Positions 1 through 64,000 of a stretch of DNA of 64,000 bases are shown piece after piece. Below the pieces are notes generated by a model. That model searched no databases. It worked only from the letters and a program-made list of their open reading frames with translations, and was not told the origin of the DNA. Source of the DNA: Dyella terrae (GTDB lineage Bacteria; Pseudomonadota; Gammaproteobacteria; Xanthomonadales; Rhodanobacteraceae); contig NZ_CP089414.1 in assembly GCF_022394535.1 (NCBI RefSeq), forward strand, positions 2,232,001 to 2,296,000, given 5' to 3'. The first letter of the stretch is position 1. Each line of letters starts with the position of its first letter. Made by a program: the position numbers and the translations under genes.

Positions 1-918
1 GTGCAGATGTACACGGACCCCGTGCTCCAGCGCCTGTTCGGCGGACGCCCTGCGGGCCCCGCCTACAAGCGGCGTGAGCAAAGTCTGGGATCGGGTGTGA
101 TCGTGCAGCAGGGCTACGTGCTTACCAACAATCACGTCATCGCCAATGCCGACGACATCCAGGTGCTGCTGTACGACGGCCGCGTCGCCAAGGCCACCGT
201 GGTTGGCGCCGACCAGGAGACCGACCTCGCCGTGCTGCGCATCGACGCCGGCAACCTGCCGGTGATCCACATCGCCGATCAACGCCCCGGACGCACGGGT
301 GATGTCGTGCTAGCCATCGGCAACCCGCTAGGCCTCAACCAGACGGTAACGATGGGCATCATCAGCGCCATCGGGCGTCAGTTGAATACGTCCAGCCCCG
401 AAGACTTCATCCAGACGGACGCGGCGATCAACCTCGGTAATTCGGGTGGTGCCCTGGTCAACACCGACGGCGAACTGGTGGGCATCAACACCCTACTCAT
501 CGGCAAAGCCGCCAACGCCGAAGGCATCAGCTTCGCCATCCCCGTGGCCAGCGCCAAGCGCGTGCTCGATCAGATTATCGATTCGGGTCATGTCGTCCGT
601 GGCTGGATGGGCGCCGACTACACCTTCGTACCTGTAGCCGCCGATAGCGGCCTGCCGGCGGCGGCGCGCGGCGCACAGGTCACCGACATCTATCCGGGCG
701 GCCCGGCGGCCCAGGCCGGCATCCAGCCGCACGACATCTTGCTGCGCATCGGCACGGAAGACATCGTCGATCCTGCTGACCTGCGCCGCCACGAAGCCGC
801 GTTCAAGCCCGGGAGCAAGGTGGAAGTCTCCGGTCTGCGCAACGGCGCGCCATTCCACACCGAGGTGATCCTGGCCCAGCGCCCACCGATGACGCCGACG
901 GCGTCACTGGATGGCTGA
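1..918 (+). CDS. HtrA/DegS-type periplasmic serine protease with PDZ domain (5' partial)
   Basis: Trypsin-like HtrA family protease. The catalytic triad is visible: His45 in TNNHVI, Asp75 in ETDLAVLRI and Ser148 in LGNSGGAL. One C-terminal PDZ domain follows (about residues 205-290, with PGGPAAQAGIQPHDILLRI). A single PDZ fits the DegS/AlgW group, which are inner-membrane-anchored proteases that start the envelope-stress cascade, better than two-PDZ DegP. The reading frame is open to the first base of the window, so the N-terminal anchor is probably upstream and the GTG at base 1 need not be the real start. The 3' end overlaps the convergent lytic transglycosylase by 15 bases. The assignment to DegS rather than another HtrA paralogue is inferred from domain number. 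Confidence 0.85.
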   Translation: MQMYTDPVLQRLFGGRPAGPAYKRREQSLGSGVIVQQGYVLTNNHVIANADDIQVLLYDGRVAKATVVGADQETDLAVLRIDAGNLPVIHIADQRPGRTGDVVLAIGNPLGLNQTVTMGIISAIGRQLNTSSPEDFIQTDAAINLGNSGGALVNTDGELVGINTLLIGKAANAEGISFAIPVASAKRVLDQIIDSGHVVRGWMGADYTFVPVAADSGLPAAARGAQVTDIYPGGPAAQAGIQPHDILLRIGTEDIVDPADLRRHEAAFKPGSKVEVSGLRNGAPFHTEVILAQRPPMTPTASLDG

Positions 919-2025
919 CACACCGGCAGCTGCCACCGGTGCGTGGCCGCCTGACGGATGGATAGCCAGCCCATAGCGCTTACGGAGTGTGCCCACACGC
1001 TCCACGTAAACCTGCGTTTCGGCAAAGGGCGGCACACCGTTGTACTTCTGCACGTTTCCGGGGCCCGAGTTGTAAGCCGCCGCCGCAAGGCGCTCATTGC
1101 CGTCGAAGGTGCGCAGCAGCAAGGCGAGATAACGGGCGCCACCACGAATGTTTTGCGCTGTATCGAAGGCATCGCGCACGCCCATGTTGGTGGCCGTGGC
1201 GGGCATCAGTTGCATCAGACCCTGCGCACCCTTGATCGAAAGCGCACGGGGATTAAATGCACTCTCTGCATGAATGATGGCTCGCAGGAAGGCCTCGTCC
1301 ACACCCGACTCCTGGCTCGCCAGCTGGATCACATCCGCATAGGCACCGAGATTGAGCGCCACCGAATCCCAGCGGATGTTCGAATGCAGATTGCACGCGG
1401 CACAGGTGGCGATATAGCTGAACAACATGGTCACGGCGCGCCCCTGATCACCGGCGGGCCGCAGGTTCGTGTACTCCACGCTGCCGTCCTTGCGCACCAC
1501 GCGGTAGACCGCGCCGCGCAAGACGCGACTGCCATCATCGGCCACGTCTGCGAGCGGCTTGTCGGGCACCGAATCACTTCGAGCGGGGCTGGCTTCGCTG
1601 TAGCTCCACTGCCCTGGCTTGCCGGTGGGCGTGGTGGACTGGGACGGCTGCGCGGGCGGAACGACACGCGCGGTGGTATCGACGGAATCCTTCACCCAAG
1701 CCACCGACGGGGGTTGCGGCGTGCTCGCCACCAACGCCTTGCTTGCAGAGGTATCGGCCGAGTCCTTGACCCCGGTCAGTGACGGCGCAGAAGACGTGGC
1801 CGTTGGCTTTCTACGCACCGGCTCGGGTGCCCCCGCGATACGGCTGCATCCCTGATAACCGGCGGCGCTACTACTGAAGACCACCTCACCCGACGAACCG
1901 GTGCAGCGATACAACGCCCCGGCATGACCCGCCCGAGGAAACACCAAGAACCCCATCAGGATCGCGCAGGCAGCCACCAGCCAGCGCATCGGCGTGCGCA
2001 GCCGTGATGTGGGCAGCCCGGTCAC
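904..2025 (-). CDS. Lytic transglycosylase (SLT domain) with N-terminal DUF4124 region
   Basis: Periplasmic murein lytic transglycosylase that cleaves the MurNAc-GlcNAc bond. The C-terminal SLT domain (about residues 230-350) has the catalytic Glu254 in IIHAESAFNP, then the GLMQLMP and AAAAYNSGPGNV motifs. A signal peptide ends near residue 35 (...FPRAGHA). A DUF4124-like segment precedes a Ser/Thr/Pro-rich linker that repeats VKDS(A/V)DT, and a second short segment (GAVYRVVRKDGSVEYTNL) sits just before the SLT domain. The GTG start at 2025 is preferred over the ATG at 1989, because GAGGGAA lies about 7 bases upstream of the GTG and the ATG has no ribosome-binding site. It is convergent with the protease gene. 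Confidence 0.88.
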   Translation of the reverse strand: MTGLPTSRLRTPMRWLVAACAILMGFLVFPRAGHAGALYRCTGSSGEVVFSSSAAGYQGCSRIAGAPEPVRRKPTATSSAPSLTGVKDSADTSASKALVASTPQPPSVAWVKDSVDTTARVVPPAQPSQSTTPTGKPGQWSYSEASPARSDSVPDKPLADVADDGSRVLRGAVYRVVRKDGSVEYTNLRPAGDQGRAVTMLFSYIATCAACNLHSNIRWDSVALNLGAYADVIQLASQESGVDEAFLRAIIHAESAFNPRALSIKGAQGLMQLMPATATNMGVRDAFDTAQNIRGGARYLALLLRTFDGNERLAAAAYNSGPGNVQKYNGVPPFAETQVYVERVGTLRKRYGLAIHPSGGHAPVAAAGVSAIQ

Positions 2026-2347
2026 GGACTTCCCTCGGGCCGCCCAACCTTGGCGGCGGCCTCATCCCGGTCAAACACCGACATCGATCCCCCTTCGTCA
2101 ACTTCTCCCCGGCGTGTAGCGCAAGAACCGGGCCCGGCGGCAGTGTGCTCTCGCTCTGGGCGCCCGCCAAGCAGGACAAGGCTGATTCGTGCGGCATTAC
2201 CCGTTTTGCAGACCTGGAGAAGCCATCCAGGCCACTTAAGTGATTGATCTGGCAAGCCCGTTCCAGTGGCGACTGGGACGTTTGGCGCGTAAACTGTGGG
2301 GTTCGGCGGCCTACCCGCCGCCTCCTTGAACGACGGTACCCAAGCCC
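2026..2347. other. Intergenic region between divergent slt and miaB, with a candidate 20-codon leader ORF
   Basis: No conventional gene is seen. On the minus strand a 20-codon ORF runs from ATG at 2084 to TGA at 2022. An AAGGGGG sits 5 bases upstream of its ATG, and its stop overlaps the GTG start of the lytic transglycosylase in a GTGA arrangement, so it could be a translationally coupled leader. On the plus side nothing upstream of miaB is a convincing promoter. Confidence 0.3.
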
Positions 2348-3700
2348 ATGACCGGCAAGCTTTTCATCAAGACTCACGGCTGCCAGATGAACGAGTACGA
2401 CTCCGCCAAGATGGCCGACGTGCTCAAGGCCTCGCACGGTCTGGAACTGACGCAGGACGAATCCGAGGCGGACGTCATCCTGATCAACACGTGCTCCATC
2501 CGCGAAAAGGCCCAGGAAAAGGTCTTCAGCCAGCTCGGACGCTGGAAGGAGCACAAGCAAGGCGGCAAAGCGGTGTTGATCGGCGTCGGCGGCTGCGTGG
2601 CCTCGCAGGAGGGCCAGGACATCATCAAGCGCGCGCCCTATGTAGATCTGGTATTTGGCCCGCAGACGCTGCACCGCCTGCCCGACCTGATCGAGGCGCA
2701 GCGAGCCTCCGGCAAGCCGCAGGTGGACATCAGCTTCCCCGAGATCGAGAAGTTCGACCGCCTGCCCGAGCCGCGCGCCGAAGGCCCCACCGCCTTCGTG
2801 TCAATCATGGAAGGCTGCTCCAAGTACTGCTCGTACTGCGTGGTGCCTTACACCCGCGGCGAGGAAATCAGCCGCCCGTTCGACGACGTGATTGTGGAGG
2901 TCGCCCAGCTCGCCGAGCAGGGCGTGCGCGAAGTGAACCTGCTCGGCCAGAACGTCAACGCCTATCGCGGCCCGACGCACGATGGCGGCACCGCCGACCT
3001 CGCCGTGCTGATCCACGCCATCGCGCAGATCGACGGCATCGGCCGCATTCGCTTCACCACCTCACATCCGCTGGAGTTCTCCGACTCGCTGATCGAGGCG
3101 TACGCCAACGTGCCGCAGCTGTGCAATTTCCTGCACTTACCAGTGCAGGCCGGTTCGGATCGCATCCTTACCGCCATGAAGCGCGGCTACACGGCGCTTG
3201 AGTTCAAGCAGAAAATCCGCAAGCTGCGCGCGGTGCGCCCAGACATCTGCATTTCGTCCGACTTCATCGTGGGCTTCCCTGGCGAGACCGACGACGATTT
3301 CGAGAAGACCATGAAGTTGATCGAAGACATCGGCTTCGACCAGAGCTTTTCCTTCATCTTCTCCTCGCGCCCCGGTACGCCGGCAGCTAACCTGGCGGAT
3401 GACACATCGCAGGAAGTGAAGCACGCGCGACTTTCCCGCCTGCAGGCCAAGCTCAACGACAACGCGCGCCAGATCAACGAAACCATGATTGGCACCGTGC
3501 AGCGTGTCCTGGTGGAAAAAGTCAGCAAGAAGAGCGCGAACGAAGTCACCGGCCGCACCGAGAACATGCGCTTCGTGAACTTCCCGGGCAGCACGCGCAT
3601 GATCGGCCAGTTCGTCGACGTGGTGATCACCGAGGCGATGAGCAACTCGCTGCGTGGCCGCGTGAAGCTCGCCCACGAAGACGTCGCCCTGGCCTCGTGA
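2348..3700 (+). CDS. miaB: tRNA-2-methylthio-N6-dimethylallyladenosine synthase MiaB
   Basis: Radical-SAM methylthiotransferase that converts i6A37 to ms2i6A37 in tRNAs reading UNN codons. The N-terminal UPF0004 domain carries the auxiliary-cluster cysteines Cys12, Cys49 and Cys83. The radical-SAM triad is Cys157, Cys161 and Cys164 in [13 protein letters not shown] domain lies in about the last 70 residues. At 450 residues it has the usual length for the family. It heads a plus-strand run with GNAT, phoH and ybeY, and its TGA overlaps the GTG of the next gene by 4 bases. The miaB-phoH-ybeY-corC order is conserved in Gammaproteobacteria. Confidence 0.96.
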
Positions 3701-4191
3701 CGCCAGCGCTTTCGATTCGCGAAATCGGACCAGACGAGTTCACCCTCGCCTGGCCGCTGTTCCGCAGCGTTGTCGCTGCGGGGGACACTTATAGCTATCC
3801 GCCCGACCTGAGTTTTGAACAGGCGCGCGACTGGTGGACTTCGCCGCCCACGCACTGCTTCATCGCCGAACGAGCGAAACTGGTGCTTGGCTGCTACATG
3901 CTCCGCCCCAACCAGCCCGGACTTGGCGATCACGTGGCCAACGCCGGCTACATGGTCTCCTCTGCGGCACGCGGCCAGGGCGTAGCCTCTGCCATGTGCG
4001 AACACTCCATGACGCAGGCCCGCGACGCGGGCTTCACCGCCATGCAGTTCAACTTTGTCGTCTCAACCAATACCACCGCGGTGCGCCTATGGCAGCGCCA
4101 CGGTTTCCGCATCGTCGGGCAAGTGCCGGGCGCGTTCCGCCACGCGGCACATGGCCCGACCGATGTCTACGTGATGCACCGGCATCTTTGA
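3697..4191 (+). CDS. GNAT family N-acetyltransferase
   Basis: A 164-residue single-domain GNAT acetyltransferase. The acetyl-CoA-binding motif A is visible as [10 protein letters not shown], followed by the beta5-alpha4 part [21 protein letters not shown]. It resembles RimJ/RimL-like or L-amino-acid acetyltransferases, but the substrate cannot be read from sequence. The GTG start overlaps the miaB stop (GTGA) and phoH begins 9 bases downstream, so it is probably co-transcribed. Its position between miaB and phoH is unlike E. coli, where those two genes are adjacent. Confidence 0.85.
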
Positions 4192-4200
4192 CACAAAAAC

Positions 4201-5187
4201 ATGACCAACGGCCTCAATCAACGCGATTTCTCCCTCGAGCCGGAAGACAACGCCCGGCTTTCCAACCTCTGCGGCCCCTTCGACGAACACTTGCGCCAGA
4301 TCGAATTGCGCCTGGGCGTGGAGATCAACCACCGCGGCAGCCTATTCCAAGTGATCGGCGAAGAAGGTGCCTCGCGCGCGACCGAAAAGGTGGTGCGCGC
4401 GCTCTATGCGGTGACCGAGAACGAGTCGCTCAACGGCGCGAAGATCAACCTGCACCTTGCCGAGTCGGGCATCGACGCCATCGCCAACGACGCCGCCGAT
4501 AGCGCACAGGACGTCACCATCAAGGTGAAGCGCGGTGTCATCAAGGGGCGTGGCCCAAACCAGGCACGCTACCTGCACGCCATCACCACGCACGACATCA
4601 GCTTTGGCGTAGGCCCCGCCGGCACCGGCAAGACCTATCTTGCCGTCGCTAGTGCCGTTGAAGCGCTGGAAGCCAATCGCGTGCAGCGCCTGCTGCTGGT
4701 GCGCCCCGCCGTGGAAGCCGGCGAGAAGCTGGGCTTCCTGCCGGGAGATCTCTCGCAGAAGGTCGATCCGTATCTGCGGCCACTCTACGACGCACTGTAC
4801 GAAATGCTCGGCTTCGAAAAAGTGGCCAAGCTGATCGAACGCAACGTGATCGAAATTGCGCCCCTTGCCTATATGCGCGGCCGCACGCTCAACGACTCCT
4901 ACGTGATCCTTGACGAAGCGCAGAACACCACCGTCGAGCAGATGAAAATGTTCCTCACGCGCATCGGCTTTGGCTCGGTCGCCGTGATCACTGGCGACGT
5001 GAGCCAAGTCGATTTGCCGCGCAACGTCCGCTCCGGTCTGCGCCACGCCGTTGAAGTGCTACGCGGCGTGGACGGCATCAGCTTCACCTTTTTCACCTCG
5101 CGCGACGTAGTACGTCATCCTCTGGTGGCGAAAATCGTGCGCGCCTACGAGGCCTTCGAACAGAGTTCCGAGGAGCCGCCGAGGTGA
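4201..5187 (+). CDS. ybeZ: PhoH family ATPase (YbeZ)
   Basis: Cytoplasmic P-loop NTPase of the PhoH/YbeZ family. Walker A is GPAGTGKT at residues 138-145 and Walker B is the YVILDEAQN segment. YbeZ works with the endoribonuclease YbeY in rRNA maturation and ribosome quality control. The last codons overlap the ybeY start by 4 bases, indicating translational coupling. Its 328 residues match the family. The start ATG follows a short AC-rich spacer after the GNAT stop and no strong ribosome-binding site is evident. Confidence 0.93.
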
Positions 5188-5660
5188 GTGCGCCACTGAC
5201 ACTGTCCGTCGGCTATGCCGCATCGCGCAAGGGTGTTCCCACCTCGGCCAGTTTCCGCCAATGGGTGGAAGCCGCTCTGCGCGGTGCGAAACGGCGCAAG
5301 GCAACGGAGCTTTCCATCCGTATCGTCGATGCGAAAGAAGGCCGCACGCTCAATCGCGACTATCGCGGCAAGGACTACGCCACCAACGTCCTGTCGTTTC
5401 CAGTCGAATTGCCACCGGGCGTCAAATCGCCATTGATCGGCGACTTGGTGATCTGCGCGCCTGTCGTCGCCAAGGAAGCCACCGAGCAAGGCAAGTTAGC
5501 CCGCAATCACTGGGCGCACATGACTGTGCACGGCGTGCTGCACCTTCTCGGCTACGACCATATTGAGGACGATGAGGCCGAGGCCATGGAGGCGCTGGAA
5601 ACACGAGTCCTGGCCGGGCTCGGCATCGATGATCCCTACACCGTCGACGACGCCGACTGA
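5184..5660 (+). CDS. ybeY: Endoribonuclease YbeY (16S rRNA maturation)
   Basis: Metal-dependent single-strand endoribonuclease for 16S rRNA 3' maturation and 70S quality control. The zinc motif H-x3-H-x5-H is present in [15 protein letters not shown], followed by the acidic [10 protein letters not shown] segment typical of the family. At 158 residues it has normal length. The GTG start overlaps the end of phoH by 4 bases. Confidence 0.95.
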
Positions 5661-5749
5661 ATACGACTCGTCCACAAGCACGCCGGCCGGCACGCCCTTT
5701 CGCAGCGTATCTGCCGGCACTAAGCAGCGCGATGGAAGCAGGCATACAA

Positions 5750-7006
5750 ATGCAACGACGTCTTCTGCTCGCCATGGGACTTCTGCTGGCCGCGATCGCC
5801 TCCCCGCCCGCGCTGTCGACCGACGCCCTTCGGCAGACACTAGCCCAGGCGACATGTAGTGCCATGCATGCAGCGGCCGCATCTGTGCCGGGCGATGGGC
5901 CGATGCTTCTGCCTAGCTATCCGGACCTGCCACCGGGTTCGGTTCGCGCGCTGGAAAACGTGGCATTCGTCTACGACAACGCCCTCGCGGGCATCGCACT
6001 CACTGCCTGTGGCGACCAGGCTCAGGCCCGTCGCATCGCCAACGCACTGCTGCTTGCGGCATCGCACGACCCAACCTTCAACGACGGGCGACTGCGCAAC
6101 GCTTATCGCGCTGGTTCGATAGGTAGCGGGAAAGTCGAGCTCCCCGGCTACTGGCAAAGCCAGGGCAATTACTGGAGCCAGGATCCCTATCAAGTAGGCA
6201 CCGCCACGGGCAATGCCGCCTGGGCCGCCCTGCTGATGCTTACCGTGTACGACAGCACCCACGATAAGCGCTATCTCGACGGCGCCATCTCCCAGTTACG
6301 CTGGATCCAGGCGCATACGCTCGGTAGCGCGCCACCCGCCTACGAAGGCGGCTTGTTCGGCTACGACAACGCGCAGCGCCAACAGCACTGGAAGGCCACG
6401 GAACACAACCTGGACGTCTATGCCGCCGCTACCTGGGCGGGGCGCTACACCCGCGATGCCGCGCTGGCCCAACAAGCCAAGACAGCGGGTGACTTCGTGA
6501 AGTCGATGTGGGACCCGGAACAGCGCCGCTTCCTGGTCGGTACGCTGGACGACGGCAGGACACTCTCCCGCGATAAGTCGGGCCTCGATGCACAAGTCTG
6601 GCCGCTGCTTGCCTTCAACCCGCACCCCGTCGAATGGAACCAGGTGTGGTCGTGGGTCGAATCGCAGCATCGCAGTGGTGACGGCTACGGCTATCGGCGC
6701 CACCCCGACGGCGTGTGGACAGAAGGAACGGCCCAAGTCGCCACTGCCTTGCTCGCCAGCGGAAAACCCGTGCCCGACACGTTGTGGCGGTTGCTCCTAG
6801 CCCAACGCAGCGCTGGCGGCATGCTCTACGCGACGCCACAGGCGCGCATCGCCACTGACTTCGCGATCGGCCCCACCTCTACTTACGCCGACTTCTTCTA
6901 CTACCACCAGCCGCACCTCGGTGCGACCGCGTGGACCGCCCTGGCTGCCAAAGGTTGGAACCCGCTCACCGGGCAAGCCATCAACCCCACGGAACAGGCG
7001 CGATGA
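5750..7006 (+). CDS. Secreted six-hairpin-glycosidase-like protein of unknown function
   Basis: About 418 residues, starting at the ATG at 5750. That start has GGAAGCAGG about 7 bases upstream, whereas the in-frame ATG at 5732 has no such site. A signal peptide (MQRRLLLAMGLLLAAIAS...) is followed by repeated helical pairs such as YDNALAGIALTACGDQAQARRIANAL and ATEHNLDVYAAATWAGRY, which look like an (alpha/alpha)6 toroid as found in glycoside hydrolases and lyases. No catalytic residues can be assigned with confidence. It lies between ybeY and corC, interrupting the usual order, and may act on an envelope or extracellular polysaccharide. The fold is inferred from the repeat pattern. Confidence 0.65.
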   Translation: MQRRLLLAMGLLLAAIASPPALSTDALRQTLAQATCSAMHAAAASVPGDGPMLLPSYPDLPPGSVRALENVAFVYDNALAGIALTACGDQAQARRIANALLLAASHDPTFNDGRLRNAYRAGSIGSGKVELPGYWQSQGNYWSQDPYQVGTATGNAAWAALLMLTVYDSTHDKRYLDGAISQLRWIQAHTLGSAPPAYEGGLFGYDNAQRQQHWKATEHNLDVYAAATWAGRYTRDAALAQQAKTAGDFVKSMWDPEQRRFLVGTLDDGRTLSRDKSGLDAQVWPLLAFNPHPVEWNQVWSWVESQHRSGDGYGYRRHPDGVWTEGTAQVATALLASGKPVPDTLWRLLLAQRSAGGMLYATPQARIATDFAIGPTSTYADFFYYHQPHLGATAWTALAAKGWNPLTGQAINPTEQAR

Positions 7007-7160
7007 GCCAGCCACGAGCCCACTACCCGCAGGAGCGGGTTGCCTAGCGCCCCCGGCCCGGTCCCGGCTTCGCCCCTCCCGCTCCTTGTTCCTGAATCGT
7101 CACGAATTTTCGGCTGAGACTGACGGTTCCGCCCGGTATCGGGCAGCATCTACACGAGTA

Positions 7161-8010
7161 ATGAACGAGGACCCTGGCAGTACCAGCGGCCCGGCCCACC
7201 GCAGTTGGTGGGATCGACTGGGCCACATGTTTTCCGGCGAGCCGCGCAACCGGAAGGAGCTCATCGACGAGCTGCGCACCGCCCAGGCCAACGGCCTGAT
7301 GTCCCCTGACACCCTGACCATGGTCGAGGGTGCCATCAAGGTCACCGAGCTGAGCGTGGACGACGTCATGATCCCGCGCACGCAGATCGTGATGCTCTCC
7401 GCCGAGGCACCGCTGAGCGAGATTCTCGACACCGTCGTCGAATCCGGCCACTCGCGTTTCCCCGTACACGGCGAAGACAAGGACGACATCCTCGGCATCC
7501 TCCTCAGCCAAGGACCTGCTTCGCTTCGTCGGCAATGGCGACCATTTCGACGTCGCCAGCGTGCTGCGCCCGGCCGTGCTCATTCCCGAATCCATGCGCC
7601 TGAACGTGCTGCTGGCGGAGTTCCGCCATACACGCAACCACATGGCGCTGGTGGTCGACGAGTACGGTGGCGTCGCCGGCCTGATCACCATCGAAGACGT
7701 GCTTGAGCAGATCGTCGGCGAGATCGATGACGAGCACGACGACGAGGAAGAACCCACGCTGATGCACGAGCAGTCGGACGGCGGCTGGGCCGTCAGCGCG
7801 CTCACCCCTATCGCCGACTTCAATGAACAGACCGGCGCCAACTTTTCCGATGAAGAGTTCGACACGGTCGGCGGCATGTGTACCTCCGAATTTGGCCATC
7901 TGCCTGAAGTGGGTGAGGAAATCACCATCGGCGGCTACCAATTCCACGTTACCGAAGCGGACGACCGGCGCGTGCAGGCCTTCCGCGTAACACGCCTCAA
8001 GGACGGTTGA
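7161..8010 (+). pseudogene. corC: CorC/YbeX family CBS-domain protein, frameshifted as sequenced
   Basis: Homologue of CorC (YbeX), a soluble CBS-pair protein with a C-terminal CorC_HlyC domain linked to Mg/Co homeostasis. The first part (7161-7505) reads MNEDPGSTSG..., with DDVMIPRTQIVML and ESGHSRFPVHGEDKDDILGILL. The rest (7507-8010) continues in the next frame with KDLLRFVGNGDHF, both CBS motifs, VVDEYGGVAGLITIEDVLEQIVGEI and DTVGG. The frames are joined by one extra base. Dropping the A at 7506 (CTC-A-GCCAAG) restores LLAKDLL, the family sequence. Either this is a consensus error or the gene is inactivated. Confidence 0.85.
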
Positions 8011-8012
8011 TC

Positions 8013-9281
8013 GTGCACCATCGGGGCAGGATGCCGGCGGCATCGATCGTGCGCCGCTTCATCAGCGGTTTCGTCGGCTTAGTCGTGTGTTGCGCGCTGC
8101 TCTGGCCATCGCACGCCCGTGCAGGCGTGGCCAATGCGCCCGGCAGCAATCTGGAAGTGTCGCTGATCACCTACGGACCGGGCGACACCTACTGGGAGCG
8201 CTTTGGGCACGACGCCATCGAGTTGCGCGACACCGTGAGCGGTGAAGCCGTCACCTTCAACTACGGCGTGTTCGACTTCGATGAGAGCGGCTTCCTGCTG
8301 AATTTTGCACGCGGCCAGATGCACTACCTGATGGACGCCGCACCCTCGGACGTCGACCAGCACTACTACGTCGACGTCGGACGCTCGGTAACGCGCCAGC
8401 ACCTCGCCTTCACGCCGGCACAGGCGGCCGACCTGCGCGACTACCTGCTGTGGAATCTGCAGCCGGAAAACGTGCGCTACGAGTACGACTACTACGTCCG
8501 AAATTGCGCCACACGCGTGCGTGACGCGCTGGATAAGGCACTCGGCGGCACTCTGAAGCCGCAGCTCGAAGCGCGCCCGGGCGGCATGACATTCCGCCAG
8601 CAGACAGCACGCCTGATGAGCCAGCAGGCCTGGCTAATGCTGATCCTCGATCTCGGCCTTGGCCCTTATTCTGACCAGCCGCTCAATGCCTGGCAGGAGA
8701 GCTTCCTGCCAGAAGTCTTGCAACACGAGATCAGCCACGTCACCGTGACTGGCCTCGAAGGGAAAGCGCAACCGCTAGTGCTGGACGAGCAGGAACTCTC
8801 ACCGAACCGCCTCGTTCCACCGCCAACCACGGCTCCCGACCTTCGCCTGCCGCTAGCTCTGGCCGGCCTTGTCTTCGCTGCCCTACTGCTCGCCACCCGC
8901 CGCTTCGCACCGATCGTCTACGCCCTGCTGGGCAGTGTCTATCTGGTACTGGCCGGTTTCGTCGGCGTAACGCTGCTGATTCTCTGGACGCTCACCACAC
9001 ACCATTCGGCGTGGGCTAACGCCAACCTGCTGCTGTTCAACCCACTGGCTTTCTTCCTGCTGCCCGCGCTGTGGCGCTCCCGCAAGCACCTCGCCGTTTC
9101 GCGCGTGGCCAACGGACTGATTGCCCTGCAACTGCTAGCCGTACTGGCCGCCTGCCTGATGCATCTTCTGCCGGGTGTGGTGCAACAAAACCAGCCTTGG
9201 CTACTGTTCGCACTGCCGATTTGGCTTGCGATCGCGTGGATCACCCGCCGACAGCAACCGGCAGCATTCTTTCCGTCCTGA
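8013..9281 (+). CDS. DUF4105/Lnb-N domain membrane protein
   Basis: Signal-anchored protein. An N-terminal periplasmic DUF4105 domain (SLITYGPGDTYWERFGHDAIEL, FNYGVFDF, YYVRNCATRVRDAL) is followed by about five C-terminal membrane segments (residues ~280-410). Pfam describes this domain as the N-terminal periplasmic domain of Lnb, a lipoprotein N-acyltransferase. The conserved His in RFGHDA and Cys in VRNCATR could be catalytic; that is inference. The GTG at 8013, with AAGGA 9 bases upstream, is preferred; TTG 8007 and ATG 8031 are alternatives. It overlaps the end of corC closely and occupies the position lnt has downstream of corC in E. coli. Confidence 0.75.
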   Translation: MHHRGRMPAASIVRRFISGFVGLVVCCALLWPSHARAGVANAPGSNLEVSLITYGPGDTYWERFGHDAIELRDTVSGEAVTFNYGVFDFDESGFLLNFARGQMHYLMDAAPSDVDQHYYVDVGRSVTRQHLAFTPAQAADLRDYLLWNLQPENVRYEYDYYVRNCATRVRDALDKALGGTLKPQLEARPGGMTFRQQTARLMSQQAWLMLILDLGLGPYSDQPLNAWQESFLPEVLQHEISHVTVTGLEGKAQPLVLDEQELSPNRLVPPPTTAPDLRLPLALAGLVFAALLLATRRFAPIVYALLGSVYLVLAGFVGVTLLILWTLTTHHSAWANANLLLFNPLAFFLLPALWRSRKHLAVSRVANGLIALQLLAVLAACLMHLLPGVVQQNQPWLLFALPIWLAIAWITRRQQPAAFFPS

Positions 9282-9332
9282 ACAATAGAGCACCATGCTC
9301 GGGGCACTCTCCTGCAAGACGCTCGCAAACCG

Positions 9333-11303
9333 CTATAGCCCGAGCCGAGCAGACATCGCCGGACCCAACGATGCGGCGAAACCGGCCGTCAGGTGCTGCT
9401 CATCGCGAAACACCACCTGACCATTCTGCTCGGCACTGCACCGTTGACCCGGGCAAACCAGGTCATTCATGTCGATGGTCTGGGCATTAGGAAAACGCTT
9501 GGCCGCCTGCTGCAACCACAGATAGACCTGCAGTTCATATGCATCGTTAGCCGCAGTTTCGCAATCCAGTGGGGTGCCTAACCATTTCGGTCGATCCGAA
9601 TGAGAGGCAAGGCAGCCGGGTCCGTCGAAATCAACGTGCGGAGTGCTACGCAACAGATAGATTTTTCCTACCCCGGCACCTAGTGCTTCCAGGGTACGAG
9701 CCATGCCATCCGTCCATTGCACTTGCGAAAACGACCGTCCGGCAACAACGCCCGTACTGAGTACAACAATATCGGGATGCATGGACGCCAGCTGCTCTAC
9801 GGCTTGATGTCGCCACCTTTCGCACTCCGTGTACTCGCGGCCAATGCGTGCGTAGAAAATGGGCTCATCGACCATCGGGCAAGCAGACTTGGTGACAACA
9901 ATCAGCCGCCAACCTGGCTTTGATGCTATCTGCGACAACGCGGGAAACCATTGCCCAGCGATACTGTCACCCATAAGTACGAGTGTGTGCGCTGCGTCAT
10001 CTGGTCCGAACTTACACAACCGCACCCGATCACTGTGGTACCAGTCGTCGCAACCCTGCCTATAGATGGATGGCCCATCGAAACGCGCTTGGGTGTAGCG
10101 CCGCACAGCAGGGCTATCGCTCTGCTCTACTGCCATGTAGAACCAGTGCATGGACAGCGAACAGACCACGACAGTGACACCAAGAGCTCCGAACAAGGCG
10201 AGACGCCGGCGAGTGAGCCAAATAGATTGATGGCGAACTGGCGTCTCGACAAGTCGATACGAGGCTACGGCAAGCCCCAGCGACAAAAGCACTTCAACGA
10301 CTCGCACCCATGGAGCACGACTCCCCGTCACGGCATGACCGAGGACGAGGACAGGCCAGTGCCACAAATACCAAGCGTAAGAAACGCGCCCAATGGCCTG
10401 CAACCATGGCAACGAGAGAACACGCGACACGCCGCTCATGCTGCTGCTCCATCCGGCTGCAATCACGAATGTCGCTCCAAGTACCGGAAGCACGGCGCGC
10501 CACCCTGGATAGGATGTCTGCCCGTAGCTGACTGCTGCACCCGCAATCATCCCTAAGCCAAGCCAGCCGAGCCAATGCAGGACGCTTGAGACAGAGGCCT
10601 TTCCTTCGGTCGACTCGCCTGCGCGCTTACTTCCGAAATAGAGCCAGATCAGCGCCCCGGCGGCGAATTCCCAAGCACGCACGGGCATCATGTAAAAGGC
10701 CCACTGCGGATAACGTGGCGTCAAGAAAATACTTGCGCCCAGGCTGAGCGCAAGAATCGCGAGCATGACGCCCTTCAACCTCGCGACGTGAAGTCCCGAC
10801 CGCCGATGCCCCAACGACCACAGAAGCAGTGCTGGCCATATCAGATAAAACTGCTCCTCAACACCCAGCGACCACGTGTGCAAGAACAGATTATTCTCCG
10901 ACCCAGGGGCGAAGTAGTCTGCCTGCGTCAGAGCGAAAGACACGTTGCTCATCCAAAGGGCCGCCACCGCCGCGGTATTGGCTTGCTGCAGCTGTTCGCT
11001 CGGCCCCAGCAGGAGCATCGCAGCAAGCGATACCAGCACGACCATCAGAATCAATGCCGGCATCAAGCGCCGAAGTCGCCTGAGATAGAAGCCCATAAAA
11101 TCGATTCGGGCAGTATCCGTCAGCTCGCGCAAAAGCAGGCCGGTGATCAGGAAGCCGGATAGGACGAAAAACACGTCCACCCCGACAAATCCGCCGGAGA
11201 GCCATGGAACGCCAGCATGTGCTCCTATAACAAGCAGTACTGCGACCGCCCGCAGGCCTTCTATATCGCCGCGATAGCCCAGCCGATATTCATCCGACTT
11301 CAT
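9333..11303 (-). CDS. Acyltransferase-3 / SGNH fused O-acetyltransferase (OafA/YrhL-like)
   Basis: About 656 residues, an integral-membrane acyltransferase-3 domain fused to a C-terminal SGNH domain. The N-terminus has YRGDIEGLRAVAVLLVI and GGFVGVDVFFVLSGFLITG followed by about ten membrane helices. The C-terminal domain has block I in LVLMGDSIAGQWFP and the terminal D-x-x-H in DEQHLT. Such proteins O-acetylate LPS O-antigen, exopolysaccharide or peptidoglycan sugars. The ATG at 11303 is preferred because GGAGAGG lies about 10 bases upstream; the open frame extends to 11399 without a better start. It converges with the DUF4105 gene. Confidence 0.88.
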   Translation of the reverse strand: MKSDEYRLGYRGDIEGLRAVAVLLVIGAHAGVPWLSGGFVGVDVFFVLSGFLITGLLLRELTDTARIDFMGFYLRRLRRLMPALILMVVLVSLAAMLLLGPSEQLQQANTAAVAALWMSNVSFALTQADYFAPGSENNLFLHTWSLGVEEQFYLIWPALLLWSLGHRRSGLHVARLKGVMLAILALSLGASIFLTPRYPQWAFYMMPVRAWEFAAGALIWLYFGSKRAGESTEGKASVSSVLHWLGWLGLGMIAGAAVSYGQTSYPGWRAVLPVLGATFVIAAGWSSSMSGVSRVLSLPWLQAIGRVSYAWYLWHWPVLVLGHAVTGSRAPWVRVVEVLLSLGLAVASYRLVETPVRHQSIWLTRRRLALFGALGVTVVVCSLSMHWFYMAVEQSDSPAVRRYTQARFDGPSIYRQGCDDWYHSDRVRLCKFGPDDAAHTLVLMGDSIAGQWFPALSQIASKPGWRLIVVTKSACPMVDEPIFYARIGREYTECERWRHQAVEQLASMHPDIVVLSTGVVAGRSFSQVQWTDGMARTLEALGAGVGKIYLLRSTPHVDFDGPGCLASHSDRPKWLGTPLDCETAANDAYELQVYLWLQQAAKRFPNAQTIDMNDLVCPGQRCSAEQNGQVVFRDEQHLTAGFAASLGPAMSARLGL

Positions 11304-11434
11304 GAAAACGTCATCCTCTCCCCCATTCAGTATCGAATAGTACCGATAGGGCGACGCACTCTGCCCAAAAGAGGCACTCTGCCAAAAATCGGTCCGCACT
11401 TTTCAATTGCCCCCAGGCTTCCGACAAGGCCATC

Positions 11435-12463
11435 ATGAACACCATGACCGCCCCTCATGCCCTTCCCTCGACATCGTCCACCCCCGCAGACCCCATGGTC
11501 GTCAACTGCGTGGCTTATCGCTTCGATGGGCAGCGCATCGGCGACACCAGCCTCGATGACATCAGCGAAGTGCTTAAAGAACCCGACACCTTCGTGTGGG
11601 TGGGGCTGCACGAGCCGGACGAGACCTTGCTGCAGAAGCTCCAGGAAGAGTTCGATCTTCATGATCTTGCGATCGAGGATGCCCAGCACGCCCACCAACG
11701 CACCAAGATCGAAGCCTATGGTGATTCGCTCTTTGTCGTCGTGCAGACTGCACAGCTTGTCGGCGGGCATATCGCCTTCGGCGAGACGCACGTTTTTCTG
11801 GGGCCCCGCTATCTGGTCACAGTACGCCACGGCGCGTCGCTGTCCTACGCTCCAGCCCGACGTAACTGCGAGCATACGCCCGAACTCCTGGCACTCGGCC
11901 CCGCCTACGGTCTGTATGGCGTGCTCGACTTCATTGTCGACAACCTGCTCCCCATCGTGCGCGACTTCCGCGAAGAGCTGCAGGAGCTGGAGAAAGACAT
12001 CTTCTCCGACACCTTCAAGCGCAGCACCATTCGTCGTCTGTACGACATGCAGCGTGACCTGATGACGTTGCGGCTAGCGGTGGCCCCTATGCAGGACATC
12101 ATCAGCCAGTTGGTACGCCAGCACCCGCAACTCATTCCTGACGAACTGCGCGCCTATTTTCGCGACGTATACGACCACGTATTCCGCGTCAACGAATCGA
12201 TCAGCGCCATGCGCGAAATGCTCGCCGCCGCCATCAACGTAAACCTATCCCTGGTCACCTTCGGCCAGAACGAGGTGATGAAACGACTGGCCGGCTACGC
12301 AGCCATGTTGGCCGCCCCTACTCTGATCACCAGCTGGTACGGCATGAACTTCACGCATATGCCCGAACTGGCTGAGCCATGGGCTTACCCAGTAATCATC
12401 GGCGTGGTGACTACATTGGTGGCCAGTATTTATTACGTTCTCAAGCGGGCGAAGTGGTTGTGA
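11435..12463 (+). CDS. corA: CorA family Mg2+/Co2+ channel
   Basis: A 342-residue CorA-type cation channel. A long cytoplasmic alpha/beta and coiled-coil domain is followed by two C-terminal membrane helices. The signature GMN is at residues 303-305 in YGMNFTHMPEL, between the helices. An alternative ATG lies 9 bases downstream (11444). The last codons overlap the GTG start of the following membrane protein. The upstream 130 bases contain a direct repeat of GCACTCTGCC (near 11357 and 11375) of unknown meaning. Confidence 0.9.
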   Translation: MNTMTAPHALPSTSSTPADPMVVNCVAYRFDGQRIGDTSLDDISEVLKEPDTFVWVGLHEPDETLLQKLQEEFDLHDLAIEDAQHAHQRTKIEAYGDSLFVVVQTAQLVGGHIAFGETHVFLGPRYLVTVRHGASLSYAPARRNCEHTPELLALGPAYGLYGVLDFIVDNLLPIVRDFREELQELEKDIFSDTFKRSTIRRLYDMQRDLMTLRLAVAPMQDIISQLVRQHPQLIPDELRAYFRDVYDHVFRVNESISAMREMLAAAINVNLSLVTFGQNEVMKRLAGYAAMLAAPTLITSWYGMNFTHMPELAEPWAYPVIIGVVTTLVASIYYVLKRAKWL

Positions 12464-14164
12464 GTCTAACGAATACGCGGCACCGACTGACCTATGGGCT
12501 AGCCGCCATCACCTTGCTAGTGACCAGCCTCCTCTATGGGCCTGTCATCCACTTCAATTTCGTGTGGGATGATTGGCTGAGCTTTCACGATACACCTTGG
12601 TTGACCCAGGGTGATCAGTGGAAGCATTACATCCTGCGCGACTTCAACAACTGGGCGTACTACTTTAGGCCGCTCGTTGTAGGCTTCTTTACCCTGCAGG
12701 TTCGACTGTTCCATGACCTGCCCGGACCTATGCATGCTGTATCGCTTGCCCTGCACCTGATCGGCATAACCTTGGTTGGAGTTCTAGCGTGGCGCTGCGC
12801 CACGCTATCTGGCATGAACGCAACGCGCCGGACGTGGCTCGTTCCGCTTTGCATGGCAATTTACGGCCTACATCCAGCGCTTATCGAGACCGTCGCGTGG
12901 ATCGGGTGCCAGTTCGAACTTGTATTGATAGTGCTTGTCCTTCTCAGCCTGATCGCAAATCTTGACATCCAGCACCCCGGACTACGCGCAGGCACAGTCG
13001 CGCTGACCTTCTTTCTCGCCGCATGCACGAAAGAGGCAGCCTTTTCGCTTCCACTTCTGCTGGTCTTGTTCGATTGGATCCTGTTCTCAGGCGGAGCGGG
13101 ACAGCGCTTTGTCGCAAGCGTCGAGACCGTCATTCGACGCAACTGGCTCACCTATCTCAGGGATCATGCTTGCGGGCATCGGCTACCTGATTTTTCGGTC
13201 CTGGGCGCTCGGCACAGTTACAACGAATTTCCAATCGATATCCGCTACACCCTCAGACCATCTTTGGGAAATCAGCACCGTCTATCTTCGCTATGTGAAG
13301 ATCATCCTCTGGCCGGTCTCCGGCATGGGGCCTATTCACCCCTATATCCCGCAGGTATTCCAGGGAACACCTTCCCCTGCCGACCTGCTGGTCATTGCCG
13401 TGGCGTTTGTCATTGTCGGAAGCGGGCTGTATTTCACCCTCCGACACAAATCGCCGACCGGCGCCATCATTGTCGGCGCTACAGCAGCGTTGCTTCCCGT
13501 TCTTCACATCATCCCAGTGGCATTCGATAAGAGCCTTTATCACGAACGCTATGCCGCTCTGTCGCTAGCCATCATGTGCGCCATGCTTCCCCTTATGCGC
13601 CGGCCTGCATGGCTGAAGCGGGCCAAACATGGAAGCGTTGCGAAATCCCTGATCGTCATCGTCATGTTCTTCTGGCTGACCTTTTCGATCATCGGTATAC
13701 GCACCCTGCTTCCGAATTGGACAAACGATGAAACTCTATGGCGATGGGCGCTTTCATCCAATCCGCATGACGCCGATGCCAAGTTCAATCTTCTTTCGAC
13801 CTATATAAGGAACAAGGATTACTCTGCTGCCCACAAGCTTGGCGACAAAGTGCTAGCTGACTCGTCCTCCTGCGACGAATGTATGCTCAAAATCGCAGAA
13901 CTGGCGATCTTTCAGCACGAGCCCACCGGGGCCGCCATTGCACTCGAGCGTGTCCGTCATTCGCCCTCTATCGCGAAGAACAAAGACACGCTTCATACTT
14001 ACTACCTGCTGACGGGTGAAATGCTTGCTCAACAAGGCAGCCTGGAGGATGCGGAAAACATCCTCCACGCTGCATTGTCACTGGCACCTCAGGACGCCGA
14101 AACAATAAACGCGCTGAACCTGGTTCTATCGCTGAGGAACCGAGCAACGCAAGCTAACCAATAA
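12460..14164 (+). pseudogene. TMTC-like multi-spanning membrane protein with TPR tail, copy 1, frameshifted as sequenced
   Basis: About 567 residues when joined. An N-terminal membrane helix leads into an acidic loop FNFVWDDWLSFHD (Asp37-Asp38), then about ten more helices and a TPR-like soluble tail (ALSSNPHDADAKFNLLSTYI, GSLEDAENILHAAL). The architecture matches bacterial relatives of eukaryotic TMTC proteins, which are GT-C-fold O-mannosyltransferases; the function here is inferred. The frames 12460-13158 and 13160-14164 are joined by one extra base. Dropping A13159 (CTC-A-GGGATC) gives TYLGIMLAGIGYLIF. The GTG start at 12460 overlaps the corA stop (GTGA). It is paralogous to the copies at 18831 and 20868. 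Confidence 0.7.
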
Positions 14165-14197
14165 AAAGGAGTGGCGACCAGCGTCCGCCACTCCTTT
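14165..14197. terminator. Bidirectional hairpin between convergent genes
   Basis: Perfect 12-base arms AAAGGAGTGGCG (14165-14176) and CGCCACTCCTTT (14186-14197) around a 9-base loop. A/T tracts on both flanks suit Rho-independent termination of the TMTC-like gene (plus) and of the S9 peptidase (minus). Confidence 0.85.
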
Positions 14198-14225
14198 GTC
14201 ACGACCGTAGATTAGCAAGTCCGGA

Positions 14226-16298
14226 TCAATGAGCCGAAGACGAACCTTCCGCCGTCCACTCCTTCAGCCACGCATTCACCGTCTCATGCCACTGCACGCT
14301 GTTCTGCGGCTTGAGCACCCAATGATTCTCGTCGGGGAAATGCAGCAGTTTGCTGGGAATGCCGCGACGCTGCAGCGCAGTGAATGCGCCAAGGCCCTGT
14401 GTATCGGGGATGCGGAAATCCTTGGCCGAGTGAACGACCAACATTGGTACGCGCCAATCCTTGACGTGGTTGACGGGGTTGAACTTCTCGTAGTTCTCGG
14501 GGTGCTCGTACTGCGTGCCGCCGTTCTCGCGTTCCTCGAACCACAGCTCTTCGGTGTCGTAGTACATGGCGCGCGCATCGAACACGCCGTCATGATCGAC
14601 CAGACACTTCCACGGCTGGTTCCACACGCCAGCGATCCAGTAAATCATATAGCCACCGTAGCTGGCGCCCAGTGCGCAGGCGCGATCGCCATCGAGGAAG
14701 CCGTACTTGGACAGCGCGGCGCTCCAGCCGGCCTTGAGGTCTTCCAACGGCTTGCCACCCCAGTCACCCGAGATCGAATCGGTGAACGCCTGGCCGTAAC
14801 CGGTTGAACCATGGAAGTTAATGGTGACCACGGCGAAGCCCTGGCCCGCGTAAGTCTGCGGGTTCCAGCGATAGCTCCACGCATTGTTCATGGCGCCCTG
14901 CGGGCCGCCATGGATGATGAAGGCGACCGGATACTTCTTGCCGGACTTGTAACCGACTGGCTTAACCACGTAGCCCTGCACGGTTTCGTTGTTCCAGCCC
15001 TTGAACGTGAAGAACTCGGGCTCACCCATCTGCGTCTTCTTGAGGCGCTCGACGTTGTAATGCGTCACCTGCTTGAGGCCCTTGCCCTGCAGGTCAGCCG
15101 TGTAGAGATCAGCCGAACGCTTCAGATCGTCACGCTGCACCAGCAACGACGACTTACCTAAGGAGTAGGCACCCACTTCGCCATTGGTGACGAGCGTGGT
15201 GACTTTGCCGCTGACAGCGTCCACGGCGAACAGAGGATGCTGGCCATTGTCGTCGGCAGTCACATAAAGCGTCTTGCCGTCCGCCGAAACCTGCATGCCG
15301 CCTGCAGAGCGATCCCAATTGGGCGCTACTTCGTGCTTCTGGCCGCTGGCAAGATCCAGCGCCATGATGCGGAAGCGGTCAGCTTCGGACACCGGCACCT
15401 TCATGGCCAGGTAGTACAGCGTCTTGCCATCCGGCGATGGCACCGGGAACGCATCCCAAGCCGGGTTGTCCGCTGTCAGGTTGCGCGGTGCTGCCGAACC
15501 ATCCGCCGGCACACTGTAAACGTCAAAGTTGGTCGACCACGGCTCGCTGTTGCCTGCAATCCGCACATCGAAGTACACCGTCTTGCCGTCCGGCGAGAAG
15601 CTGAATTCGCCGTCGTCGCCGAACGGCTTGCTCGGCACGTCACCGTCGATGCCACGCGTGAGCAGCACCGGCTGTTCGGACGGGGCATCCATGTCCGCGA
15701 TGAAGAGCTGGGCGCGCCGGCCATCGGCCCACGTATCCCAGTGGCGCACGAAGAGCTTGTCGTAAACTGTGCCCGAGGCCTTGTCTTTCTCGCGGCCGTC
15801 CAAACGCTCCTTGGTACAGGCAAGATCGGCGCAGTCGGTGAACACGCCAAAGGTGAGCAGTGCCTTCTTGCCATCCGGCGAGAGCTTGTAGCTGTCGACG
15901 TCGATCGGCGTATGCGTCACCTGCGTGGCGGTGGCTGATATACCTAGCGGGCGACGCCAGAGCTGTGACACACCGTCCTTCTCGGCTACGTAGTAGATCG
16001 CCGAGCCATCGGGCGCCCAACGCGGCGAAGAGGCCTTCTCCACCAGCTTGATCGGCGAGCCGCCCTTGGCGAGATCAAGCACATAGATAGAGGTGATGCC
16101 CTTGTTCGCGGCGTAGTCGGTGGCGCGCACGGTATAGAGCACCAGGTGGCCATCGGGCGAGAGCTGCGGATCGCCGACGCGATCCATCATCACCAGATCG
16201 CGGATACCGAAAGGATGGGTGCCATGGTTTTCGACCTCGGCCGCCACAGCAGAAGTACCGGCCAGCGCAAGCGCCAGCGCGACAAACAGGGGTTTCAT
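14226..16298 (-). CDS. S9 family peptidase (prolyl oligopeptidase / acylaminoacyl-peptidase type)
   Basis: A 690-residue secreted serine peptidase. The signal peptide is MKPLFVALALALAGTSAVAA. An N-terminal beta-propeller with repeated WD40-like strands (SPDGKTVYFDV, SADGKTLYVTADD) is followed by an alpha/beta-hydrolase domain. The likely triad is Ser546 in GASYGGY, Asp627 in SAKDFRIP and His659 in DENHWVL. The ATG at 16298 has AGGA 8 bases upstream, so the longer open frame to 16358 is not used. It probably degrades short peptides in the periplasm. Confidence 0.92.
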   Translation of the reverse strand: MKPLFVALALALAGTSAVAAEVENHGTHPFGIRDLVMMDRVGDPQLSPDGHLVLYTVRATDYAANKGITSIYVLDLAKGGSPIKLVEKASSPRWAPDGSAIYYVAEKDGVSQLWRRPLGISATATQVTHTPIDVDSYKLSPDGKKALLTFGVFTDCADLACTKERLDGREKDKASGTVYDKLFVRHWDTWADGRRAQLFIADMDAPSEQPVLLTRGIDGDVPSKPFGDDGEFSFSPDGKTVYFDVRIAGNSEPWSTNFDVYSVPADGSAAPRNLTADNPAWDAFPVPSPDGKTLYYLAMKVPVSEADRFRIMALDLASGQKHEVAPNWDRSAGGMQVSADGKTLYVTADDNGQHPLFAVDAVSGKVTTLVTNGEVGAYSLGKSSLLVQRDDLKRSADLYTADLQGKGLKQVTHYNVERLKKTQMGEPEFFTFKGWNNETVQGYVVKPVGYKSGKKYPVAFIIHGGPQGAMNNAWSYRWNPQTYAGQGFAVVTINFHGSTGYGQAFTDSISGDWGGKPLEDLKAGWSAALSKYGFLDGDRACALGASYGGYMIYWIAGVWNQPWKCLVDHDGVFDARAMYYDTEELWFEERENGGTQYEHPENYEKFNPVNHVKDWRVPMLVVHSAKDFRIPDTQGLGAFTALQRRGIPSKLLHFPDENHWVLKPQNSVQWHETVNAWLKEWTAEGSSSAH

Positions 16299-16545
16299 GG
16301 GTAGGTTCCTGAGTGTTGCGAAAACATTGACGTTAAGAGCCCACGCCCCGCAGCGCAAGCACGCCGAAAGTACCCGGCAAACCCATCGAGTTCACGCGCA
16401 TCCGGCCGATGGCAGCGTCCAATGTCGTGATGAGATCGCCTCGATCTCACAAAAAAACGAGAAAATCCCAGGTGCTAGTATCTCCCAGCCACCATCAACC
16501 CTCCCGGGTTGGCTGATTCAGCGTAACGGCTTCAAGGGGACAAGG

Positions 16546-17913
16546 ATGAGCACGTCTACAACCGCCAACGCGCGGCGCTACTGGCTGATCGCATGGATTG
16601 GCGTCACCCTTTTGGCCCTTGGGCTACGCTGGGCTTATCTGTCACGCATGGAGGTCGATGGCCCCCTTCGAGGCGACGCGGGCCAGTACGTTTCCTATGC
16701 CTGGAATCTGGTCCACCACGGGGTGTTCTCGAAGAACGCCCCCGGTAGCGCGAACGTGGTACCCGACAGCTTTCGGGATCCCGGGTATCCCAGCCTTCTC
16801 GCTGCGCTGATGCTTGTCTCCGACGACTTCAGCCCTTGGTATCACCACGTCCTTCTGTTCCAGGGGCTGCTGGGCGCACTGACAGTCGCACTGCTGATGG
16901 CAGCAGCGCGACCCTGGCTAGGCATGAAGGGCGCCGTAGTCGCGGGTCTGTTGATGGCTATCTGGCCTCACAGCATCACGTTCACTGGCTATCTGCTGTC
17001 CGAGACAGCGACTGCCTTTTGGGTTGCCTTGGGGCTTTTTTTGCTGCAAAGAACCGCTACGCGGAACAGCTTGCCGATCATGGTCGGCTGCGGCATCGCC
17101 TTCGGTATCGCCGCGCTGACCAACGCCGTCATGATTCCGTTTGCGGCGATCTTGGCGAGCATCTTCTGGTGGCGGGGCAACTTCACACGCTCCATGGCGC
17201 TCGCACTGGCCATCGCCTCGCTGCTGCTGCCGATTGCATGGGGCGTGCGCAATGCACAGTTGCCGCCCGCCGAAAGCTCTTCGGGACGTGCCCTGTTGAA
17301 TGCGATACAGGGTTCCTGGCCGGAGTACCACGCAAGCTATATCGCCAGCATCGAGGGTGACCCGAATGCCCAACGCGTTCAGGGCTCCATCCAGCACGAA
17401 TACGATGTCGCGATGACGTCCCGATCCGCTGGCATGGCGCTTGTATCCGCCAGGATGGGAGAGCACCCGCTACGTTATCTCGGATGGTACGCGAGCAAAC
17501 CCGCACTCTTATGGGACTGGGCCATCCGCATGGGCCAGGGAAATATCTATCAGTATGCAGCGCTCCACTCTCTGCTCAACGAACAACCGATACTCAAAGC
17601 ACTTGTTGCGCTGTGCTGGGTGCTCAATCCATTGATCATGTGCCTGGCACTGGCGGGCGTGCTACTGGTGTGGATGAAAGAGCGGGGGCGCTCACCACTA
17701 TCGCTGGCCGTCGCCGTTCTTGCGGTCTACGTCACTGTCGTCTACTCCCTGCTACAGGCCGAACCTCGCTACTCCATCCCGTTCCGGGGCATCGAACTCA
17801 TACTCGCTGTCGAAGCCGTGAGGCAATGTCTCTGCTGGCGCGCGGCCCGAAACCGACGAGCCGGACTGTCAAATTGGTCGAGAACGGCTACCGACGATCC
17901 AACCACGATGTGA
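16546..17913 (+). CDS. GT39-like (GT-C fold) membrane glycosyltransferase
   Basis: A 455-residue protein with about ten membrane helices. After the first helix a periplasmic loop carries an acidic residue in GPLRGDAGQY (Asp44), the position of the catalytic acid in GT39/ArnT-type enzymes, which use polyprenyl-phosphate sugars. Further conserved-looking parts are SFRDPGYPSLLA and the C-terminal EPRYSIPF. The ATG at 16546 follows AAGGGGACAAGG. The open frame extends to 16219, but that stretch overlaps the divergent peptidase and has no ribosome-binding site. It is the first of several putative GT-C enzymes near pilA. Substrate unknown. Confidence 0.75.
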   Translation: MSTSTTANARRYWLIAWIGVTLLALGLRWAYLSRMEVDGPLRGDAGQYVSYAWNLVHHGVFSKNAPGSANVVPDSFRDPGYPSLLAALMLVSDDFSPWYHHVLLFQGLLGALTVALLMAAARPWLGMKGAVVAGLLMAIWPHSITFTGYLLSETATAFWVALGLFLLQRTATRNSLPIMVGCGIAFGIAALTNAVMIPFAAILASIFWWRGNFTRSMALALAIASLLLPIAWGVRNAQLPPAESSSGRALLNAIQGSWPEYHASYIASIEGDPNAQRVQGSIQHEYDVAMTSRSAGMALVSARMGEHPLRYLGWYASKPALLWDWAIRMGQGNIYQYAALHSLLNEQPILKALVALCWVLNPLIMCLALAGVLLVWMKERGRSPLSLAVAVLAVYVTVVYSLLQAEPRYSIPFRGIELILAVEAVRQCLCWRAARNRRAGLSNWSRTATDDPTTM

Positions 17914-18259
17914 CCCTCCAGAGCACTTCGAGACGGGGGTCTCAGAACGCACTGACGCGCAACGTCACTTTTTGCCCTTCACGAGCAAGCGGCACATTCG
18001 CACCGAGACGGGCTCGACAATCCTGCAAGAACGTCAGCTTTGTGAGGTTGCCCGGTCTCGTGACCGTATGCACAATCCTCACACCCGCAACATTGTGGGT
18101 CACCGCCAAAAGGCATCCGTGGCATGTAACGTGCTGCGGATGTCGGGAGCTTCCTGGTCGTTCCAGACCGCAGTAAGGGGGTCCGTTCCCGCCTAGGGGG
18201 AATCGGGACCGGGGCTCAGGGGGCACTACCGGTTAGCTAACCAAAACAGAGGAACCACC
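17914..18259 (+). promoter_or_regulatory. pilA upstream regulatory region
   Basis: No gene is seen here. The region contains a sigma-54-type promoter candidate at 18120-18135, a perfect 12-base palindrome GGTTAGCTAACC at 18231-18242 within the leader, and the ribosome-binding site GAGGAA at about 18250. Near the left end a small hairpin (GAGAC/GTCTC, about 17929-17942) could serve the preceding gene. The leader is C- and G-rich. Confidence 0.55.
18120..18135 (+). promoter_or_regulatory. Sigma-54 (RpoN) promoter candidate for pilA
   Basis: TGGCATGTAACGTGCT. The -24 GG and -12 GC dinucleotides are separated by exactly 10 bases, and 12 of 16 positions or more fit the TGGCAC-N5-TTGCW pattern. 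Predicted transcription would start near 18147, leaving an approximately 110-base leader. Major pilin genes of Pseudomonas and Xanthomonas are RpoN/PilR-dependent, which supports this site. Confidence 0.6.
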
Positions 18260-18724
18260 ATGAAGAACGTGCAGAAGGGCTTTACCCTGATCGAACTGAT
18301 GATCGTCGTGGCGATCATCGCGATCCTGGCCGCCATCGCCATCCCGCAGTACCAGAACTACATCACCAAGTCCCAGTTCTCCGAGTCGCAGACCATTGCT
18401 GACGGCCTGAAGACGCCGATCGTGGAGTACTACAACCAGACCGGCATCTGCCCCACCAACAGCACCACGGGCTTCGTTACGGCTGCCAGCTACAGCGGCA
18501 AGTACGTGCAGCAGGCCTCGCTTAGCGGCTCGGGCTCCGGCGCAACCCAGGCTTGCATCGTCACGGTTACCTTCAAGTCGACCGCCGGCTCGGTGTCCTC
18601 CCCGCTCATCGGCGAGACTGTCGCGATCACTGGCCAGGTCGGCAACGGCGGCGCCGTCACCTGGGCCTGCGCAAGCACCACCATCCTCGGCAAGTACATG
18701 CCCCAGGTCTGCCAGGGCAAGTAA
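18260..18724 (+). CDS. pilA: Type IV major pilin PilA
   Basis: A 154-residue type IVa prepilin. A short leader MKNVQKG is cleaved before Phe ([20 protein letters not shown]), and the Glu5 needed for assembly is present. The head domain has two pairs of cysteines; the last two (residues ~139 and ~151) form the expected C-terminal D-loop disulfide. A Ser/Thr/Gly-rich stretch ([10 protein letters not shown]) could accept O-linked glycans (inference). It is transcribed alone between the sigma-54 candidate and a strong terminator. The pilus assembly genes are 14 kb downstream instead of adjacent. Confidence 0.96.
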
Positions 18725-18756
18725 TCCGTCCGCAGATAGCTATCACATGCTGTACC

Positions 18757-18786
18757 AAAAACCCCTCCGTACGGAGGGGTTTTTTG
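18757..18786 (+). terminator. Rho-independent terminator after pilA
   Basis: The perfect palindrome ACCCCTCCGTACGGAGGGGT (18761-18780) is flanked by four A's and a T tract (18780-18785). It ends the pilA transcript about 35 bases after the stop codon. Confidence 0.93.
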
Positions 18787-18830
18787 TGTCCACATCTCGG
18801 AAGACTCGCCTTAATGCCTTTTACCTGCTC

Positions 18831-20740
18831 ATGACAGCCCGACGCACCAGCTTCCTGCTCGTCGTCACCCTGCTTGCCTGCGCTGCGTTGTACTGGCCGG
18901 CCTTGCATGGCCCCTTTCTTTCGACGACTTCCCCAACCTCGCCGCCATGAACAGCATCGACCACCTGTCGAGCTGGCGCGAGTTGGGAATCTACCTGTCG
19001 CAACCACGAGAATTCCCCGGCCGCCCGCTAGCCATGCTGAGCTTTCTCCTTCAGCGAGGTGACTGGCCAGGCTCACCCTTCCCGTTCAAGTTGGTAAACC
19101 TTGGGCTGCACCTTATGTGCGGCTTACTCGTGTTCCAACTGACCCGGCGCTTGTCCCGATCATTTGGCAAGGACAATGACACGCCACCTCACGTGCGACA
19201 GCATGAAATAGCCGCACTTCTCGCCACGGCGGCCTGGCTGCTGAACCCGATGGAACTTTCCGGCGTGGTGTCGGTGATCCAGCGCATGACACTGCTGATG
19301 GCTTTGTTCGTGCTGCTGGGCCTGCTCGCGTACCTGCGAGGGATGCTGCGTGAGGATCTTTCGATATCGCGGCGCACCGCATGGATGATCATCGGTCTCG
19401 GACTCTGTACGTTGCTCGCCTTCCTATGCAAAGAGAATGGCGTCCTCCTGCCTGTCTATGCATTGACGCTAGACGCCACGGTGCTACGCAAGCCCGTAAA
19501 TCGGCTGCCGAAACCACTGAAATGGCTACGACGCCTACTGATATGGCCCGCTACACTTTTCGTGCTGGGCTACCTCGCACACATAGGATTCATCGCCTGG
19601 GGCCAGCACTACGGTCGTGATTTCACGCTGGGCGAGCGCCTGCTCACCGAGCCACGTGTACTGGCCAGCTACTTGGTCAACACCTTCCTTCCCCGGTTTG
19701 GTATCTATGGGCTTTACCACGATGACTTCGCCGTTTCACACGGTCTGGCATCCACGCCGGCCACCCTTCCCTGCCTTGCATTGCTGATCGCGGCCCTTGT
19801 GGCCGCGTTCGCCTCATTGAAACGCCGGCCGCTACTGGCCATGGCTATCCTGTGGTACCTCGGCGGCCAGTTGATTGAAAGCACTACGGTGATGCTGGAG
19901 CTGTACTTCGAACATCGCAACTACGTACCACTGATCGGCCCGATGATGGCGATCGGCATGGGCTTGACACGGTTGCGCACACCGGTGCAACGCAAGCTCA
20001 CCCAGTTGGCTTATGGCACTTGGCTCGCCGCTTGCTGCCTTGCGACGACCCTGAGTGCGCGGGTCTACGCATCTGAGAATCTGCTCGCCACGGCCTGGTC
20101 ACATGCGCAACCGGGCTCTGCCCGTGCACAAATCTATCTTGCGGGCCGCCTGAGCCAGAACGGTCACTCGGCCAAGGCGCTAGAGATCATTTCAACCCTA
20201 CAGACACGGGAGCCACAGAATGCCGGCCTCGCGGCCAACCGCGTCTACCTCCTCTGCCGCATGGGTACACTCAAGACCGGTGACCTGGACGAGTTGGATC
20301 ATGTGCTGCGCCTCGCTACCTTCGACCGCGCCGCTTACGAGAACATCGAAACCCTGCGTGAACTGGCCACTACCAGACAATGCCCAGCCTTGGATGATGC
20401 TCGCTGGGTAAGCATGACTGGCATCATGCTGGATAACCCCGCCTATCGCGACAACAGCGTCTCCAACGGCTTTCTTCACTACCAGAGGCACCTCTGGGCC
20501 GTGCAGCACGGCGACCTGAACATGGCAATCAGCGAATTGGATGCCGTTTATCAGGCAGACCCTGATGCCAACATTCCCCGCCTACAGGCCAAATACTTGG
20601 TCAGCGCAGGCCTGCGTGCCCAGGCTATCGACGTGTTACGCGACACCGACGCTCGCCGCCTGCCTTTGCTGAGACGCCTGCTGGTGAACGACAAAGCTAT
20701 CAATGAAGAGACCATCGTCGAGATAGAGCACATGAAATAG
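18831..20740 (+). pseudogene. TMTC-like membrane protein with TPR tail, copy 2, frameshifted as sequenced
   Basis: About 636 residues when joined. The first helix (TARRTSFLLVVTLLACAALYWPALHGPFL) reads from ATG 18831. The remainder continues one frame over from about 18920 as FDDFPNLAAMNSIDHLS. One base is missing between 18919 and 18920; adding it gives PFLFDDFPN, matching GGWLFDDFPN of copy 3. The motif HRNYVPLIGPM follows the helices, and a TPR-like tail fills about the last 200 residues. It is the gene directly after pilA. If the frameshift is real only a 600-residue fragment without the acidic loop could be made, from the ATG at 18947. Confidence 0.72.
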
Positions 20741-20762
20741 CGGCTGCCCCAACATCGTCTCT

Positions 20763-20792
20763 GGTAGTCCTGGCGCGCTTGCCAGGGCTACC
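20763..20792. repeat. Intergenic hairpin between TMTC-like copies 2 and 3
   Basis: Arms GGTAGTCCTGGC (20763-20774) and GCCAGGGCTACC (20781-20792) pair with one mismatch around a 6-base loop. No T tract follows, so it may be a weak terminator or an mRNA-stabilising hairpin. Confidence 0.45.
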
Positions 20793-20867
20793 GGATGCAG
20801 GACCATCTTCCGTCATCCATAATCGAAGCACTACAGGGGCTTCCAGCCCCAACCAACAGACAAGCAG

Positions 20868-22931
20868 ATGGTCAACCAGGTAACTTCACCCTCTAACCAT
20901 CGCCAGTGGCAAGGCTATGTGCTGCTTGCTCTAGCGCTTCTGCTCACCATCATCATCTATTGGCCAGGCCTCTCAGGTGGCTGGCTGTTCGACGACTTTC
21001 CCAACATCGTCAACAATCGCGGTGTGCAACCCAGCACGATCGATTTCAGGACTTTGGTTCATGCCGCCCTGTCGGCACCGGCCAGCGATTTAAAGCGGCC
21101 ACTGGCATCGCTCAGCTTCGTTGCGAACTTTGTGGTCAGCGGGCTGGACCCGTGGAGCTGGAAAGTCACCAACTTAGCGATTCACCTGTCGAATGGCCTA
21201 CTGGTGTTTGTTCTGGCGCGCATGCTGTTGCTTCGATCCGTAGCGTCCGTTCCCTCGAGCGTCAAACAGCAAACCACCACCGCAGCATGCATTGCCGGTG
21301 CATGGATGATCCTGCCCGTCAATCTCACTGCGGTGCTTTACGTTGTCCAACGCGAGGAAAGCCTGGCCAACCTCTTCGTCCTGCTGGGCCTTATCGGCTA
21401 CATCGCAGGCCGGACGTCCATGCTGGCGCCAAATCCATCCGTCGCTCACACCGATCGATCGTGGCGTGGCATCGCCCTTTGCAGCCTCAGCATCATCGTG
21501 CCGACCTTTATCGGCGCACTGGCGAAGGAAACTGCCGTGATGCTCCCTCTGTATGCACTAGGCATCGAGTGGGTACTGTTTGCGTCGAAGCAGCAGCACG
21601 AGAATCCACCGCAGCATTCTCGTTTCGACTGGCGCATTGGCGCCCTGTTTATTGTCACGCTGCTGCTACCCATGGCTATCGGCTTAGCTTGGCTTGTACC
21701 CGGACTTCTAAACCCGGCTAACTGGGCAACACGTGACTTCACGCTTGGTACGCGCCTTTTGACGGAAGCACGCGTCGTTGTGTCTTACCTGCTGTGGACT
21801 GTGTTTCCAACGCCGCACATGCTGTCGTTCTATCACGACCAGTATCGTATCTCGTCCGGATTGCTGACTCCCTGGACCACCTTGGCCAGCATGCTGGCAT
21901 TGACGGCATTGCTCGGGCTCGCCGTAGGTGTGCGCCGACGTTTTCCATGCGTTGCGCTGGGCATCCTGTGGTTTCTGAGTTGCCATCTTCTAACGGGCAC
22001 CGTCCTTCCGTTGGAACTGGTCTATGAGCACCGGAACTATTTCGCCAGCGCCAGCGTCATGCTGGCTATCGTTCCGTTGTTGACCGCACCGGCTCCACCG
22101 AGGACGGGGAGTACCAGCAACCCCATCCCTTCAACAGGGGCACTGCCGCTCGCCCTGCCGCGCCATCTTCTGTTCGGCGGATTGGTCGTTTGCTGGGCGG
22201 CACTTACCTTAGTCACGTCCTATGCATGGGGAGACCCCTTGAGGCTGTCGCGCGACCTTGCTTCGCGCGGCCCTGACTCCCCTCGCGCCATGTATGAGCT
22301 TGGCCGCACTTACATCATCTACTCGAAATACGACCCTGCCTCGCCCTACACGAGCCTGGCCTACGACGCACTGGAAAAGGCCGCGGCTCTGCCCGAGTCG
22401 TCCATCCTTCCTCAGCAAGCGCTGATCTTCATGAACTCACGCATGCACCTTCCCCTGAAAGATCGGTGGTGGGACAGCATGATCACCAAGCTCAAGGCAC
22501 GAAAGTCCACGGTACAGGATGAGAGCTCGCTGGAGGAATTGAGCTCTTGCCAGACCATCGGAGAATGCGACCTGCCCAAGCAGCGCATGCTGGAAGCCTA
22601 TATGGCCGCCCTGTCCCACCCGAACCCGAGCGCCCGACTACTCAACATGTACGGTATGTACGCCTGGGAAGTACTGGACGATCACGCACTGGCTCTGCGG
22701 ATGCTACAAGACGCTGTTGCTGCCAATCCGAAGGAACCAGCCTATCGCGTTACCCTGGTTCGCATGCTCACGGACATGAATCGCCTCGAAGAAGCTCGCC
22801 TGGCCCTAAACGACCTACAACCCTTCAACTTGGCAGGACATATGGACCAGGGCATCGGCAGGCTGAATGCTGCCATCGTGGCAAAAGAAAAAGGCAACAC
22901 ATCGCCTACGCAAAACGGCGCGGTCAAATAA
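20868..22931 (+). CDS. TMTC-like multi-spanning membrane protein with TPR tail, copy 3 (intact)
   Basis: A 687-residue protein, the intact member of the three paralogues. The first helix leads to GGWLFDDFPNIVNNRGV (Asp42-Asp43), the acidic loop expected for a GT-C active site. About ten membrane helices follow; the motif VYEHRNYFASASVMLA (around residue 385) is shared with copy 2. The C-terminal 200 residues are TPR-like (SPRAMYELGRTYIIYSKYD, DHALALRMLQDAVAANPKEP). I infer a polyprenyl-phosphate-sugar-dependent protein glycosyltransferase with pilin as possible acceptor, from similarity of architecture to TMTC/GT39 proteins and from location. The exact activity is unproven. Confidence 0.75.
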   Translation: MVNQVTSPSNHRQWQGYVLLALALLLTIIIYWPGLSGGWLFDDFPNIVNNRGVQPSTIDFRTLVHAALSAPASDLKRPLASLSFVANFVVSGLDPWSWKVTNLAIHLSNGLLVFVLARMLLLRSVASVPSSVKQQTTTAACIAGAWMILPVNLTAVLYVVQREESLANLFVLLGLIGYIAGRTSMLAPNPSVAHTDRSWRGIALCSLSIIVPTFIGALAKETAVMLPLYALGIEWVLFASKQQHENPPQHSRFDWRIGALFIVTLLLPMAIGLAWLVPGLLNPANWATRDFTLGTRLLTEARVVVSYLLWTVFPTPHMLSFYHDQYRISSGLLTPWTTLASMLALTALLGLAVGVRRRFPCVALGILWFLSCHLLTGTVLPLELVYEHRNYFASASVMLAIVPLLTAPAPPRTGSTSNPIPSTGALPLALPRHLLFGGLVVCWAALTLVTSYAWGDPLRLSRDLASRGPDSPRAMYELGRTYIIYSKYDPASPYTSLAYDALEKAAALPESSILPQQALIFMNSRMHLPLKDRWWDSMITKLKARKSTVQDESSLEELSSCQTIGECDLPKQRMLEAYMAALSHPNPSARLLNMYGMYAWEVLDDHALALRMLQDAVAANPKEPAYRVTLVRMLTDMNRLEEARLALNDLQPFNLAGHMDQGIGRLNAAIVAKEKGNTSPTQNGAVK

Positions 22932-23014
22932 CACCCGACGAACGACGTTACCTCTTGCCCTTGTTCAGCCCTTCCAGCCGACATGACACCATTCGCAAAC
23001 CATCTTGGCTCACC

Positions 23015-24211
23015 ATGAAAACGATACGTACCAAAGCAGATCTTGCCCTGTACGGCGCCGAGCCAGCTTTCGCCCAACCGCTCCACGTGGGGCGCCCGAA
23101 TATCGGCGACAGGACCGCTTTCATGAGTCGCCTGGATCAGGTATTGGACAATCAGTGGCTCACCAATAACGGTCCGATGGTGCAGGAATTCGAGCGGGAG
23201 ATTGCCGAAAAACTGGGCGTGAAGCACTGCGTGGCCATGTGCAATGGCACCATTGCTCTAGAGATCGCCATTCGCGCGCTCCAGCTCGAAGGCGAAGTCA
23301 TTGTGCCGTCGTGGACCTTCGTTGCCACCGCACACGCGCTGTATTGGCAAGGGATCACCCCCGTTTTCGCGGACATCGACCCCGCCACGCACAACCTGGA
23401 CCCCGCTTCCGTACGATGCATGATCACACCACGCACGAGCGGCATCATCGGCGTGCATCTGTGGGGTCGGGCGGCACCGGTACGGGAACTGCAGGATATC
23501 GCCGACGAACACCGGCTCAAGCTGATGTTTGACGCTGCGCATGCCTTCGGCAGCACCTATCGCGGCGAAACCATCGGCCGATTCGGCGCTTGCGAAGTGC
23601 TGAGCTTCCATGCGACCAAGTCATTCAACACCTTCGAGGGTGGCGCCGTCGCCACCAACGACGACGAACTCGCCGACACCATGCGCCTGATGCGCAACTT
23701 CGGATTCTCTGGATACGACAACGTCATCCACCCGGGCACCAACGGAAAGATGGTCGAGGTATGCGCGGCCATGGGCTTGGCCAATCTCCTTAGCCACGAA
23801 TCGGTGGTGGTGGCCAACCGGGAAAACTACGAGGCTTACCGACAGGCGCTCGCGAATATCCCAGGCGTGTCGTTGCTGCCCTATGACCCGACCGAACAGA
23901 ACAGCTACCACTACGTGGTCATCGAGATAGCCCCCGAGTGTCCGGTCAGTCGGGATGATATCGTGGCAGCTCTGCACGCTGAGAACATCCTGGCCCGCAA
24001 ATATTTCTGGCCCGGGGTGCACAAGATGCGACCCTATCGCGACCTGTTTCCCCATGCTCACCTAATGCTCTCGCAAACGGAGAAGGTGGCTGAATCTGTG
24101 ATCATCCTTCCTACAGGCACCACCCTGCCCGAGTACGCCGTCAACACCGTTGCCGATATAATTCGAATCTGTATTTCGTCAGGCGTTACGGCCGCAAGCT
24201 CGGTCTCCTGA
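23015..24211 (+). CDS. DegT/DnrJ/EryC1/StrS aminotransferase (nucleotide-sugar type), first copy
   Basis: A 398-residue PLP-dependent aminotransferase of the sugar-aminotransferase fold. The Schiff-base lysine is Lys202 in FHATKSFNTFEGG; MCNGTIALEIAIRAL and VPSWTFVATAHAL are family signatures. It would convert a keto-sugar nucleotide to an amino-sugar nucleotide. The ATG at 23015 is used; the open frame reaches back to 22547 inside the preceding gene and is a shadow. It is the first gene of a plus-strand trio with an oxidoreductase and an ATP-grasp enzyme. Confidence 0.9.
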   Translation: MKTIRTKADLALYGAEPAFAQPLHVGRPNIGDRTAFMSRLDQVLDNQWLTNNGPMVQEFEREIAEKLGVKHCVAMCNGTIALEIAIRALQLEGEVIVPSWTFVATAHALYWQGITPVFADIDPATHNLDPASVRCMITPRTSGIIGVHLWGRAAPVRELQDIADEHRLKLMFDAAHAFGSTYRGETIGRFGACEVLSFHATKSFNTFEGGAVATNDDELADTMRLMRNFGFSGYDNVIHPGTNGKMVEVCAAMGLANLLSHESVVVANRENYEAYRQALANIPGVSLLPYDPTEQNSYHYVVIEIAPECPVSRDDIVAALHAENILARKYFWPGVHKMRPYRDLFPHAHLMLSQTEKVAESVIILPTGTTLPEYAVNTVADIIRICISSGVTAASSVS

Positions 24212-24318
24212 GCGTCGACGATGACACTATCGAAGTCATATCGGCGGGACCAGATACTTCGTTCTTGATCCGGCTCAGGGCCGCCAGCACCACAACCGAC
24301 TGTCAGCGGGATACGTCC

Positions 24319-25366
24319 ATGGAAAAGATTTCGCTCGTCGTCGTTGGTCCCGGGCTTATTGGCAAGCAGCACATCCGCCTGATCGGGGAGAACCCACGCT
24401 GCGAGCTCTGCGCCATTGTTGCCCCGGACCATGAAGCCAATCATGAGATCGCTCGCGCACAAGGCGTACCGATCTTCCAGTCACTCGAAGAATGTCTGCG
24501 CACTAAGGCCGTGGATGGAGTGATCATCGCCTCCCCCAACGAGTTCCATGCTGCACAGGCGGCTCTGTGCATCCAGGCCGACATTCCGGTACTCATTGAA
24601 AAGCCAATAACAGTGACGGTGGACGAAGGTGTGATCCTCGTCGATATGGCCGAACGCAGAAACGCCAAGGTAATGGTCGGTCATCATCGGGCGCATAGCC
24701 CGCTCCTGACGCTGGCGCGCGGCATCATTGAAGAAGGTCGCCTTGGACGCCTGGTAACCGTCATGGGCAGCGCCCAGTTTTACAAGCCTGCGCACTATTT
24801 CGAAGCAGGTCCTTGGCGTCGCGAGCCGGGTGGTGGCCCGATACTCATTAACCTGATTCATGAGATCGGCAATCTGCGCAGCCTGTGTGGAGAAATCACC
24901 GCAGTGCAAGCTATGTCGTCCTCGGCCGTGCGCCACTTTCCGGTCGAAGACACCGTGACGATCAACTTCGCTTTTGCCAACGGCGCACTCGGCACCTTCG
25001 TGCTCTCGGATACCGCCGCCACGGCGAAGAGCTGGGAGCAAACCTCGCGCGAGAATCCTGAGCTATCCGACCTACGCGGATGAAGATTGCTACATGATCG
25101 CTGGAACGGCGGGCTCCCTCGCCATACCCACGATGCGCCTCAAATCCTATGACAGCGACAAGGAGCCCTCATGGTGGGTTCCATTTCGCGAAGAGGTCCT
25201 GGACATTCGACGCGAAGACCCATTGACGCGCCAGCTTGAACATTTCGTGCAGGTCATTCAGGGACAATGCGCTCCGCTCGTTTCGGCGGCGGACGGTCTG
25301 CGCAATCTGATGGTGACGGAAGCGGTGCGCCATTCGGCCACAACACAAAAAACCGTATACCTCTGA
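24319..25366 (+). pseudogene. Gfo/Idh/MocA family NAD(P)-dependent oxidoreductase, frameshifted as sequenced
   Basis: About 349 residues when joined. The N-terminal Rossmann fold has VVGPGLIGKQHIRLI, and the EKP motif IEKPITVTVDEG is typical of the family. The C-terminal alpha/beta domain has GGGPILINLIHEIGNL. The frames 24319-25060 and 25062-25366 are joined by one extra base. Dropping A25061 (CCTG-A-GC) gives ENPGYPTYADEDCYMIAGT, a plausible family sequence. Such enzymes oxidise or reduce sugar C3 positions ahead of an aminotransferase, which fits the gene just upstream. Confidence 0.8.
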
Positions 25367-25376
25367 GGCAATACAC

Positions 25377-26528
25377 ATGGCCAAGGTGCTGCTCGTTGAC
25401 ACCAACTTTTCTTCCGGACCGATCTACCGGGAACTCGCTTCTTTGGGGCATAACGTGCATGTCGTCGGGAACAACCCCAACGACTGTCTGGCCAAAGTTT
25501 CACCGAACTACCACAAACTGGACTACTCGAATCTCGACGCACTAAAGTCGCTGATCGACGGCGAGGGATTTGATTTCCTGGTACCCGGTTGCACCGACCG
25601 CTCGTACCTGTCCTGTGTAGCCGTCGGCAGCAACCAGTTCCCAGGGCTGGACCAGCCTGACAGCTGCGAAGCCATCTTCAACAAGAGCCGATTCCGCCAA
25701 CTGGCGGAGCGCATCGGGCTTCCTGCGCCCCAGCGCTTCGCCGATGGCAGACACCCGCCGCATACCCCTGTCATCGTCAAACCTGTCGATGCATTCAGTG
25801 GAAAGGGGATCACCGTCCTGCGCGAGAATGACGAGCAGGGGTTCGAACGAGCGGTCGCATTAGCCCAGGTGGCATCCCCCAGTGGCGGGTATCTTGTTGA
25901 GGAATTTGTCGAGGGACAACTCCACAGTCATAGCGCATTTGTCCAGGGCGGCAAGGTCGTGCAGGATTTTCTGGTGTTGGAGGATGGCTCCGCCAACCCA
26001 TTCGTCGTCGACACTAGCTGCGTTGTGCCAGATGCGCCCGCGGACATGCTGGCGCGTCTGCGCGCGTGCGCGGAAGACATGGCGGCCGAACTTGGCGCGG
26101 TCGATGGCCTGCTGCACACACAGTTCATCAGCCAGGGCAGCGATTTCAGGTTGATCGAAACGACACGACGCTGCCCGGGTGACCTGTACAGCCAGTTGAT
26201 CGAGCTCAGTACAGGCTACCCATACGCACGAGCGTACATATTGCCCTTCCTTGGCCTGCCGATCGAGGAGCACTATGACAATCTGCGCTGGACCCCCATT
26301 CTGCGACACACCGTTACGCTGAAAGTAGCGCAAAGTTTCGCGTATCTGCATTTCAAAGCAGCCGTGCAGATCGAGCGCTGGGTACCCCTCAGCCTTGTCG
26401 GTGACCAGCTGAGCCCGAGCCCGCAAAGCCGCATTGGAGTGATGTTCTGCCGGGCCACCGACACACAAGAACTGGATCGCATTTATCAGACCGCCCTTCG
26501 GCGCGATCTGTACGAGATTCATGCCTGA
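25377..26528 (+). CDS. ATP-grasp domain protein
   Basis: A 383-residue ATP-grasp enzyme. A pre-ATP-grasp Rossmann-like N-terminus (MAKVLLVDTNFSSGPIYREL) is followed by HTPVIVKPVDAFSGKGITVL (ATP lysine), GGYLVEEFVEG and the metal-binding FRLIETTRRCPGDLYSQL. These enzymes join a carboxylate to an amine or thiol through an acyl-phosphate. Next to an amino-sugar aminotransferase and a sugar oxidoreductase it may attach an amino or carboxylic acid to the amino sugar; that is inference. Start 10 bases after the oxidoreductase stop, so co-transcribed. Confidence 0.82.
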   Translation: MAKVLLVDTNFSSGPIYRELASLGHNVHVVGNNPNDCLAKVSPNYHKLDYSNLDALKSLIDGEGFDFLVPGCTDRSYLSCVAVGSNQFPGLDQPDSCEAIFNKSRFRQLAERIGLPAPQRFADGRHPPHTPVIVKPVDAFSGKGITVLRENDEQGFERAVALAQVASPSGGYLVEEFVEGQLHSHSAFVQGGKVVQDFLVLEDGSANPFVVDTSCVVPDAPADMLARLRACAEDMAAELGAVDGLLHTQFISQGSDFRLIETTRRCPGDLYSQLIELSTGYPYARAYILPFLGLPIEEHYDNLRWTPILRHTVTLKVAQSFAYLHFKAAVQIERWVPLSLVGDQLSPSPQSRIGVMFCRATDTQELDRIYQTALRRDLYEIHA

Positions 26529-26750
26529 GCGACCCTACAAATAACGGCCAGACACCCCGTGGCTCCCGTGGCCGGCTCGCGCAAGAGTGACACTCATAAG
26601 CTTCTCGCCCTGCTTCCCGGCTGATGCGCCAACCTGTCTGCGATACTAACCGCAACCATGATGCAGCACTCCCTGCTCAAGGCTGACCGGGTCGGCGTTG
26701 CTTTCTCTCAAGGTGACAACCGGTAGCCCTTCCCCGATGCCAAGCTGCTC

Positions 26751-28034
26751 CTATCCTTGCACCGGCCGGGGAGGTGAAAGGTTCGCCTTACGCAGGAACC
26801 ACCAACAGCAACCCGCCATAAACACCTCCGTGGCCAGCAAGGACCAGGCAGCGCCTGCCGCCCCCATACGGGAATCCAGCAACAGATTGAGCACAATGAT
26901 CAGCACAAATCCGAGGGCTTCTATACAGACTCGCGACATCTGTCGATCAAAAGCTGTCAGACCCGTCGCAGCGGCCTGATGCAACGCATACAAGACTGTC
27001 CAGGGTGCCAGCAACAGCAGGTAATGCGATGACTCTTCGAAGCTAGCCCCAAAAACCCGGGGCATCCAGGGTGAAACCAGCACGGCAAGCAAGGCGGCCA
27101 TCACGGCGTAGCCCAGCCCGGACAGGGTGACAATAATCAGTGTTCTAGAGCCTGCCGGAGAACCGTGCTGCGCGAACAACCTCGGAAGTGCGGCACCTAT
27201 CAGTGCAGACACCGGCAACACGAAGACGCTCATGACGCGGAAAGCTGCCGTGTAAGTGCCTGCCACCGTTGCACCGAGCATCTGCAGCAAAAGCACTTTG
27301 TCTACTTCCAGATAACTGGTGCTCACCAAGTTACCCACCGCATAACGAGAACCATCGCGCAACGTCGCGCGCATCGGCAACCGCCGCCGCCAGCTCGGCA
27401 AGCCACTTATGCTTACGATGACGCCATAGGCCACCAACGCGCCGATGACCGAGCCACCAAAATGCAAGCGCGCAACGTGTGTCGGCGTACCCTCTACGCC
27501 CAGCAGCAAACCCGCCACCACGCAAAGCAGCCTGGACACAGGTACCAGACACATGCATACGGCCCCTGCGGCGCCACGGTCCAGTGCAATGCAAAGACCG
27601 GTGGCTACCTGCGCTAGCGGCAACGCAACCAGCTCAGAGAGGGCCAACAAGCCCATTGAGGGGTAGTCAATGTGACCCGGCAATACAAGACTCACGCCGA
27701 GCATGAGCAGGCAGACCAACGCTGTTCCGGTCGTAAGCACCTGAAGGATAGCTTCTGCCCACGCGCCCTTGGATTCACTCGGGGTCCGAGCAACGCGCTG
27801 CGTCAGCACTACGGCAATGCCCCAGCCCGACAACGGTGAAATGAGAGTCGCAGCAGCCACGGATCCGGCAAATAGTCCGTAGCCACTCGCGCCCATCCAG
27901 TGGGAAAGTACGAGCAGGTAACCTGCTTGCACTACTGCACGTATGGCCAAGCCAATAGTGGACAAGAGCGCGTTACGCCCTAGCCGACCGACGCCCAGGC
28001 GGCCCAGTAGGCCTTTGAAGATTCCCACTTCCAC
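26751..28034 (-). CDS. Lipopolysaccharide/oligosaccharide flippase (MOP superfamily, Wzx-like)
   Basis: A 427-residue protein with 12 or so membrane helices and the Wzx/MATE-like N-terminus (LGRNALLSTIGLAIRAVVQAGYLLVLSHWMGASGYGLFAG). Such proteins flip polyprenyl-linked sugars across the inner membrane. The GTG start immediately follows the stop codon of the upstream GT2 gene, and AGGGG lies 11 bases upstream of it, so the two are coupled. It is the last gene of the minus-strand sugar cassette and converges with the ATP-grasp gene across a 220-base gap that shows no clear gene or terminator. Confidence 0.85.
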   Translation of the reverse strand: MEVGIFKGLLGRLGVGRLGRNALLSTIGLAIRAVVQAGYLLVLSHWMGASGYGLFAGSVAAATLISPLSGWGIAVVLTQRVARTPSESKGAWAEAILQVLTTGTALVCLLMLGVSLVLPGHIDYPSMGLLALSELVALPLAQVATGLCIALDRGAAGAVCMCLVPVSRLLCVVAGLLLGVEGTPTHVARLHFGGSVIGALVAYGVIVSISGLPSWRRRLPMRATLRDGSRYAVGNLVSTSYLEVDKVLLLQMLGATVAGTYTAAFRVMSVFVLPVSALIGAALPRLFAQHGSPAGSRTLIIVTLSGLGYAVMAALLAVLVSPWMPRVFGASFEESSHYLLLLAPWTVLYALHQAAATGLTAFDRQMSRVCIEALGFVLIIVLNLLLDSRMGAAGAAWSLLATEVFMAGCCWWFLRKANLSPPRPVQG

Positions 28035-29081
28035 TTAGTGGTCAACCCCTGGCATCAGCTGCTCGTCAGATGCAAGTCTTTGGCGACGCCATACCTTTCG
28101 GCGCAACCACATCGTTTGCCAACCGCCCTTGAGGAAAGCCAGAGGCCCAAAATGCGTCCGCATGTCGCGAAGGGCGAAGCGTGCCGTGCCGGCATCGCAC
28201 GCACTGATGGCCCACAGTAGAAGCCCTACCGATACCTCCCAGCGATATGCCGTCGGATAGTCGGCCCTAGCACTGAAGAAATCACGCGCGTCGGTATCGA
28301 ATTCGAGGCTCGATCGGAGAAAGTTCAGCCTAGCCTTTTTTCCCGAGCGTAGCGCAGAAAGTGGACTTTCCCGATAAACCGCCATCGCAGAAGGTACATA
28401 GGCCACCTTCCAGCGGGAGGTGACATAAGCCGCCAGTACCGTGTCGCCAAATCGATACTCGCGCCGAAACACGCCCGATGCCTTGCACGATACGACAGTA
28501 CTGCGGCGCAGCAACACAGTGCACGTACGCAATATCTTGGGGAAGTGGAACGCACTAAAGAGACGCCCTTCCAGCAGCGTAAAAGGTACTCGGCGATGCA
28601 CGGAATGGCGCCAATCTACCGTCCACCCGTTCGATCCGGGTCGACTGCGCAACCAGTCGGTATGCACGATGCCAACCTCCGGATCGTGGACGATGAGCGC
28701 CACCTGGCGAGCAAGCTTGTCACGGGCACACCAGTAGTCATCCCCTTCGCAGAACGCCACGAATTCGCCGCGCGCCGCATCGAAGGTACGCTGACCATTG
28801 GCGTTCATCCCAACATTAGCTGCAGAGTAAAGAATGCGGATAATGTGGGGATAACGGCGCTGGTACTCCAGCGCAATCGCGCGGGTGGCATCCTTTGACG
28901 CGTCCTCGCCGATGATTAGCTCGATAGGAAAGTCACACTGCTGTTTGACAACTCCTTCGATGGCCTCCGCTAGATAGTCAGCGTGGTTATAGGTGATCAT
29001 CAAGACGCTCACCAGCGGCCTCGGAGGCAGCTTGTCGGCATCACTGATTTCCTCAACCTGATCGGGTGCTACTGCTGCCAT
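28035..29081 (-). CDS. Glycosyltransferase family 2
   Basis: A 348-residue GT-A glycosyltransferase. VSVLMITYNHADYLAEAIEGV and ELIIGEDASKDATRAIALEYQRRYP are the GT2 nucleotide-sugar motifs, followed by CEGDDYW in place of the usual DxD. There are no strong membrane segments, so it probably acts at the cytoplasmic membrane face on a lipid-linked acceptor. It is followed directly by the flippase gene; the upstream gap to the epimerase gene is 145 bases. Confidence 0.85.
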   Translation of the reverse strand: MAAVAPDQVEEISDADKLPPRPLVSVLMITYNHADYLAEAIEGVVKQQCDFPIELIIGEDASKDATRAIALEYQRRYPHIIRILYSAANVGMNANGQRTFDAARGEFVAFCEGDDYWCARDKLARQVALIVHDPEVGIVHTDWLRSRPGSNGWTVDWRHSVHRRVPFTLLEGRLFSAFHFPKILRTCTVLLRRSTVVSCKASGVFRREYRFGDTVLAAYVTSRWKVAYVPSAMAVYRESPLSALRSGKKARLNFLRSSLEFDTDARDFFSARADYPTAYRWEVSVGLLLWAISACDAGTARFALRDMRTHFGPLAFLKGGWQTMWLRRKVWRRQRLASDEQLMPGVDH

Positions 29082-29226
29082 GGAATCGAGTGGTATGCGT
29101 CAATGGAAGATGATACGCGCCGCGTGAGAACACTCGAGCCGTCGACATGAGAGGCATGGCTGACAACGGTAGGTACGGGCGAAAGCACCCGTCGATACGC
29201 CAGCATTGCCAAGCGCGAACCGCTCC

Positions 29227-30345
29227 TCATGCTGCCCCGCATTCTTTTGGCCGTCCATACTCAGCGAAGTAGTGGGCCATCGTGTACGAGGGACCTTCGT
29301 CATTCCAGACCATCGACGGCCTGCGCAAAGCCTTCACACTGTCCTCCAGCACGTATCGGAGTACGCCACCGGGTACGTCCTTCTCCATCAATGCATTAGC
29401 ACCAAGCCCATCGGGTCGCTCCGTTCTGGCACGCATGACAATCGTGGGAATACCCAGCGCGGCAAGTTCCTCCTGGTTCGATCCACCATCGGTCAACACG
29501 CACGCCGACCCGGCAGCCATGCAGATGAAATCGCGATAGCCCATGCGTGGCAAGAGCTTGACTCGGCCAGATGCGGAAAGCCTGTCTAGATACCCTTCCG
29601 ATATCAGTCGACCGCGCGTCGCTGGATGCAGCACGAAATTCACCGTGCGCACCTTCGCCAGGTTTTCCACCAGTTCTACCAAATGGCGCAATCGCCTGGA
29701 TTCGTAGAGATTCTGGAAGCGGTGCAGTGATACAAGAACATAGGCATCGCTGGCGTCCTGCGCCATCGCCGATGCTCCTGTCAGACGCACGGCGTCAATG
29801 ATAGAGTTTCCGCGCGTGTCGATCACTTCGCGATGGCCACGACGACGCATGAATTCGGCAGCCTCGGCGTTAGGACACATAGCGATATCCGTCATGCGAA
29901 ACACCATGCGTCGCACCATTTCCTCGGGAAAGGGATCGAACACCCGTCCCGAGCTGAGGCCACTCTCGAGATGCACGACGGTAGCGCCACATCGCCTCGC
30001 CGCGTAGGCCGCGACTAGCGTCGAAAGGGTATCGCCATGGACCAGCACAAAAGCTCGGTCGGTGCTTTCCCTGATGAGTTCTCTAAGCTTGCGCTTCATG
30101 CCCAGGTAGGCCCGGGGGAGCCACCGCAACAGGGACAGAATGGTCGAATGCTCCTCCGCTTGCATGATCTGCTCCTGCGGCGAGCGAATACCAAACTCGT
30201 CGATCAGGTCTTGCATGGTCTCTCTGTGCTGTCCCGTCATAAGAAGCATCACCGGGAGCCCCTGTTTCTCGCAAGCAACGATCACAGGAGCAACTTTGAT
30301 CAGCTGCGCCCTCGTGCCTACCGCAAAGATCAGCGACCTAGGCAT
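29227..30345 (-). CDS. UDP-N-acetylglucosamine 2-epimerase family protein (WecB-like)
   Basis: A 372-residue non-hydrolysing UDP-GlcNAc 2-epimerase homologue. Visible motifs are GTRAQLIKVAPVI, MTGQHRE, LVHGDTLST, HLESGLSSG (the family has HxEAGLRS), TRGNSIIDAV, TDGGSNQEEL and ARTERPDG. It would make UDP-ManNAc or a derivative; the changed active-site neighbourhood (ESGLSS) leaves room for a different substrate. The start is the ATG at 30345, two bases after the TGA of the upstream GT2 gene (TGAGCATG). The longer open frame to 30429 lies inside that gene and is not used. Confidence 0.85.
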   Translation of the reverse strand: MPRSLIFAVGTRAQLIKVAPVIVACEKQGLPVMLLMTGQHRETMQDLIDEFGIRSPQEQIMQAEEHSTILSLLRWLPRAYLGMKRKLRELIRESTDRAFVLVHGDTLSTLVAAYAARRCGATVVHLESGLSSGRVFDPFPEEMVRRMVFRMTDIAMCPNAEAAEFMRRRGHREVIDTRGNSIIDAVRLTGASAMAQDASDAYVLVSLHRFQNLYESRRLRHLVELVENLAKVRTVNFVLHPATRGRLISEGYLDRLSASGRVKLLPRMGYRDFICMAAGSACVLTDGGSNQEELAALGIPTIVMRARTERPDGLGANALMEKDVPGGVLRYVLEDSVKALRRPSMVWNDEGPSYTMAHYFAEYGRPKECGAA

Positions 30346-30347
30346 GC

Positions 30348-31202
30348 TCAAGCGTCTCGACGGTAGGTCAGCGCCGTGATCTGCTCGGAGACAAGGCCAA
30401 TCAGGAAGATGATGACCGCCGCGCTCCACATCAACGTGCTTCCGTTGGTGAGGCGCCCGTAGGCGAAGAAGGTGCGCAGGTAGTTGGCGCAGCCCAATGC
30501 GAAGAAGACTACGCTCGCGGGCGCGAACAACTTCAACGGCGAGTACAGGGTGGCGATTTTGAAGATGATGAGTAGGAAGCGGATACCATCCTTGAGCGGT
30601 TTGATATGGCTCTTGCCCACGCGCTGTGCGGCCTTGATCGGCACGTACGCCACGGCATAGGCACTGCGAAAAAATGCCATGGTGCTCGTCGTCGGATATG
30701 AAAAGCCGTTGGGAAGCAGGTGCAGGAATTCCCGGAACTTGCTGGCGCGGACCGCACGGTAGCCGGACGTCAAATCAGCTACTACGTGACCTGTCATGCG
30801 AGTGGCCAGCCAGTTGTAGATGGTATTGGCGACACCTCGTCCTACGCCCGCCTGACTACTCCAGTCGCGTGCACCCACCACCATGTCGTAGCCCTGCCCC
30901 AGCTTTTCCAGCAGGCGCGCAATGTCTGCCGGGTCATGCTGTCCATCGCCATCCATGAACACCAGCACGTCGCCGCTGGCAGCGCGGGTGCCACGCTTGA
31001 TGGCGGCACCGTTGCCCATCGAATACGGCGAGGACAGACAGGTCACGCCTGCTGCCACGCAGATATTCCTTGTGTCGTCGGTCGAACCGTCATCCACCAC
31101 GATGATCTCCGCTGCCGGCTGAGCCTGACGCAGGCATGGCAACAGATCCTTCAGCGCCGCCCCTTCGTTTTTGGCGGGCAGGATGATGCTTAGACGATTC
31201 AA
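30348..31202 (-). CDS. Polyprenyl-phosphate-type GT2 (ArnC/GtrB/DPM1-like)
   Basis: A 284-residue GT2 with two C-terminal membrane helices. The catalytic domain shows SIILPAKNEGAAL, EIIVVDDGSTDDT and VFMDGDGQHDPADIARLL. The C-terminal helices (YSPLKLFAPASVVFFALG and STLMWSAAVIIFLIGLVS) fit the ArnC/GtrB/dolichol-phosphate-mannose-synthase group, which makes polyprenyl-phosphate-linked sugars, the donors of GT-C membrane enzymes. The start is TTG at 31202 with GGGGA 8 bases upstream. It sits between an aminotransferase and the epimerase-like gene. Confidence 0.88.
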   Translation of the reverse strand: MNRLSIILPAKNEGAALKDLLPCLRQAQPAAEIIVVDDGSTDDTRNICVAAGVTCLSSPYSMGNGAAIKRGTRAASGDVLVFMDGDGQHDPADIARLLEKLGQGYDMVVGARDWSSQAGVGRGVANTIYNWLATRMTGHVVADLTSGYRAVRASKFREFLHLLPNGFSYPTTSTMAFFRSAYAVAYVPIKAAQRVGKSHIKPLKDGIRFLLIIFKIATLYSPLKLFAPASVVFFALGCANYLRTFFAYGRLTNGSTLMWSAAVIIFLIGLVSEQITALTYRRDA

Positions 31203-31331
31203 GAGCGTGTCCCCGAGAGTGAGTCGGCATCATAACCTGAGCGCCGCGCCTGTCCGCGGGGCGTAGCTTCCCGCGCGAAATTGCGGGCACTGGGTCACAT
31301 CACACCGTGCCTGACTTGACCAATGGAAAGG

Positions 31332-32504
31332 TCAGGTCACGATGACCGAATGAACAGCCTCGATAACCCGCTCGACGTCGCTGTCGGACATGGCGGGTGA
31401 CGTAGGCAGGCTCACCGTCTGGCGCCCCAGGCGCATGGCCTCCGGCCACTGCTCCGGCCGCCAGCCGAAACGTTGCTGGTAATACGGGTGTTCCGGCACT
31501 GACAGATAGTGAACGCCTGTGCCGATGCGGCGTGTATTCATGGCATCCAGAAAGGCGTCGCGCTCCATGCCCGAGTGCTTGGCGTCGATCATCACCGTAT
31601 AGAGATGATGGCCATGGCGGGTTCCTTCCTCGGGCGCCTCTGGCAGGCCAATCGGCAGAGAAACAAACGCTTCGTCGTAGCGCTGCCATATCTGGCGTCG
31701 GCGCTCCCAGCTCTTCTCCACCCGCGCCAGCTGGTGGATGCCAATCGCCGCCTGCAGATCCATCATGTTGTACTTGAAACCGCACTCGACCACTTGGTAG
31801 TGGCGATAGCCCTGGTCACCGAAACGATGCCACGCGTCCTTGCTCATGCCGTGCAGGGCGAGCACGCGGGCACGGGCGATGTGTTCCTCATCGCGGCCCA
31901 GGATCATGCCGCCTTCGCCGGTGACGACGTTCTTGGTGACGTAGAAGCTAAAGCAGCCGAAGTCCCCGAAGGTCCCAATGGGCTGGCCATGGAACTCCGC
32001 CTCGATGGCGTGCGCGCAGTCTTCGATGACCATCAAACGGTGCTTTCGGGCGATCGCCATGATCCGGTCCATGGCGCAGGGGCGGCCCGCGAAATGCACA
32101 GGGAGGATGGCACGCGTGCGCGGCGTGATGGCGGCCTCAATGGCATCCGGGTCGATGTTCTGGGTCACCGGGTCAACGTCAGCCAGCACCGGTGTTAGGC
32201 CCGCATGAAGAATGGCGTTGACCGTGGCGCAGAACGTCAGCGGGGTGGTGATGACCTCACTACCCGGCTCTAGGCCGGCAGCCACCATGCTCACGTGCAG
32301 GGCAGCCGTGCAGGAATTTACCGCCGCCACCTGAGAGGCCTGTACGCCACGCCATTGGGCAAAGTCCTTCTCAAACTGTGCTACGCGCGGCCCCGTGCCT
32401 AGCCAGCCTGAGCGCAGGCAAGCCTCGACCTCGGCGATCTCATCCTCTTCGATACGAGGGGCGCCAAAGACCAGAAAGGGCAAAGGGGTGTCAGGTTGCG
32501 TCAC
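31332..32504 (-). CDS. DegT/DnrJ/EryC1/StrS aminotransferase (ArnB-like), second copy
   Basis: A 390-residue PLP sugar aminotransferase with Lys191 in SFYVTKNVVTGEGG and the signatures SGWLGTGPRVAQFEK, NSCTAALHVSMVAAGL and ITTPLTFCATVNAILHAGLTPVLADV. It resembles ArnB, PseC and PglE-type enzymes that place an amino group on C4 of UDP-keto sugars. The start is GTG at 32504. It is the first gene of the minus-strand sugar cassette and is transcribed divergently from pilB across 229 bases. Confidence 0.9.
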   Translation of the reverse strand: MTQPDTPLPFLVFGAPRIEEDEIAEVEACLRSGWLGTGPRVAQFEKDFAQWRGVQASQVAAVNSCTAALHVSMVAAGLEPGSEVITTPLTFCATVNAILHAGLTPVLADVDPVTQNIDPDAIEAAITPRTRAILPVHFAGRPCAMDRIMAIARKHRLMVIEDCAHAIEAEFHGQPIGTFGDFGCFSFYVTKNVVTGEGGMILGRDEEHIARARVLALHGMSKDAWHRFGDQGYRHYQVVECGFKYNMMDLQAAIGIHQLARVEKSWERRRQIWQRYDEAFVSLPIGLPEAPEEGTRHGHHLYTVMIDAKHSGMERDAFLDAMNTRRIGTGVHYLSVPEHPYYQQRFGWRPEQWPEAMRLGRQTVSLPTSPAMSDSDVERVIEAVHSVIVT

Positions 32505-32733
32505 GAACGGTCCGGCTCTTCAAGGTGGCTGGTCTTTCTATCCCAAGCCCGCTGCGGCGTCCACGCCAACAGGCAGAAGGCACGCCCGTTGCATGCCCAT
32601 GTTCTGGCGCCGGACCGCACGGTGATCTGTGCGCCCGATCACCCCCGGGGCCTATGCCCTGATCCTGGCGGGTGACCTACCCCCGCAACTGGGGTAAATT
32701 CCCTTCCTATCAGGGGGCTGGACCCGTATCGCT

Positions 32734-34455
32734 ATGTCAACGCTAATGCAACCCTCGCTCGCGGGCCTCACCGGCCTTGCGCGCAGGCTGGTATCGGAAG
32801 ACGTACTGCCCGAGGCGGACGTGCGCCGGGCGGTTGCCGAGTCAACCCAGAGCAAGACCTCGCTCGCGGCTTGGTTGCTGGACAACAGTCTGGTGGAGAG
32901 CGCGCGACTCACCCGTATCGCATCCGACGAGTTCGGCATGCCGATGATGGACGTCAGCGCGCTGGCCATCCCCAGCATGCCCGTGAACCTGATCAGCGAG
33001 GCGCTGATCAAGAAGCACCACGCCCTCCCCCTGTTCAAGCGCGGCAAGCGCCTGTTCGTCGGCATCGCCGATCCCATGCAGTCGCATGCACTGGACGAGA
33101 TCAAGTTCCACTCCAATTGCATGGTGGAACCGATCCTCGTCGAACGTAGCCAACTGCTGAAGGTTATCGACACTGCTCTCACAGCCCTGAGCAACGCTGT
33201 ACCCGACATGGGCAACAGCGAATTCGACGAGCTTTCGCTAGAAGGCGGCGACGAAGAAGCCGAATCCACCGGCATCGATGCCAACGCGAATGACGATGCA
33301 CCCGTCGTCAAGTTCGTCAATAAAATCCTGGTCGATGCCATCAAGCGTGGCGCGTCCGATATCCACTTCGAACCGTTCGAAACGCAATACCGCGTGCGCC
33401 TGCGCATGGATGGCATGCTGCGCGCCGTCGCCAGCCCACCGATGAAGCTCGCCGCACGCATCTCGTCGCGCATCAAGGTGATGTCCGGCCTCGATATCGC
33501 GGAACGTCGCGTACCGCAGGACGGCCGCATCAAGCTCAACCTGTCCAAGAGCCGTTCGGTCGACTTCCGCGTGAGTACACTGCCCACGCTGTTCGGCGAG
33601 AAGATCGTGTTGCGTATTCTCGACGGCTCGGCAGCCAAGCTCGGCATCGACGTCCTGGGCTACGAGGACGCGCAGAAGCAGTTGTACGTTGACGCCATCC
33701 ACAAGCCCTACGGCATGGTGTTAGTCACCGGCCCTACGGGCTCGGGTAAAACGGTATCGCTGTATACAGCACTCAACATCCTCAACACCAACGAGCGGAA
33801 CATCTCGACGGTGGAGGACCCGGTGGAAATCCGCGTCGAGGGCATTAACCAGGTCCAGCAAAACGTCAAGCGCGGTATGACCTTCGCCGCCGCCCTGCGC
33901 TCCTTCCTGCGTCAGGATCCGGACGTGATCATGGTGGGCGAAATCCGTGACCTGGAAACCGCCGAGATCGCCATCAAGGCGGCGCAGACCGGCCATATGG
34001 TGCTGTCGACCCTGCACACCAACGATGCACCGCAGACGATCTCCCGCCTGATGAACATGGGTATCGCGCCCTACAACATCACCTCGTCAGTGACCCTAGT
34101 CATCGCCCAGCGACTGGCGCGCCGCCTGCACGACTGCAAGCGGCCGATCAACCTGCCGCCGCAGGTGCTGCTGGACGCCGGCTTTACCCAGGAAGAGATC
34201 GACGCCGGCCTAACCGTCTACGAGGCAGTAGGTTGCGACAACTGCAATGAGGGCTACAAAGGCCGCCTGGGTATCTACCAAGTGATGCCCATGCTGGAGG
34301 AAATCCAGAAGATCATCCTGCACGGCGGCAACACACTGCAGATCGGGGAGGCTGCCCGCAGGGCCGGCGTGAACGATCTGCGTGCCTCCGCCTTGCTCAA
34401 GGTCAAGAAAGGCGTGACCAGCCTGGCCGAGATCGACCGCGTCACCAAGGACTAA
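32734..34455 (+). CDS. pilB: Type IV pilus assembly ATPase PilB
   Basis: A 573-residue extension ATPase. The N-terminal MshEN/T2SSE_N domain is followed by the hexameric ATPase core: Walker A GPTGSGKT at residues 333-340, Asp box MVGEIRDLETAEIA and His box STLHTNDAPQTISRL. The C-terminal metal region has GCDNCNEGYKGR, but the first pair, usually LCxxC, reads RRLHDCK, so one of the four expected cysteines is missing. The gene is separated from pilC by 158 bases. Confidence 0.95.
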   Translation: MSTLMQPSLAGLTGLARRLVSEDVLPEADVRRAVAESTQSKTSLAAWLLDNSLVESARLTRIASDEFGMPMMDVSALAIPSMPVNLISEALIKKHHALPLFKRGKRLFVGIADPMQSHALDEIKFHSNCMVEPILVERSQLLKVIDTALTALSNAVPDMGNSEFDELSLEGGDEEAESTGIDANANDDAPVVKFVNKILVDAIKRGASDIHFEPFETQYRVRLRMDGMLRAVASPPMKLAARISSRIKVMSGLDIAERRVPQDGRIKLNLSKSRSVDFRVSTLPTLFGEKIVLRILDGSAAKLGIDVLGYEDAQKQLYVDAIHKPYGMVLVTGPTGSGKTVSLYTALNILNTNERNISTVEDPVEIRVEGINQVQQNVKRGMTFAAALRSFLRQDPDVIMVGEIRDLETAEIAIKAAQTGHMVLSTLHTNDAPQTISRLMNMGIAPYNITSSVTLVIAQRLARRLHDCKRPINLPPQVLLDAGFTQEEIDAGLTVYEAVGCDNCNEGYKGRLGIYQVMPMLEEIQKIILHGGNTLQIGEAARRAGVNDLRASALLKVKKGVTSLAEIDRVTKD

Positions 34456-34613
34456 ACACGCCGTCGGCGGCCATCTGCCACGTGGGATGGGCCGCCCATC
34501 GCACCGAAGTTGCGTCAGGTGCCACGAATTGGTCCAGGGGAATGACTTAAGCTGTATCGATTAGACGGTCGCCATCCTGAGGCGACCCGACCGTACCAGC
34601 AGGGGGAAATGCC
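34456..34613. other. pilB-pilC spacer with imperfect hairpin
   Basis: No gene. GGCGGCCATC near 34468 and GATGGGCCGCC near 34487 form an imperfect hairpin that could act as an attenuator. The ribosome-binding site of pilC (AGGGGGAAA) is at its right end. Confidence 0.4.
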
Positions 34614-35876
34614 ATGGCTGCGGCCACCGCTAAGAACGTCAAGTCGCTTGGCGCCCAGCGCGCTGAGATCAGCAAGCTGACTACCTACGACTGGGTGGCG
34701 CTCGACAAGCGCGGCAAGCGCATGAAGGGCGACATGGCGGCCAAGAACGCCTCGCTCGTCAAAGCCGAGCTGCGCCGCCAGGGCATGAACCCGCAGACCG
34801 TGAAGGAACGGGGCAAGCCCCTGTTCGGTGCGGCCGGCAGCTCGGTCAAGCCTCGCGACGTCGCCATTTTCAGCCGCCAGATCGCCACCATGATGGCCTC
34901 CGGCGTGCCGATGGTGCAGGCATTCGAAATCATCGCGGACGGCCAGAAGAACATCCGCTTCAAGAACATGCTGACGGACGTCAAGCAGACCATTGAGGGC
35001 GGTTCCGCGCTCCATGAGGCGCTGGCCAAGTACCCCGTCCAGTTCGACGAGCTTTATCGAAATCTGGTCCATGCAGGCGAGGCGTCGGGTGTGCTCGACT
35101 CGGTGCTGGACACCGTGGCCACGTACAAGGAACGCACGGAAGCCATCAAAGCCAAGATCAAGAAGGCGCTTTTCTATCCGGTCATGGTGCTGGCCGTGGC
35201 ACTGCTGGTCAGCATGATCATGCTGCTCTTTGTGGTGCCAGTGTTCGCTCAGACGTTCAAGGACGCCGGTGCGGAGCTTCCTGCACCGACGCAGATCGTG
35301 ATCAGCGCCTCAAACTTCATGAAGTCTTACTGGTGGCTAGTGATTGGCGCCATTGTCGGCAGCATTGTCGCCCTGGTGATGGCCAAGAGCCGCTCGATCA
35401 AGTTCGCGCACTTCCTTGACCGCGTGATGCTGAAAGTGCCGGTCATCGGCAATATTCTCCGGCAGTCGGCCATTGCCCGCTTTGCGCGCACCCTCGGCGT
35501 GACCTTTCGCGCCGGCGTACCCCTGGTGGAAGCCATGGATGCCGTCGCGGGCGCCACGGGCAGCGTGGTCTACGGCGATGCGGTCAAGCAGATGCGCGAA
35601 GACGTGGCCGTCGGTCACCAGTTGCAGCTTTCGATGCGCCAGACAGGCCTGTTCCCGAACATGGTCGTGCAGATGACGGCCATCGGTGAAGAATCCGGTG
35701 CCCTCGATCACATGCTCTTCAAGGTGGCAGAGTTCTACGAGGAAGAAGTAAACAACGCGGTCGATACACTCTCCACCCTGCTCGAACCTCTGATCATGGT
35801 GATCCTGGGCGTGCTCGTCGGCGGCATGGTTATTTCGCTTTACCTGCCGATCTTCAAGCTCGCCAGCACCGTGTAA
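34614..35876 (+). CDS. pilC: Type IV pilus inner-membrane platform protein PilC
   Basis: A 420-residue T2SSF-domain platform protein. The two cytoplasmic T2SSF repeats begin near FSRQIATMMASGVPMVQAF and FARTLGVTFRAGVPLVEAM, with three membrane helices in between and at the C-terminus (...LGVLVGGMVISLYLPIFKL). It couples PilB motion to pilin insertion. The start ATG has AGGGGGAAA just upstream. A terminator follows the stop, before pilD. Confidence 0.96.
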   Translation: MAAATAKNVKSLGAQRAEISKLTTYDWVALDKRGKRMKGDMAAKNASLVKAELRRQGMNPQTVKERGKPLFGAAGSSVKPRDVAIFSRQIATMMASGVPMVQAFEIIADGQKNIRFKNMLTDVKQTIEGGSALHEALAKYPVQFDELYRNLVHAGEASGVLDSVLDTVATYKERTEAIKAKIKKALFYPVMVLAVALLVSMIMLLFVVPVFAQTFKDAGAELPAPTQIVISASNFMKSYWWLVIGAIVGSIVALVMAKSRSIKFAHFLDRVMLKVPVIGNILRQSAIARFARTLGVTFRAGVPLVEAMDAVAGATGSVVYGDAVKQMREDVAVGHQLQLSMRQTGLFPNMVVQMTAIGEESGALDHMLFKVAEFYEEEVNNAVDTLSTLLEPLIMVILGVLVGGMVISLYLPIFKLASTV

Positions 35877-35889
35877 GCTCTCGTTGTCC

Positions 35890-35922
35890 GGGCCCCTCTC
35901 CCGCCGGGAGGGGGGCCTTTTT
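35890..35922 (+). terminator. Hairpin terminator between pilC and pilD
   Basis: GGGCCCCTCTCCC and GGGAGGGGGGCC pair around a GCC loop and are followed by five T's. The ATG at 35924 lies immediately after the T tract, so the downstream ATG at 35948 is the more likely pilD start. Confidence 0.75.
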
Positions 35923-35947
35923 CATGCTCAGGCCTTCGGATTTACGC

Positions 35948-36805
35948 ATGCTCGACATTCCTCTTTGGGGCTGGATCGCTGCCGCCGGTGTACTCGGCCT
36001 GGTGGTCGGCAGCTTTCTCAACGTCGTGATTCTTCGACTCCCCGAGCGCCTGATGGCGCAATGGCGATTGGATGCCTACGACACGCTTGCGATAGAACCC
36101 GAAAGCACTTCGCTGCCGCCGGGCGTCGTCCGCGAGCCGTCGCATTGCCCTCACTGCAAACACCCGCTCACAGCGAGGGACAACATCCCGCTCTTTGGCT
36201 GGCTTTTGCTGGGCGGACGTTGCCGCTACTGCAAGGCATCTATTTCGATTCAGTACCCGCTGGTCGAACTGTTGTGCGGCTTGGCCAGTGCGGTGATCGT
36301 GTGGAAGTTCGGGCCCGAGTGGACCGCGCTCGCCGGCTTGGTGTTCACGTGGATACTGATCGCGCTCGCCGGCATCGACTTTCGCACGCAATATCTGCCT
36401 GACCAGTTGAACTATCCGTTGCTCTGGCTGGGACTCCTGGCCAGTCTGCTGCCGCTGTTCGTGCCAGCAGGGTCCGCGATCATCGGTGCGGCGATCGGTT
36501 ATCTGAGCCTTTGGAGCGTGTACTGGCTGTTCAAGCTGGTGACGGGCAAAGAGGGCATGGGATACGGAGACTTCAAGCTTCTGGCCGCACTGGGTGCGTG
36601 GATGGGGCCGGCGGCTCTGCTACCGGTGATCCTGCTCTCCTCACTTGTCGGCGCGCTGGTGGGTGGCGCATTGATCGCGTTCCGCAAGCACGATCGCGAC
36701 GTTCCCATGCCGTTTGGTCCCTTCATCGCGATGGCCGGCTGGGTCTGGTTTGTCGGAGGACGCGAACTTACGGCTATCTATAGCCAGCTCACTGGGCTCC
36801 ATTGA
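35948..36805 (+). CDS. pilD: Prepilin peptidase / N-methyltransferase PilD
   Basis: About 285 residues; bifunctional inner-membrane enzyme that cleaves and N-methylates prepilins. The cytoplasmic loop has both zinc pairs (CPHC and CRYC). The aspartyl-protease residues are in GIDFRTQYLPD and in GYGDFKLLAALG. VVGSFLNVVILRLP is the family N-terminal signature. The ATG at 35948 is preferred because 35924 abuts the terminator. The next gene starts within its last codons or 12 bases later. Confidence 0.94.
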   Translation: MLDIPLWGWIAAAGVLGLVVGSFLNVVILRLPERLMAQWRLDAYDTLAIEPESTSLPPGVVREPSHCPHCKHPLTARDNIPLFGWLLLGGRCRYCKASISIQYPLVELLCGLASAVIVWKFGPEWTALAGLVFTWILIALAGIDFRTQYLPDQLNYPLLWLGLLASLLPLFVPAGSAIIGAAIGYLSLWSVYWLFKLVTGKEGMGYGDFKLLAALGAWMGPAALLPVILLSSLVGALVGGALIAFRKHDRDVPMPFGPFIAMAGWVWFVGGRELTAIYSQLTGLH

Positions 36806-36816
36806 GACTCGATCAA

Positions 36817-38538
36817 ATGACATTGTCGCGACGCATACCGTGGGCGCCGGCGGCGCTGATCCTGCTGCTCATGGCGCCCAATCTGGCGCGCTTAGGCTGG
36901 GAGCATGGCCCCGTGGTCTGGGTCAGTGCAATGGTGGTACCGGTGTTCTTGCTGGCCGCGCTTTTTGCGATCTTTGGTCGCTGGCCCTGGATCGCCTGTC
37001 TGTTACTTGCTCCCTTGGCGGCGCTGGCACCGGCCGAACTCTTCTATGTACTCAAGTACCACCATCCGAGCGTCTACAACGTCCTCGGCACCATAGCGGC
37101 CACCAACACCGCCGAAACCATTGGCTATTTCGGCATGCTGCTCGTTCCCGTCGCGCTATGCATGCTTGCTGCACTCGCATTGGCCGTGGTTGCTGCCATC
37201 CAAAGCTATCGACGCCAATGGCAGTGGCTTGGGTCCGTTCGCAACTGCATATTGCTCCTTTCGCTCGGGCTGCCTGCTGCGTTGTTTCTGTCCGGTGCAC
37301 TGAAGCCGGGAAGCACTCGCCTGCAGGAGCGGGCCGAGCAGGGCTGGCAGGCTTTCCAGTCCCTCACGCCGACGGTGGAACCCGGCTATCCATTCGGTGC
37401 GATCGTTCGATTCGTGAAGTTTCGCCAGGATTGGGCATACGTTGCCGACTCAAGAGATCGACTGAAGGATTTTCGCTTCCATGCCGCACCCACGTCACGC
37501 ACGACGCAAAGGCAGATCTATGTGCTGGTCATTGGCGAGAGCAGCTCACGGAGTCACTGGTCGCTGTTCGGTTATGAACGCCCGACCAACCCTGAACTCA
37601 CGAAGCTGAGCCACGTCCTCCCTGTAACGAACATGCTCACCTCCTACGCAGCGACGCAGGAGGCCGTGCCCATCATTCTCACGCGCAAGCCTGTCACGAG
37701 TTTCCACGAGCTGGCGCAGGAGCCCACTATCCTCAAGGCCATGGCGGAAGCCGGCTTCGATACTTGGTGGATATCCAATCAGGTGGCGGTCGGCAAATAC
37801 GAGTCGCCCGTGACCATCTATGCACTGGAGGCGAATCACACGGAGTACCTCAATCGTTCCACGTGGACATCCGACCAGAGCCTCGACGAAAAGCTCCTTC
37901 GCCCCCTGAGTCGGGCCATCGAGACGGGCACGAGCAACGAGTTCATCGTGCTGCACATGATGGGCAGCCATCTGCGCTATGACCTTCGCTACCCAGCTGA
38001 CTTGGGCCAGTTTCACCCAACGCTGTCTGATCCACGTCCGAGCGGTGAACCAGACAACCGTAATATCAATAGTTACGACAACACCATCCTCTATACCGAT
38101 CACGTCCTCGCACAGATCATCGGTATGCTGAAGAACAGCGGGGCGGTGACGGCACTCTGGTATGAGTCGGACCACGGCGAAGCCTTGGCCAGCCCGTCCT
38201 GCGATTACTCAGGCCATGGTTATGGCACCCGCGACGAGTTCCAGATTCCTGTCGTTTTCTGGTATTCGGATGCTTATGCCGAGACATTCCAGGATCACAT
38301 CGACAACTTGTCACGCAATGCGCGTCAGCCGACCATCAGCGCCAATACGTTTGAATCGCTGATCGATATGGCCGACATTACCTTCCCCGGCCACGACCCG
38401 ACGATGAGCGTTTTCAGCGCACAATGGGCATGGCGGCCCCGCATCGTGCATTCGGGCTGGGAGCTTGACTACGACAAGGCACAATTCAGTCCAAAATGTA
38501 ACCTCGTCGAACCGATCGGATCCACCAGCGGCAAATGA
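36817..38538 (+). CDS. Phosphoethanolamine transferase-like membrane sulfatase-fold protein (EptA/CptA type)
   Basis: About 573 residues. An N-terminal domain of five membrane helices is followed by a periplasmic alkaline-phosphatase-superfamily domain. The nucleophile region is LVIGESSSRSHWSLFGYERP, with a Ser where EptA has Thr, and the metal sites are in WYESDHGEAL and SGHGYGTRDEFQIP. Such enzymes move phosphoethanolamine from phosphatidylethanolamine to lipid A, core sugars or proteins. The ATG at 36817 (GAG 10 bases upstream) is preferred over TTG 36802. Its end overlaps coaE by 4 bases, placing it inside the pilD-coaE operon. Confidence 0.82.
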   Translation: MTLSRRIPWAPAALILLLMAPNLARLGWEHGPVVWVSAMVVPVFLLAALFAIFGRWPWIACLLLAPLAALAPAELFYVLKYHHPSVYNVLGTIAATNTAETIGYFGMLLVPVALCMLAALALAVVAAIQSYRRQWQWLGSVRNCILLLSLGLPAALFLSGALKPGSTRLQERAEQGWQAFQSLTPTVEPGYPFGAIVRFVKFRQDWAYVADSRDRLKDFRFHAAPTSRTTQRQIYVLVIGESSSRSHWSLFGYERPTNPELTKLSHVLPVTNMLTSYAATQEAVPIILTRKPVTSFHELAQEPTILKAMAEAGFDTWWISNQVAVGKYESPVTIYALEANHTEYLNRSTWTSDQSLDEKLLRPLSRAIETGTSNEFIVLHMMGSHLRYDLRYPADLGQFHPTLSDPRPSGEPDNRNINSYDNTILYTDHVLAQIIGMLKNSGAVTALWYESDHGEALASPSCDYSGHGYGTRDEFQIPVVFWYSDAYAETFQDHIDNLSRNARQPTISANTFESLIDMADITFPGHDPTMSVFSAQWAWRPRIVHSGWELDYDKAQFSPKCNLVEPIGSTSGK

Positions 38539-39167
38539 GCGAGGTGCTTACACATAGGCATGGCTTCGTGGTGGCCCTGACCGGCGGCATCGCCGCAGGG
38601 AAGAGCTCGGTGTCGCGATGCTTCGAGACGCTGGGAATCCATGTCTATGACGCCGACGTCGCGGCAAGGGAAGTCGTCGCGCCAGACTCCGCAGGCCTCG
38701 CTGCGATCGTGGCCCATTTTGGTATCAGTGTGCTGAATGCCCAGAACCAGCTCGACCGGGCGGTGATGCGCGAACGTATCTTCGGCAACGAAGCGGAACG
38801 GCGTACGCTCGAAGCTATCACGCATCCCCGCGTGCGCCGCTGGTTGCACGATCGCGTCATGGCTGACCGCGGCCCGTACTGCCTACTCGCCATCCCGTTG
38901 TTCGCTGAAAACCATGAGCACTATCGCTGGGTGGATCGCGTCCTTGTGGTCGACGCCCCCGAATCACTGCAACTGCAACGCCTCATGCAACGCGATGGCA
39001 TCGACGAAGCACTGGCGCGACGCATGATCGAACGCCAGGCGCGGCGCGAGCATCGGCTCTCACTGGCCCACGACGTGATCGAAAACGGCGGCGACGAAGC
39101 CGCGCTCGACCAGGCCGTGGCGGAGTTGCATGCGCGCTATCTGTCGCTCGCACAAGCGAAGCACTGA
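38535..39167 (+). CDS. coaE: Dephospho-CoA kinase CoaE
   Basis: A 210-residue kinase for the last step of CoA synthesis. The P-loop is LTGGIAAGKSSVS, followed by the CoA-binding DADVAAREVVAP, the ITHPRVRRWL segment and the lid Arg-rich ARRMIERQARREHRL. The start overlaps the upstream gene (ATGA). The pilBCD-coaE association is common in Gammaproteobacteria. It converges with the Nudix gene with 4 bases between them. Confidence 0.95.
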   Translation: MSEVLTHRHGFVVALTGGIAAGKSSVSRCFETLGIHVYDADVAAREVVAPDSAGLAAIVAHFGISVLNAQNQLDRAVMRERIFGNEAERRTLEAITHPRVRRWLHDRVMADRGPYCLLAIPLFAENHEHYRWVDRVLVVDAPESLQLQRLMQRDGIDEALARRMIERQARREHRLSLAHDVIENGGDEAALDQAVAELHARYLSLAQAKH

Positions 39168-39171
39168 GCGC

Positions 39172-40125
39172 TCACCAAAAGCCGCGAATACCTGCCACGC
39201 CCTGCCCGCCAGCCTGCTGGGCCGTGTCAATCTGCGCCGAACTCATGCCGCCGAGTGCGTAAACCGGCAAGGCTGATTCATCGACCAGCACCTCGAACCT
39301 CGCCCAACCCATCGGCGCGGCGTCTGGGTGCGTCGTCGTCGAAGCGACGGGCGACAAGGTGGCGAAGTCAGCCACACCCAGTGCCCGACGCAGATCATCC
39401 GCGTGATGGCAGCTCGCACCAATCCGCTGGGTGGGTGGCAACGGCCTCGCGTGGAACGTCGAGAGCTGCGCGGCCTTTAGCTGCAGGCCTACGCCCTCAC
39501 CTAACGCCAGCGCACCCTGGACGTCACCGCTCAACAGCAAATGCGTCCCTTGAGTGCGTGCCTCAGGCAGCAGCTCCGCCGCCAGCGCTCTCACCAGAGC
39601 CACCGGCCATTGGGGAAAACGCAGGAGGATCATCTGCTCGCCGGCAGCAATGGCGTGACGAACACGCTGCCGCCATTCGTCGCTTGCCGAGGGCGGCACA
39701 TCCGCCGTGATGGCGTACCGCGTAGGCAACTGGAGCGCGCGGAGGATATACCGATCCGCCGGCGCGAGCAGGTCCAGGTCAACCGCATGCGGGTCGCACC
39801 ACTGCAACGCCTGTCCATCCAGCGAAGCTGGCTCACCGCGCCACACACGCACGACGCGTGCATCCAACAGCAGCGAACGCTCGCCGTAGCGCCAAGGCAC
39901 ACGAATCAGCGATTCGCTGACGGTCGCCTCCACGCCGAGCTCTTCATGAAGTTCACGCACCAGCCCATCCGTTGGCGCCTCCCCGGCCTCCAGCTTTCCG
40001 CCGGGAAATTCCCGAAGGCCCGCCAGGTGCTTACCGGGCGGGCGCTGCGCTAGTAGTACGCGCCCCAGGGAATCGAGCATGACGCCGGCCATGACATGCA
40101 TGGCACCGGCCGTCGTAGCGATCAT
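39172..40125 (-). CDS. MutT-type Nudix hydrolase fused to thiamine-phosphate-synthase-like domain
   Basis: A 317-residue two-domain protein. Residues 8-135 are a MutT domain with a complete Nudix box (GGKLEAGEAPTDGLVRELHE plus ELGV), expected to clean 8-oxo-dGTP. Residues ~145-317 resemble ThiE, a TIM barrel ending in VYALGGMSSAQID and GVAGIRGFW; the ThiE part lacks much of the usual phosphate/pyrimidine motif order, and its activity is doubtful. The ATG at 40125 begins 12 bases after the folA stop, so it is the last gene of the lgt-thyA-folA operon. Confidence 0.85.
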   Translation of the reverse strand: MIATTAGAMHVMAGVMLDSLGRVLLAQRPPGKHLAGLREFPGGKLEAGEAPTDGLVRELHEELGVEATVSESLIRVPWRYGERSLLLDARVVRVWRGEPASLDGQALQWCDPHAVDLDLLAPADRYILRALQLPTRYAITADVPPSASDEWRQRVRHAIAAGEQMILLRFPQWPVALVRALAAELLPEARTQGTHLLLSGDVQGALALGEGVGLQLKAAQLSTFHARPLPPTQRIGASCHHADDLRRALGVADFATLSPVASTTTHPDAAPMGWARFEVLVDESALPVYALGGMSSAQIDTAQQAGGQGVAGIRGFW

Positions 40126-40137
40126 GCGTTGACTCGC

Positions 40138-40626
40138 TCAGGCGTTGCGGATGTATTCGACCATGTCGAAGTCGTAGGCGTGGCTGTCATCTTTCTTGTG
40201 ATGCACGCGAGAGACTTCGGTCCAGTCGCTGAAATGCACGCCCGGGAAGAACGTATCAGCCCCATCAACCGCTGCATTGACCCAGGTGAGATACAAGCGT
40301 CGCGCCTTGGGCAGGGCTTCGGTGTAGACCTCGCCGCCGCCGATCACCATCAGGCCCGTGCCACCCGCGCGTGCATAACCCTCGGCGAGCGAGCGCACCG
40401 TGACCTGTCCCGGGAATGGCGCCTCGTGTTTGCGGCTAAGCACCAGGTTGGTACGGTCAGGCAAGGGGCGACCGATGGCCACGGCCGTGTTGTAGCCCAT
40501 CAGCACGTACTTGCCGAGCGTAAGCTCCTTGAACCAGCGCAGGTCGTCCGGCAGGTGCCAGGGCAACTGGCCCTTTCGGCCAATGGCGAAGTTCTCATCC
40601 AGCGCGGCAATCAGCGAAATAGCCAT
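40138..40626 (-). CDS. folA: Dihydrofolate reductase
   Basis: A 162-residue DHFR: ISLIAALDENFAIGRKGQLPWHLPDDLRWFK holds the substrate Asp and the Met20-loop region, and GLMVIGGGEVYTEAL is the NADPH-binding part. It regenerates tetrahydrofolate used by ThyA, whose gene lies directly upstream on the same strand. The 154 bases to thyA contain no other gene. Confidence 0.95.
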   Translation of the reverse strand: MAISLIAALDENFAIGRKGQLPWHLPDDLRWFKELTLGKYVLMGYNTAVAIGRPLPDRTNLVLSRKHEAPFPGQVTVRSLAEGYARAGGTGLMVIGGGEVYTEALPKARRLYLTWVNAAVDGADTFFPGVHFSDWTEVSRVHHKKDDSHAYDFDMVEYIRNA

Positions 40627-40780
40627 GGAAATCCTTGAATCATCGACGGTATTGACTCCCGCGCCACCAGCCAGGGGCCGTCGCGCGGCGCCGATCTTAG
40701 CAGGATGCGTGAACCATCCCGCTCAAATGACACCCCCGGAGCCCACGCCTGACCGTCCGCGCTGACTCTAATCCGCTTTT

Positions 40781-41575
40781 TTACACCGCAACCGGGGCCT
40801 TGATGGCGCCGTAGGGCTCGTAACCCACGATAGCGATGTCCTCGTAGCGGAAATCGAAAATCGAGCGCACGTCAGGATTGAGCTGCAACCGTGGCAGCGG
40901 CCGTGGCTCGCGGGTCAGTTGCAAGCGCGCCTGCTCCACGTGGTTGTTGTAAAGGTGCGCATCACCCAGCGTGTGCACGAAATCACCCACGCCCAGATCA
41001 CACACCTGGGCGATCATGTGGGTCAGCAGCGCATAGCTGGCGATGTTGAAAGGCACACCAAGGAAGATGTCCGCGGAGCGCTGGTAAAGCTGGCAGCTGA
41101 GCTTGCCGCTGGCAACGTAGAACTGGAACAACGCATGGCACGGCATCAGCGCCATCTTCGGCAGCTCCCCGACATTCCACGCACTCACCACCAGCCGACG
41201 GGAATCCGGATTACGCCGGATCTCGTCCACTACCCAGCGGATCTGGTCTACCACGCCACCGTCGGCAGTGGGCCATGCACGCCACTGCTGCCCGTAGACC
41301 GGGCCGAGATCGCCATGCTCGTCAGCCCATTCATCCCAGATGCTGACGCCGTTGTCCTTGAGGTAGGCGATATTGGTGTCGCCCTGCAGGAACCAGATCA
41401 GCTCATGGATGATCGACCGCAAGTGCAGCTTCTTTGTTGTGACCAGCGGGAACCCTTCCGCCAGGTCAAAGCGCATCTGCCAGCCGAACACGCTACGCGT
41501 GCCCGTGCCAGTGCGGTCCGCCTTCTCCGCGCCGTGATCGAGCACGTGCTGCAGCAGGTCGAGATAGGCACGCAC
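40781..41575 (-). CDS. thyA: Thymidylate synthase
   Basis: A 264-residue ThyA of the short E. coli type. The nucleophile Cys is in [14 protein letters not shown], and [33 protein letters not shown] and [11 protein letters not shown] are family blocks. It makes dTMP from dUMP with methylene-THF. It starts 3 bases after the lgt stop, so the two are coupled. Confidence 0.97.
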
Positions 41576-41578
41576 GGC

Positions 41579-42469
41579 TTACTCCTTGGTCGGTATCGAG
41601 ACGTTGTACAGGCGCATGGTCGGCGCCTTGCGCGACATGACCACCAACACCAACCCGATGACGATCAACGGCAACGACTGGATCTGGCCCATGGTCAGCC
41701 AGCCCCACGCGAGGTAACCCAGCTGCGGGTCGGGCACGCGCACGAACTCTACGCCGAAACGGAAACAGCCATACAACAATGCAAACAGGCCGGAAATCAG
41801 GTAACGCGGACGCGGCTTTAGCGACACGAGGAACAACACGGTGAACATCACCACGCCCTCGAGCAGCATTTCATAGAGCTGCGAAGGGTGGCGCGGCAAG
41901 CCGCCGAACTGGGCCAATGCCGCCTGCCACTGCGGATGCGTGGCGGCCCAATCCACGTCAGCCGAGCGGGCGTTCGGGAAAATCATTGCCCAGGGTACGG
42001 AGCCCGGCTTGCCCCACAGCTCGCCATTGATGAAGTTGCCCAGGCGACCCAGCCCCAGCCCGATTGGCACCAGCGGCGCAACGAAATCGACTGTGTCGAA
42101 AAAATGCATATGGTTACGGCGCGACCACCACAGGCCGGCGGTGAGCACGCCGAGCAACCCACCGTGGAAACTCATGCCGCCATCCCACACGCGGAAGAGC
42201 GCCAGCGGGTCTTGCCATATCCAATGGATGTCGGCGTAGAACAGCATGTACCAGATACGCCCGCCGATGATCACGCCCATCATCACGTAGAACGCCAGGT
42301 CACCCAGCGCATCGCGGGTCACTGGCAGGCGGCCGTGCTGGCGGCGGTACTCGGCAAACAGCCACGCACCGAGGAAGCCAGTCAGATACATCAGGCCATA
42401 CCAGTGAATCTGTAGCGGCCCCAGCTTGAAGGCGACGGGGTCGAAGGCAACGATAAAGGGCTGCGTCAT
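41579..42469 (-). CDS. lgt: Phosphatidylglycerol-prolipoprotein diacylglyceryl transferase Lgt
   Basis: A 296-residue inner-membrane enzyme that attaches diacylglycerol to lipoprotein cysteines. About seven membrane helices are present; the Lgt signature is [18 protein letters not shown], and HGGLLGVL and IHWYGLMY are conserved. The ATG at 42469 ([11 protein letters not shown]) is chosen over the longer frame to 42514 because it matches the family N-terminus. The lgt-thyA pairing is widespread in Proteobacteria. Confidence 0.95.
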
Positions 42470-42822
42470 GGGCAAGCAGGTAGCGACAAAGCGCCAGTGT
42501 AGCGGGCCGCGCACTCCTTAGGGATCGTGGCTGCGATCACCCACGAAAGGAGGGCGATCGTCGCGAGTCATGCGCCTCAACTCACTTTTTTGGCGCGGTC
42601 CCGCCGCACCCTCCACACTAAAACCAACTATCACCTGACTGTTGCAGCAGGCTTGCACCTACACGTCACTTTGTTTTAACTTCGGGATTACATCGCCTGT
42701 CCCCCAAGCCCGGCGATGCCACGGCACGCACCCCTTCCCCAAGGCTGGTCGCGCCATCCCATATCCAGATGTCCAGCCCTCGCGAGCTGGCTGATGGCTA
42801 TTTTTTGTTCGGAGTTCCAACA
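42470..42822. other. Divergent intergenic region between lgt and a TonB receptor
   Basis: No gene is recognised. It is less GC-rich than its neighbours around 42590-42690 and must hold promoters for both genes. TTGCAC at 42653 with a weak -10-like TTAACT 17 bases on is the only candidate seen, with low support. The in-frame ATG at 42769 for the receptor is judged too far upstream of the signal peptide. Confidence 0.4.
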
Positions 42823-45708
42823 ATGAAGCAAAAGACACTGCTGGCTACTGCCATCGCCGCAGCGCTGGTGCTGCAGACGTGGTCGGTGGCCGCACAGGAT
42901 GCTGCCCCCGCCCAAGCTGATCAGTCCTCAGCCAAGAGCCTGGAAACCGTCACCGTCACCGGTTCGCGCATTCGTAGCGTGGACGTGGAGACCTCTCAGC
43001 CGGTCTTCACCATGGACAAGGCCGCCATCCAGGCGACCGGTCTGACCAACGTCAACGACATCCTTGCCCGCATGCCGTCCGCCGGCACGCCGGACATCAC
43101 CCCGCAGGACACGCTGTCCAACGGTGCTGACGTCGGTGGCCGCTACGTCAACATCCGCAACCTCGGTTCGCAGCGCACGCTGGTGCTGGTCAATGGTCGC
43201 CGCTGGAGCACCAGCCTGTCCGGCCTGACCGACCTGTCGACCATCCCGGTCTCGATGATTGAGCGCATTGACATCCTCAAGGATGGCGCCTCATCCATCT
43301 ACGGTTCCGACGCCATCGGCGGCGTGGTGAACATCATCACCCGCGAGAAGTTCGACGGCGCCGAAGCCAACGTCTACTACGGCCAGAACGGCAAGGGCGA
43401 CGGCGAGACGCAGAACTACGATTTCACTTGGGGCCACAGCACCGAGAAGAACTCGATCATCGTCGGCGCCTCCTACCAGAACGTCGACCCGATGTGGAAC
43501 AAGGAGCGTCCTGAGACCTCCTACGCCCAGGGTCCGCGTCACCCGACCGCTGGTCTGGGTCTGGGCCAGTACGGTCGCGTGGTCGATCCGACTACCGGTG
43601 ACCAGTACGTGATCAACCACGGTTCGACCGCCACCGGCGACCTGTCGAACTACCACCTGTACGATCCCACCAGCACGGCCGACAAGTACAACACGCAGCG
43701 GGATATGACCTTCCGCGCCGGCACCAAGCTGAAGAACCTGTACCTGCAGGATCGCTACAAGCTGACCGACAACATCACGCTGCATGGCGCTGCCAGCTAC
43801 AGCACCCGTGACACGTCCAGCCAGCTCTCCGGCTACCCGTTCCAGTCGGGTTCGGCTGCCACGCCGATCCTGATCAGCGGTCAGAACGCCTACAACCCGT
43901 TCCCGGGTGAGGACGCCGAATTCTTCCGCCGCACGGTGGAAATGCCCCGCGTCACGGACACGCAGTCCAAGCTGGCGCACATCGACCTGGGCGTCGATGG
44001 CTACTTCCAGTTCCTGAATCACGATTGGAGCTGGGACGCGGGCTTCACCTACGACGCCAACCACATCCGCATGCGCACCGCCGGCAATATCTACCTGCCG
44101 AATGCACGCGCGGCTCTGGGCCCGACGACCATGATCAACGGCCAGGTGGCTTGCGCCAGCGCCGCCGATCGCGCCGCCGGTTGCGTGCCGTGGAACATCC
44201 TCGCCGGTCCGGGCGGCACCCCGCAGTCGGTGCTGAACTACGTGAACTACGTGGGCACCGATCGCCAGGCCAGCTACACCTCCGACTGGAGCGCTAACGT
44301 CTCCGGTGGTCTGTTCGACCTGCCGGCTGGCACGGTGAGCCTGGCTGTGGGCGTGGAGCATCGCGGTGAGAAGGGCGACTTCCGCCCGGACGCTAACGAC
44401 GCTGCCGGCCTGACGTCCAACCTCGCCAGCGCCCCGACCTCCGGCGCATACAACACCAACGAAGCGTACGCCGAGCTCGACGTGCCGCTGTTGCGTGACC
44501 TGCCGGGTGCACAGGAGCTGGGCCTGAACGTCGCCAGCCGCTACTCGCACTACAGCAACTTCGGCAGCACCACGAACAACAAGTACAGCTTCCGCTGGCG
44601 TCCGTTCGCGGACCTGCTGGTCCGTGGTACCTGGGCTCAGGGCTTCCGTGCGCCGACCATCAGCGATCTGTACGGTGGCACCGGTCAGAGCTTCGAGACC
44701 TTCCTCGATCCGTGTGATTCCAAGTTCGGCGCTGCCGCCAGCAACTCCGCCGTGGCTCAGCGTTGCGCCGCCGCTGGCGTGCCGGCTGGCTACCGCCAGA
44801 TCGACCAGACCGGCGCCCAGATCACCAGCTCGGCTGGCGGTCAGACGCCGACGGCCTTCCTGTCCGGTTCGAACCCGAACCTGCAGCCGGAAACCTCGAT
44901 CACCCGTACGCTGGGCCTGGTCTACAGCCCGCATCAGGTCGAAGGCCTGGACTTCTCGGTTGATTACTACAACATCTACGTGAAGAACATCATCACCGGC
45001 GTCGATGCCAACGACATCGCCAACCTGTGCTATGTGCAGAACGATTCGTCGTACTGCAACCGCTTCACGCGCACCCCGGTCCCGACCTCCAACCTGGTGG
45101 CCGGTTCGATCAACAACCTCAACGAAAGCCTGACCAACCTCGGCACGCTGAAGACCGAAGGCTACGACGTCGGTATCCACTACCGTCTGCCGGAAACCTC
45201 GTTCGGTCGCTTCCGCATCGCTTCGGACAGCACCTACCTGACGAAGTACGAAACGGCCAGCGGCCCGGGCGCCACGCCGATCAACCACGTCGGCTACATG
45301 ACCAGCAACACCAGCCTCTTCGGTGAAGACGGCATGTACCGCCTGCGTTCCAACCTGCAGTTGGATTGGGATTACCGCGAGTTCGGCGCAAGCTGGACGG
45401 TCCGTTACTACTCGGGCCTGAAGGACAAGTGCTACACCGCTACGGTGGAGTGCAACATGCCGAACTACACGACCCCGGGCCTGGGTGGTTACGGCGTGAG
45501 CCAGAAGGGTTCGGTGGCGTTCAACGACGCGCAGATCCGCTACACGGCTCCGTGGAAGGGTACGTTCTCGGTCGGTGTGAACAACATCTTCAACAAGAAG
45601 GGTCCGTACTACTACGCGGTCACGACCTCGGGCACCGGCAGCTCGCCGTACAACCCGGCGTTCGACATCGACCGTTACTGGTACGTGTCGTACAACCAGA
45701 AGTTCTAA
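42823..45708 (+). CDS. TonB-dependent outer-membrane receptor (Xanthomonas type)
   Basis: A 961-residue outer-membrane receptor. The signal peptide ends near AQDAAPAQ, a TonB box ETVTVTG follows, then the plug domain (GRYVNIRNLGSQRTLVLVNG, IERIDILKDGASSIYGSDAI, GGVVNIIT) and a 22-strand barrel ending in the aromatic-terminal WYVSYNQKF. The ligand cannot be told; relatives import plant carbohydrates, peptides or siderophores. The gene uses a narrow set of codons (CTG, GGT, CGT and AAG preferred) more strongly than its neighbours, suggesting high expression. The ATG at 42823 begins MKQKTLLATAIAAAL. Confidence 0.93.
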   Translation: MKQKTLLATAIAAALVLQTWSVAAQDAAPAQADQSSAKSLETVTVTGSRIRSVDVETSQPVFTMDKAAIQATGLTNVNDILARMPSAGTPDITPQDTLSNGADVGGRYVNIRNLGSQRTLVLVNGRRWSTSLSGLTDLSTIPVSMIERIDILKDGASSIYGSDAIGGVVNIITREKFDGAEANVYYGQNGKGDGETQNYDFTWGHSTEKNSIIVGASYQNVDPMWNKERPETSYAQGPRHPTAGLGLGQYGRVVDPTTGDQYVINHGSTATGDLSNYHLYDPTSTADKYNTQRDMTFRAGTKLKNLYLQDRYKLTDNITLHGAASYSTRDTSSQLSGYPFQSGSAATPILISGQNAYNPFPGEDAEFFRRTVEMPRVTDTQSKLAHIDLGVDGYFQFLNHDWSWDAGFTYDANHIRMRTAGNIYLPNARAALGPTTMINGQVACASAADRAAGCVPWNILAGPGGTPQSVLNYVNYVGTDRQASYTSDWSANVSGGLFDLPAGTVSLAVGVEHRGEKGDFRPDANDAAGLTSNLASAPTSGAYNTNEAYAELDVPLLRDLPGAQELGLNVASRYSHYSNFGSTTNNKYSFRWRPFADLLVRGTWAQGFRAPTISDLYGGTGQSFETFLDPCDSKFGAAASNSAVAQRCAAAGVPAGYRQIDQTGAQITSSAGGQTPTAFLSGSNPNLQPETSITRTLGLVYSPHQVEGLDFSVDYYNIYVKNIITGVDANDIANLCYVQNDSSYCNRFTRTPVPTSNLVAGSINNLNESLTNLGTLKTEGYDVGIHYRLPETSFGRFRIASDSTYLTKYETASGPGATPINHVGYMTSNTSLFGEDGMYRLRSNLQLDWDYREFGASWTVRYYSGLKDKCYTATVECNMPNYTTPGLGGYGVSQKGSVAFNDAQIRYTAPWKGTFSVGVNNIFNKKGPYYYAVTTSGTGSSPYNPAFDIDRYWYVSYNQKF

Positions 45709-45731
45709 GCTCGAAAGAGTGCAGTACTTCG

Positions 45732-45761
45732 AAAAGGCGGGCCTTCGGGCCCGCCTTTTTT
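45732..45761 (+). terminator. Rho-independent terminator after the TonB receptor
   Basis: Arms AAAAGGCGGGCC (45732-45743) and GGCCCGCCTTTT (45748-45759) around a TTCG tetraloop, followed by further T's. Confidence 0.93.
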
Positions 45762-45862
45762 CTTGGCAGCGAGAATGTCCCGTGTCGTGCGATTAGCTGG
45801 CAGAACCCAGAATGGGTACACGCTGCGACACAGACGTCTTTTTTTGCCAAAGCACGGCCCAA

Positions 45863-46963
45863 TTAGCGGGTAGCGGCAAATCCATAGAGCGTGGGATAGC
45901 CCGCAAACAGGCTGCCCTCGTAGCTGTGCGACAACGCACTGCCGATACAGTCGGCTACGCGCTGGGCGGCATCATCCACATCAAGCGGAACAGGCTCAAA
46001 CATCACAACATCAAATCTTCCACGAGTGAATGTCAGGTAGTACGGGAGCAACGTAACCTGCATCCGCTTGCCAAGGCGAAAAACACCATCGTGAATACGC
46101 GATGGGCGACCGAAAATGCTCACCCCCACCGTGTCCATCGGATACCTGTGCATTGAATAAGGTGCGGCATCGGCGAAAAGAACCGCCATCTTGTCGCGTA
46201 CCAGCGAACGCGCAAACCGAATTCCCAGGCTATTGCGAACGCCGTCGCCCTGCGTGTGCAAAATCTCCAATCCCGGTGTCAACTTTTCATCGCTCCCGAA
46301 CTGATCATGTGGCACGCCCGAGACGATCGCGACATTGACCACGCCAAGCGCTCGCTGCACTTCATGCACGGCAAGCACATTTGCGTACTGCGATACGTAA
46401 TGGAAGGGAGAAAGGATCACCAGCCGCCCAGATTGCTCCATCCATAGCTGCGCGACCACACCAGCGATCCGGTCACCGACCGCGACGATATCCGGTAGAT
46501 GCTCCACGCCTTGCGATTTCTGCTGCCCAAGATGGATACGTCGGTCGATCAGGTTCTCCAGAACGCCGCTCGACATGGCCGCCAGCCACTTGCCACGATC
46601 AAGCGAAAACAGGTCCCGGCCCGTTTCATATCGAACGATACCGTTCCAACGCCAGCGTACATCGACGATGCTTCGGCACAACCAACGTACCTTTGCCCAA
46701 CGTGCGATCGTGGCAAATGAAACCCGTAAAAGCAGCCAGTTGTGATACGCGTAGATGCGCCTATGCCATCTACGCGCAAGACTCATCGCTATCATGCGCT
46801 GAGCGCGCCAGATCGCCTCCATGATTCGCCGCCATGTATCACCCCACCTGCCCCTACGCATGCACAAGGCCATCCTGCACAAGTCGTCCGGGCATCTCAG
46901 GAGATCCACTCTGAACGCGTGCCTCACAGTCGACCGGAGCATCCGCCGCGAATGCCTTGTCAC
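45863..46963 (-). CDS. Diverged LpxL/HtrB-like acyltransferase family protein (tentative)
   Basis: A 366-residue frame with no strong match recognised. The second half recalls LpxL/HtrB lipid acyltransferases: a possible catalytic His in LVILSPFHYVSQYANV, where the family has H-x4-(D/E) but this protein has Tyr at the acidic position, then RSLVRDKMAVLFADAAPY and FGRPSRIHDGVFRLGKRMQVTLLPYY, resembling the substrate-pocket part. The N-terminal 50 residues are Arg-rich and overlap an ABC-ATPase remnant, so the true start may be the ATG at 46873, 46861 or 46822. Codon use is less biased than the neighbours. It may have been gained by transfer. Confidence 0.5.
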   Translation of the reverse strand: MTRHSRRMLRSTVRHAFRVDLLRCPDDLCRMALCMRRGRWGDTWRRIMEAIWRAQRMIAMSLARRWHRRIYAYHNWLLLRVSFATIARWAKVRWLCRSIVDVRWRWNGIVRYETGRDLFSLDRGKWLAAMSSGVLENLIDRRIHLGQQKSQGVEHLPDIVAVGDRIAGVVAQLWMEQSGRLVILSPFHYVSQYANVLAVHEVQRALGVVNVAIVSGVPHDQFGSDEKLTPGLEILHTQGDGVRNSLGIRFARSLVRDKMAVLFADAAPYSMHRYPMDTVGVSIFGRPSRIHDGVFRLGKRMQVTLLPYYLTFTRGRFDVVMFEPVPLDVDDAAQRVADCIGSALSHSYEGSLFAGYPTLYGFAATR

Positions 46964-47069
46964 CCTCGGGACATACAGGCTGTAGCTGACCGTCGATCAA
47001 CTCGAAGCGCCTTTCGAAATGAGCGGCGAGGGCATGGTCATGCGTAATGACCACGACTGTTCGATCAAG
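46854..47069 (-). pseudogene. C-terminal remnant of an ABC-transporter ATPase
   Basis: The minus-strand frame reads LDRTVVVITHDHALAAHFERR then FELIDGQLQ, which is the H-loop and C-terminal end of an ABC ATPase. Walker A, signature and Walker B motifs are absent. Its homology starts within a few bases of the restored stop codon of the fimbrial gene (47065) and its 3' half runs into the acyltransferase-like gene. It is therefore a leftover from a deletion or replacement event, not a functional gene. Confidence 0.6.
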
Positions 47070-47090
47070 GCCAGACCACGGTGCCCGGCG

Positions 47091-48149
47091 TTACTGCGGA
47101 TGAAACCCGATAGTACGAAGCGCTGAGCGGGATGTTGAAGTTACCCCCCCCAAGCCAGAGTTGTAACCGGTCGCAGCGACCAGGGCGCCGAGCTCGACCG
47201 GGTGGTTGTTGGCATCACTGATCTGCAACCCGACACCGGTGGCAGAAGAGCTATTGCCAAGGCCAATGACGCCGGACTGGGCGTCAAGTACGCTGACCCC
47301 TGATGCTGCATTCAGGCTGTACTGAATCGAGTTCAGCCCCGGCGGGCAGCCGTTGACAGCAATGACGAATCGCGTCGCCTCCCCGGTACTGCCTATGCCG
47401 GCGAAGCTGCTGACTGGCATGGGCTTCAACGTCACGGGCACGTCTGGTGTTGTGCATGCGCCCGCTGAGAATGTGATCTGACCGCTCGTTGCCGAGTAGA
47501 TGAAGGTCGTCGTGCCATCAAAGTTCTCGCTGAAATTGGGAATATCGGTTGCCTTGACGCTCCCTCCCGTAACGAGTCCGGTCTTTACGAAGGTGTAGAC
47601 CATGGACGGTCCAGCAAACCAGTACCAACCATAGGGCGCTGCTGTTGCACCCGGAAAGTTCGCAATCGTATAGGTCGTGCTGCCGGGAATGGTCAAACCA
47701 CCACGCTGTATGCGAACACCGATGCCGGCGACATTGGTGCCATAGAGTCCCGGACTGATTTGCGGCCATGGCGTGCTCGTCAGGACACCGTTGACGGTGC
47801 CGTTGGGTGTATTGCATTGCGCAATCCAGGTACTGGAGTTTGTCTGTGAACCCGCCGCGAGCATGGGGCCGTTGACAACGGCAATGGTGCTGCCGACCGG
47901 CATGTCGCGCGGGACCATGATTGTGGATCCCGGCAACACGAGGGTGAACGTCTTGGGATTGCCATTGAGGGTGCTACACCCGGTCGCCCAGAGGGCATTG
48001 CTGACAAACAATGCAAGAAGAAAAAGGAATCCCTGGAGCCACAACACACTGCCTCGACGTGGGGGAACCCAGCGAGTGGTGGGCTCCGATGAATCAAGGG
48101 ACGGACCGCCTGGATGACTCGTCATTCTCATATTCCACTCCCCGAACAT
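47091..48149 (-). CDS. Fimbrial adhesin/tip protein (chaperone-usher type), 3' frameshift at a G8 tract
   Basis: A 352-residue secreted protein. A hydrophobic export signal at residues 36-56 (LWLQGFLFLLALFVSNALWA) is followed by a Gly/Ser/Thr-rich lectin-like domain and a C-terminal pilin domain (about 215-340: PVTLKPMPVSSFAGIGSTGE, VGLQISDANNHPVELGA). The present frame ends GLGGVTSTSR..., but changing the 8-base C tract at 47144-47151 (G on the coding strand) by one base gives GGNFNIPLSASYYRVSSAV then TPGTVVWP, a typical fimbrial C-terminus ending at 47065. No chaperone or usher gene lies nearby. It is transcribed divergently from an XRE regulator. Confidence 0.75.
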   Translation of the reverse strand: MFGEWNMRMTSHPGGPSLDSSEPTTRWVPPRRGSVLWLQGFLFLLALFVSNALWATGCSTLNGNPKTFTLVLPGSTIMVPRDMPVGSTIAVVNGPMLAAGSQTNSSTWIAQCNTPNGTVNGVLTSTPWPQISPGLYGTNVAGIGVRIQRGGLTIPGSTTYTIANFPGATAAPYGWYWFAGPSMVYTFVKTGLVTGGSVKATDIPNFSENFDGTTTFIYSATSGQITFSAGACTTPDVPVTLKPMPVSSFAGIGSTGEATRFVIAVNGCPPGLNSIQYSLNAASGVSVLDAQSGVIGLGNSSSATGVGLQISDANNHPVELGALVAATGYNSGLGGVTSTSRSALRTIGFHPQ

Positions 48150-48390
48150 GGTTGTTTCGCTCCCAAGGTTGAACTGTCACACCCGTGGCCTTGCGTTGCA
48201 TGGCTTCGCAAGTGAAGGCGCCCGAGCACTTGCCCACTTCTCCTCCGCCCCGATGAGCGCGGTGGCCAGCCCGGTCGGGACCGAAAAATCCTGCGACAGA
48301 ATGTCGAAAGGAAGTGAGCATCTCGATGATAAATACACTTAACACGGACATGAAAGTGTACTTTTCGCTTTGGCAAGTAATCTTATTGCC
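48150..48390. promoter_or_regulatory. Divergent region between fimbrial gene and XRE/S24 regulator
   Basis: A 241-base region without a convincing gene. Near the regulator an inverted repeat ACACTT-N14-AAGTGT (about 48335-48360) lies where an operator would be expected. A minus-strand 100-codon frame (48094-48396) shows no recognisable features and is taken as chance. Confidence 0.4.
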
Positions 48391-49077
48391 ATGCAAAGAT
48401 TCGGTGATCGACTCAAGGCTGCCCGTGCCGCCAAGGGGCTATCGCAACGCGCCCTGGGCGTGAAGGCCGGAGTCTCCGGAACTTCGATCAAATATTGGGA
48501 AGACGGAACGACGGACCCGGAAAACATCCGGAACGCCGCACTTCAGGCGGCTGCGGACGCGTTGGGCGTCACCGTGGTCTATTTGAAGACGGGAAGGGAC
48601 GCGTCAAGGCGTGTCGGCCCTGCCTCAAGCCGACACATCGTCAAGGATGACGCCAGGCTAATCTCCGTTATTTCCTACGTGCAGGCGGGCGAATGGCTCA
48701 AGATATCCGACCCTGCAAACCTTGACGGCCTGCGGCCTCTGGTCATTGGGGGAGGACTGGCAGAGCGTCTCAGCGAAACCGCGTTTGCTCTCGAAATTGA
48801 GGGTGAGGCGATGCTGGACGAATTTCGACAGGGCGATATTGTCATCGTCGACCCCGGCATCGCTCCGCTTCCAGGGGATTTTGTCGTCGCAAAGCTCGAT
48901 AACGACACGCGCGCCATCTTCCTGAAGTATCGACCTCGCGGCGTTGATCAGGCCAATAACCCTGTTTTTGAGCTCGTGCCTCTCAATGAGGATTTTGAAA
49001 TCATTCGAGTCTCAACGGACAACCCGGGCCGCGTCATCGGGACCATGATGGAGCACCGGCGGCATCGGCGGCGCTGA
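48391..49077 (+). CDS. XRE/HTH repressor with S24 (LexA/CI-like) domain lacking the catalytic serine
   Basis: A 228-residue regulator. The N-terminal XRE helix-turn-helix (RLKAARAAKGLSQRALGVKAG, residues ~7-60) is followed by a C-terminal S24 domain (about 105-220; EIEGEAMLDEFRQGDIVIVDP, GDFVVAKLDNDTRAIFLKY). LexA/CI proteins have GDSM with a nucleophilic Ser at this point; here it reads GEAM, with Ala140, while the general-base Lys appears kept in FLKYRP. RecA-stimulated self-cleavage is therefore not expected. The ATG at 48391 is preferred to the TTG at 48370. It probably controls itself and perhaps the divergent fimbrial gene. Confidence 0.85.
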   Translation: MQRFGDRLKAARAAKGLSQRALGVKAGVSGTSIKYWEDGTTDPENIRNAALQAAADALGVTVVYLKTGRDASRRVGPASSRHIVKDDARLISVISYVQAGEWLKISDPANLDGLRPLVIGGGLAERLSETAFALEIEGEAMLDEFRQGDIVIVDPGIAPLPGDFVVAKLDNDTRAIFLKYRPRGVDQANNPVFELVPLNEDFEIIRVSTDNPGRVIGTMMEHRRHRRR

Positions 49078-49247
49078 ACCAGAAGTGCCTTGATATCGCC
49101 TTGTTTCTGGACAAATGCGACGCGCATGCTGCCCCAATACCGGGGGCCTTCCCGCCGGCTTTAGCATGCATTCGCGGTGGCCTCTGCCAATTTCCGTGCC
49201 CATCGTCCATTCCCTCTCGAGCACACAGAGAGCTCACTAGCTCGCGC

Positions 49248-49751
49248 TCAGAGCAAGATGGGCCTGTCTGGCAGCTCGTCCGGTGCGTCCTTGTCGTTAC
49301 CAGGAAAATGCTTCACCAACAGAGCATGGGCTTCGGCAATACCTTCGAGGCTGCCCTTGCGCCAATTACCGCGCGCAAAACTAAGCAGCATGTGATCGCG
49401 AACCACATCCCACTCGGCCTGCGTGACTGCCACAGCGACGCCACGGTCGGCGATGATCACCACGCGATGTTCCGCCATCAGCACGTAGAACAGTACGCCG
49501 CTGTTGTGCTCCGTATCCCACACTTGCAATTGCGCGAACACCTGTCGCGCACGATGTTCCGCACTCAAACCCGCCAGTACCGCACTCGGTGCCAGTCGCG
49601 ATTCGATCGCGAAGCAAACTTCGCCGCGGTGGTCGCGCTCGCCCCGGGCGATCGCCGTGGTCATATCGTCCAGCAGGCTTTTGGGGAAACGTCGGCGTAG
49701 CTGGAACCAGCCGTCGAACAGATTCATGAAGAGGCGTTGCCTATTCGACAT
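49248..49751 (-). CDS. TPM domain protein (cytoplasmic/membrane-associated)
   Basis: A 167-residue TPM-domain protein without signal peptide (MSNRQRLFMNLFDGWFQLRR). RGERDHRGEVCFAIESRLAP and NSGVLFYVLMAEHRVVIIADRGV are the TPM core. The ATG at 49751 lies one base after the stop of the upstream YgcG gene (TGACATG). The longer frame to 49907 runs antisense-like through the Gly-rich tail of that gene and is rejected. It ends the lemA-ygcG-TPM operon; the function of the family is poorly defined. Confidence 0.85.
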   Translation of the reverse strand: MSNRQRLFMNLFDGWFQLRRRFPKSLLDDMTTAIARGERDHRGEVCFAIESRLAPSAVLAGLSAEHRARQVFAQLQVWDTEHNSGVLFYVLMAEHRVVIIADRGVAVAVTQAEWDVVRDHMLLSFARGNWRKGSLEGIAEAHALLVKHFPGNDKDAPDELPDRPILL

Positions 49752-49752
49752 G

Positions 49753-50640
49753 TCACCAGCTCCCCGATGATCCGCCACCGCCAAAACTGCCACCGCCGCC
49801 GCTGAAGCCACCACCACCGAGGCCGCCGCCACCGCCGCCGAAGCCACCGAAGCCGCCGCCCCCAAAGCCACCCCAACCACCGCCACCGATCGAACGCCCT
49901 CCTCCACCCGGCAACAGCATCAGCACGCCACCAATGAGCGCACCGAAGATGCCAGCGCCTGCAGACGCCGCGAGCAGCCACACCAGCGCACCGGTGAGCA
50001 CTGCCCCTACCGGTGTACGCAGCCACACCGTGGTACGCCCGAAGATGCTGCGCAGGAAGATGGCGATGAAGACGCCGAACAGCAGCACATGCCCGAAGTC
50101 GATGCCTCGTCGATGTTCGCGGTTGCTACTCTCCACCGGCGGCGGCAACGCTTCACCGTTGACGAGCTGGGTGAGCGCACCTACTGCGTCACTGATGCCG
50201 CCGAAGTAATCGTTGGTACGGAATTTCGGCGCGATGTACTCGCGGATGATGCGTGCTGTCGCCGCATCCGGCACGGCGCCTTCCAGGCCGTAACCTACCT
50301 CGATGCGCACGCGGCGATCATTCTTCGCCACGAGCAGTAGCAGGCCATCGTCCGTACCCTTACGACCGATCTTGTTCGCCTCCGCAACGGCCAGCGAATA
50401 CTCCTCGATCTCCTGCGGCTGCGTGGTCGGCACCATCAACACGACCAACTGTGCGCCCTTGGTCTTCTCCAGCGACACCAGCTGTGCGTCGAGCTGGTCG
50501 ACCTGCTGCGGCGTCAGCGTGCCCGTGAGGTCCGTGACATGACGCGTGAGGGAGGGAACGGCTTCATCGGCATGCAACTGTGCCAGCGGCAGCAGAGCCA
50601 CCGCCAGCACGAGCAGCAGGCGCGTTACGCGCCTAATCAT
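49753..50640 (-). CDS. TPM domain (YgcG family) protein with Gly-rich tail
   Basis: A 295-residue exported protein. The signal peptide is MIRRVTRLLLVLAVALLPLAQLHA. The periplasmic TPM domain (residues 30-150) has LTPQQVDQLDAQLVSLEK, QLVVLMVPTTQP and RRVRIEVGYGLEGAVPDA. Two or so membrane helices follow (~185-240). The C-terminal 60 residues are almost only Gly, Ser, Phe and Trp (SIGGGGWGGFGGGGFGGFGG...), a usual feature of this family. Some TPM proteins are acid phosphatases or help photosystem repair in plants; the bacterial role is unclear. It starts right after lemA. Confidence 0.92.
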   Translation of the reverse strand: MIRRVTRLLLVLAVALLPLAQLHADEAVPSLTRHVTDLTGTLTPQQVDQLDAQLVSLEKTKGAQLVVLMVPTTQPQEIEEYSLAVAEANKIGRKGTDDGLLLLVAKNDRRVRIEVGYGLEGAVPDAATARIIREYIAPKFRTNDYFGGISDAVGALTQLVNGEALPPPVESSNREHRRGIDFGHVLLFGVFIAIFLRSIFGRTTVWLRTPVGAVLTGALVWLLAASAGAGIFGALIGGVLMLLPGGGGRSIGGGGWGGFGGGGFGGFGGGGGGLGGGGFSGGGGSFGGGGSSGSW

Positions 50641-50641
50641 C

Positions 50642-51256
50642 TCAGTGCGCCGAGGCTGCAGGCGCAGGGCTGCCGAAGTCGACCGTCGGCGCCGTGGAAA
50701 TGGCCTTCTCGTTCTCCACCGAGAAATTCGGCTTCACCTGGTAGCCGAACATCTTCGCGGTGAGGTTGTTCGGGAAGGTGCGGATCATCGAGTTGTATTC
50801 CTGCACCTCTTTCACGTAGCGGTTGCGCGCCACAGTGATGCGGTTTTCGGTGCCTTCCAACTGCGCTTGCAGGTTCTGGAACAGGCCGTCGGCCTTCAGC
50901 TGCGGGTAGTTCTCGCTGACCACCATCAGGCGCGACAACGCGCTAGACAGCTCACCCTGCGCGGCCTGGAATTGCTTGAGCTTCTCCGGGTCGTTCAGAT
51001 CGGCGGTCGACAGCTGCGTGCTGCCCACCCTGGCGCGTGCATTGGTCACCTCGGTGAGCACACGTTCCTCGTGCTGGGCATAGCCCTTCACCGTATTGAC
51101 CAGATTGGGCACGAGATCGGCGCGGCGCTGGTATTGGTTGAGCACCTCGGACCAGGCTGCCTTCACCGCCTCGTCCTGGCGCTGGATGGCGTTATATCCG
51201 CAACCCGACAGACCGACGGCGACCAGCAGCAATACAAGGACACGAAGAAGTTTCAT
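50642..51256 (-). CDS. lemA: LemA family lipoprotein
   Basis: A 204-residue LemA protein. A lipoprotein signal with lipobox LSGC (MKLLRVLVLLLVAVGLSGCG) is followed by a long helical LemA domain (DEAVKAAWSEVLNQYQRRAD, LVPNLVNTVKGYAQHEE, FNSMI-like EYNSMIRTFPNNLTA). The ATG at 51256 is chosen; the frame extends to 51349 without a better start. The lemA-ygcG-TPM trio is a recurrent arrangement in Proteobacteria, pointing to a shared envelope role. Confidence 0.93.
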   Translation of the reverse strand: MKLLRVLVLLLVAVGLSGCGYNAIQRQDEAVKAAWSEVLNQYQRRADLVPNLVNTVKGYAQHEERVLTEVTNARARVGSTQLSTADLNDPEKLKQFQAAQGELSSALSRLMVVSENYPQLKADGLFQNLQAQLEGTENRITVARNRYVKEVQEYNSMIRTFPNNLTAKMFGYQVKPNFSVENEKAISTAPTVDFGSPAPAASAH

Positions 51257-51369
51257 GGTGGCGCTCCAATCCAGTGGAGCACCATTGCAGCATTCCGTCG
51301 TGAACGACGCAATCTTGCGCGCTCTCAAAGGTCCGGCCGGCAAAGGCAAACGACGTCTCGACGAACCAA

Positions 51370-51741
51370 TCAGAACCAGTGGGGCCAGAGGATGAGCCCC
51401 CAGGTCAGGGCGGTCATGGCCAGCAGCAGGAACACCGCGGCTGAGCCCATATCCTTGGCGCGACCGGCCAGCTCGTGGAACTCCGGGCTGACCTTGTCGA
51501 CCACGGCCTCCACCGCCGAATTGAGCAATTCAGCGGATAGCACCAGCACAGGAGGCAGCACCAGGGCAATCTTCTCCAACGGGCCGTTGCCGAGCCACAG
51601 GCCCAGCGGTACCAGGATCACGGCAATGCAGACTTCCAACCGGAACGACGCCTCGTGGCGCCAGCCGGCCTGCAGCCCTTTCATGGACCACTTGAAAGCG
51701 TTCCAGATTTGCCGGGGTCCGCGAAAACCGCTGGCGGCCAT
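51370..51741 (-). CDS. dgkA: Diacylglycerol kinase DgkA
   Basis: A 123-residue three-helix integral-membrane kinase that recycles diacylglycerol to phosphatidate. WSMKGLQAGWRHEASFRLEV and VLSAELLNSAVEAVVDKVSP (with the active-site Glu/Asn) are the family motifs. The ATG at 51741 (MAASGFRGPR) matches family length; the frame to 51813 is an extension. It is followed by lemA after about 110 bases. Confidence 0.93.
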   Translation of the reverse strand: MAASGFRGPRQIWNAFKWSMKGLQAGWRHEASFRLEVCIAVILVPLGLWLGNGPLEKIALVLPPVLVLSAELLNSAVEAVVDKVSPEFHELAGRAKDMGSAAVFLLLAMTALTWGLILWPHWF

Positions 51742-51974
51742 GGTGTCGTCCTCTGTGAGATTGCGGCACGGCCGCGTCCGCCCATGGCGTGCATAAGACC
51801 GGAATTTTGCCATATCCGCCCCATGGCGGGCAGATCGCAGCTTTCTGCATGCGGCAGCGCAACGTTACCTGAATGACGAATCGGTTACGCTTGGCCACTT
51901 TGTGACCAAATTCCCGGTCAAGCGAGCCGGTCACCCCGCGTGGCCGTTGTATGAACCGCAGTACGGACAATTGA

Positions 51975-53516
51975 ATGGCAATCCAGAATCCACCGGTCTC
52001 ACAGACCCGCTCGTTCAGCACCGTGTTCCTGATCGAGATGTGGGAGCGCTTCGGCTTCTACGGCATGCAGGTGCTCATGGTCACCTACATGATGAAGAAG
52101 CTCGGCTTCGCCGACAGCAAAGCAAACCTCGTGTGGGGCGCGGCCGCCGCGCTGATCTATGCCACCCCCGCCATCGGCGGCTGGGTCGGCGACAAACTGA
52201 TCGGCACGCGCCGCACCATGGTCACCGGCGCCGTCGTGCTGACGCTGGGCTACGCGATGCTGTGGATTCCCTCCAACAACCCGACGCTCACCTACCTTTC
52301 GCTCGGTGTGATCATTGTTGGCAACGGCTTCTTCAAGCCCAACGCCGGCAACCTCGTACGCAAAATCTACGAGGGCGACGACGTACGCATCGATAGCGCC
52401 TTCACCATCTACTACATGGCGGTGAACGTCGGCTCGATGGTCTCAATGACGGCCACGCCGTGGATTCGCGACTACGTCGGCACGCATTATGGCGACGCCA
52501 TGGGTTGGCACACCGCGTTTGGTGCGTGCGCCGTGGGCCTTGTGCTCGGCCTGATCAACTACTCACTGATGCATCGCACGCTGGCGCACATTGGCTCGCC
52601 TGCGGACGAACAGCCGCTGCAGGGCAAGCGCGTGCTGGCGCTTGTCGCTGCGTCGCTGGTGATCGTCGCCGTGGCCGCGTTCATCCTGCAGAGCCTGCTG
52701 GCCGCAAAGATCTGCGTATACCTGGCCGGCGTCGTGATCCTGGGCATCTTCGTGCACCTGATCCGCAACGCAGAGCAGAGTGAGCGCGCCGGCCTGATCG
52801 CCGCGCTGGTTCTTACCGTGCAAACAATCTTCTTCTTCATTTTCTATGCGCAGATGGCGACCTCGCTGAACCTGTTCGCGCAGAAGAACGTCAACCTGAT
52901 GCAGGACTTCAACCTGGGCTTCACCCAGTTCCACATCACCTGGATCCCAGAGCAGTACCAGAACCTCAACGCCATCTGGATCGTGCTCCTCAGCCCTGTG
53001 CTGGTAGCGATCTACAACACGCTAGGCCGCGCGGGCAAAGATCCGTCGGTGGCCACCAAGTTCGCCTTCGGTTTCGCCGCAGTCGCACTAGGTTTCTTCA
53101 TGTATGGCTTCGGCGCGATGAGCGCAGTCGACGGCCAGGTGTCCTCGTGGACCATGATCTGGGGCTACGGCCTGTACTCGCTGGGCGAGCTGCTGGTGAG
53201 TGGTCTGGGGCTGGCGATGATCGCTCGCTACGTGCCGGCCCGCATGGGCGGCTTCATGATGGGTGCGTACTACGTGGCCGTCGGCATCTCTCAGTACCTG
53301 GGCAGCGTGGTCGCCAACCTCGCCGCCATGCCTGAGAACATCAGCAGCCCGGTCGAGTCGCTGAACATCTACGTCGGCCTATTCAACAAGCTCGGCTTCG
53401 TGGGCATTGCCTGCACGGTGGTCGCCGTGGTGATGCTTCCGCTGATGAGCAAGCTCTCGCGCAGCCACTCCGAAGCGCACACGCCGCTGCCGGCTGTGCA
53501 TAGCGAAGAAGTCTGA
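51975..53516 (+). CDS. POT family proton-dependent oligopeptide transporter
   Basis: A 513-residue MFS peptide transporter with about 14 helices. The N-terminal ExxER motif is in FLIEMWERFGFYGMQVLM, and the PTR2 signature region is GFFKPNAGNLVRKIY with FTIYYMAVNVGSMVSM. It imports di- and tripeptides with protons. It is close to the E. coli DtpA group. It stands alone, with a terminator after the stop. The ORF track-independent start is the ATG at 51975, preceded by a short purine-poor leader (GGACAATTG). Confidence 0.94.
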   Translation: MAIQNPPVSQTRSFSTVFLIEMWERFGFYGMQVLMVTYMMKKLGFADSKANLVWGAAAALIYATPAIGGWVGDKLIGTRRTMVTGAVVLTLGYAMLWIPSNNPTLTYLSLGVIIVGNGFFKPNAGNLVRKIYEGDDVRIDSAFTIYYMAVNVGSMVSMTATPWIRDYVGTHYGDAMGWHTAFGACAVGLVLGLINYSLMHRTLAHIGSPADEQPLQGKRVLALVAASLVIVAVAAFILQSLLAAKICVYLAGVVILGIFVHLIRNAEQSERAGLIAALVLTVQTIFFFIFYAQMATSLNLFAQKNVNLMQDFNLGFTQFHITWIPEQYQNLNAIWIVLLSPVLVAIYNTLGRAGKDPSVATKFAFGFAAVALGFFMYGFGAMSAVDGQVSSWTMIWGYGLYSLGELLVSGLGLAMIARYVPARMGGFMMGAYYVAVGISQYLGSVVANLAAMPENISSPVESLNIYVGLFNKLGFVGIACTVVAVVMLPLMSKLSRSHSEAHTPLPAVHSEEV

Positions 53517-53525
53517 TCGACACCT

Positions 53526-53556
53526 ACTCGCCCCGCTCGTCGGGGCGAGTTCTTTT
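53526..53556 (+). terminator. Rho-independent terminator after the peptide transporter
   Basis: Perfect 10-base arms ACTCGCCCCG (53526-53535) and CGGGGCGAGT (53541-53550) around CTCGT, followed by TCTTTT. Confidence 0.93.
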
Positions 53557-53652
53557 GGGGACCAAGGCCTGCCCATCCAGGGCCTGCGCATAGTGACGCA
53601 CCGCCCTGCCCCATTCCGGGGAGGCCAGCGCAAACCGGCTAGTATCGCGGCC

Positions 53653-54927
53653 ATGAAGCGCCCCAGCACCCAGCAACGCATCGGACCCCGCACCCTCTTC
53701 CGCAGCCTCGCCTGGCTGCGCATCTGCGCCATCGCCGGGCAGAGCACCGCCGTGCTTGTCTGTGCGTTGTGGATGCGCATGGATATCCCACTGCTGCCGC
53801 TGATGGTCGGCATTGGCTTGCTCGCGGTCTTCGCGGTGTTTGCTGCATGGCGCCTCACCCAGCCGTGGCCCATCCGCCAGTGGGAAACCATTCTCCATGT
53901 CGGTGTCGACACGCTGGTGCTGGGCTACCTGCTGCACTTCACCGGTGGTGCTAGCAATCCGTTTATCACGCTGCTGCTGATTCCTATTGCGCTAAGTGCG
54001 GCGGCGTTGACAGTCAACGCCGTGTTCACTGTCGCCGCAGTGGTCGGCGCGGCTTACGCGGTCTTGCTGTTCTGGTACGTGCCGCTGCCGGTGCCCATGC
54101 ATTCCACCAGCGGCTTTTCGCTGCACGTGCTCGGCATGGGCGTGAACTTCGTGATCATGGCCGTGCTGCTGGGCTTCTTCATCAATCGCCTTGCACGTGC
54201 CGTGCGCCTGCAGCAGTTGGAGATGCAACGCGTGCGCGAACGCGCACTGCGCGACGAGGGCATCCTGGCCATTGCCACGCAGGCGGCGGGTGCCGCCCAT
54301 GAACTGAACACGCCGCTGGCCACCATGCGTACGCTGCTGCCCGAGCTTCGCCGCGAGCACGCGGGCGACACCGCGCTGGCTGAAGACCTTGAGCTGCTGG
54401 AAGGACAGGTCGATCGCTGCCGCACCATCCTTCGCGAGATGGTCGCCTTCGGCAAAGCGCAGCTATCGCAGGAACCGGAACAGCTCACCGTCGATAAATT
54501 CATCCACGGCTGCCTGGAACGGTTTCAATTGCTACGGCCAGAAGCAGATCTTGCGCTTGCGCTCGACCAGGAAGCCGCACGCACTGTACTGCGCACGCCG
54601 CCAGGCCTACGTCACGCGCTACTCAACCTGCTGAACAACGCGGCCGACGCCTCCGCCCTCAATCACTCGCAGGCGGTAGCACTCACCGTGCGTCGTGATG
54701 GCGGCTGGCTGGAACTGATCGTGGCCGACCACGGCCCCGGCTTTGCCGACCCTACCGGCGAACTGTCGGAACTAGGCCGCTCGCATAAGCAAACAGGACT
54801 GGGCATCGGACTGGCGCTGGCTGAGGCCACGGCCGAACGCCTGGAAGGCGAATTGATCGCACTCAACACCGGGCACGGCGCACAAATGCGCCTGAGATTG
54901 CCGCTGGCCGTGATTGCTGCGCCATAA
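53653..54927 (+). CDS. regB: Redox-type sensor histidine kinase RegB/PrrB/ActS
   Basis: A 424-residue membrane histidine kinase. Six N-terminal helices contain the quinone-interaction motif GGASNPF (residues 98-104). The H box is GAAHELNTPLATM with His216. Cys256 in QVDRCRTILREM sits where RegB has its redox-active cysteine. The N box (LLNLLNNAADAS), DHGPGF and GIGLALAEA complete the kinase domain. It would phosphorylate the RegA-like regulator 98 bases downstream. The ATG at 53653 is the family start; the frame to 53593 is an extension. Confidence 0.9.
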   Translation: MKRPSTQQRIGPRTLFRSLAWLRICAIAGQSTAVLVCALWMRMDIPLLPLMVGIGLLAVFAVFAAWRLTQPWPIRQWETILHVGVDTLVLGYLLHFTGGASNPFITLLLIPIALSAAALTVNAVFTVAAVVGAAYAVLLFWYVPLPVPMHSTSGFSLHVLGMGVNFVIMAVLLGFFINRLARAVRLQQLEMQRVRERALRDEGILAIATQAAGAAHELNTPLATMRTLLPELRREHAGDTALAEDLELLEGQVDRCRTILREMVAFGKAQLSQEPEQLTVDKFIHGCLERFQLLRPEADLALALDQEAARTVLRTPPGLRHALLNLLNNAADASALNHSQAVALTVRRDGGWLELIVADHGPGFADPTGELSELGRSHKQTGLGIGLALAEATAERLEGELIALNTGHGAQMRLRLPLAVIAAP

Positions 54928-55025
54928 TCCCTGCGGCGGATAGCCACAGTGGCGCATGGCCACATGGGCATGCGTTGTCGCAGCGGCGAAAATGCCCACA
55001 TCGGCAGAACGCCGAGGAGAACACC

Positions 55026-55589
55026 ATGAGCGATCAACAACTACTCATCATCGACGACGATGCCACTTTCGCCCGCGTGCTTGCGCGTGCACTCAGCTCG
55101 CGCGGCTTCGACGTGATCACCGCCAGCAATGCCGACGAGGCCCGCGCACTCACCCGCCGCCACCAACCGCGCTACTGCGTGCTTGATTTGAAGCTGGGTG
55201 AGGAAAACGGGCTGCGCCTGATTCCGGAACTACAAGCGCTGGTGCCAGAAATCCGCGTGCTGCTGCTGACCGGCTACGCGTCCATTGCCACGGCCGTCGA
55301 AGCCATCAAGCGCGGCGCGCACGACTATCTCGCCAAACCAGTGGATGCCGATGCCGTGGTTCGCGCGCTGCTCGACGGCGATACCAATACCGGCGAAGAC
55401 GACGTGATCGACGCGCCGGAAGCGCCTCTCGCACTACGTCGTCTGGAGTGGGAACACATCCAGCGCGTGCTGACCGAATGCGATGGCAACATCTCGGAAA
55501 CGGCCCGCCGCCTGGGCATGCATCGCCGCACGCTGCAACGCAAGCTCAGCAAGCACCCCGTTCGCGAACGCCCCGAACACGAAGAGTAA
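55026..55589 (+). CDS. regA: Response regulator RegA/PrrA/ActR
   Basis: A 187-residue regulator. The receiver domain has Asp54 in YCVLDLKLGEENGL and Lys in HDYLAKPVDAD. A Pro/acidic linker is followed by a Fis-type helix-turn-helix (LTECDGNISETARRLGMHRR then TLQRKL), as in RegA/ActR. GGAGAACACC precedes the ATG at 55026. With RegB it forms a redox-responsive global regulatory pair. Confidence 0.92.
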   Translation: MSDQQLLIIDDDATFARVLARALSSRGFDVITASNADEARALTRRHQPRYCVLDLKLGEENGLRLIPELQALVPEIRVLLLTGYASIATAVEAIKRGAHDYLAKPVDADAVVRALLDGDTNTGEDDVIDAPEAPLALRRLEWEHIQRVLTECDGNISETARRLGMHRRTLQRKLSKHPVRERPEHEE

Positions 55590-55648
55590 GAAGCTCGGGC
55601 GCCGGGAAATAGACGAAGCACGTGACACCCTCCGTGCTTCTCTCCCTG

Positions 55649-56693
55649 CTAGCCGCCCGTCGACTCTGCTTCAGCCGGCAACGGCTCCGCAGTGCCATCG
55701 CTCTCATCGCCGTAGATCGCCACATGCGGCACACCGTCGGCACCGATCCAGCCGCGATACATACCATCGGTATTGAACGGCATCGACACGGTGCCGTTCG
55801 CATCCAGCGCAATGGCGCCGCCATTACCGCCCATCGACGGAATTTCCTGATTAATCACTTCGGCCGCTGCGCGACGCAACGGCACGCGCATCTGAGTCAC
55901 GCGCATGCAGATTTCATGCGCGGCCACGGTGCGAATGTAGTACTCACCCCAGCCCGTGCCGGACACCGCGCAGCCTGAATTGGCGTACGTGCCCGCACCA
56001 ATGATCGGCGTGTCGCCAACGCGCCCCCAGCGCTTGTCGTTCATGCCGCCCGTGGACGTGCCCGCCGCCAGATGCCCTTGTGCATCGAGCGCTACCGCAC
56101 CCACGGTACCGAAGTGCTTGGCGGTTTCAACGTCGGAGTGCTTTTCCTGGTTCTCGTCTTCCTTGAGCGCCTTCTGCAGCTGTTGCCAGCGCTCTTCCGT
56201 ACGGAAATAAGCCGGGTCAACCAGCGTGATGCCTACCTGCTTGGCGAACTCTTCCGCACCGTCGCCCACTAGCATCACGTGTTGTGATTTCTCCATGACC
56301 GCGCGCGCCAGCAAGATAGGATTCTTCACGCGATGCACGCCAGCCACGGAACCCGCTTCCAGCGTGGCGCCATCCATGATGGCCGCATCCATTTCGTTCT
56401 TGCCGTCGTGGGTAAAGACGGAGCCCTTGCCTGCATTGAAGTTCGGGTCGTCTTCGAGCACGGTGATGGCCGCGGACACCGCATCCACCGCGGTCTTGCC
56501 GGCTTTGAGTTGCGCGTAGCCGCTCTGCAGAGCCTGCGTCAGCGCGGCGCGCACAGCCTTTTCCTTGGCTGGGGTCATGTCGCGTTTGATCACGCCCGCC
56601 CCCCCCGTGGATCACCAGCACCGGCGAAGCGGCATGACACATGGACGCTATCCCCAGCGCCGCGATGGCGGCGACAAGACGGCTGGACTTCAC
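55649..56693 (-). pseudogene. Isoaspartyl peptidase/L-asparaginase (Ntn hydrolase), frameshifted at a G8 tract
   Basis: Plant-type asparaginase/IaaA homologue. The main frame (55649-56593) includes NFNAGKGSVFTHDGKNEMDA, the autoprocessing threonine in FGTVGAVALDAQGHLAAGTS, and GDTPIIGAGTYA. The start lies one frame over: GTG 56693 (GGGGAG 8 bases upstream), signal peptide VKSSRLVAAIAALGIASMCHA and SPVLVIHGG. The frames meet at eight C's (56599-56606; G on the coding strand); seven would give VIHGGAGVIKRDMT, the family sequence. As read, only a version lacking the signal and the first strand could be made. It ends 60 bases from regA, convergent. Confidence 0.85.
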
Positions 56694-56873
56694 GGACGGT
56701 ACTCCCCACAACGTTGGTGGGGAGTATAGCCAGCCGTTGCTTCATGCTCATCCGGAAGCGCATGGATCGCATCAGAACGCGATTCCGCCGCCTTGCGACC
56801 TTCGTACAGCATGTGCGGTCACCATTCCGTCGTATCCTTGGAAGCTGGCTCTCCCCTGCAAGAAGGCATCGCA

Positions 56874-58232
56874 ATGGACAAGGTTTATGCAAGCGCGGCG
56901 CAAGCCCTCGACGGCCTGCTGTTCGACGACATGACCATCGCCGCCGGCGGCTTCGGCCTCTGTGGCATCCCCGAGAACCTGATCGCGGCGCTACTGGCGG
57001 CCGGCACCAAGGGCCTGACCATCGTGGGCAACAATGCCGGCGTAGACGACTTCGGCATGGGTCCTCTGCTCAAGACCCGCCAGGTCAAGCGCGTCTATGC
57101 CTCCTACGTGGGCGAGAACAAGGAATTCGAGCGTCAGGTGCTGGCCGGCGAACTGGAGCTCCACCTGGTACCGCAGGGCACGCTCGCCGAGAAGCTGCGC
57201 GCCGGCGGCGCGGGTATCCCGGGCTTCTACACGCGCACCGCATTCGGCACCAAGCTCGCCGATGGCAAGGAAACCAAGATCTTCAACGGCAAGGAATACG
57301 TGCTGGAAGAAGCCATCCACGCTGACGTCTCTATCGTGAAGGCGTGGAAGGGTGATCGCCTGGGTAACCTGGTGTTCCGCAAGACCGCGCGCAACTTCAA
57401 CCCGATGATCGCCACCTGCGGCAAGATCTGCGTAGCCGAAGTGGAAGAACTGGTGGACGTGGGCGAGCTCGAGCCGGATGGCATCCACGTGCCCGGCATC
57501 TATGTCGACCGCATCATCAAGGGTCCGTCGTACGAGAAGCGCATCGAGTTCCGCACCGTTGCCGGCGCTAACACCGGCAAGGAAAGCCCGATCCGCACGG
57601 CCATGGCGCAACGCGCCGCCAAGGAATTGCAGGACGGCTTCTACGTGAACCTCGGCATCGGCATTCCCACGCTGGTCGCCAATTACATTCCGCCGGGCAT
57701 GGATGTCACGCTGCAGTCGGAAAACGGCCTGCTCGGCATTGGCCCGTTCCCGGATGATGCCCACGTTGATCCCGACCTGATCAATGCCGGTAAGCAGACC
57801 ATCACCACCCTGCCCGGCTCGAGCTTCTTCTCCAGCGCGGAATCGTTCGCGATGATCCGCGGCGGCCACGTCGACCTGTCGATCCTCGGCGGCCTGGAAG
57901 TGTCGTGCACCGGCGATCTCGCCAACTGGATGGTGCCGGGCAAGATGGTGAAGGGCCCCGGCGGCGCGATGGACCTGGTTAGTGGCGTGCAGCGCGTCGT
58001 GGTGCTGATGGAGCACACCGCGAAGGACGGTTCGCCCAAGATCAAGGACCAGTGCGACCTACCCATTACCGGCAAGGAATGCGTGGACCTGATCATCACC
58101 GACCTGTGCGTGTTCTCGGTCGAGAAGGGCAAGGGCCTGACGCTGATCGAGCTGCAGGACGGCGTAACGTTGGACGACGTGAAGACGAAGACGGGCTGCG
58201 CGTTCGCGGTGAGCCCGTCGTTGAAGCAGTAA
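56874..58232 (+). CDS. Single-chain 3-oxoacid CoA-transferase (fused A and B subunits)
   Basis: A 452-residue fusion. Residues 1-230 are the A subunit ([38 protein letters not shown]). Residues 244-445 are the B subunit ([19 protein letters not shown]) with the catalytic Glu283 in [15 protein letters not shown] short Gly/Ser linker joins them at about 230-243. Succinyl-CoA:acetoacetate CoA-transferases in bacteria are usually encoded by two genes; the mammalian SCOT is fused in the same order. It would activate acetoacetate or another 3-oxoacid with succinyl-CoA. It stands alone, with a hairpin after the stop. Confidence 0.93.
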
Positions 58233-58240
58233 ACCGCACT

Positions 58241-58270
58241 GCGGCCTTCCAACTTTTGTTGGAAGGCCGC
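58241..58270. terminator. Hairpin between convergent CoA-transferase and histidine kinase genes
   Basis: Perfect 13-base arms GCGGCCTTCCAAC (58241-58253) and GTTGGAAGGCCGC (58258-58270) around a TTTT loop. It probably ends both transcripts; the downstream T tract is weak in the plus direction. Confidence 0.8.
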
Positions 58271-58283
58271 AAACACCGGCGCG

Positions 58284-59264
58284 CTACGCAGGCACCGGCG
58301 TCGATTCCGGAAAGCGAATGCGCGCGATGTGACGACGCCCATCGTGCGTTTGCAGCTCAAGCGGCCATTGGAAACGCTCGCTGATGCGCTGAGCGATGGC
58401 CAATTCGAAACCGTGGCGGTTGGCCCGGCCATGTGAGTCGTCGTAGCGGTGCGTCACCGTCACCATGCCCGGCATCACAGTGATTGCCACCGTGCCTCCT
58501 TCCGCCTGCTGGCAGGCGTTACGGATCAACTGCCAGCACAACACGGCAAAAACACGTGGCGAACCGTGCAAAGCGAAACGCGCGGGCTCGTCGAGCTCCA
58601 GCGTTATCGGGCGGCCCTCCAGCATCTCCAGCACATCGGGCAGTTCGTGGCGGATCACGTCGTTGACGACGAAATCCTCCTCGGTGAGCCCATTATCCGA
58701 TTCACGCGCCAGAATCAGTAAGGCCTCGACCAGTGCTTCCATTTCGCGCGTGGAGCGCTTGATGCGTTGCACGGAACGCTGTCCGAATTCACCCAGCGAG
58801 GAATCGTCCGCCAACATGTCGGCGGACATCTTGATCACGGTGAGCGGGCTGCGCAGTTCGTGACTCGCGTCGCGGGTGAAATTGCGTTCGCGCTGGTTGT
58901 ATCCGGCAATGCGGTTGGCGAACTCATAAAGGCTGCTCGCCAGCGTAGCCACGTCGGCGTCGGTACGGCGCGAGATCTGATCAGGTCGCCACCCGTCGAG
59001 GCCGGTGGATTGCTCATCCCAGGCGCTTACCGCTTGCGCGAGACGACTGATAGGGCCCCATTCGCGCCGCGCGGCCAACCACGACAGCACACTGATGATG
59101 ACAATGAGCGCGAGCACCGCGCCCATCGGGGCGACGTCATAGAAGCCCATCAGGCACGCGATCACGATGGCCAGCAACTGCAAGCCAAAGATGATCGCCA
59201 TGCGCCTATGGTACCGCCCGCTGCGGAATATCCGCGCGGGCTTGGAACTGCCCCTGCTGGCCAT
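58284..59264 (-). CDS. Sensor histidine kinase with degenerate ATP-binding boxes
   Basis: A 326-residue two-helix sensor. The helices (about 22-40 and 45-63) have almost no periplasmic loop, so it may sense a membrane signal. A HAMP-like segment precedes the H box RDASHELRSPLTVIK (His135) and N box QLIRNACQQ (Asn249). The G1 box (DxGxG) is not recognisable; the equivalent stretch is THRYDDSHGRANR (271-283). G2 reads HGFELAI, not GxGLAI. The ATG at 59264 is used; TTG 59270 also fits. It follows the response-regulator gene by about 20 bases in one operon. Confidence 0.85.
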   Translation of the reverse strand: MASRGSSKPARIFRSGRYHRRMAIIFGLQLLAIVIACLMGFYDVAPMGAVLALIVIISVLSWLAARREWGPISRLAQAVSAWDEQSTGLDGWRPDQISRRTDADVATLASSLYEFANRIAGYNQRERNFTRDASHELRSPLTVIKMSADMLADDSSLGEFGQRSVQRIKRSTREMEALVEALLILARESDNGLTEEDFVVNDVIRHELPDVLEMLEGRPITLELDEPARFALHGSPRVFAVLCWQLIRNACQQAEGGTVAITVMPGMVTVTHRYDDSHGRANRHGFELAIAQRISERFQWPLELQTHDGRRHIARIRFPESTPVPA

Positions 59265-59285
59265 AATCAACTCATGCGGACACGA

Positions 59286-60017
59286 TCATGCCGGCTGTGA
59301 GGCCGAGGCCACCTCCGATTCAAGATCGGCAAGGCGATATCCGGCGGAGTGGATGGTATGCAGCAGCGGACGCTCGAACGGTTTGTCGATGACGCGGCGC
59401 AGGTTGTAGAGGTGGGAACGCAATGTATCGGAATCGGGCAGCGTGTCGCCCCAGATTTCGCGCTCGATGTCACGGCGACTCACCACGCGGGGCGATTCGC
59501 GCATAAGGATCGCCAGCAGCTTCAGGCCGATCGGCGACACAGTGAGCTCTTGCCCGCTGCGCACCAACCGCAACGTAGCTGTGTCGAGCGTCATATCGCC
59601 TACGGTCAGGATTTCCGTGGACACCTGGCGACGATCGCGACGGATCAGCGCGCGCAGGCGGGCTTCCAATTCGCGTACTTCGAAGGGCTTGACCAAGTAG
59701 TCGTCGGCACCCGCCTCGAGGCCGATAAGCTTGTCCTCAAGCGTATCGCGCGCAGTCAGCATGAGTACCGGCGTAGATTTCTTGGCGTCGCGCCGCAACT
59801 TGCGGCACACGTCCAAGCCATCCATGCCCGGCAGCATCAGGTCGAGCACGACCACGTCGTAGCTGTTGGAAACAGCCAGATGCAAACCACTGACGCCATC
59901 GGCCGCGTAATCGACCGAATATCCCCTTCGCTCCAGAAATTCGCCGACCATTTCTGCGATCTGGCGATTGTCTTCGACCAGAAGGATCAGTCCTGCTTGT
60001 TCGTCGCGCGAGCTCAT
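59286..60017 (-). CDS. OmpR/PhoB-type response regulator
   Basis: A 243-residue regulator. The receiver domain has Asp59 in VVVLDLMLPGMDG and Lys in DDYLVKPFEVRELEARL. The winged-helix C-terminal domain (~137-232) ends with IDKPFERPLLHTIHSAGYRL. The first gene of a two-gene operon with the histidine kinase. GGAGGT lies about 5 bases upstream of its ATG. The signal and targets are unknown. Confidence 0.93.
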   Translation of the reverse strand: MSSRDEQAGLILLVEDNRQIAEMVGEFLERRGYSVDYAADGVSGLHLAVSNSYDVVVLDLMLPGMDGLDVCRKLRRDAKKSTPVLMLTARDTLEDKLIGLEAGADDYLVKPFEVRELEARLRALIRRDRRQVSTEILTVGDMTLDTATLRLVRSGQELTVSPIGLKLLAILMRESPRVVSRRDIEREIWGDTLPDSDTLRSHLYNLRRVIDKPFERPLLHTIHSAGYRLADLESEVASASQPA

Positions 60018-60139
60018 CCGTACCTCCTGAAGCTGACTTCACAAAGGTGAACAGCTAACGACCGGCATCGTGAGGGCCATGTGAAGACAATGACGCCCGA
60101 TTCACGCGCGGTTGTGATTATCATCACGTCTCGCGCGTT

Positions 60140-60758
60140 TCAACGCAAAAGCGGTGCCAAGCCCTTCCATACGTTGTCCAGCACCATGGGCTCGCCGGCA
60201 GCCACGGGGTGCAGGCCATCGTCCTGCATCAGCGCCGGCTTCAGCGCCACCCCGTCCAGCAGGAACGGGACCAGGGCCACGTTCTTCGTCTTGGCCAGGT
60301 CGGCATAAATGGCGCGCAGGCCGTCCCGGTACTGCGGGCCGTAGTTGACCGGCAGCTCGATACCCAGCAACAGCACGCGTGCGTGAGCCTTCTGTCCGGC
60401 ATCGACCATGGCCACTAGATTCTCCTTTAGCTGGGCCAGCGGCAGGCCCCTAAGGCCATCGTTGGCGCCCAACTCGATCACCAGTACTGCCGGCTGGTTC
60501 TTCTCCAGCAACGCAGGAAGGCGATTGCGCCCGCTCAGCGAGGTTTCGCCACTGATGCTGGCATTGACCACGGTCCAACCCGGCTCCATCTTGGCTGAGA
60601 CGGTCCCCCAGCAGATGAACCCAGCCGGCCTCGACTGGAATGTTGTGTGCGGCGGACAGCGAATCGCCCAGCACGAGTACGGTTTTCGGCGGCGTCGCCT
60701 GCGCGGCGCCGATGACGGCACCCCACAGCAAGACCAGGCAGCAAAGGAAACGACGCAT
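60140..60758 (-). pseudogene. tesA: TesA-like SGNH esterase/lysophospholipase, frameshifted as sequenced
   Basis: About 205 residues when joined; homologue of E. coli TesA (acyl-CoA thioesterase I / lysophospholipase L1). The signal peptide [21 protein letters not shown], block I VLGDSLSAAHNIP and GWVHLLGDRL are in one frame. VNASISGETS, ELGANDGLRG and the terminal DDGLHPVAAGE are in the next frame. The frames are joined by one extra base; dropping the base at 60596 (CTC-A-GCCAAG on the coding strand) gives DRLAKMEPGW. GGAGG lies 11 bases upstream of the ATG. It diverges from ybbA as in E. coli. Confidence 0.85.
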
Positions 60759-61503
60759 GAGTGGTAATGCCTCCGCAATGTCCGAGAGCCCACAGCCCGG
60801 CTCTAAGGGTGTCCTCTTGGACGCGGTCGATGTTAGCAAGTCAGTCCAGGGCCCCGAGGGGCGGCTCGACATCCTGAGTGGCGTGTCGCTGCAGGTGCGC
60901 GAGGGCGAGAGCTTCGCCATCGTCGGCGCGTCGGGTTCGGGCAAGACCACCCTGCTTGGCCTGCTTGCCGGTCTGGACACGCCCTCCAGTGGCCATATCG
61001 CCCTGGACGGCCACCCACTCGAACGCTTGGACGAGGAGGCGCGCGCCGACCTGCGCCGACGTTTGGTCGGCTTCGTGTTCCAGTCGTTCCATCTGTTGCC
61101 TGCCCTGACCGCCGAAGAAAACGTCATGCTGCCGCTGGAACTCGAAGGCCGCGATGACGCACGGGCCCGTGCCCGTGAAGCGCTGGAAGCCGTCGAGCTG
61201 ACGCCGCGACGCCGGCACTACCCGGCCCAGCTATCGGGCGGCGAACAGCAGCGCGTGGCGATCGCCCGTGCCTTCGTGCACAGCCCCCGCCTGCTGTTCG
61301 CGGACGAGCCCACTGGCAACCTGGACCAGCGCACCGGACAGCACGTGAGCGACCTGTTGTTTTCGCTCAACCATGATCACCGCACGACACTGGTGCTGGT
61401 CACGCACGATCCGCGGCTCGCCGCGCGTTGCGCGCGGCAGGTGACGTTGGACAACGGCCGTGTGGTCACGGCTCCACGCGCATCCGCGGCGGTGGCGCCG
61501 TGA
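60757..61503 (+). CDS. ybbA: ABC transporter ATP-binding protein YbbA
   Basis: A 248-residue LolD/MacB-family ATPase. Walker A is GASGSGKTT, the signature is [15 protein letters not shown] and Walker B is [12 protein letters not shown]. The ATG at 60757 has AAAGGAAA about 8 bases upstream and overlaps the start codon of the divergent tesA by two bases; the ATG at 60778 is an alternative. It is followed by its large permease partner, as in E. coli ybbA-ybbP. Confidence 0.93.
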
Positions 61504-61531
61504 TGGCGGCTACCTTCACCGGGTGGCGCGC

Positions 61532-64000
61532 ATGAGGCTGCTGACGCTATCCCTGCGCACCTTGCGTCGCGAATGGCATCTACCCGAGCTACGCACGCTT
61601 GGCGCCTCACTGGTGCTTGCCGTGGTGGCGCTGGGCGTGGTCGCCACACTGGCCGCGCGCATGGAACGTGGCGTACTCGCCAGCGCAGCCGAGCTGATCG
61701 GCGGCGACCTTGGCATCAGCGCACCGCAATCGTTGCCGCCGGACTATGCAGCGCAAGCGCACCAACGCGGCCTGCAGGTCACGCAGGGCGCGAGCTTCCC
61801 CAGCGTGGCCTTCGCGCATGAGCAAAGCCAACTGCTCGACGTGCTCGCTACCGACAACGCTTATCCGCTGCGCGGCACGATGGAGCTGGCACAAGGCACC
61901 GGTGACACCACCGCAGGCCACGGGCCGGCAGCAGGTGCGGTCTATCTCGACCATCGCGCGCTGGTCGCCTTGGGCCTGAAGGTCGGCGACAGCCTGCAGT
62001 TGGGCGGGCGCGACCTGCGCATCGCCGCGGAACTGGTGCGCCTGCCCGATGGTGGTGAACTCGTGGCCATGGCGCCGCGCGCACTCATGAACATCGGCGA
62101 TGCCGAGCAGGCCGGCCTACTCGGCGTGGGCAGCCGCGCGCGCCATCGGCTGCTGGTGGCAGGCCAGCCTTCCCCAGTACAGGACTGGCGGACCTGGGTG
62201 GAAGCCCAGACCCTGCCGCAAGGCGCGGAGCTAATCACGCCGGAGCAAACTCAGGAACGCATGCGCAGCGCCTTCGACCGCGCCAGCGCCTTCCTGCGCC
62301 TCACGGCACTGCTTTCCGCGTTGCTGGCCGGCGTCGCCATTGCGCTGGCCGCACAGCGCTATGCGCGTCGCAAGACCAACGAAGTGGCACTGCTGCGCGC
62401 ACTCGGCACGCCACGCCGGCAAGTGCTGGGCCTGCTGGTCGGCACGCTGGGCTTGCTCGCCGTGCCTTCCGTGATTGTCGGCGCCCTGCTAGCGCTCGGT
62501 ATGGCGCAGATCACCTGGGGCTTTGCCAGCGAACTGTTCTCTGCCATCCCGACCACGCTGCCCCTGGAGCCCGCCATCGCCGCTGCCGTCATGGGCTTGG
62601 CGGTGCTCGCCGGCTTTGCGTTACCGCCGCTAGCGCGGCTTGCGGAGGTGCCACCGGTCGCTGTCTTCCGCGAAAGCGCGGCGCGACGCGTGCGCCGTTT
62701 CGATGCGCTGTATCTCGTACCTGCCCTGGTAGCGCTGTTACTGATCTGGAGCCAGAGCGGCTCGGCCAAGCTGGCAGGCATCCTTGCCGTGAGCCTGCTG
62801 GGTGTGGCCGTGGTCGCTGCCCTGCTCTCCGCCTTGCTGCTTTGGACAGCGCGACGCGTGGCGCCTGGAGCGCATCCTGCGCTACGCCTTGGGCTTGCTG
62901 CACTGGCTCGCCGTCGCGGCATGAGCTTGCTGCAGGCCACGGCACTGAGCCTGGGGCTGGTCGCGCTGTTGCTGCTGGCTATCGTTGCACCGGCCTTGCT
63001 CGAAGGTTGGCGACGCGAACTGCCGGCCGACACACCCAACTGGTTCGTGCTCAACCTGCAGGACGATCAACGCGAAGGTTTCGAGCAGGCTCTTGCACGC
63101 ATCGGCGGCCAGAAGCTCAATATGGCCCCGCTTGCCGTGGGCAAGCTCACGGCCATCAACGGCCAGCCCATTGATCAGATGCACTTCAAGGACGAGCGCG
63201 CCAAGGACTGGTCCGACCGCCAACTGCGCCTGTCCTGGGCCAGCGATCTGCCACCGAGCAACGAGGTGATCGCCGGGCAATGGCACGGCGAGCATCCGGC
63301 CGACGCCGAAGTATCCATCGACACGATGTGGCGCGACATGTACGGCCTGAAGGTCGGCGACATGATGCGTTTCAACGTGGGCGAAGGCAGCATCGACGCG
63401 CGGGTAGGCAGCATCCGCAAGGTGGATTGGACGTCGTTCCGGGTGAATTTCTTCCTGGTGTTCGATCCGGCGCATGCCGCCTCGTTGCCACATACGTGGA
63501 TTGCCAGTTTCTACCTTCCGCGTGGACACGCCGAATCCCTGGCGCAACTCAGCCGTGATTACAGCAACCTCAGCCTGATCGACGTCGACGCCATGCTCGA
63601 CCGCGTGCGCGAGATCGTGAATCAGGTAAGCGGTGCCGTGCGCTGGGTGCTTGCTTTCAGCCTGCTCGCAGGCGCACTGGTACTTGCTGCCGCACTCGCG
63701 TCCAGCGCGCAGGAGCGTCGCCACGAAGCCGCCCTGCTGCGCACGCTGGGCGCGCGCCGCACGCAGCTGCGCATGGCGGCGGCCTGCGAATTCGGGCTGC
63801 TGGGACTCGTGGCGGGCCTCACTGCCGCATTCGGTGCGGCGGGCACCGGGCTGTGGCTAGGACATGCCATCTTCCACATCGAACATTTCGTTCCGCCACT
63901 GGGATCGCTGCTGCTGGCTGCCCTCGCTGCCGCCGTCGTGGTGATGATGCTGGGCCTGATTGGCACGGCGCGCGTCAGCCGCACATCGCCCATGCAGCTG
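61532..64000 (+). CDS. ybbP: FtsX-like ABC transporter permease YbbP (3' partial)
   Basis: At least 823 residues, cut by the window end and still in frame at base 64000. An N-terminal helix (LGASLVLAVVALGVVATLAA) is followed by a periplasmic MacB-type domain, the first FtsX block (FLRLTALLSALLAGVAIALA, EVALLRALGTPRRQVLGLLV), a middle set of helices and the second FtsX block (WVLAFSLLAGALVLAAALAS, EAALLRTLGARRTQLRMAAA). With YbbA it forms an ABC-type complex likely to move or extract a membrane-derived substrate. The ATG at 61532 is used; GTG 61523 is an alternative. Confidence 0.92.
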   Translation, partial: MRLLTLSLRTLRREWHLPELRTLGASLVLAVVALGVVATLAARMERGVLASAAELIGGDLGISAPQSLPPDYAAQAHQRGLQVTQGASFPSVAFAHEQSQLLDVLATDNAYPLRGTMELAQGTGDTTAGHGPAAGAVYLDHRALVALGLKVGDSLQLGGRDLRIAAELVRLPDGGELVAMAPRALMNIGDAEQAGLLGVGSRARHRLLVAGQPSPVQDWRTWVEAQTLPQGAELITPEQTQERMRSAFDRASAFLRLTALLSALLAGVAIALAAQRYARRKTNEVALLRALGTPRRQVLGLLVGTLGLLAVPSVIVGALLALGMAQITWGFASELFSAIPTTLPLEPAIAAAVMGLAVLAGFALPPLARLAEVPPVAVFRESAARRVRRFDALYLVPALVALLLIWSQSGSAKLAGILAVSLLGVAVVAALLSALLLWTARRVAPGAHPALRLGLAALARRRGMSLLQATALSLGLVALLLLAIVAPALLEGWRRELPADTPNWFVLNLQDDQREGFEQALARIGGQKLNMAPLAVGKLTAINGQPIDQMHFKDERAKDWSDRQLRLSWASDLPPSNEVIAGQWHGEHPADAEVSIDTMWRDMYGLKVGDMMRFNVGEGSIDARVGSIRKVDWTSFRVNFFLVFDPAHAASLPHTWIASFYLPRGHAESLAQLSRDYSNLSLIDVDAMLDRVREIVNQVSGAVRWVLAFSLLAGALVLAAALASSAQERRHEAALLRTLGARRTQLRMAAACEFGLLGLVAGLTAAFGAAGTGLWLGHAIFHIEHFVPPLGSLLLAALAAAVVVMMLGLIGTARVSRTSPMQL

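Follow-up and report, generated by a model that had tools for sequence, protein, structure and literature searches.

Predicted TPR-tailed GT-C glycosyltransferases beside pilA in Dyella terrae point to a probable cassette that O-glycosylates its type IV pilin

The new analysis indicates that pilA of Dyella terrae and the two large genes that follow it, paralogues A and B, probably make up a pilin-accessory cassette by which the type IV pilin is O-glycosylated, as judged from sequence comparison and predicted models. Most likely, the pilin is O-glycosylated in the periplasm from a polyprenyl-phosphate sugar. The gene arrangement recurs in many related bacteria, and no description of it was found in the open-licence PubMed Central literature. 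An initial annotation of this DNA had proposed such a system, and its observation on the pilA region is partly confirmed, with corrections; its reading of the pilA neighbours is supported by the predicted fold, the conservation of a DD pair, the linkage to pilins and the co-occurrence with a GT2 gene, from which we infer the activity.

The window, meaning the whole stretch of DNA analysed, comprises 64,000 nt (GCF_022394535.1, NZ_CP089414.1, 2,232,001-2,296,000, forward strand). Its source, a member of the Rhodanobacteraceae, is a soil bacterium. The genes stand in the row C, PMT_2-like protein, pilA, A, B, sugar island, WecB-like, GT2, DegT and pilB/pilC/pilD:

12460-14164, plus strand: paralogue C, TMTC-like, with WDDW and YHERYA; split into 12460-13152 and 13151-14164, in two frames
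16546-17913, plus strand: GT39/PMT_2-like membrane protein, an optional member; PF13231 E 4.7e-5, just below the Pfam cut-off
18120-18135, plus strand: sigma-54-like promoter site upstream of pilA; exact pattern match
18260-18724, plus strand: pilA, major type IV pilin; PF00114 E 2e-15, PF07963 E 1e-10
18757-18785, plus strand: intrinsic terminator/attenuator separating pilA from A; fold -22.2 kcal/mol, z -4.07
18831-20740, plus strand: paralogue A, predicted GT-C with TPR tail, pilin-type-specific; frame broken, FDDFPN in ORF 18947-20740
20868-22931, plus strand: paralogue B, predicted GT-C with TPR tail, intact, 687 aa; tracks species, not pilin type
22688-29081, no strand assigned: variable sugar island with DegT aminotransferase, Gfo/Idh oxidoreductase (frame-split), ATP-grasp, MOP flippase and GT2, by Pfam
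29227-30429, minus strand: UDP-GlcNAc 2-epimerase-like (WecB); PF02350 E 8.4e-48, TIGR00236 E 1.5e-49, the latter below its cut-off
30348-31202, minus strand: GT2 of ArnC/dolichol-P-mannose-synthase type, predicted polyprenyl-phosphate-sugar synthase, by PDB matches
31332-32504, minus strand: second DegT/DnrJ aminotransferase; PF01041 E 1.8e-123
32734-36805, plus strand: ORFs that we take to be pilB, pilC and pilD, named by recognition of their sequences; in relatives, homologues follow the GT2 gene in this order

Paralogue B was found as first annotated, with FDDFPN, an HRNY motif and a TPR-like tail: its motifs are FDDFPN, KETAVM and YEHRNYF, TPR_19 scores above its cut-off, and helical repeats occupy 457-676 of its model. 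Paralogue A, the other large gene said to follow pilA, is also there and is homologous to B by profile comparison (hhalign, E 5e-102), but it has no single open frame here. Its ATG (18831) and first membrane helix share one frame and FDDFPN lies in the frame of the downstream ORF, with the break between that helix and FDDFPN. Structure prediction, proposed earlier as a check against GT-C enzymes, was run for B and for a relative of A (pLDDT 86). Both models have a GT-C fold with a TPR tail and match GT-C glycosyltransferases (Pmt, oligosaccharyltransferase, ArnT); about 12 long helices, counted on the models, precede the tail, rather than the 10 or so originally estimated. For B, the GT-C match comes from VIA-align over Foldseek's list, with the Pmt1-Pmt2 complex as the best match. 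Foldseek itself, run for B only, put TPR proteins at the top of its ranking and had nothing that reached E<=0.001. With phmmer, no PDB sequence matched B at E<=1, and a profile of B gave only weak TPR and chance-level matches.

Two features of the GT-C superfamily, a multi-spanning membrane domain of GT-C fold and a first external loop with conserved acidic residues, are present. A third, a sugar donor linked to lipid phosphate, is suggested only indirectly, by the co-occurrence with the ArnC/DPM-synthase-like GT2. A fold without GT-C topology and without a conserved acidic loop had been named as evidence against glycosylation; the DD pair of that loop is instead found in 73/73 A and 80/80 B sequences covering it, one sequence of each paralogue being cut by a contig end. 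The EHRNY figures of the 68-member comparison set described below are circular, because the script kept only loci with EHRNY in A and B. In a recount with ORFs picked by BLAST alone, one of 74 A sequences (L008; 72 loci plus the window) and two of 81 B sequences (L078 and L080; 80 loci plus the window) carry EHRNY variants. The E of the KE motif occurs in only 28/68 A sequences of the comparison set. On the models and these conserved catalytic-type residues, A and B are predicted to be GT-C enzymes with a TPR tail.

The third paralogue, reported with WDDW at 12460, is indeed homologous to B (hhalign, E 2.9e-17), but it is split over two frames, and its motif is YHERYA, not HRNY. Relatives of C, 16 from 14 loci, are all single ORFs. 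Among the TMTC motifs, M1 DD, the R of M2 RP and the K of M4 KE(T/Q) are present; in place of M7 ERxxY, A and B read EHRNY, and C reads YHERYA. TMTC proper (CAZy family GT105) was set aside as the home of these proteins since DUF1736 was not matched: there was no Pfam match to it at E<=0.1 in A, B or the C pieces, and it was not among the matches listed for the 16 relatives of C (25 of 26 families). Because one neighbouring oxidoreductase and CorC-like and TesA-like housekeeping-type genes in the 64 kb are frame-split as well, the breaks in the window, including those in A and C, more likely stem from assembly errors than from decay. On account of these three genes, neither decay nor phase variation is favoured for A and C; by eye, no long simple-repeat tract was seen at the breaks of A and C.

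The linkage of the GT-C family to pilin genes is far beyond chance. In the genome-neighbourhood survey that had been suggested, run here across the class, 25/34 family-bearing genomes have a pilin gene less than 1 kb upstream on the same strand, and each of these 25 comes from a different family of the class. An ArnC-like GT2 is found in 29/34 class genomes with the family versus 0/79 without, a contrast whose Fisher value ignores shared ancestry; where both lie on one contig, GT2 is directly downstream in 24/25. The co-occurrence pattern also holds inside the families f1, f2, f4, f9 and f10, and within f12 the GT2 match was missing from two of the four family-bearing genomes. Overall, the GT2 match was missing from 5/34 class and 2/28 order genomes with the family. 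Four class genomes (G074, G091, G136, G158) and one of the order sample (G009) carry the family with no nearby pilin and no contig end to explain it. Genomes counted as having the family at E<1e-30 in the order sample, where the weaker matches G012, G015, G027, G041 and G049 were counted as without it, and at 1e-15 in the class sample; the GT2 cut-off was 1e-60 in both. The class sample was drawn twice separately, and handles common to both draws agree, genomes without a match not all being listed.

The comparison of PilA with its neighbours covers 67 loci plus the window (68), drawn from the best 80 of 107 relatives found and filtered for A and B with EHRNY and a pilin fitting a motif; A2 was likewise picked from motif-bearing loci, and the KE and EHRNY counts use the same set. 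PilA follows the type of A closely (r 0.88-0.89; 56/57 nearest neighbours), whereas it is hardly tied to B (r 0.18-0.22). In the comparison corrected for the S9 peptidase, usable in 57 of the 68, a weak PilA-B tie persists (partial 0.19, a value that 1/999 permutations reached). Since PilA and A switch type jointly, the pilA-A pair behaves as an exchangeable cassette, in the manner of the pilin-accessory cassettes of Pseudomonas. Within the largest type (39 loci) the excess is gone (r 0.34 for PilA and A, 0.30 for PilA and B), and residue-level coevolution of PilA and A was set aside on these values. As the tie holds between types only, physical linkage and cassette exchange could suffice to produce it without such coevolution. 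Nor is the tie of PilA to the TPR part clearly stronger than that to the membrane part (partial 0.28 vs 0.23).

Upstream of the pilin, whose annotation at 18260-18724 stands, the sigma-54 pattern recurs in 35/72 loci versus 0.02 expected in shuffles, at 150-170 bp in 33 of those 35; the five loci without A (L026, L037, L038, L047, L066) were handled in this survey. The match in the window is not significant by itself, because 6 matches with at most one mismatch occur there versus 8.9 expected. A consensus scan of 17900-21000 found no sigma-70-like site. The terminator after pilA is absent from the list of that scan; it was found by a separate script and folds well. The same script-based search finds a terminator after the pilin in 55/73 loci versus 0.6 in shuffles.

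Further downstream, the content of the sugar island differs between loci, and every one of the 16 loci that reach pilB retains the GT2 gene next to it. In the window this gene lies 7.4 kb from the GT-C gene on the opposite strand and overlaps the WecB-like gene. Its product matches ArnC (E 9.6e-15) and dolichol-monophosphate-mannose synthase (E 7.7e-11) in the PDB, and by this homology it is predicted to be a polyprenyl-phosphate-sugar synthase. GtrA (PF04138) was rejected as the linked flippase, with none in the window and three copies elsewhere in the genome.

In the proposed mechanism, the activity, acceptor, donor, order of steps, separate roles of A and B and role of the TPR tail are all predictions. 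The GT2 enzyme would load a sugar onto polyprenyl phosphate on the cytoplasmic side, and a flippase would turn the lipid-linked sugar to the periplasm. There, A and B would transfer the sugar to membrane-held PilA, with their acidic first loop serving catalysis and the periplasmic TPR tail holding the pilin. A would be matched to the pilin type and exchanged along with pilA, while the constant B might add a second sugar or modify a shared site. The sigma-54-type promoter and the attenuator after pilA may keep enzyme levels far below pilin levels.

Other readings of the same genes have to be weighed against this one. A and B might be oligosaccharyltransferases, with PilA receiving in one piece an oligosaccharide that the sugar island makes and that is linked to lipid pyrophosphate. 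The models align with yeast OST, AglB and PglB about as well as with Pmt and ArnT, and a variable island with aminotransferases, a MOP flippase and a GT2 does lie between B and the pilB side. This reading is nevertheless unlikely, as the co-occurring partner is an ArnC/DPM-synthase-like GT2 that fits a monophosphate-linked single sugar, the GT2 beside pilB is kept although the island varies, and five loci of one family show a row of just pilin, GT-C and GT2. That same row, with no polysaccharide gene inside it, and the pilin directly upstream in 25 genomes, each from a different family of the class, make it quite improbable that A and B glycosylate a surface polysaccharide or another envelope protein, with pilA adjacency reflecting shared regulation or a recombination hot spot. 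In favour of another acceptor stand the O-antigen-like sugar genes in the window, the four class genomes with the family but no nearby pilin, and an A-PilA linkage seen between types only.

TPR proteins are common in pilus biogenesis, and A and B could also act without catalysis, as pilin chaperones or assembly factors resembling TfpY, in which the TPR tail does the work. According to passages of PMC11841053, TfpY is encoded after the pilin and an attenuator, aids assembly and, unlike the pilin glycosyltransferases, gives no phage defence. A chaperone would not be expected to have a GT-C fold with about 12 long helices, to conserve DD and EHRNY and to co-occur with a donor synthase, which leaves this reading very improbable.

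Pmt, paired with a donor synthase of the GT2 kind, is a GT-C enzyme that acts on proteins, and it carries a MIR domain. The present system is like Pmt with dolichol- or polyprenol-phosphate-mannose synthase in joining GT2 and GT-C, and Pmt1-Pmt2 is B's best structural match; it differs in having a TPR tail in place of a MIR domain (no Pfam match in A, B or C) and in being encoded beside a dedicated predicted substrate. In Pseudomonas aeruginosa, TfpO and TfpW glycosylate the pilin, and the accessory gene lies directly 3' of pilA, with an attenuating terminator between, its type being tied to the pilin type and swapped as a cassette (passages of PMC11841053 and PMC12369383). Adjacency, terminator, type tie (for A) and cassette exchange are thus shared with pilA and tfpO/tfpW/tfpX/Y/Z, whereas the present locus differs in having a pair of large GT-C enzymes with TPR tails, of which one is type-specific and the other constant. 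TfpW, compared by description only, uses D-arabinofuranose from genes of another genomic island, while the partner here is an ArnC/DPM-synthase-like GT2.

Like the animal O-mannosyltransferases TMTC1-4, A and B have a membrane GT-C part followed by a TPR tail, with a loop-1 DD; the RP motif of that loop and the KE(T/Q)xxT and ERxxY motifs have partial or similar counterparts (motifs as given in passages of PMC7801869). Unlike them, they are bacterial, lack a match to DUF1736, which in TMTC sits between TM7 and TM8, and have a pilin rather than cadherins as predicted acceptor; full-length TMTC homologues in prokaryotes are described in the same passages as poorly characterised. Gtr-type and GT136 systems pair a polyprenyl-phosphate-sugar synthase with a periplasmic GT-C enzyme (passages of PMC11127046), and the predicted synthase is likewise encoded with GT-C here (the 24/25 same-contig class genomes). 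Those passages have Gtr-type systems acting on O antigens and carrying their own flippase gene, in contrast to a predicted pilin acceptor and no GtrA in the window. PglL of Acinetobacter baylyi is encoded beside the ComP gene, an adjacency that predicted the substrate and that a knockout supported (passages of PMC3643930). The enzyme genes here also adjoin the pilin gene, their predicted substrate; unlike the Wzy_C-type PglL and TfpO, A, B and the C pieces have no Pfam match to Wzy_C at E<=0.1. Passages of PMC10333488 describe strains of X. vesicatoria in which pilB and pilC are separated by two glycosyltransferase genes, and a term search of PMC9956873, on Xylella pilus genes, found no glycosyl- or tetratricopeptide terms. 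Searches of the open-licence PubMed Central literature listed no account of a family of GT-C enzymes with TPR tails that is associated with pilins, which is no proof of novelty.

A wider proposal is more tentative, at somewhat less than an even chance. The widespread gammaproteobacterial unit of pilin, TPR-tailed GT-C and GT2 lipid-sugar synthase may be a separate Dpm1/Pmt-like class of pilin O-glycosylation that adds single sugars taken from polyprenyl phosphate rather than working en bloc. In Rhodanobacteraceae it would have split into a type-specific A swapped with pilA and a constant B, making surface chemistry exchangeable by cassette transfer, probably under phage pressure. Pilin glycosylation has so far been tied to few bacteria and unrelated enzymes. 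If the proposal holds, many more environmental and host-associated bacteria would sugar-coat their type IV pili by one family, which resembles an animal O-mannosyltransferase and is encoded beside its substrate and donor synthase. Bacterial TMTC-like proteins would then have a substrate that can be tested, the TPR tail might have a role, and specificity and phage receptor variation could be studied on enzyme-pilin pairs that nature supplies as a series; the compact units (pilin, GT-C, GT2) might be used in laboratory glycosylation work.

In the search for a dedicated flippase gene, a PF03706 protein was seen adjoining the unit of pilin, GT-C and GT2 in L091, with BLAST relatives in L110, L112 and L113 and none in L111. 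The GT39-like protein noted upstream of pilA is present, its PMT_2 likeness being only weak (the PF13231 value above); relatives number 16 ORFs in 15/80 loci (the best 80 of 107 relatives), and in their alignment 11/16 members, itself included, match PF13231 at E<=0.01.

The window falls entirely within one contig of 5.36 Mb; the named organisms nearest to B by relatives are Dyella, and the S9 peptidase diverges by just 5% from that of two Dyella strains (L031, L082). Three paralogous large membrane proteins of one predicted GT-C family (A, B and C, with a TPR tail in A and B) are encoded around pilA, in the following left-to-right order:

12460-14164, C, leftmost
between C and the PMT_2-like gene, minus strand, S9 peptidase
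16546-17913, PMT_2-like protein, upstream of pilA
18120, sigma-54-like site, upstream of pilA
18260-18724, pilA
18757-18785, strong terminator, between pilA and A
18831-20740, A, after the terminator
20868-22931, B, after A
22688-29081, sugar island, after B, ending at about 29.1 kb
29227-31202, minus strand, WecB-like and GT2 genes, overlapping each other
next after GT2, second DegT aminotransferase
right of the second DegT gene, pilB, pilC and pilD

The initial annotation placed two large paralogues after pilA. The order pilA-A-B holds and B is intact, but A is not one frame here, as frame changes interrupt both A and C in this assembly. These breaks are probably sequencing errors, because three other genes are equally broken and the relatives of A and C are not: 16 relatives of C and the A genes listed from relatives' loci are single ORFs. 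Specifically, a gene at 7100-8012, which we take to be CorC-like, and a minus-strand gene at 60130-60960, presumably a TesA-like esterase, are each split over two frames in a three-frame reading, as is the Gfo/Idh/MocA oxidoreductase of the sugar island (24319-25366). The split of the CorC-like gene probably reflects indels wrongly introduced during assembly.

The proximity of the family to pilin genes recurs in relatives. With B as the query and one genome per species, a prepilin-type ORF lies upstream on the same strand in 73 of the 80 loci used (the best 80 of 107), and the upstream sequence is shorter than 5.5 kb in the remaining seven. The commonest order among these best 80 is pilin, pilA, A, B; pilA is followed directly by B, without A, in five. 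In a 61-genome sample of the order, 34 genomes matched, 29 with E <1e-30 (the window's own among them). PF00114 detects a pilin no more than 10 kb away in 23 of these 29, and in 18 it is the directly upstream neighbour at a distance of up to 1 kb. In four of the other six (G013, G054, G002, G029), PF00114 overlooked an adjacent prepilin-motif ORF; a contig end truncates the upstream side in G052, and in G009 the 6 kb upstream contain no pilin, while downstream only 2.4 kb remain before the contig stops. Among 114 genomes of the class (cut-off 1e-15), 34 matched besides the window's own, each from a different family, and a pilin lies directly upstream of the GT-C gene (<1 kb) in 25. In five of the other nine the contig breaks off no more than about 1.7 kb upstream, measured from the match or from a tandem copy; the remaining four are genuine exceptions. 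Additionally, three adjacent prepilin-type ORFs lie beside the glycosyltransferase gene in L071 (5997-7821) and L084 (7738-9229), and L055 (5705-9924) carries a tandem pair of A-type paralogues between pilA and B.

Predicted regulatory signals around the pilin gene recur in relatives as well. Of 72 loci, 35 carry the sigma-54-like site ahead of pilA, against 0.02 expected from mononucleotide shuffles, and in 33 of these 35 it sits at 150-170 bases. An intrinsic terminator follows the pilin within 140 bases at 55 of the 73 loci examined, where shuffling predicts 0.6; the window's own has a folding z of -4.07. In P. aeruginosa, a terminator of this kind is proposed to govern how much accessory protein is made relative to pilin (PMC11841053).

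A is tied to pilin type and B hardly. Across 68 loci, window included, with the first 30 positions of the PilA alignment removed, PilA distances correlate with A distances at r 0.88 and with B distances at 0.18; the PilA-A partial correlation given B is 0.88, reached in 0 of 2000 permutations. In 57 loci with S9 as species marker, the values are 0.89 for PilA-A, 0.11 for PilA-S9 and 0.58 for B-S9; PilA-A remains 0.89 given S9 and B (0/999 permutations), and PilA-B given S9 is 0.19 (1/999). A type is common to the nearest PilA neighbour in 56 of 57 cases and to the nearest S9 neighbour in 31. On these distances, pilA and A thus transfer jointly between species and B stays behind. Inside the largest type, PilA-A (r 0.34) hardly exceeds PilA-B (r 0.30), which speaks against a stronger reading: the tie reflects exchange of types, and part of it may come from physical linkage. 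For the five loci without A, the distance to the nearest A-linked PilA runs from 0.51 (L026) to 0.67; mean distances inside the three large types are 0.40-0.49, which makes L026 borderline.

The family is also linked to a putative donor synthase. Against solved structures, the GT2 protein (30348-31202) matches ArnC (E 9.6e-15) and dolichol-monophosphate-mannose synthase (E 7.7e-11), and homologues of 70-91% identity adjoin pilB in all 16 loci reaching it, sometimes with an intervening DegT gene. GT2 occurs in 26 of 28 order-sample genomes with the GT-C family versus 0 of 32 without, and in 29 of 34 versus 0 of 79 in the class sample. Both genes share a contig in 22 order-sample genomes, always within 12 kb (six on the same strand within 2 kb), and of the 25 class-sample cases with both genes on one contig, 24 have GT2 immediately 3' of the GT-C gene and in the same orientation; five loci of one family have the row pilin, GT-C, GT2. 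A pathway that builds a lipid-linked sugar and then transfers it would be expected to leave such a pattern. The WecB-like gene overlapping GT2 would suit an N-acetylated hexose as the sugar, but it recurs beside GT2 only in L024 among the relatives' loci whose downstream genes were compared, and another epimerase gene of its Pfam family follows in L091. Near the pilin/GT-C/GT2 unit, L091 encodes a PF03706 membrane protein (9581-10477; BLAST relatives in L110, L112 and L113), a candidate flippase.

In the most likely mechanism, the GT2 enzyme would produce a polyprenyl-phosphate sugar, some protein would flip it outward, and A and B would hand the sugar over to PilA in the periplasm. The matching of A to pilin type suggests that A recognises or modifies variable pilin parts; B, being constant, may target a region common to the pilins or build on the first sugar. 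The flagellin-binding domain of the flagellin transferase FlmG is TPR-type. This N-terminal domain determines specificity, offering a parallel for a substrate-binding domain attached to a transferase (PMC7591256).

In their arrangement, the window's genes have the traits of a Pseudomonas pilin-accessory cassette. The predicted pathway resembles that of Pmt, which works with a donor synthase. The pathway likeness extends to three-component systems (PMC11127046). A, B and C show no sign of a PglL/TfpO enzyme, having no Wzy_C match, and the open-licence PubMed Central papers searched yielded none describing the GT-C family as pilin-linked; there is therefore a fair chance that the system represents a distinct class of pilin glycosylation.

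The region between B and the pilB side (22688-29081 in the window; loci L003-L082) differs strongly between species: aminotransferases, flippases and GT2 enzymes vary, resembling an O-antigen-type variable island. An EptA-like phosphoethanolamine transferase gene (36802-38538; PF00884, PF08019) lies directly 3' of pilD, and homologues sit between A and B in L029 (8167-9825) and L050 (8025-9593), which suggests that some strains decorate their pilins with phosphoethanolamine.
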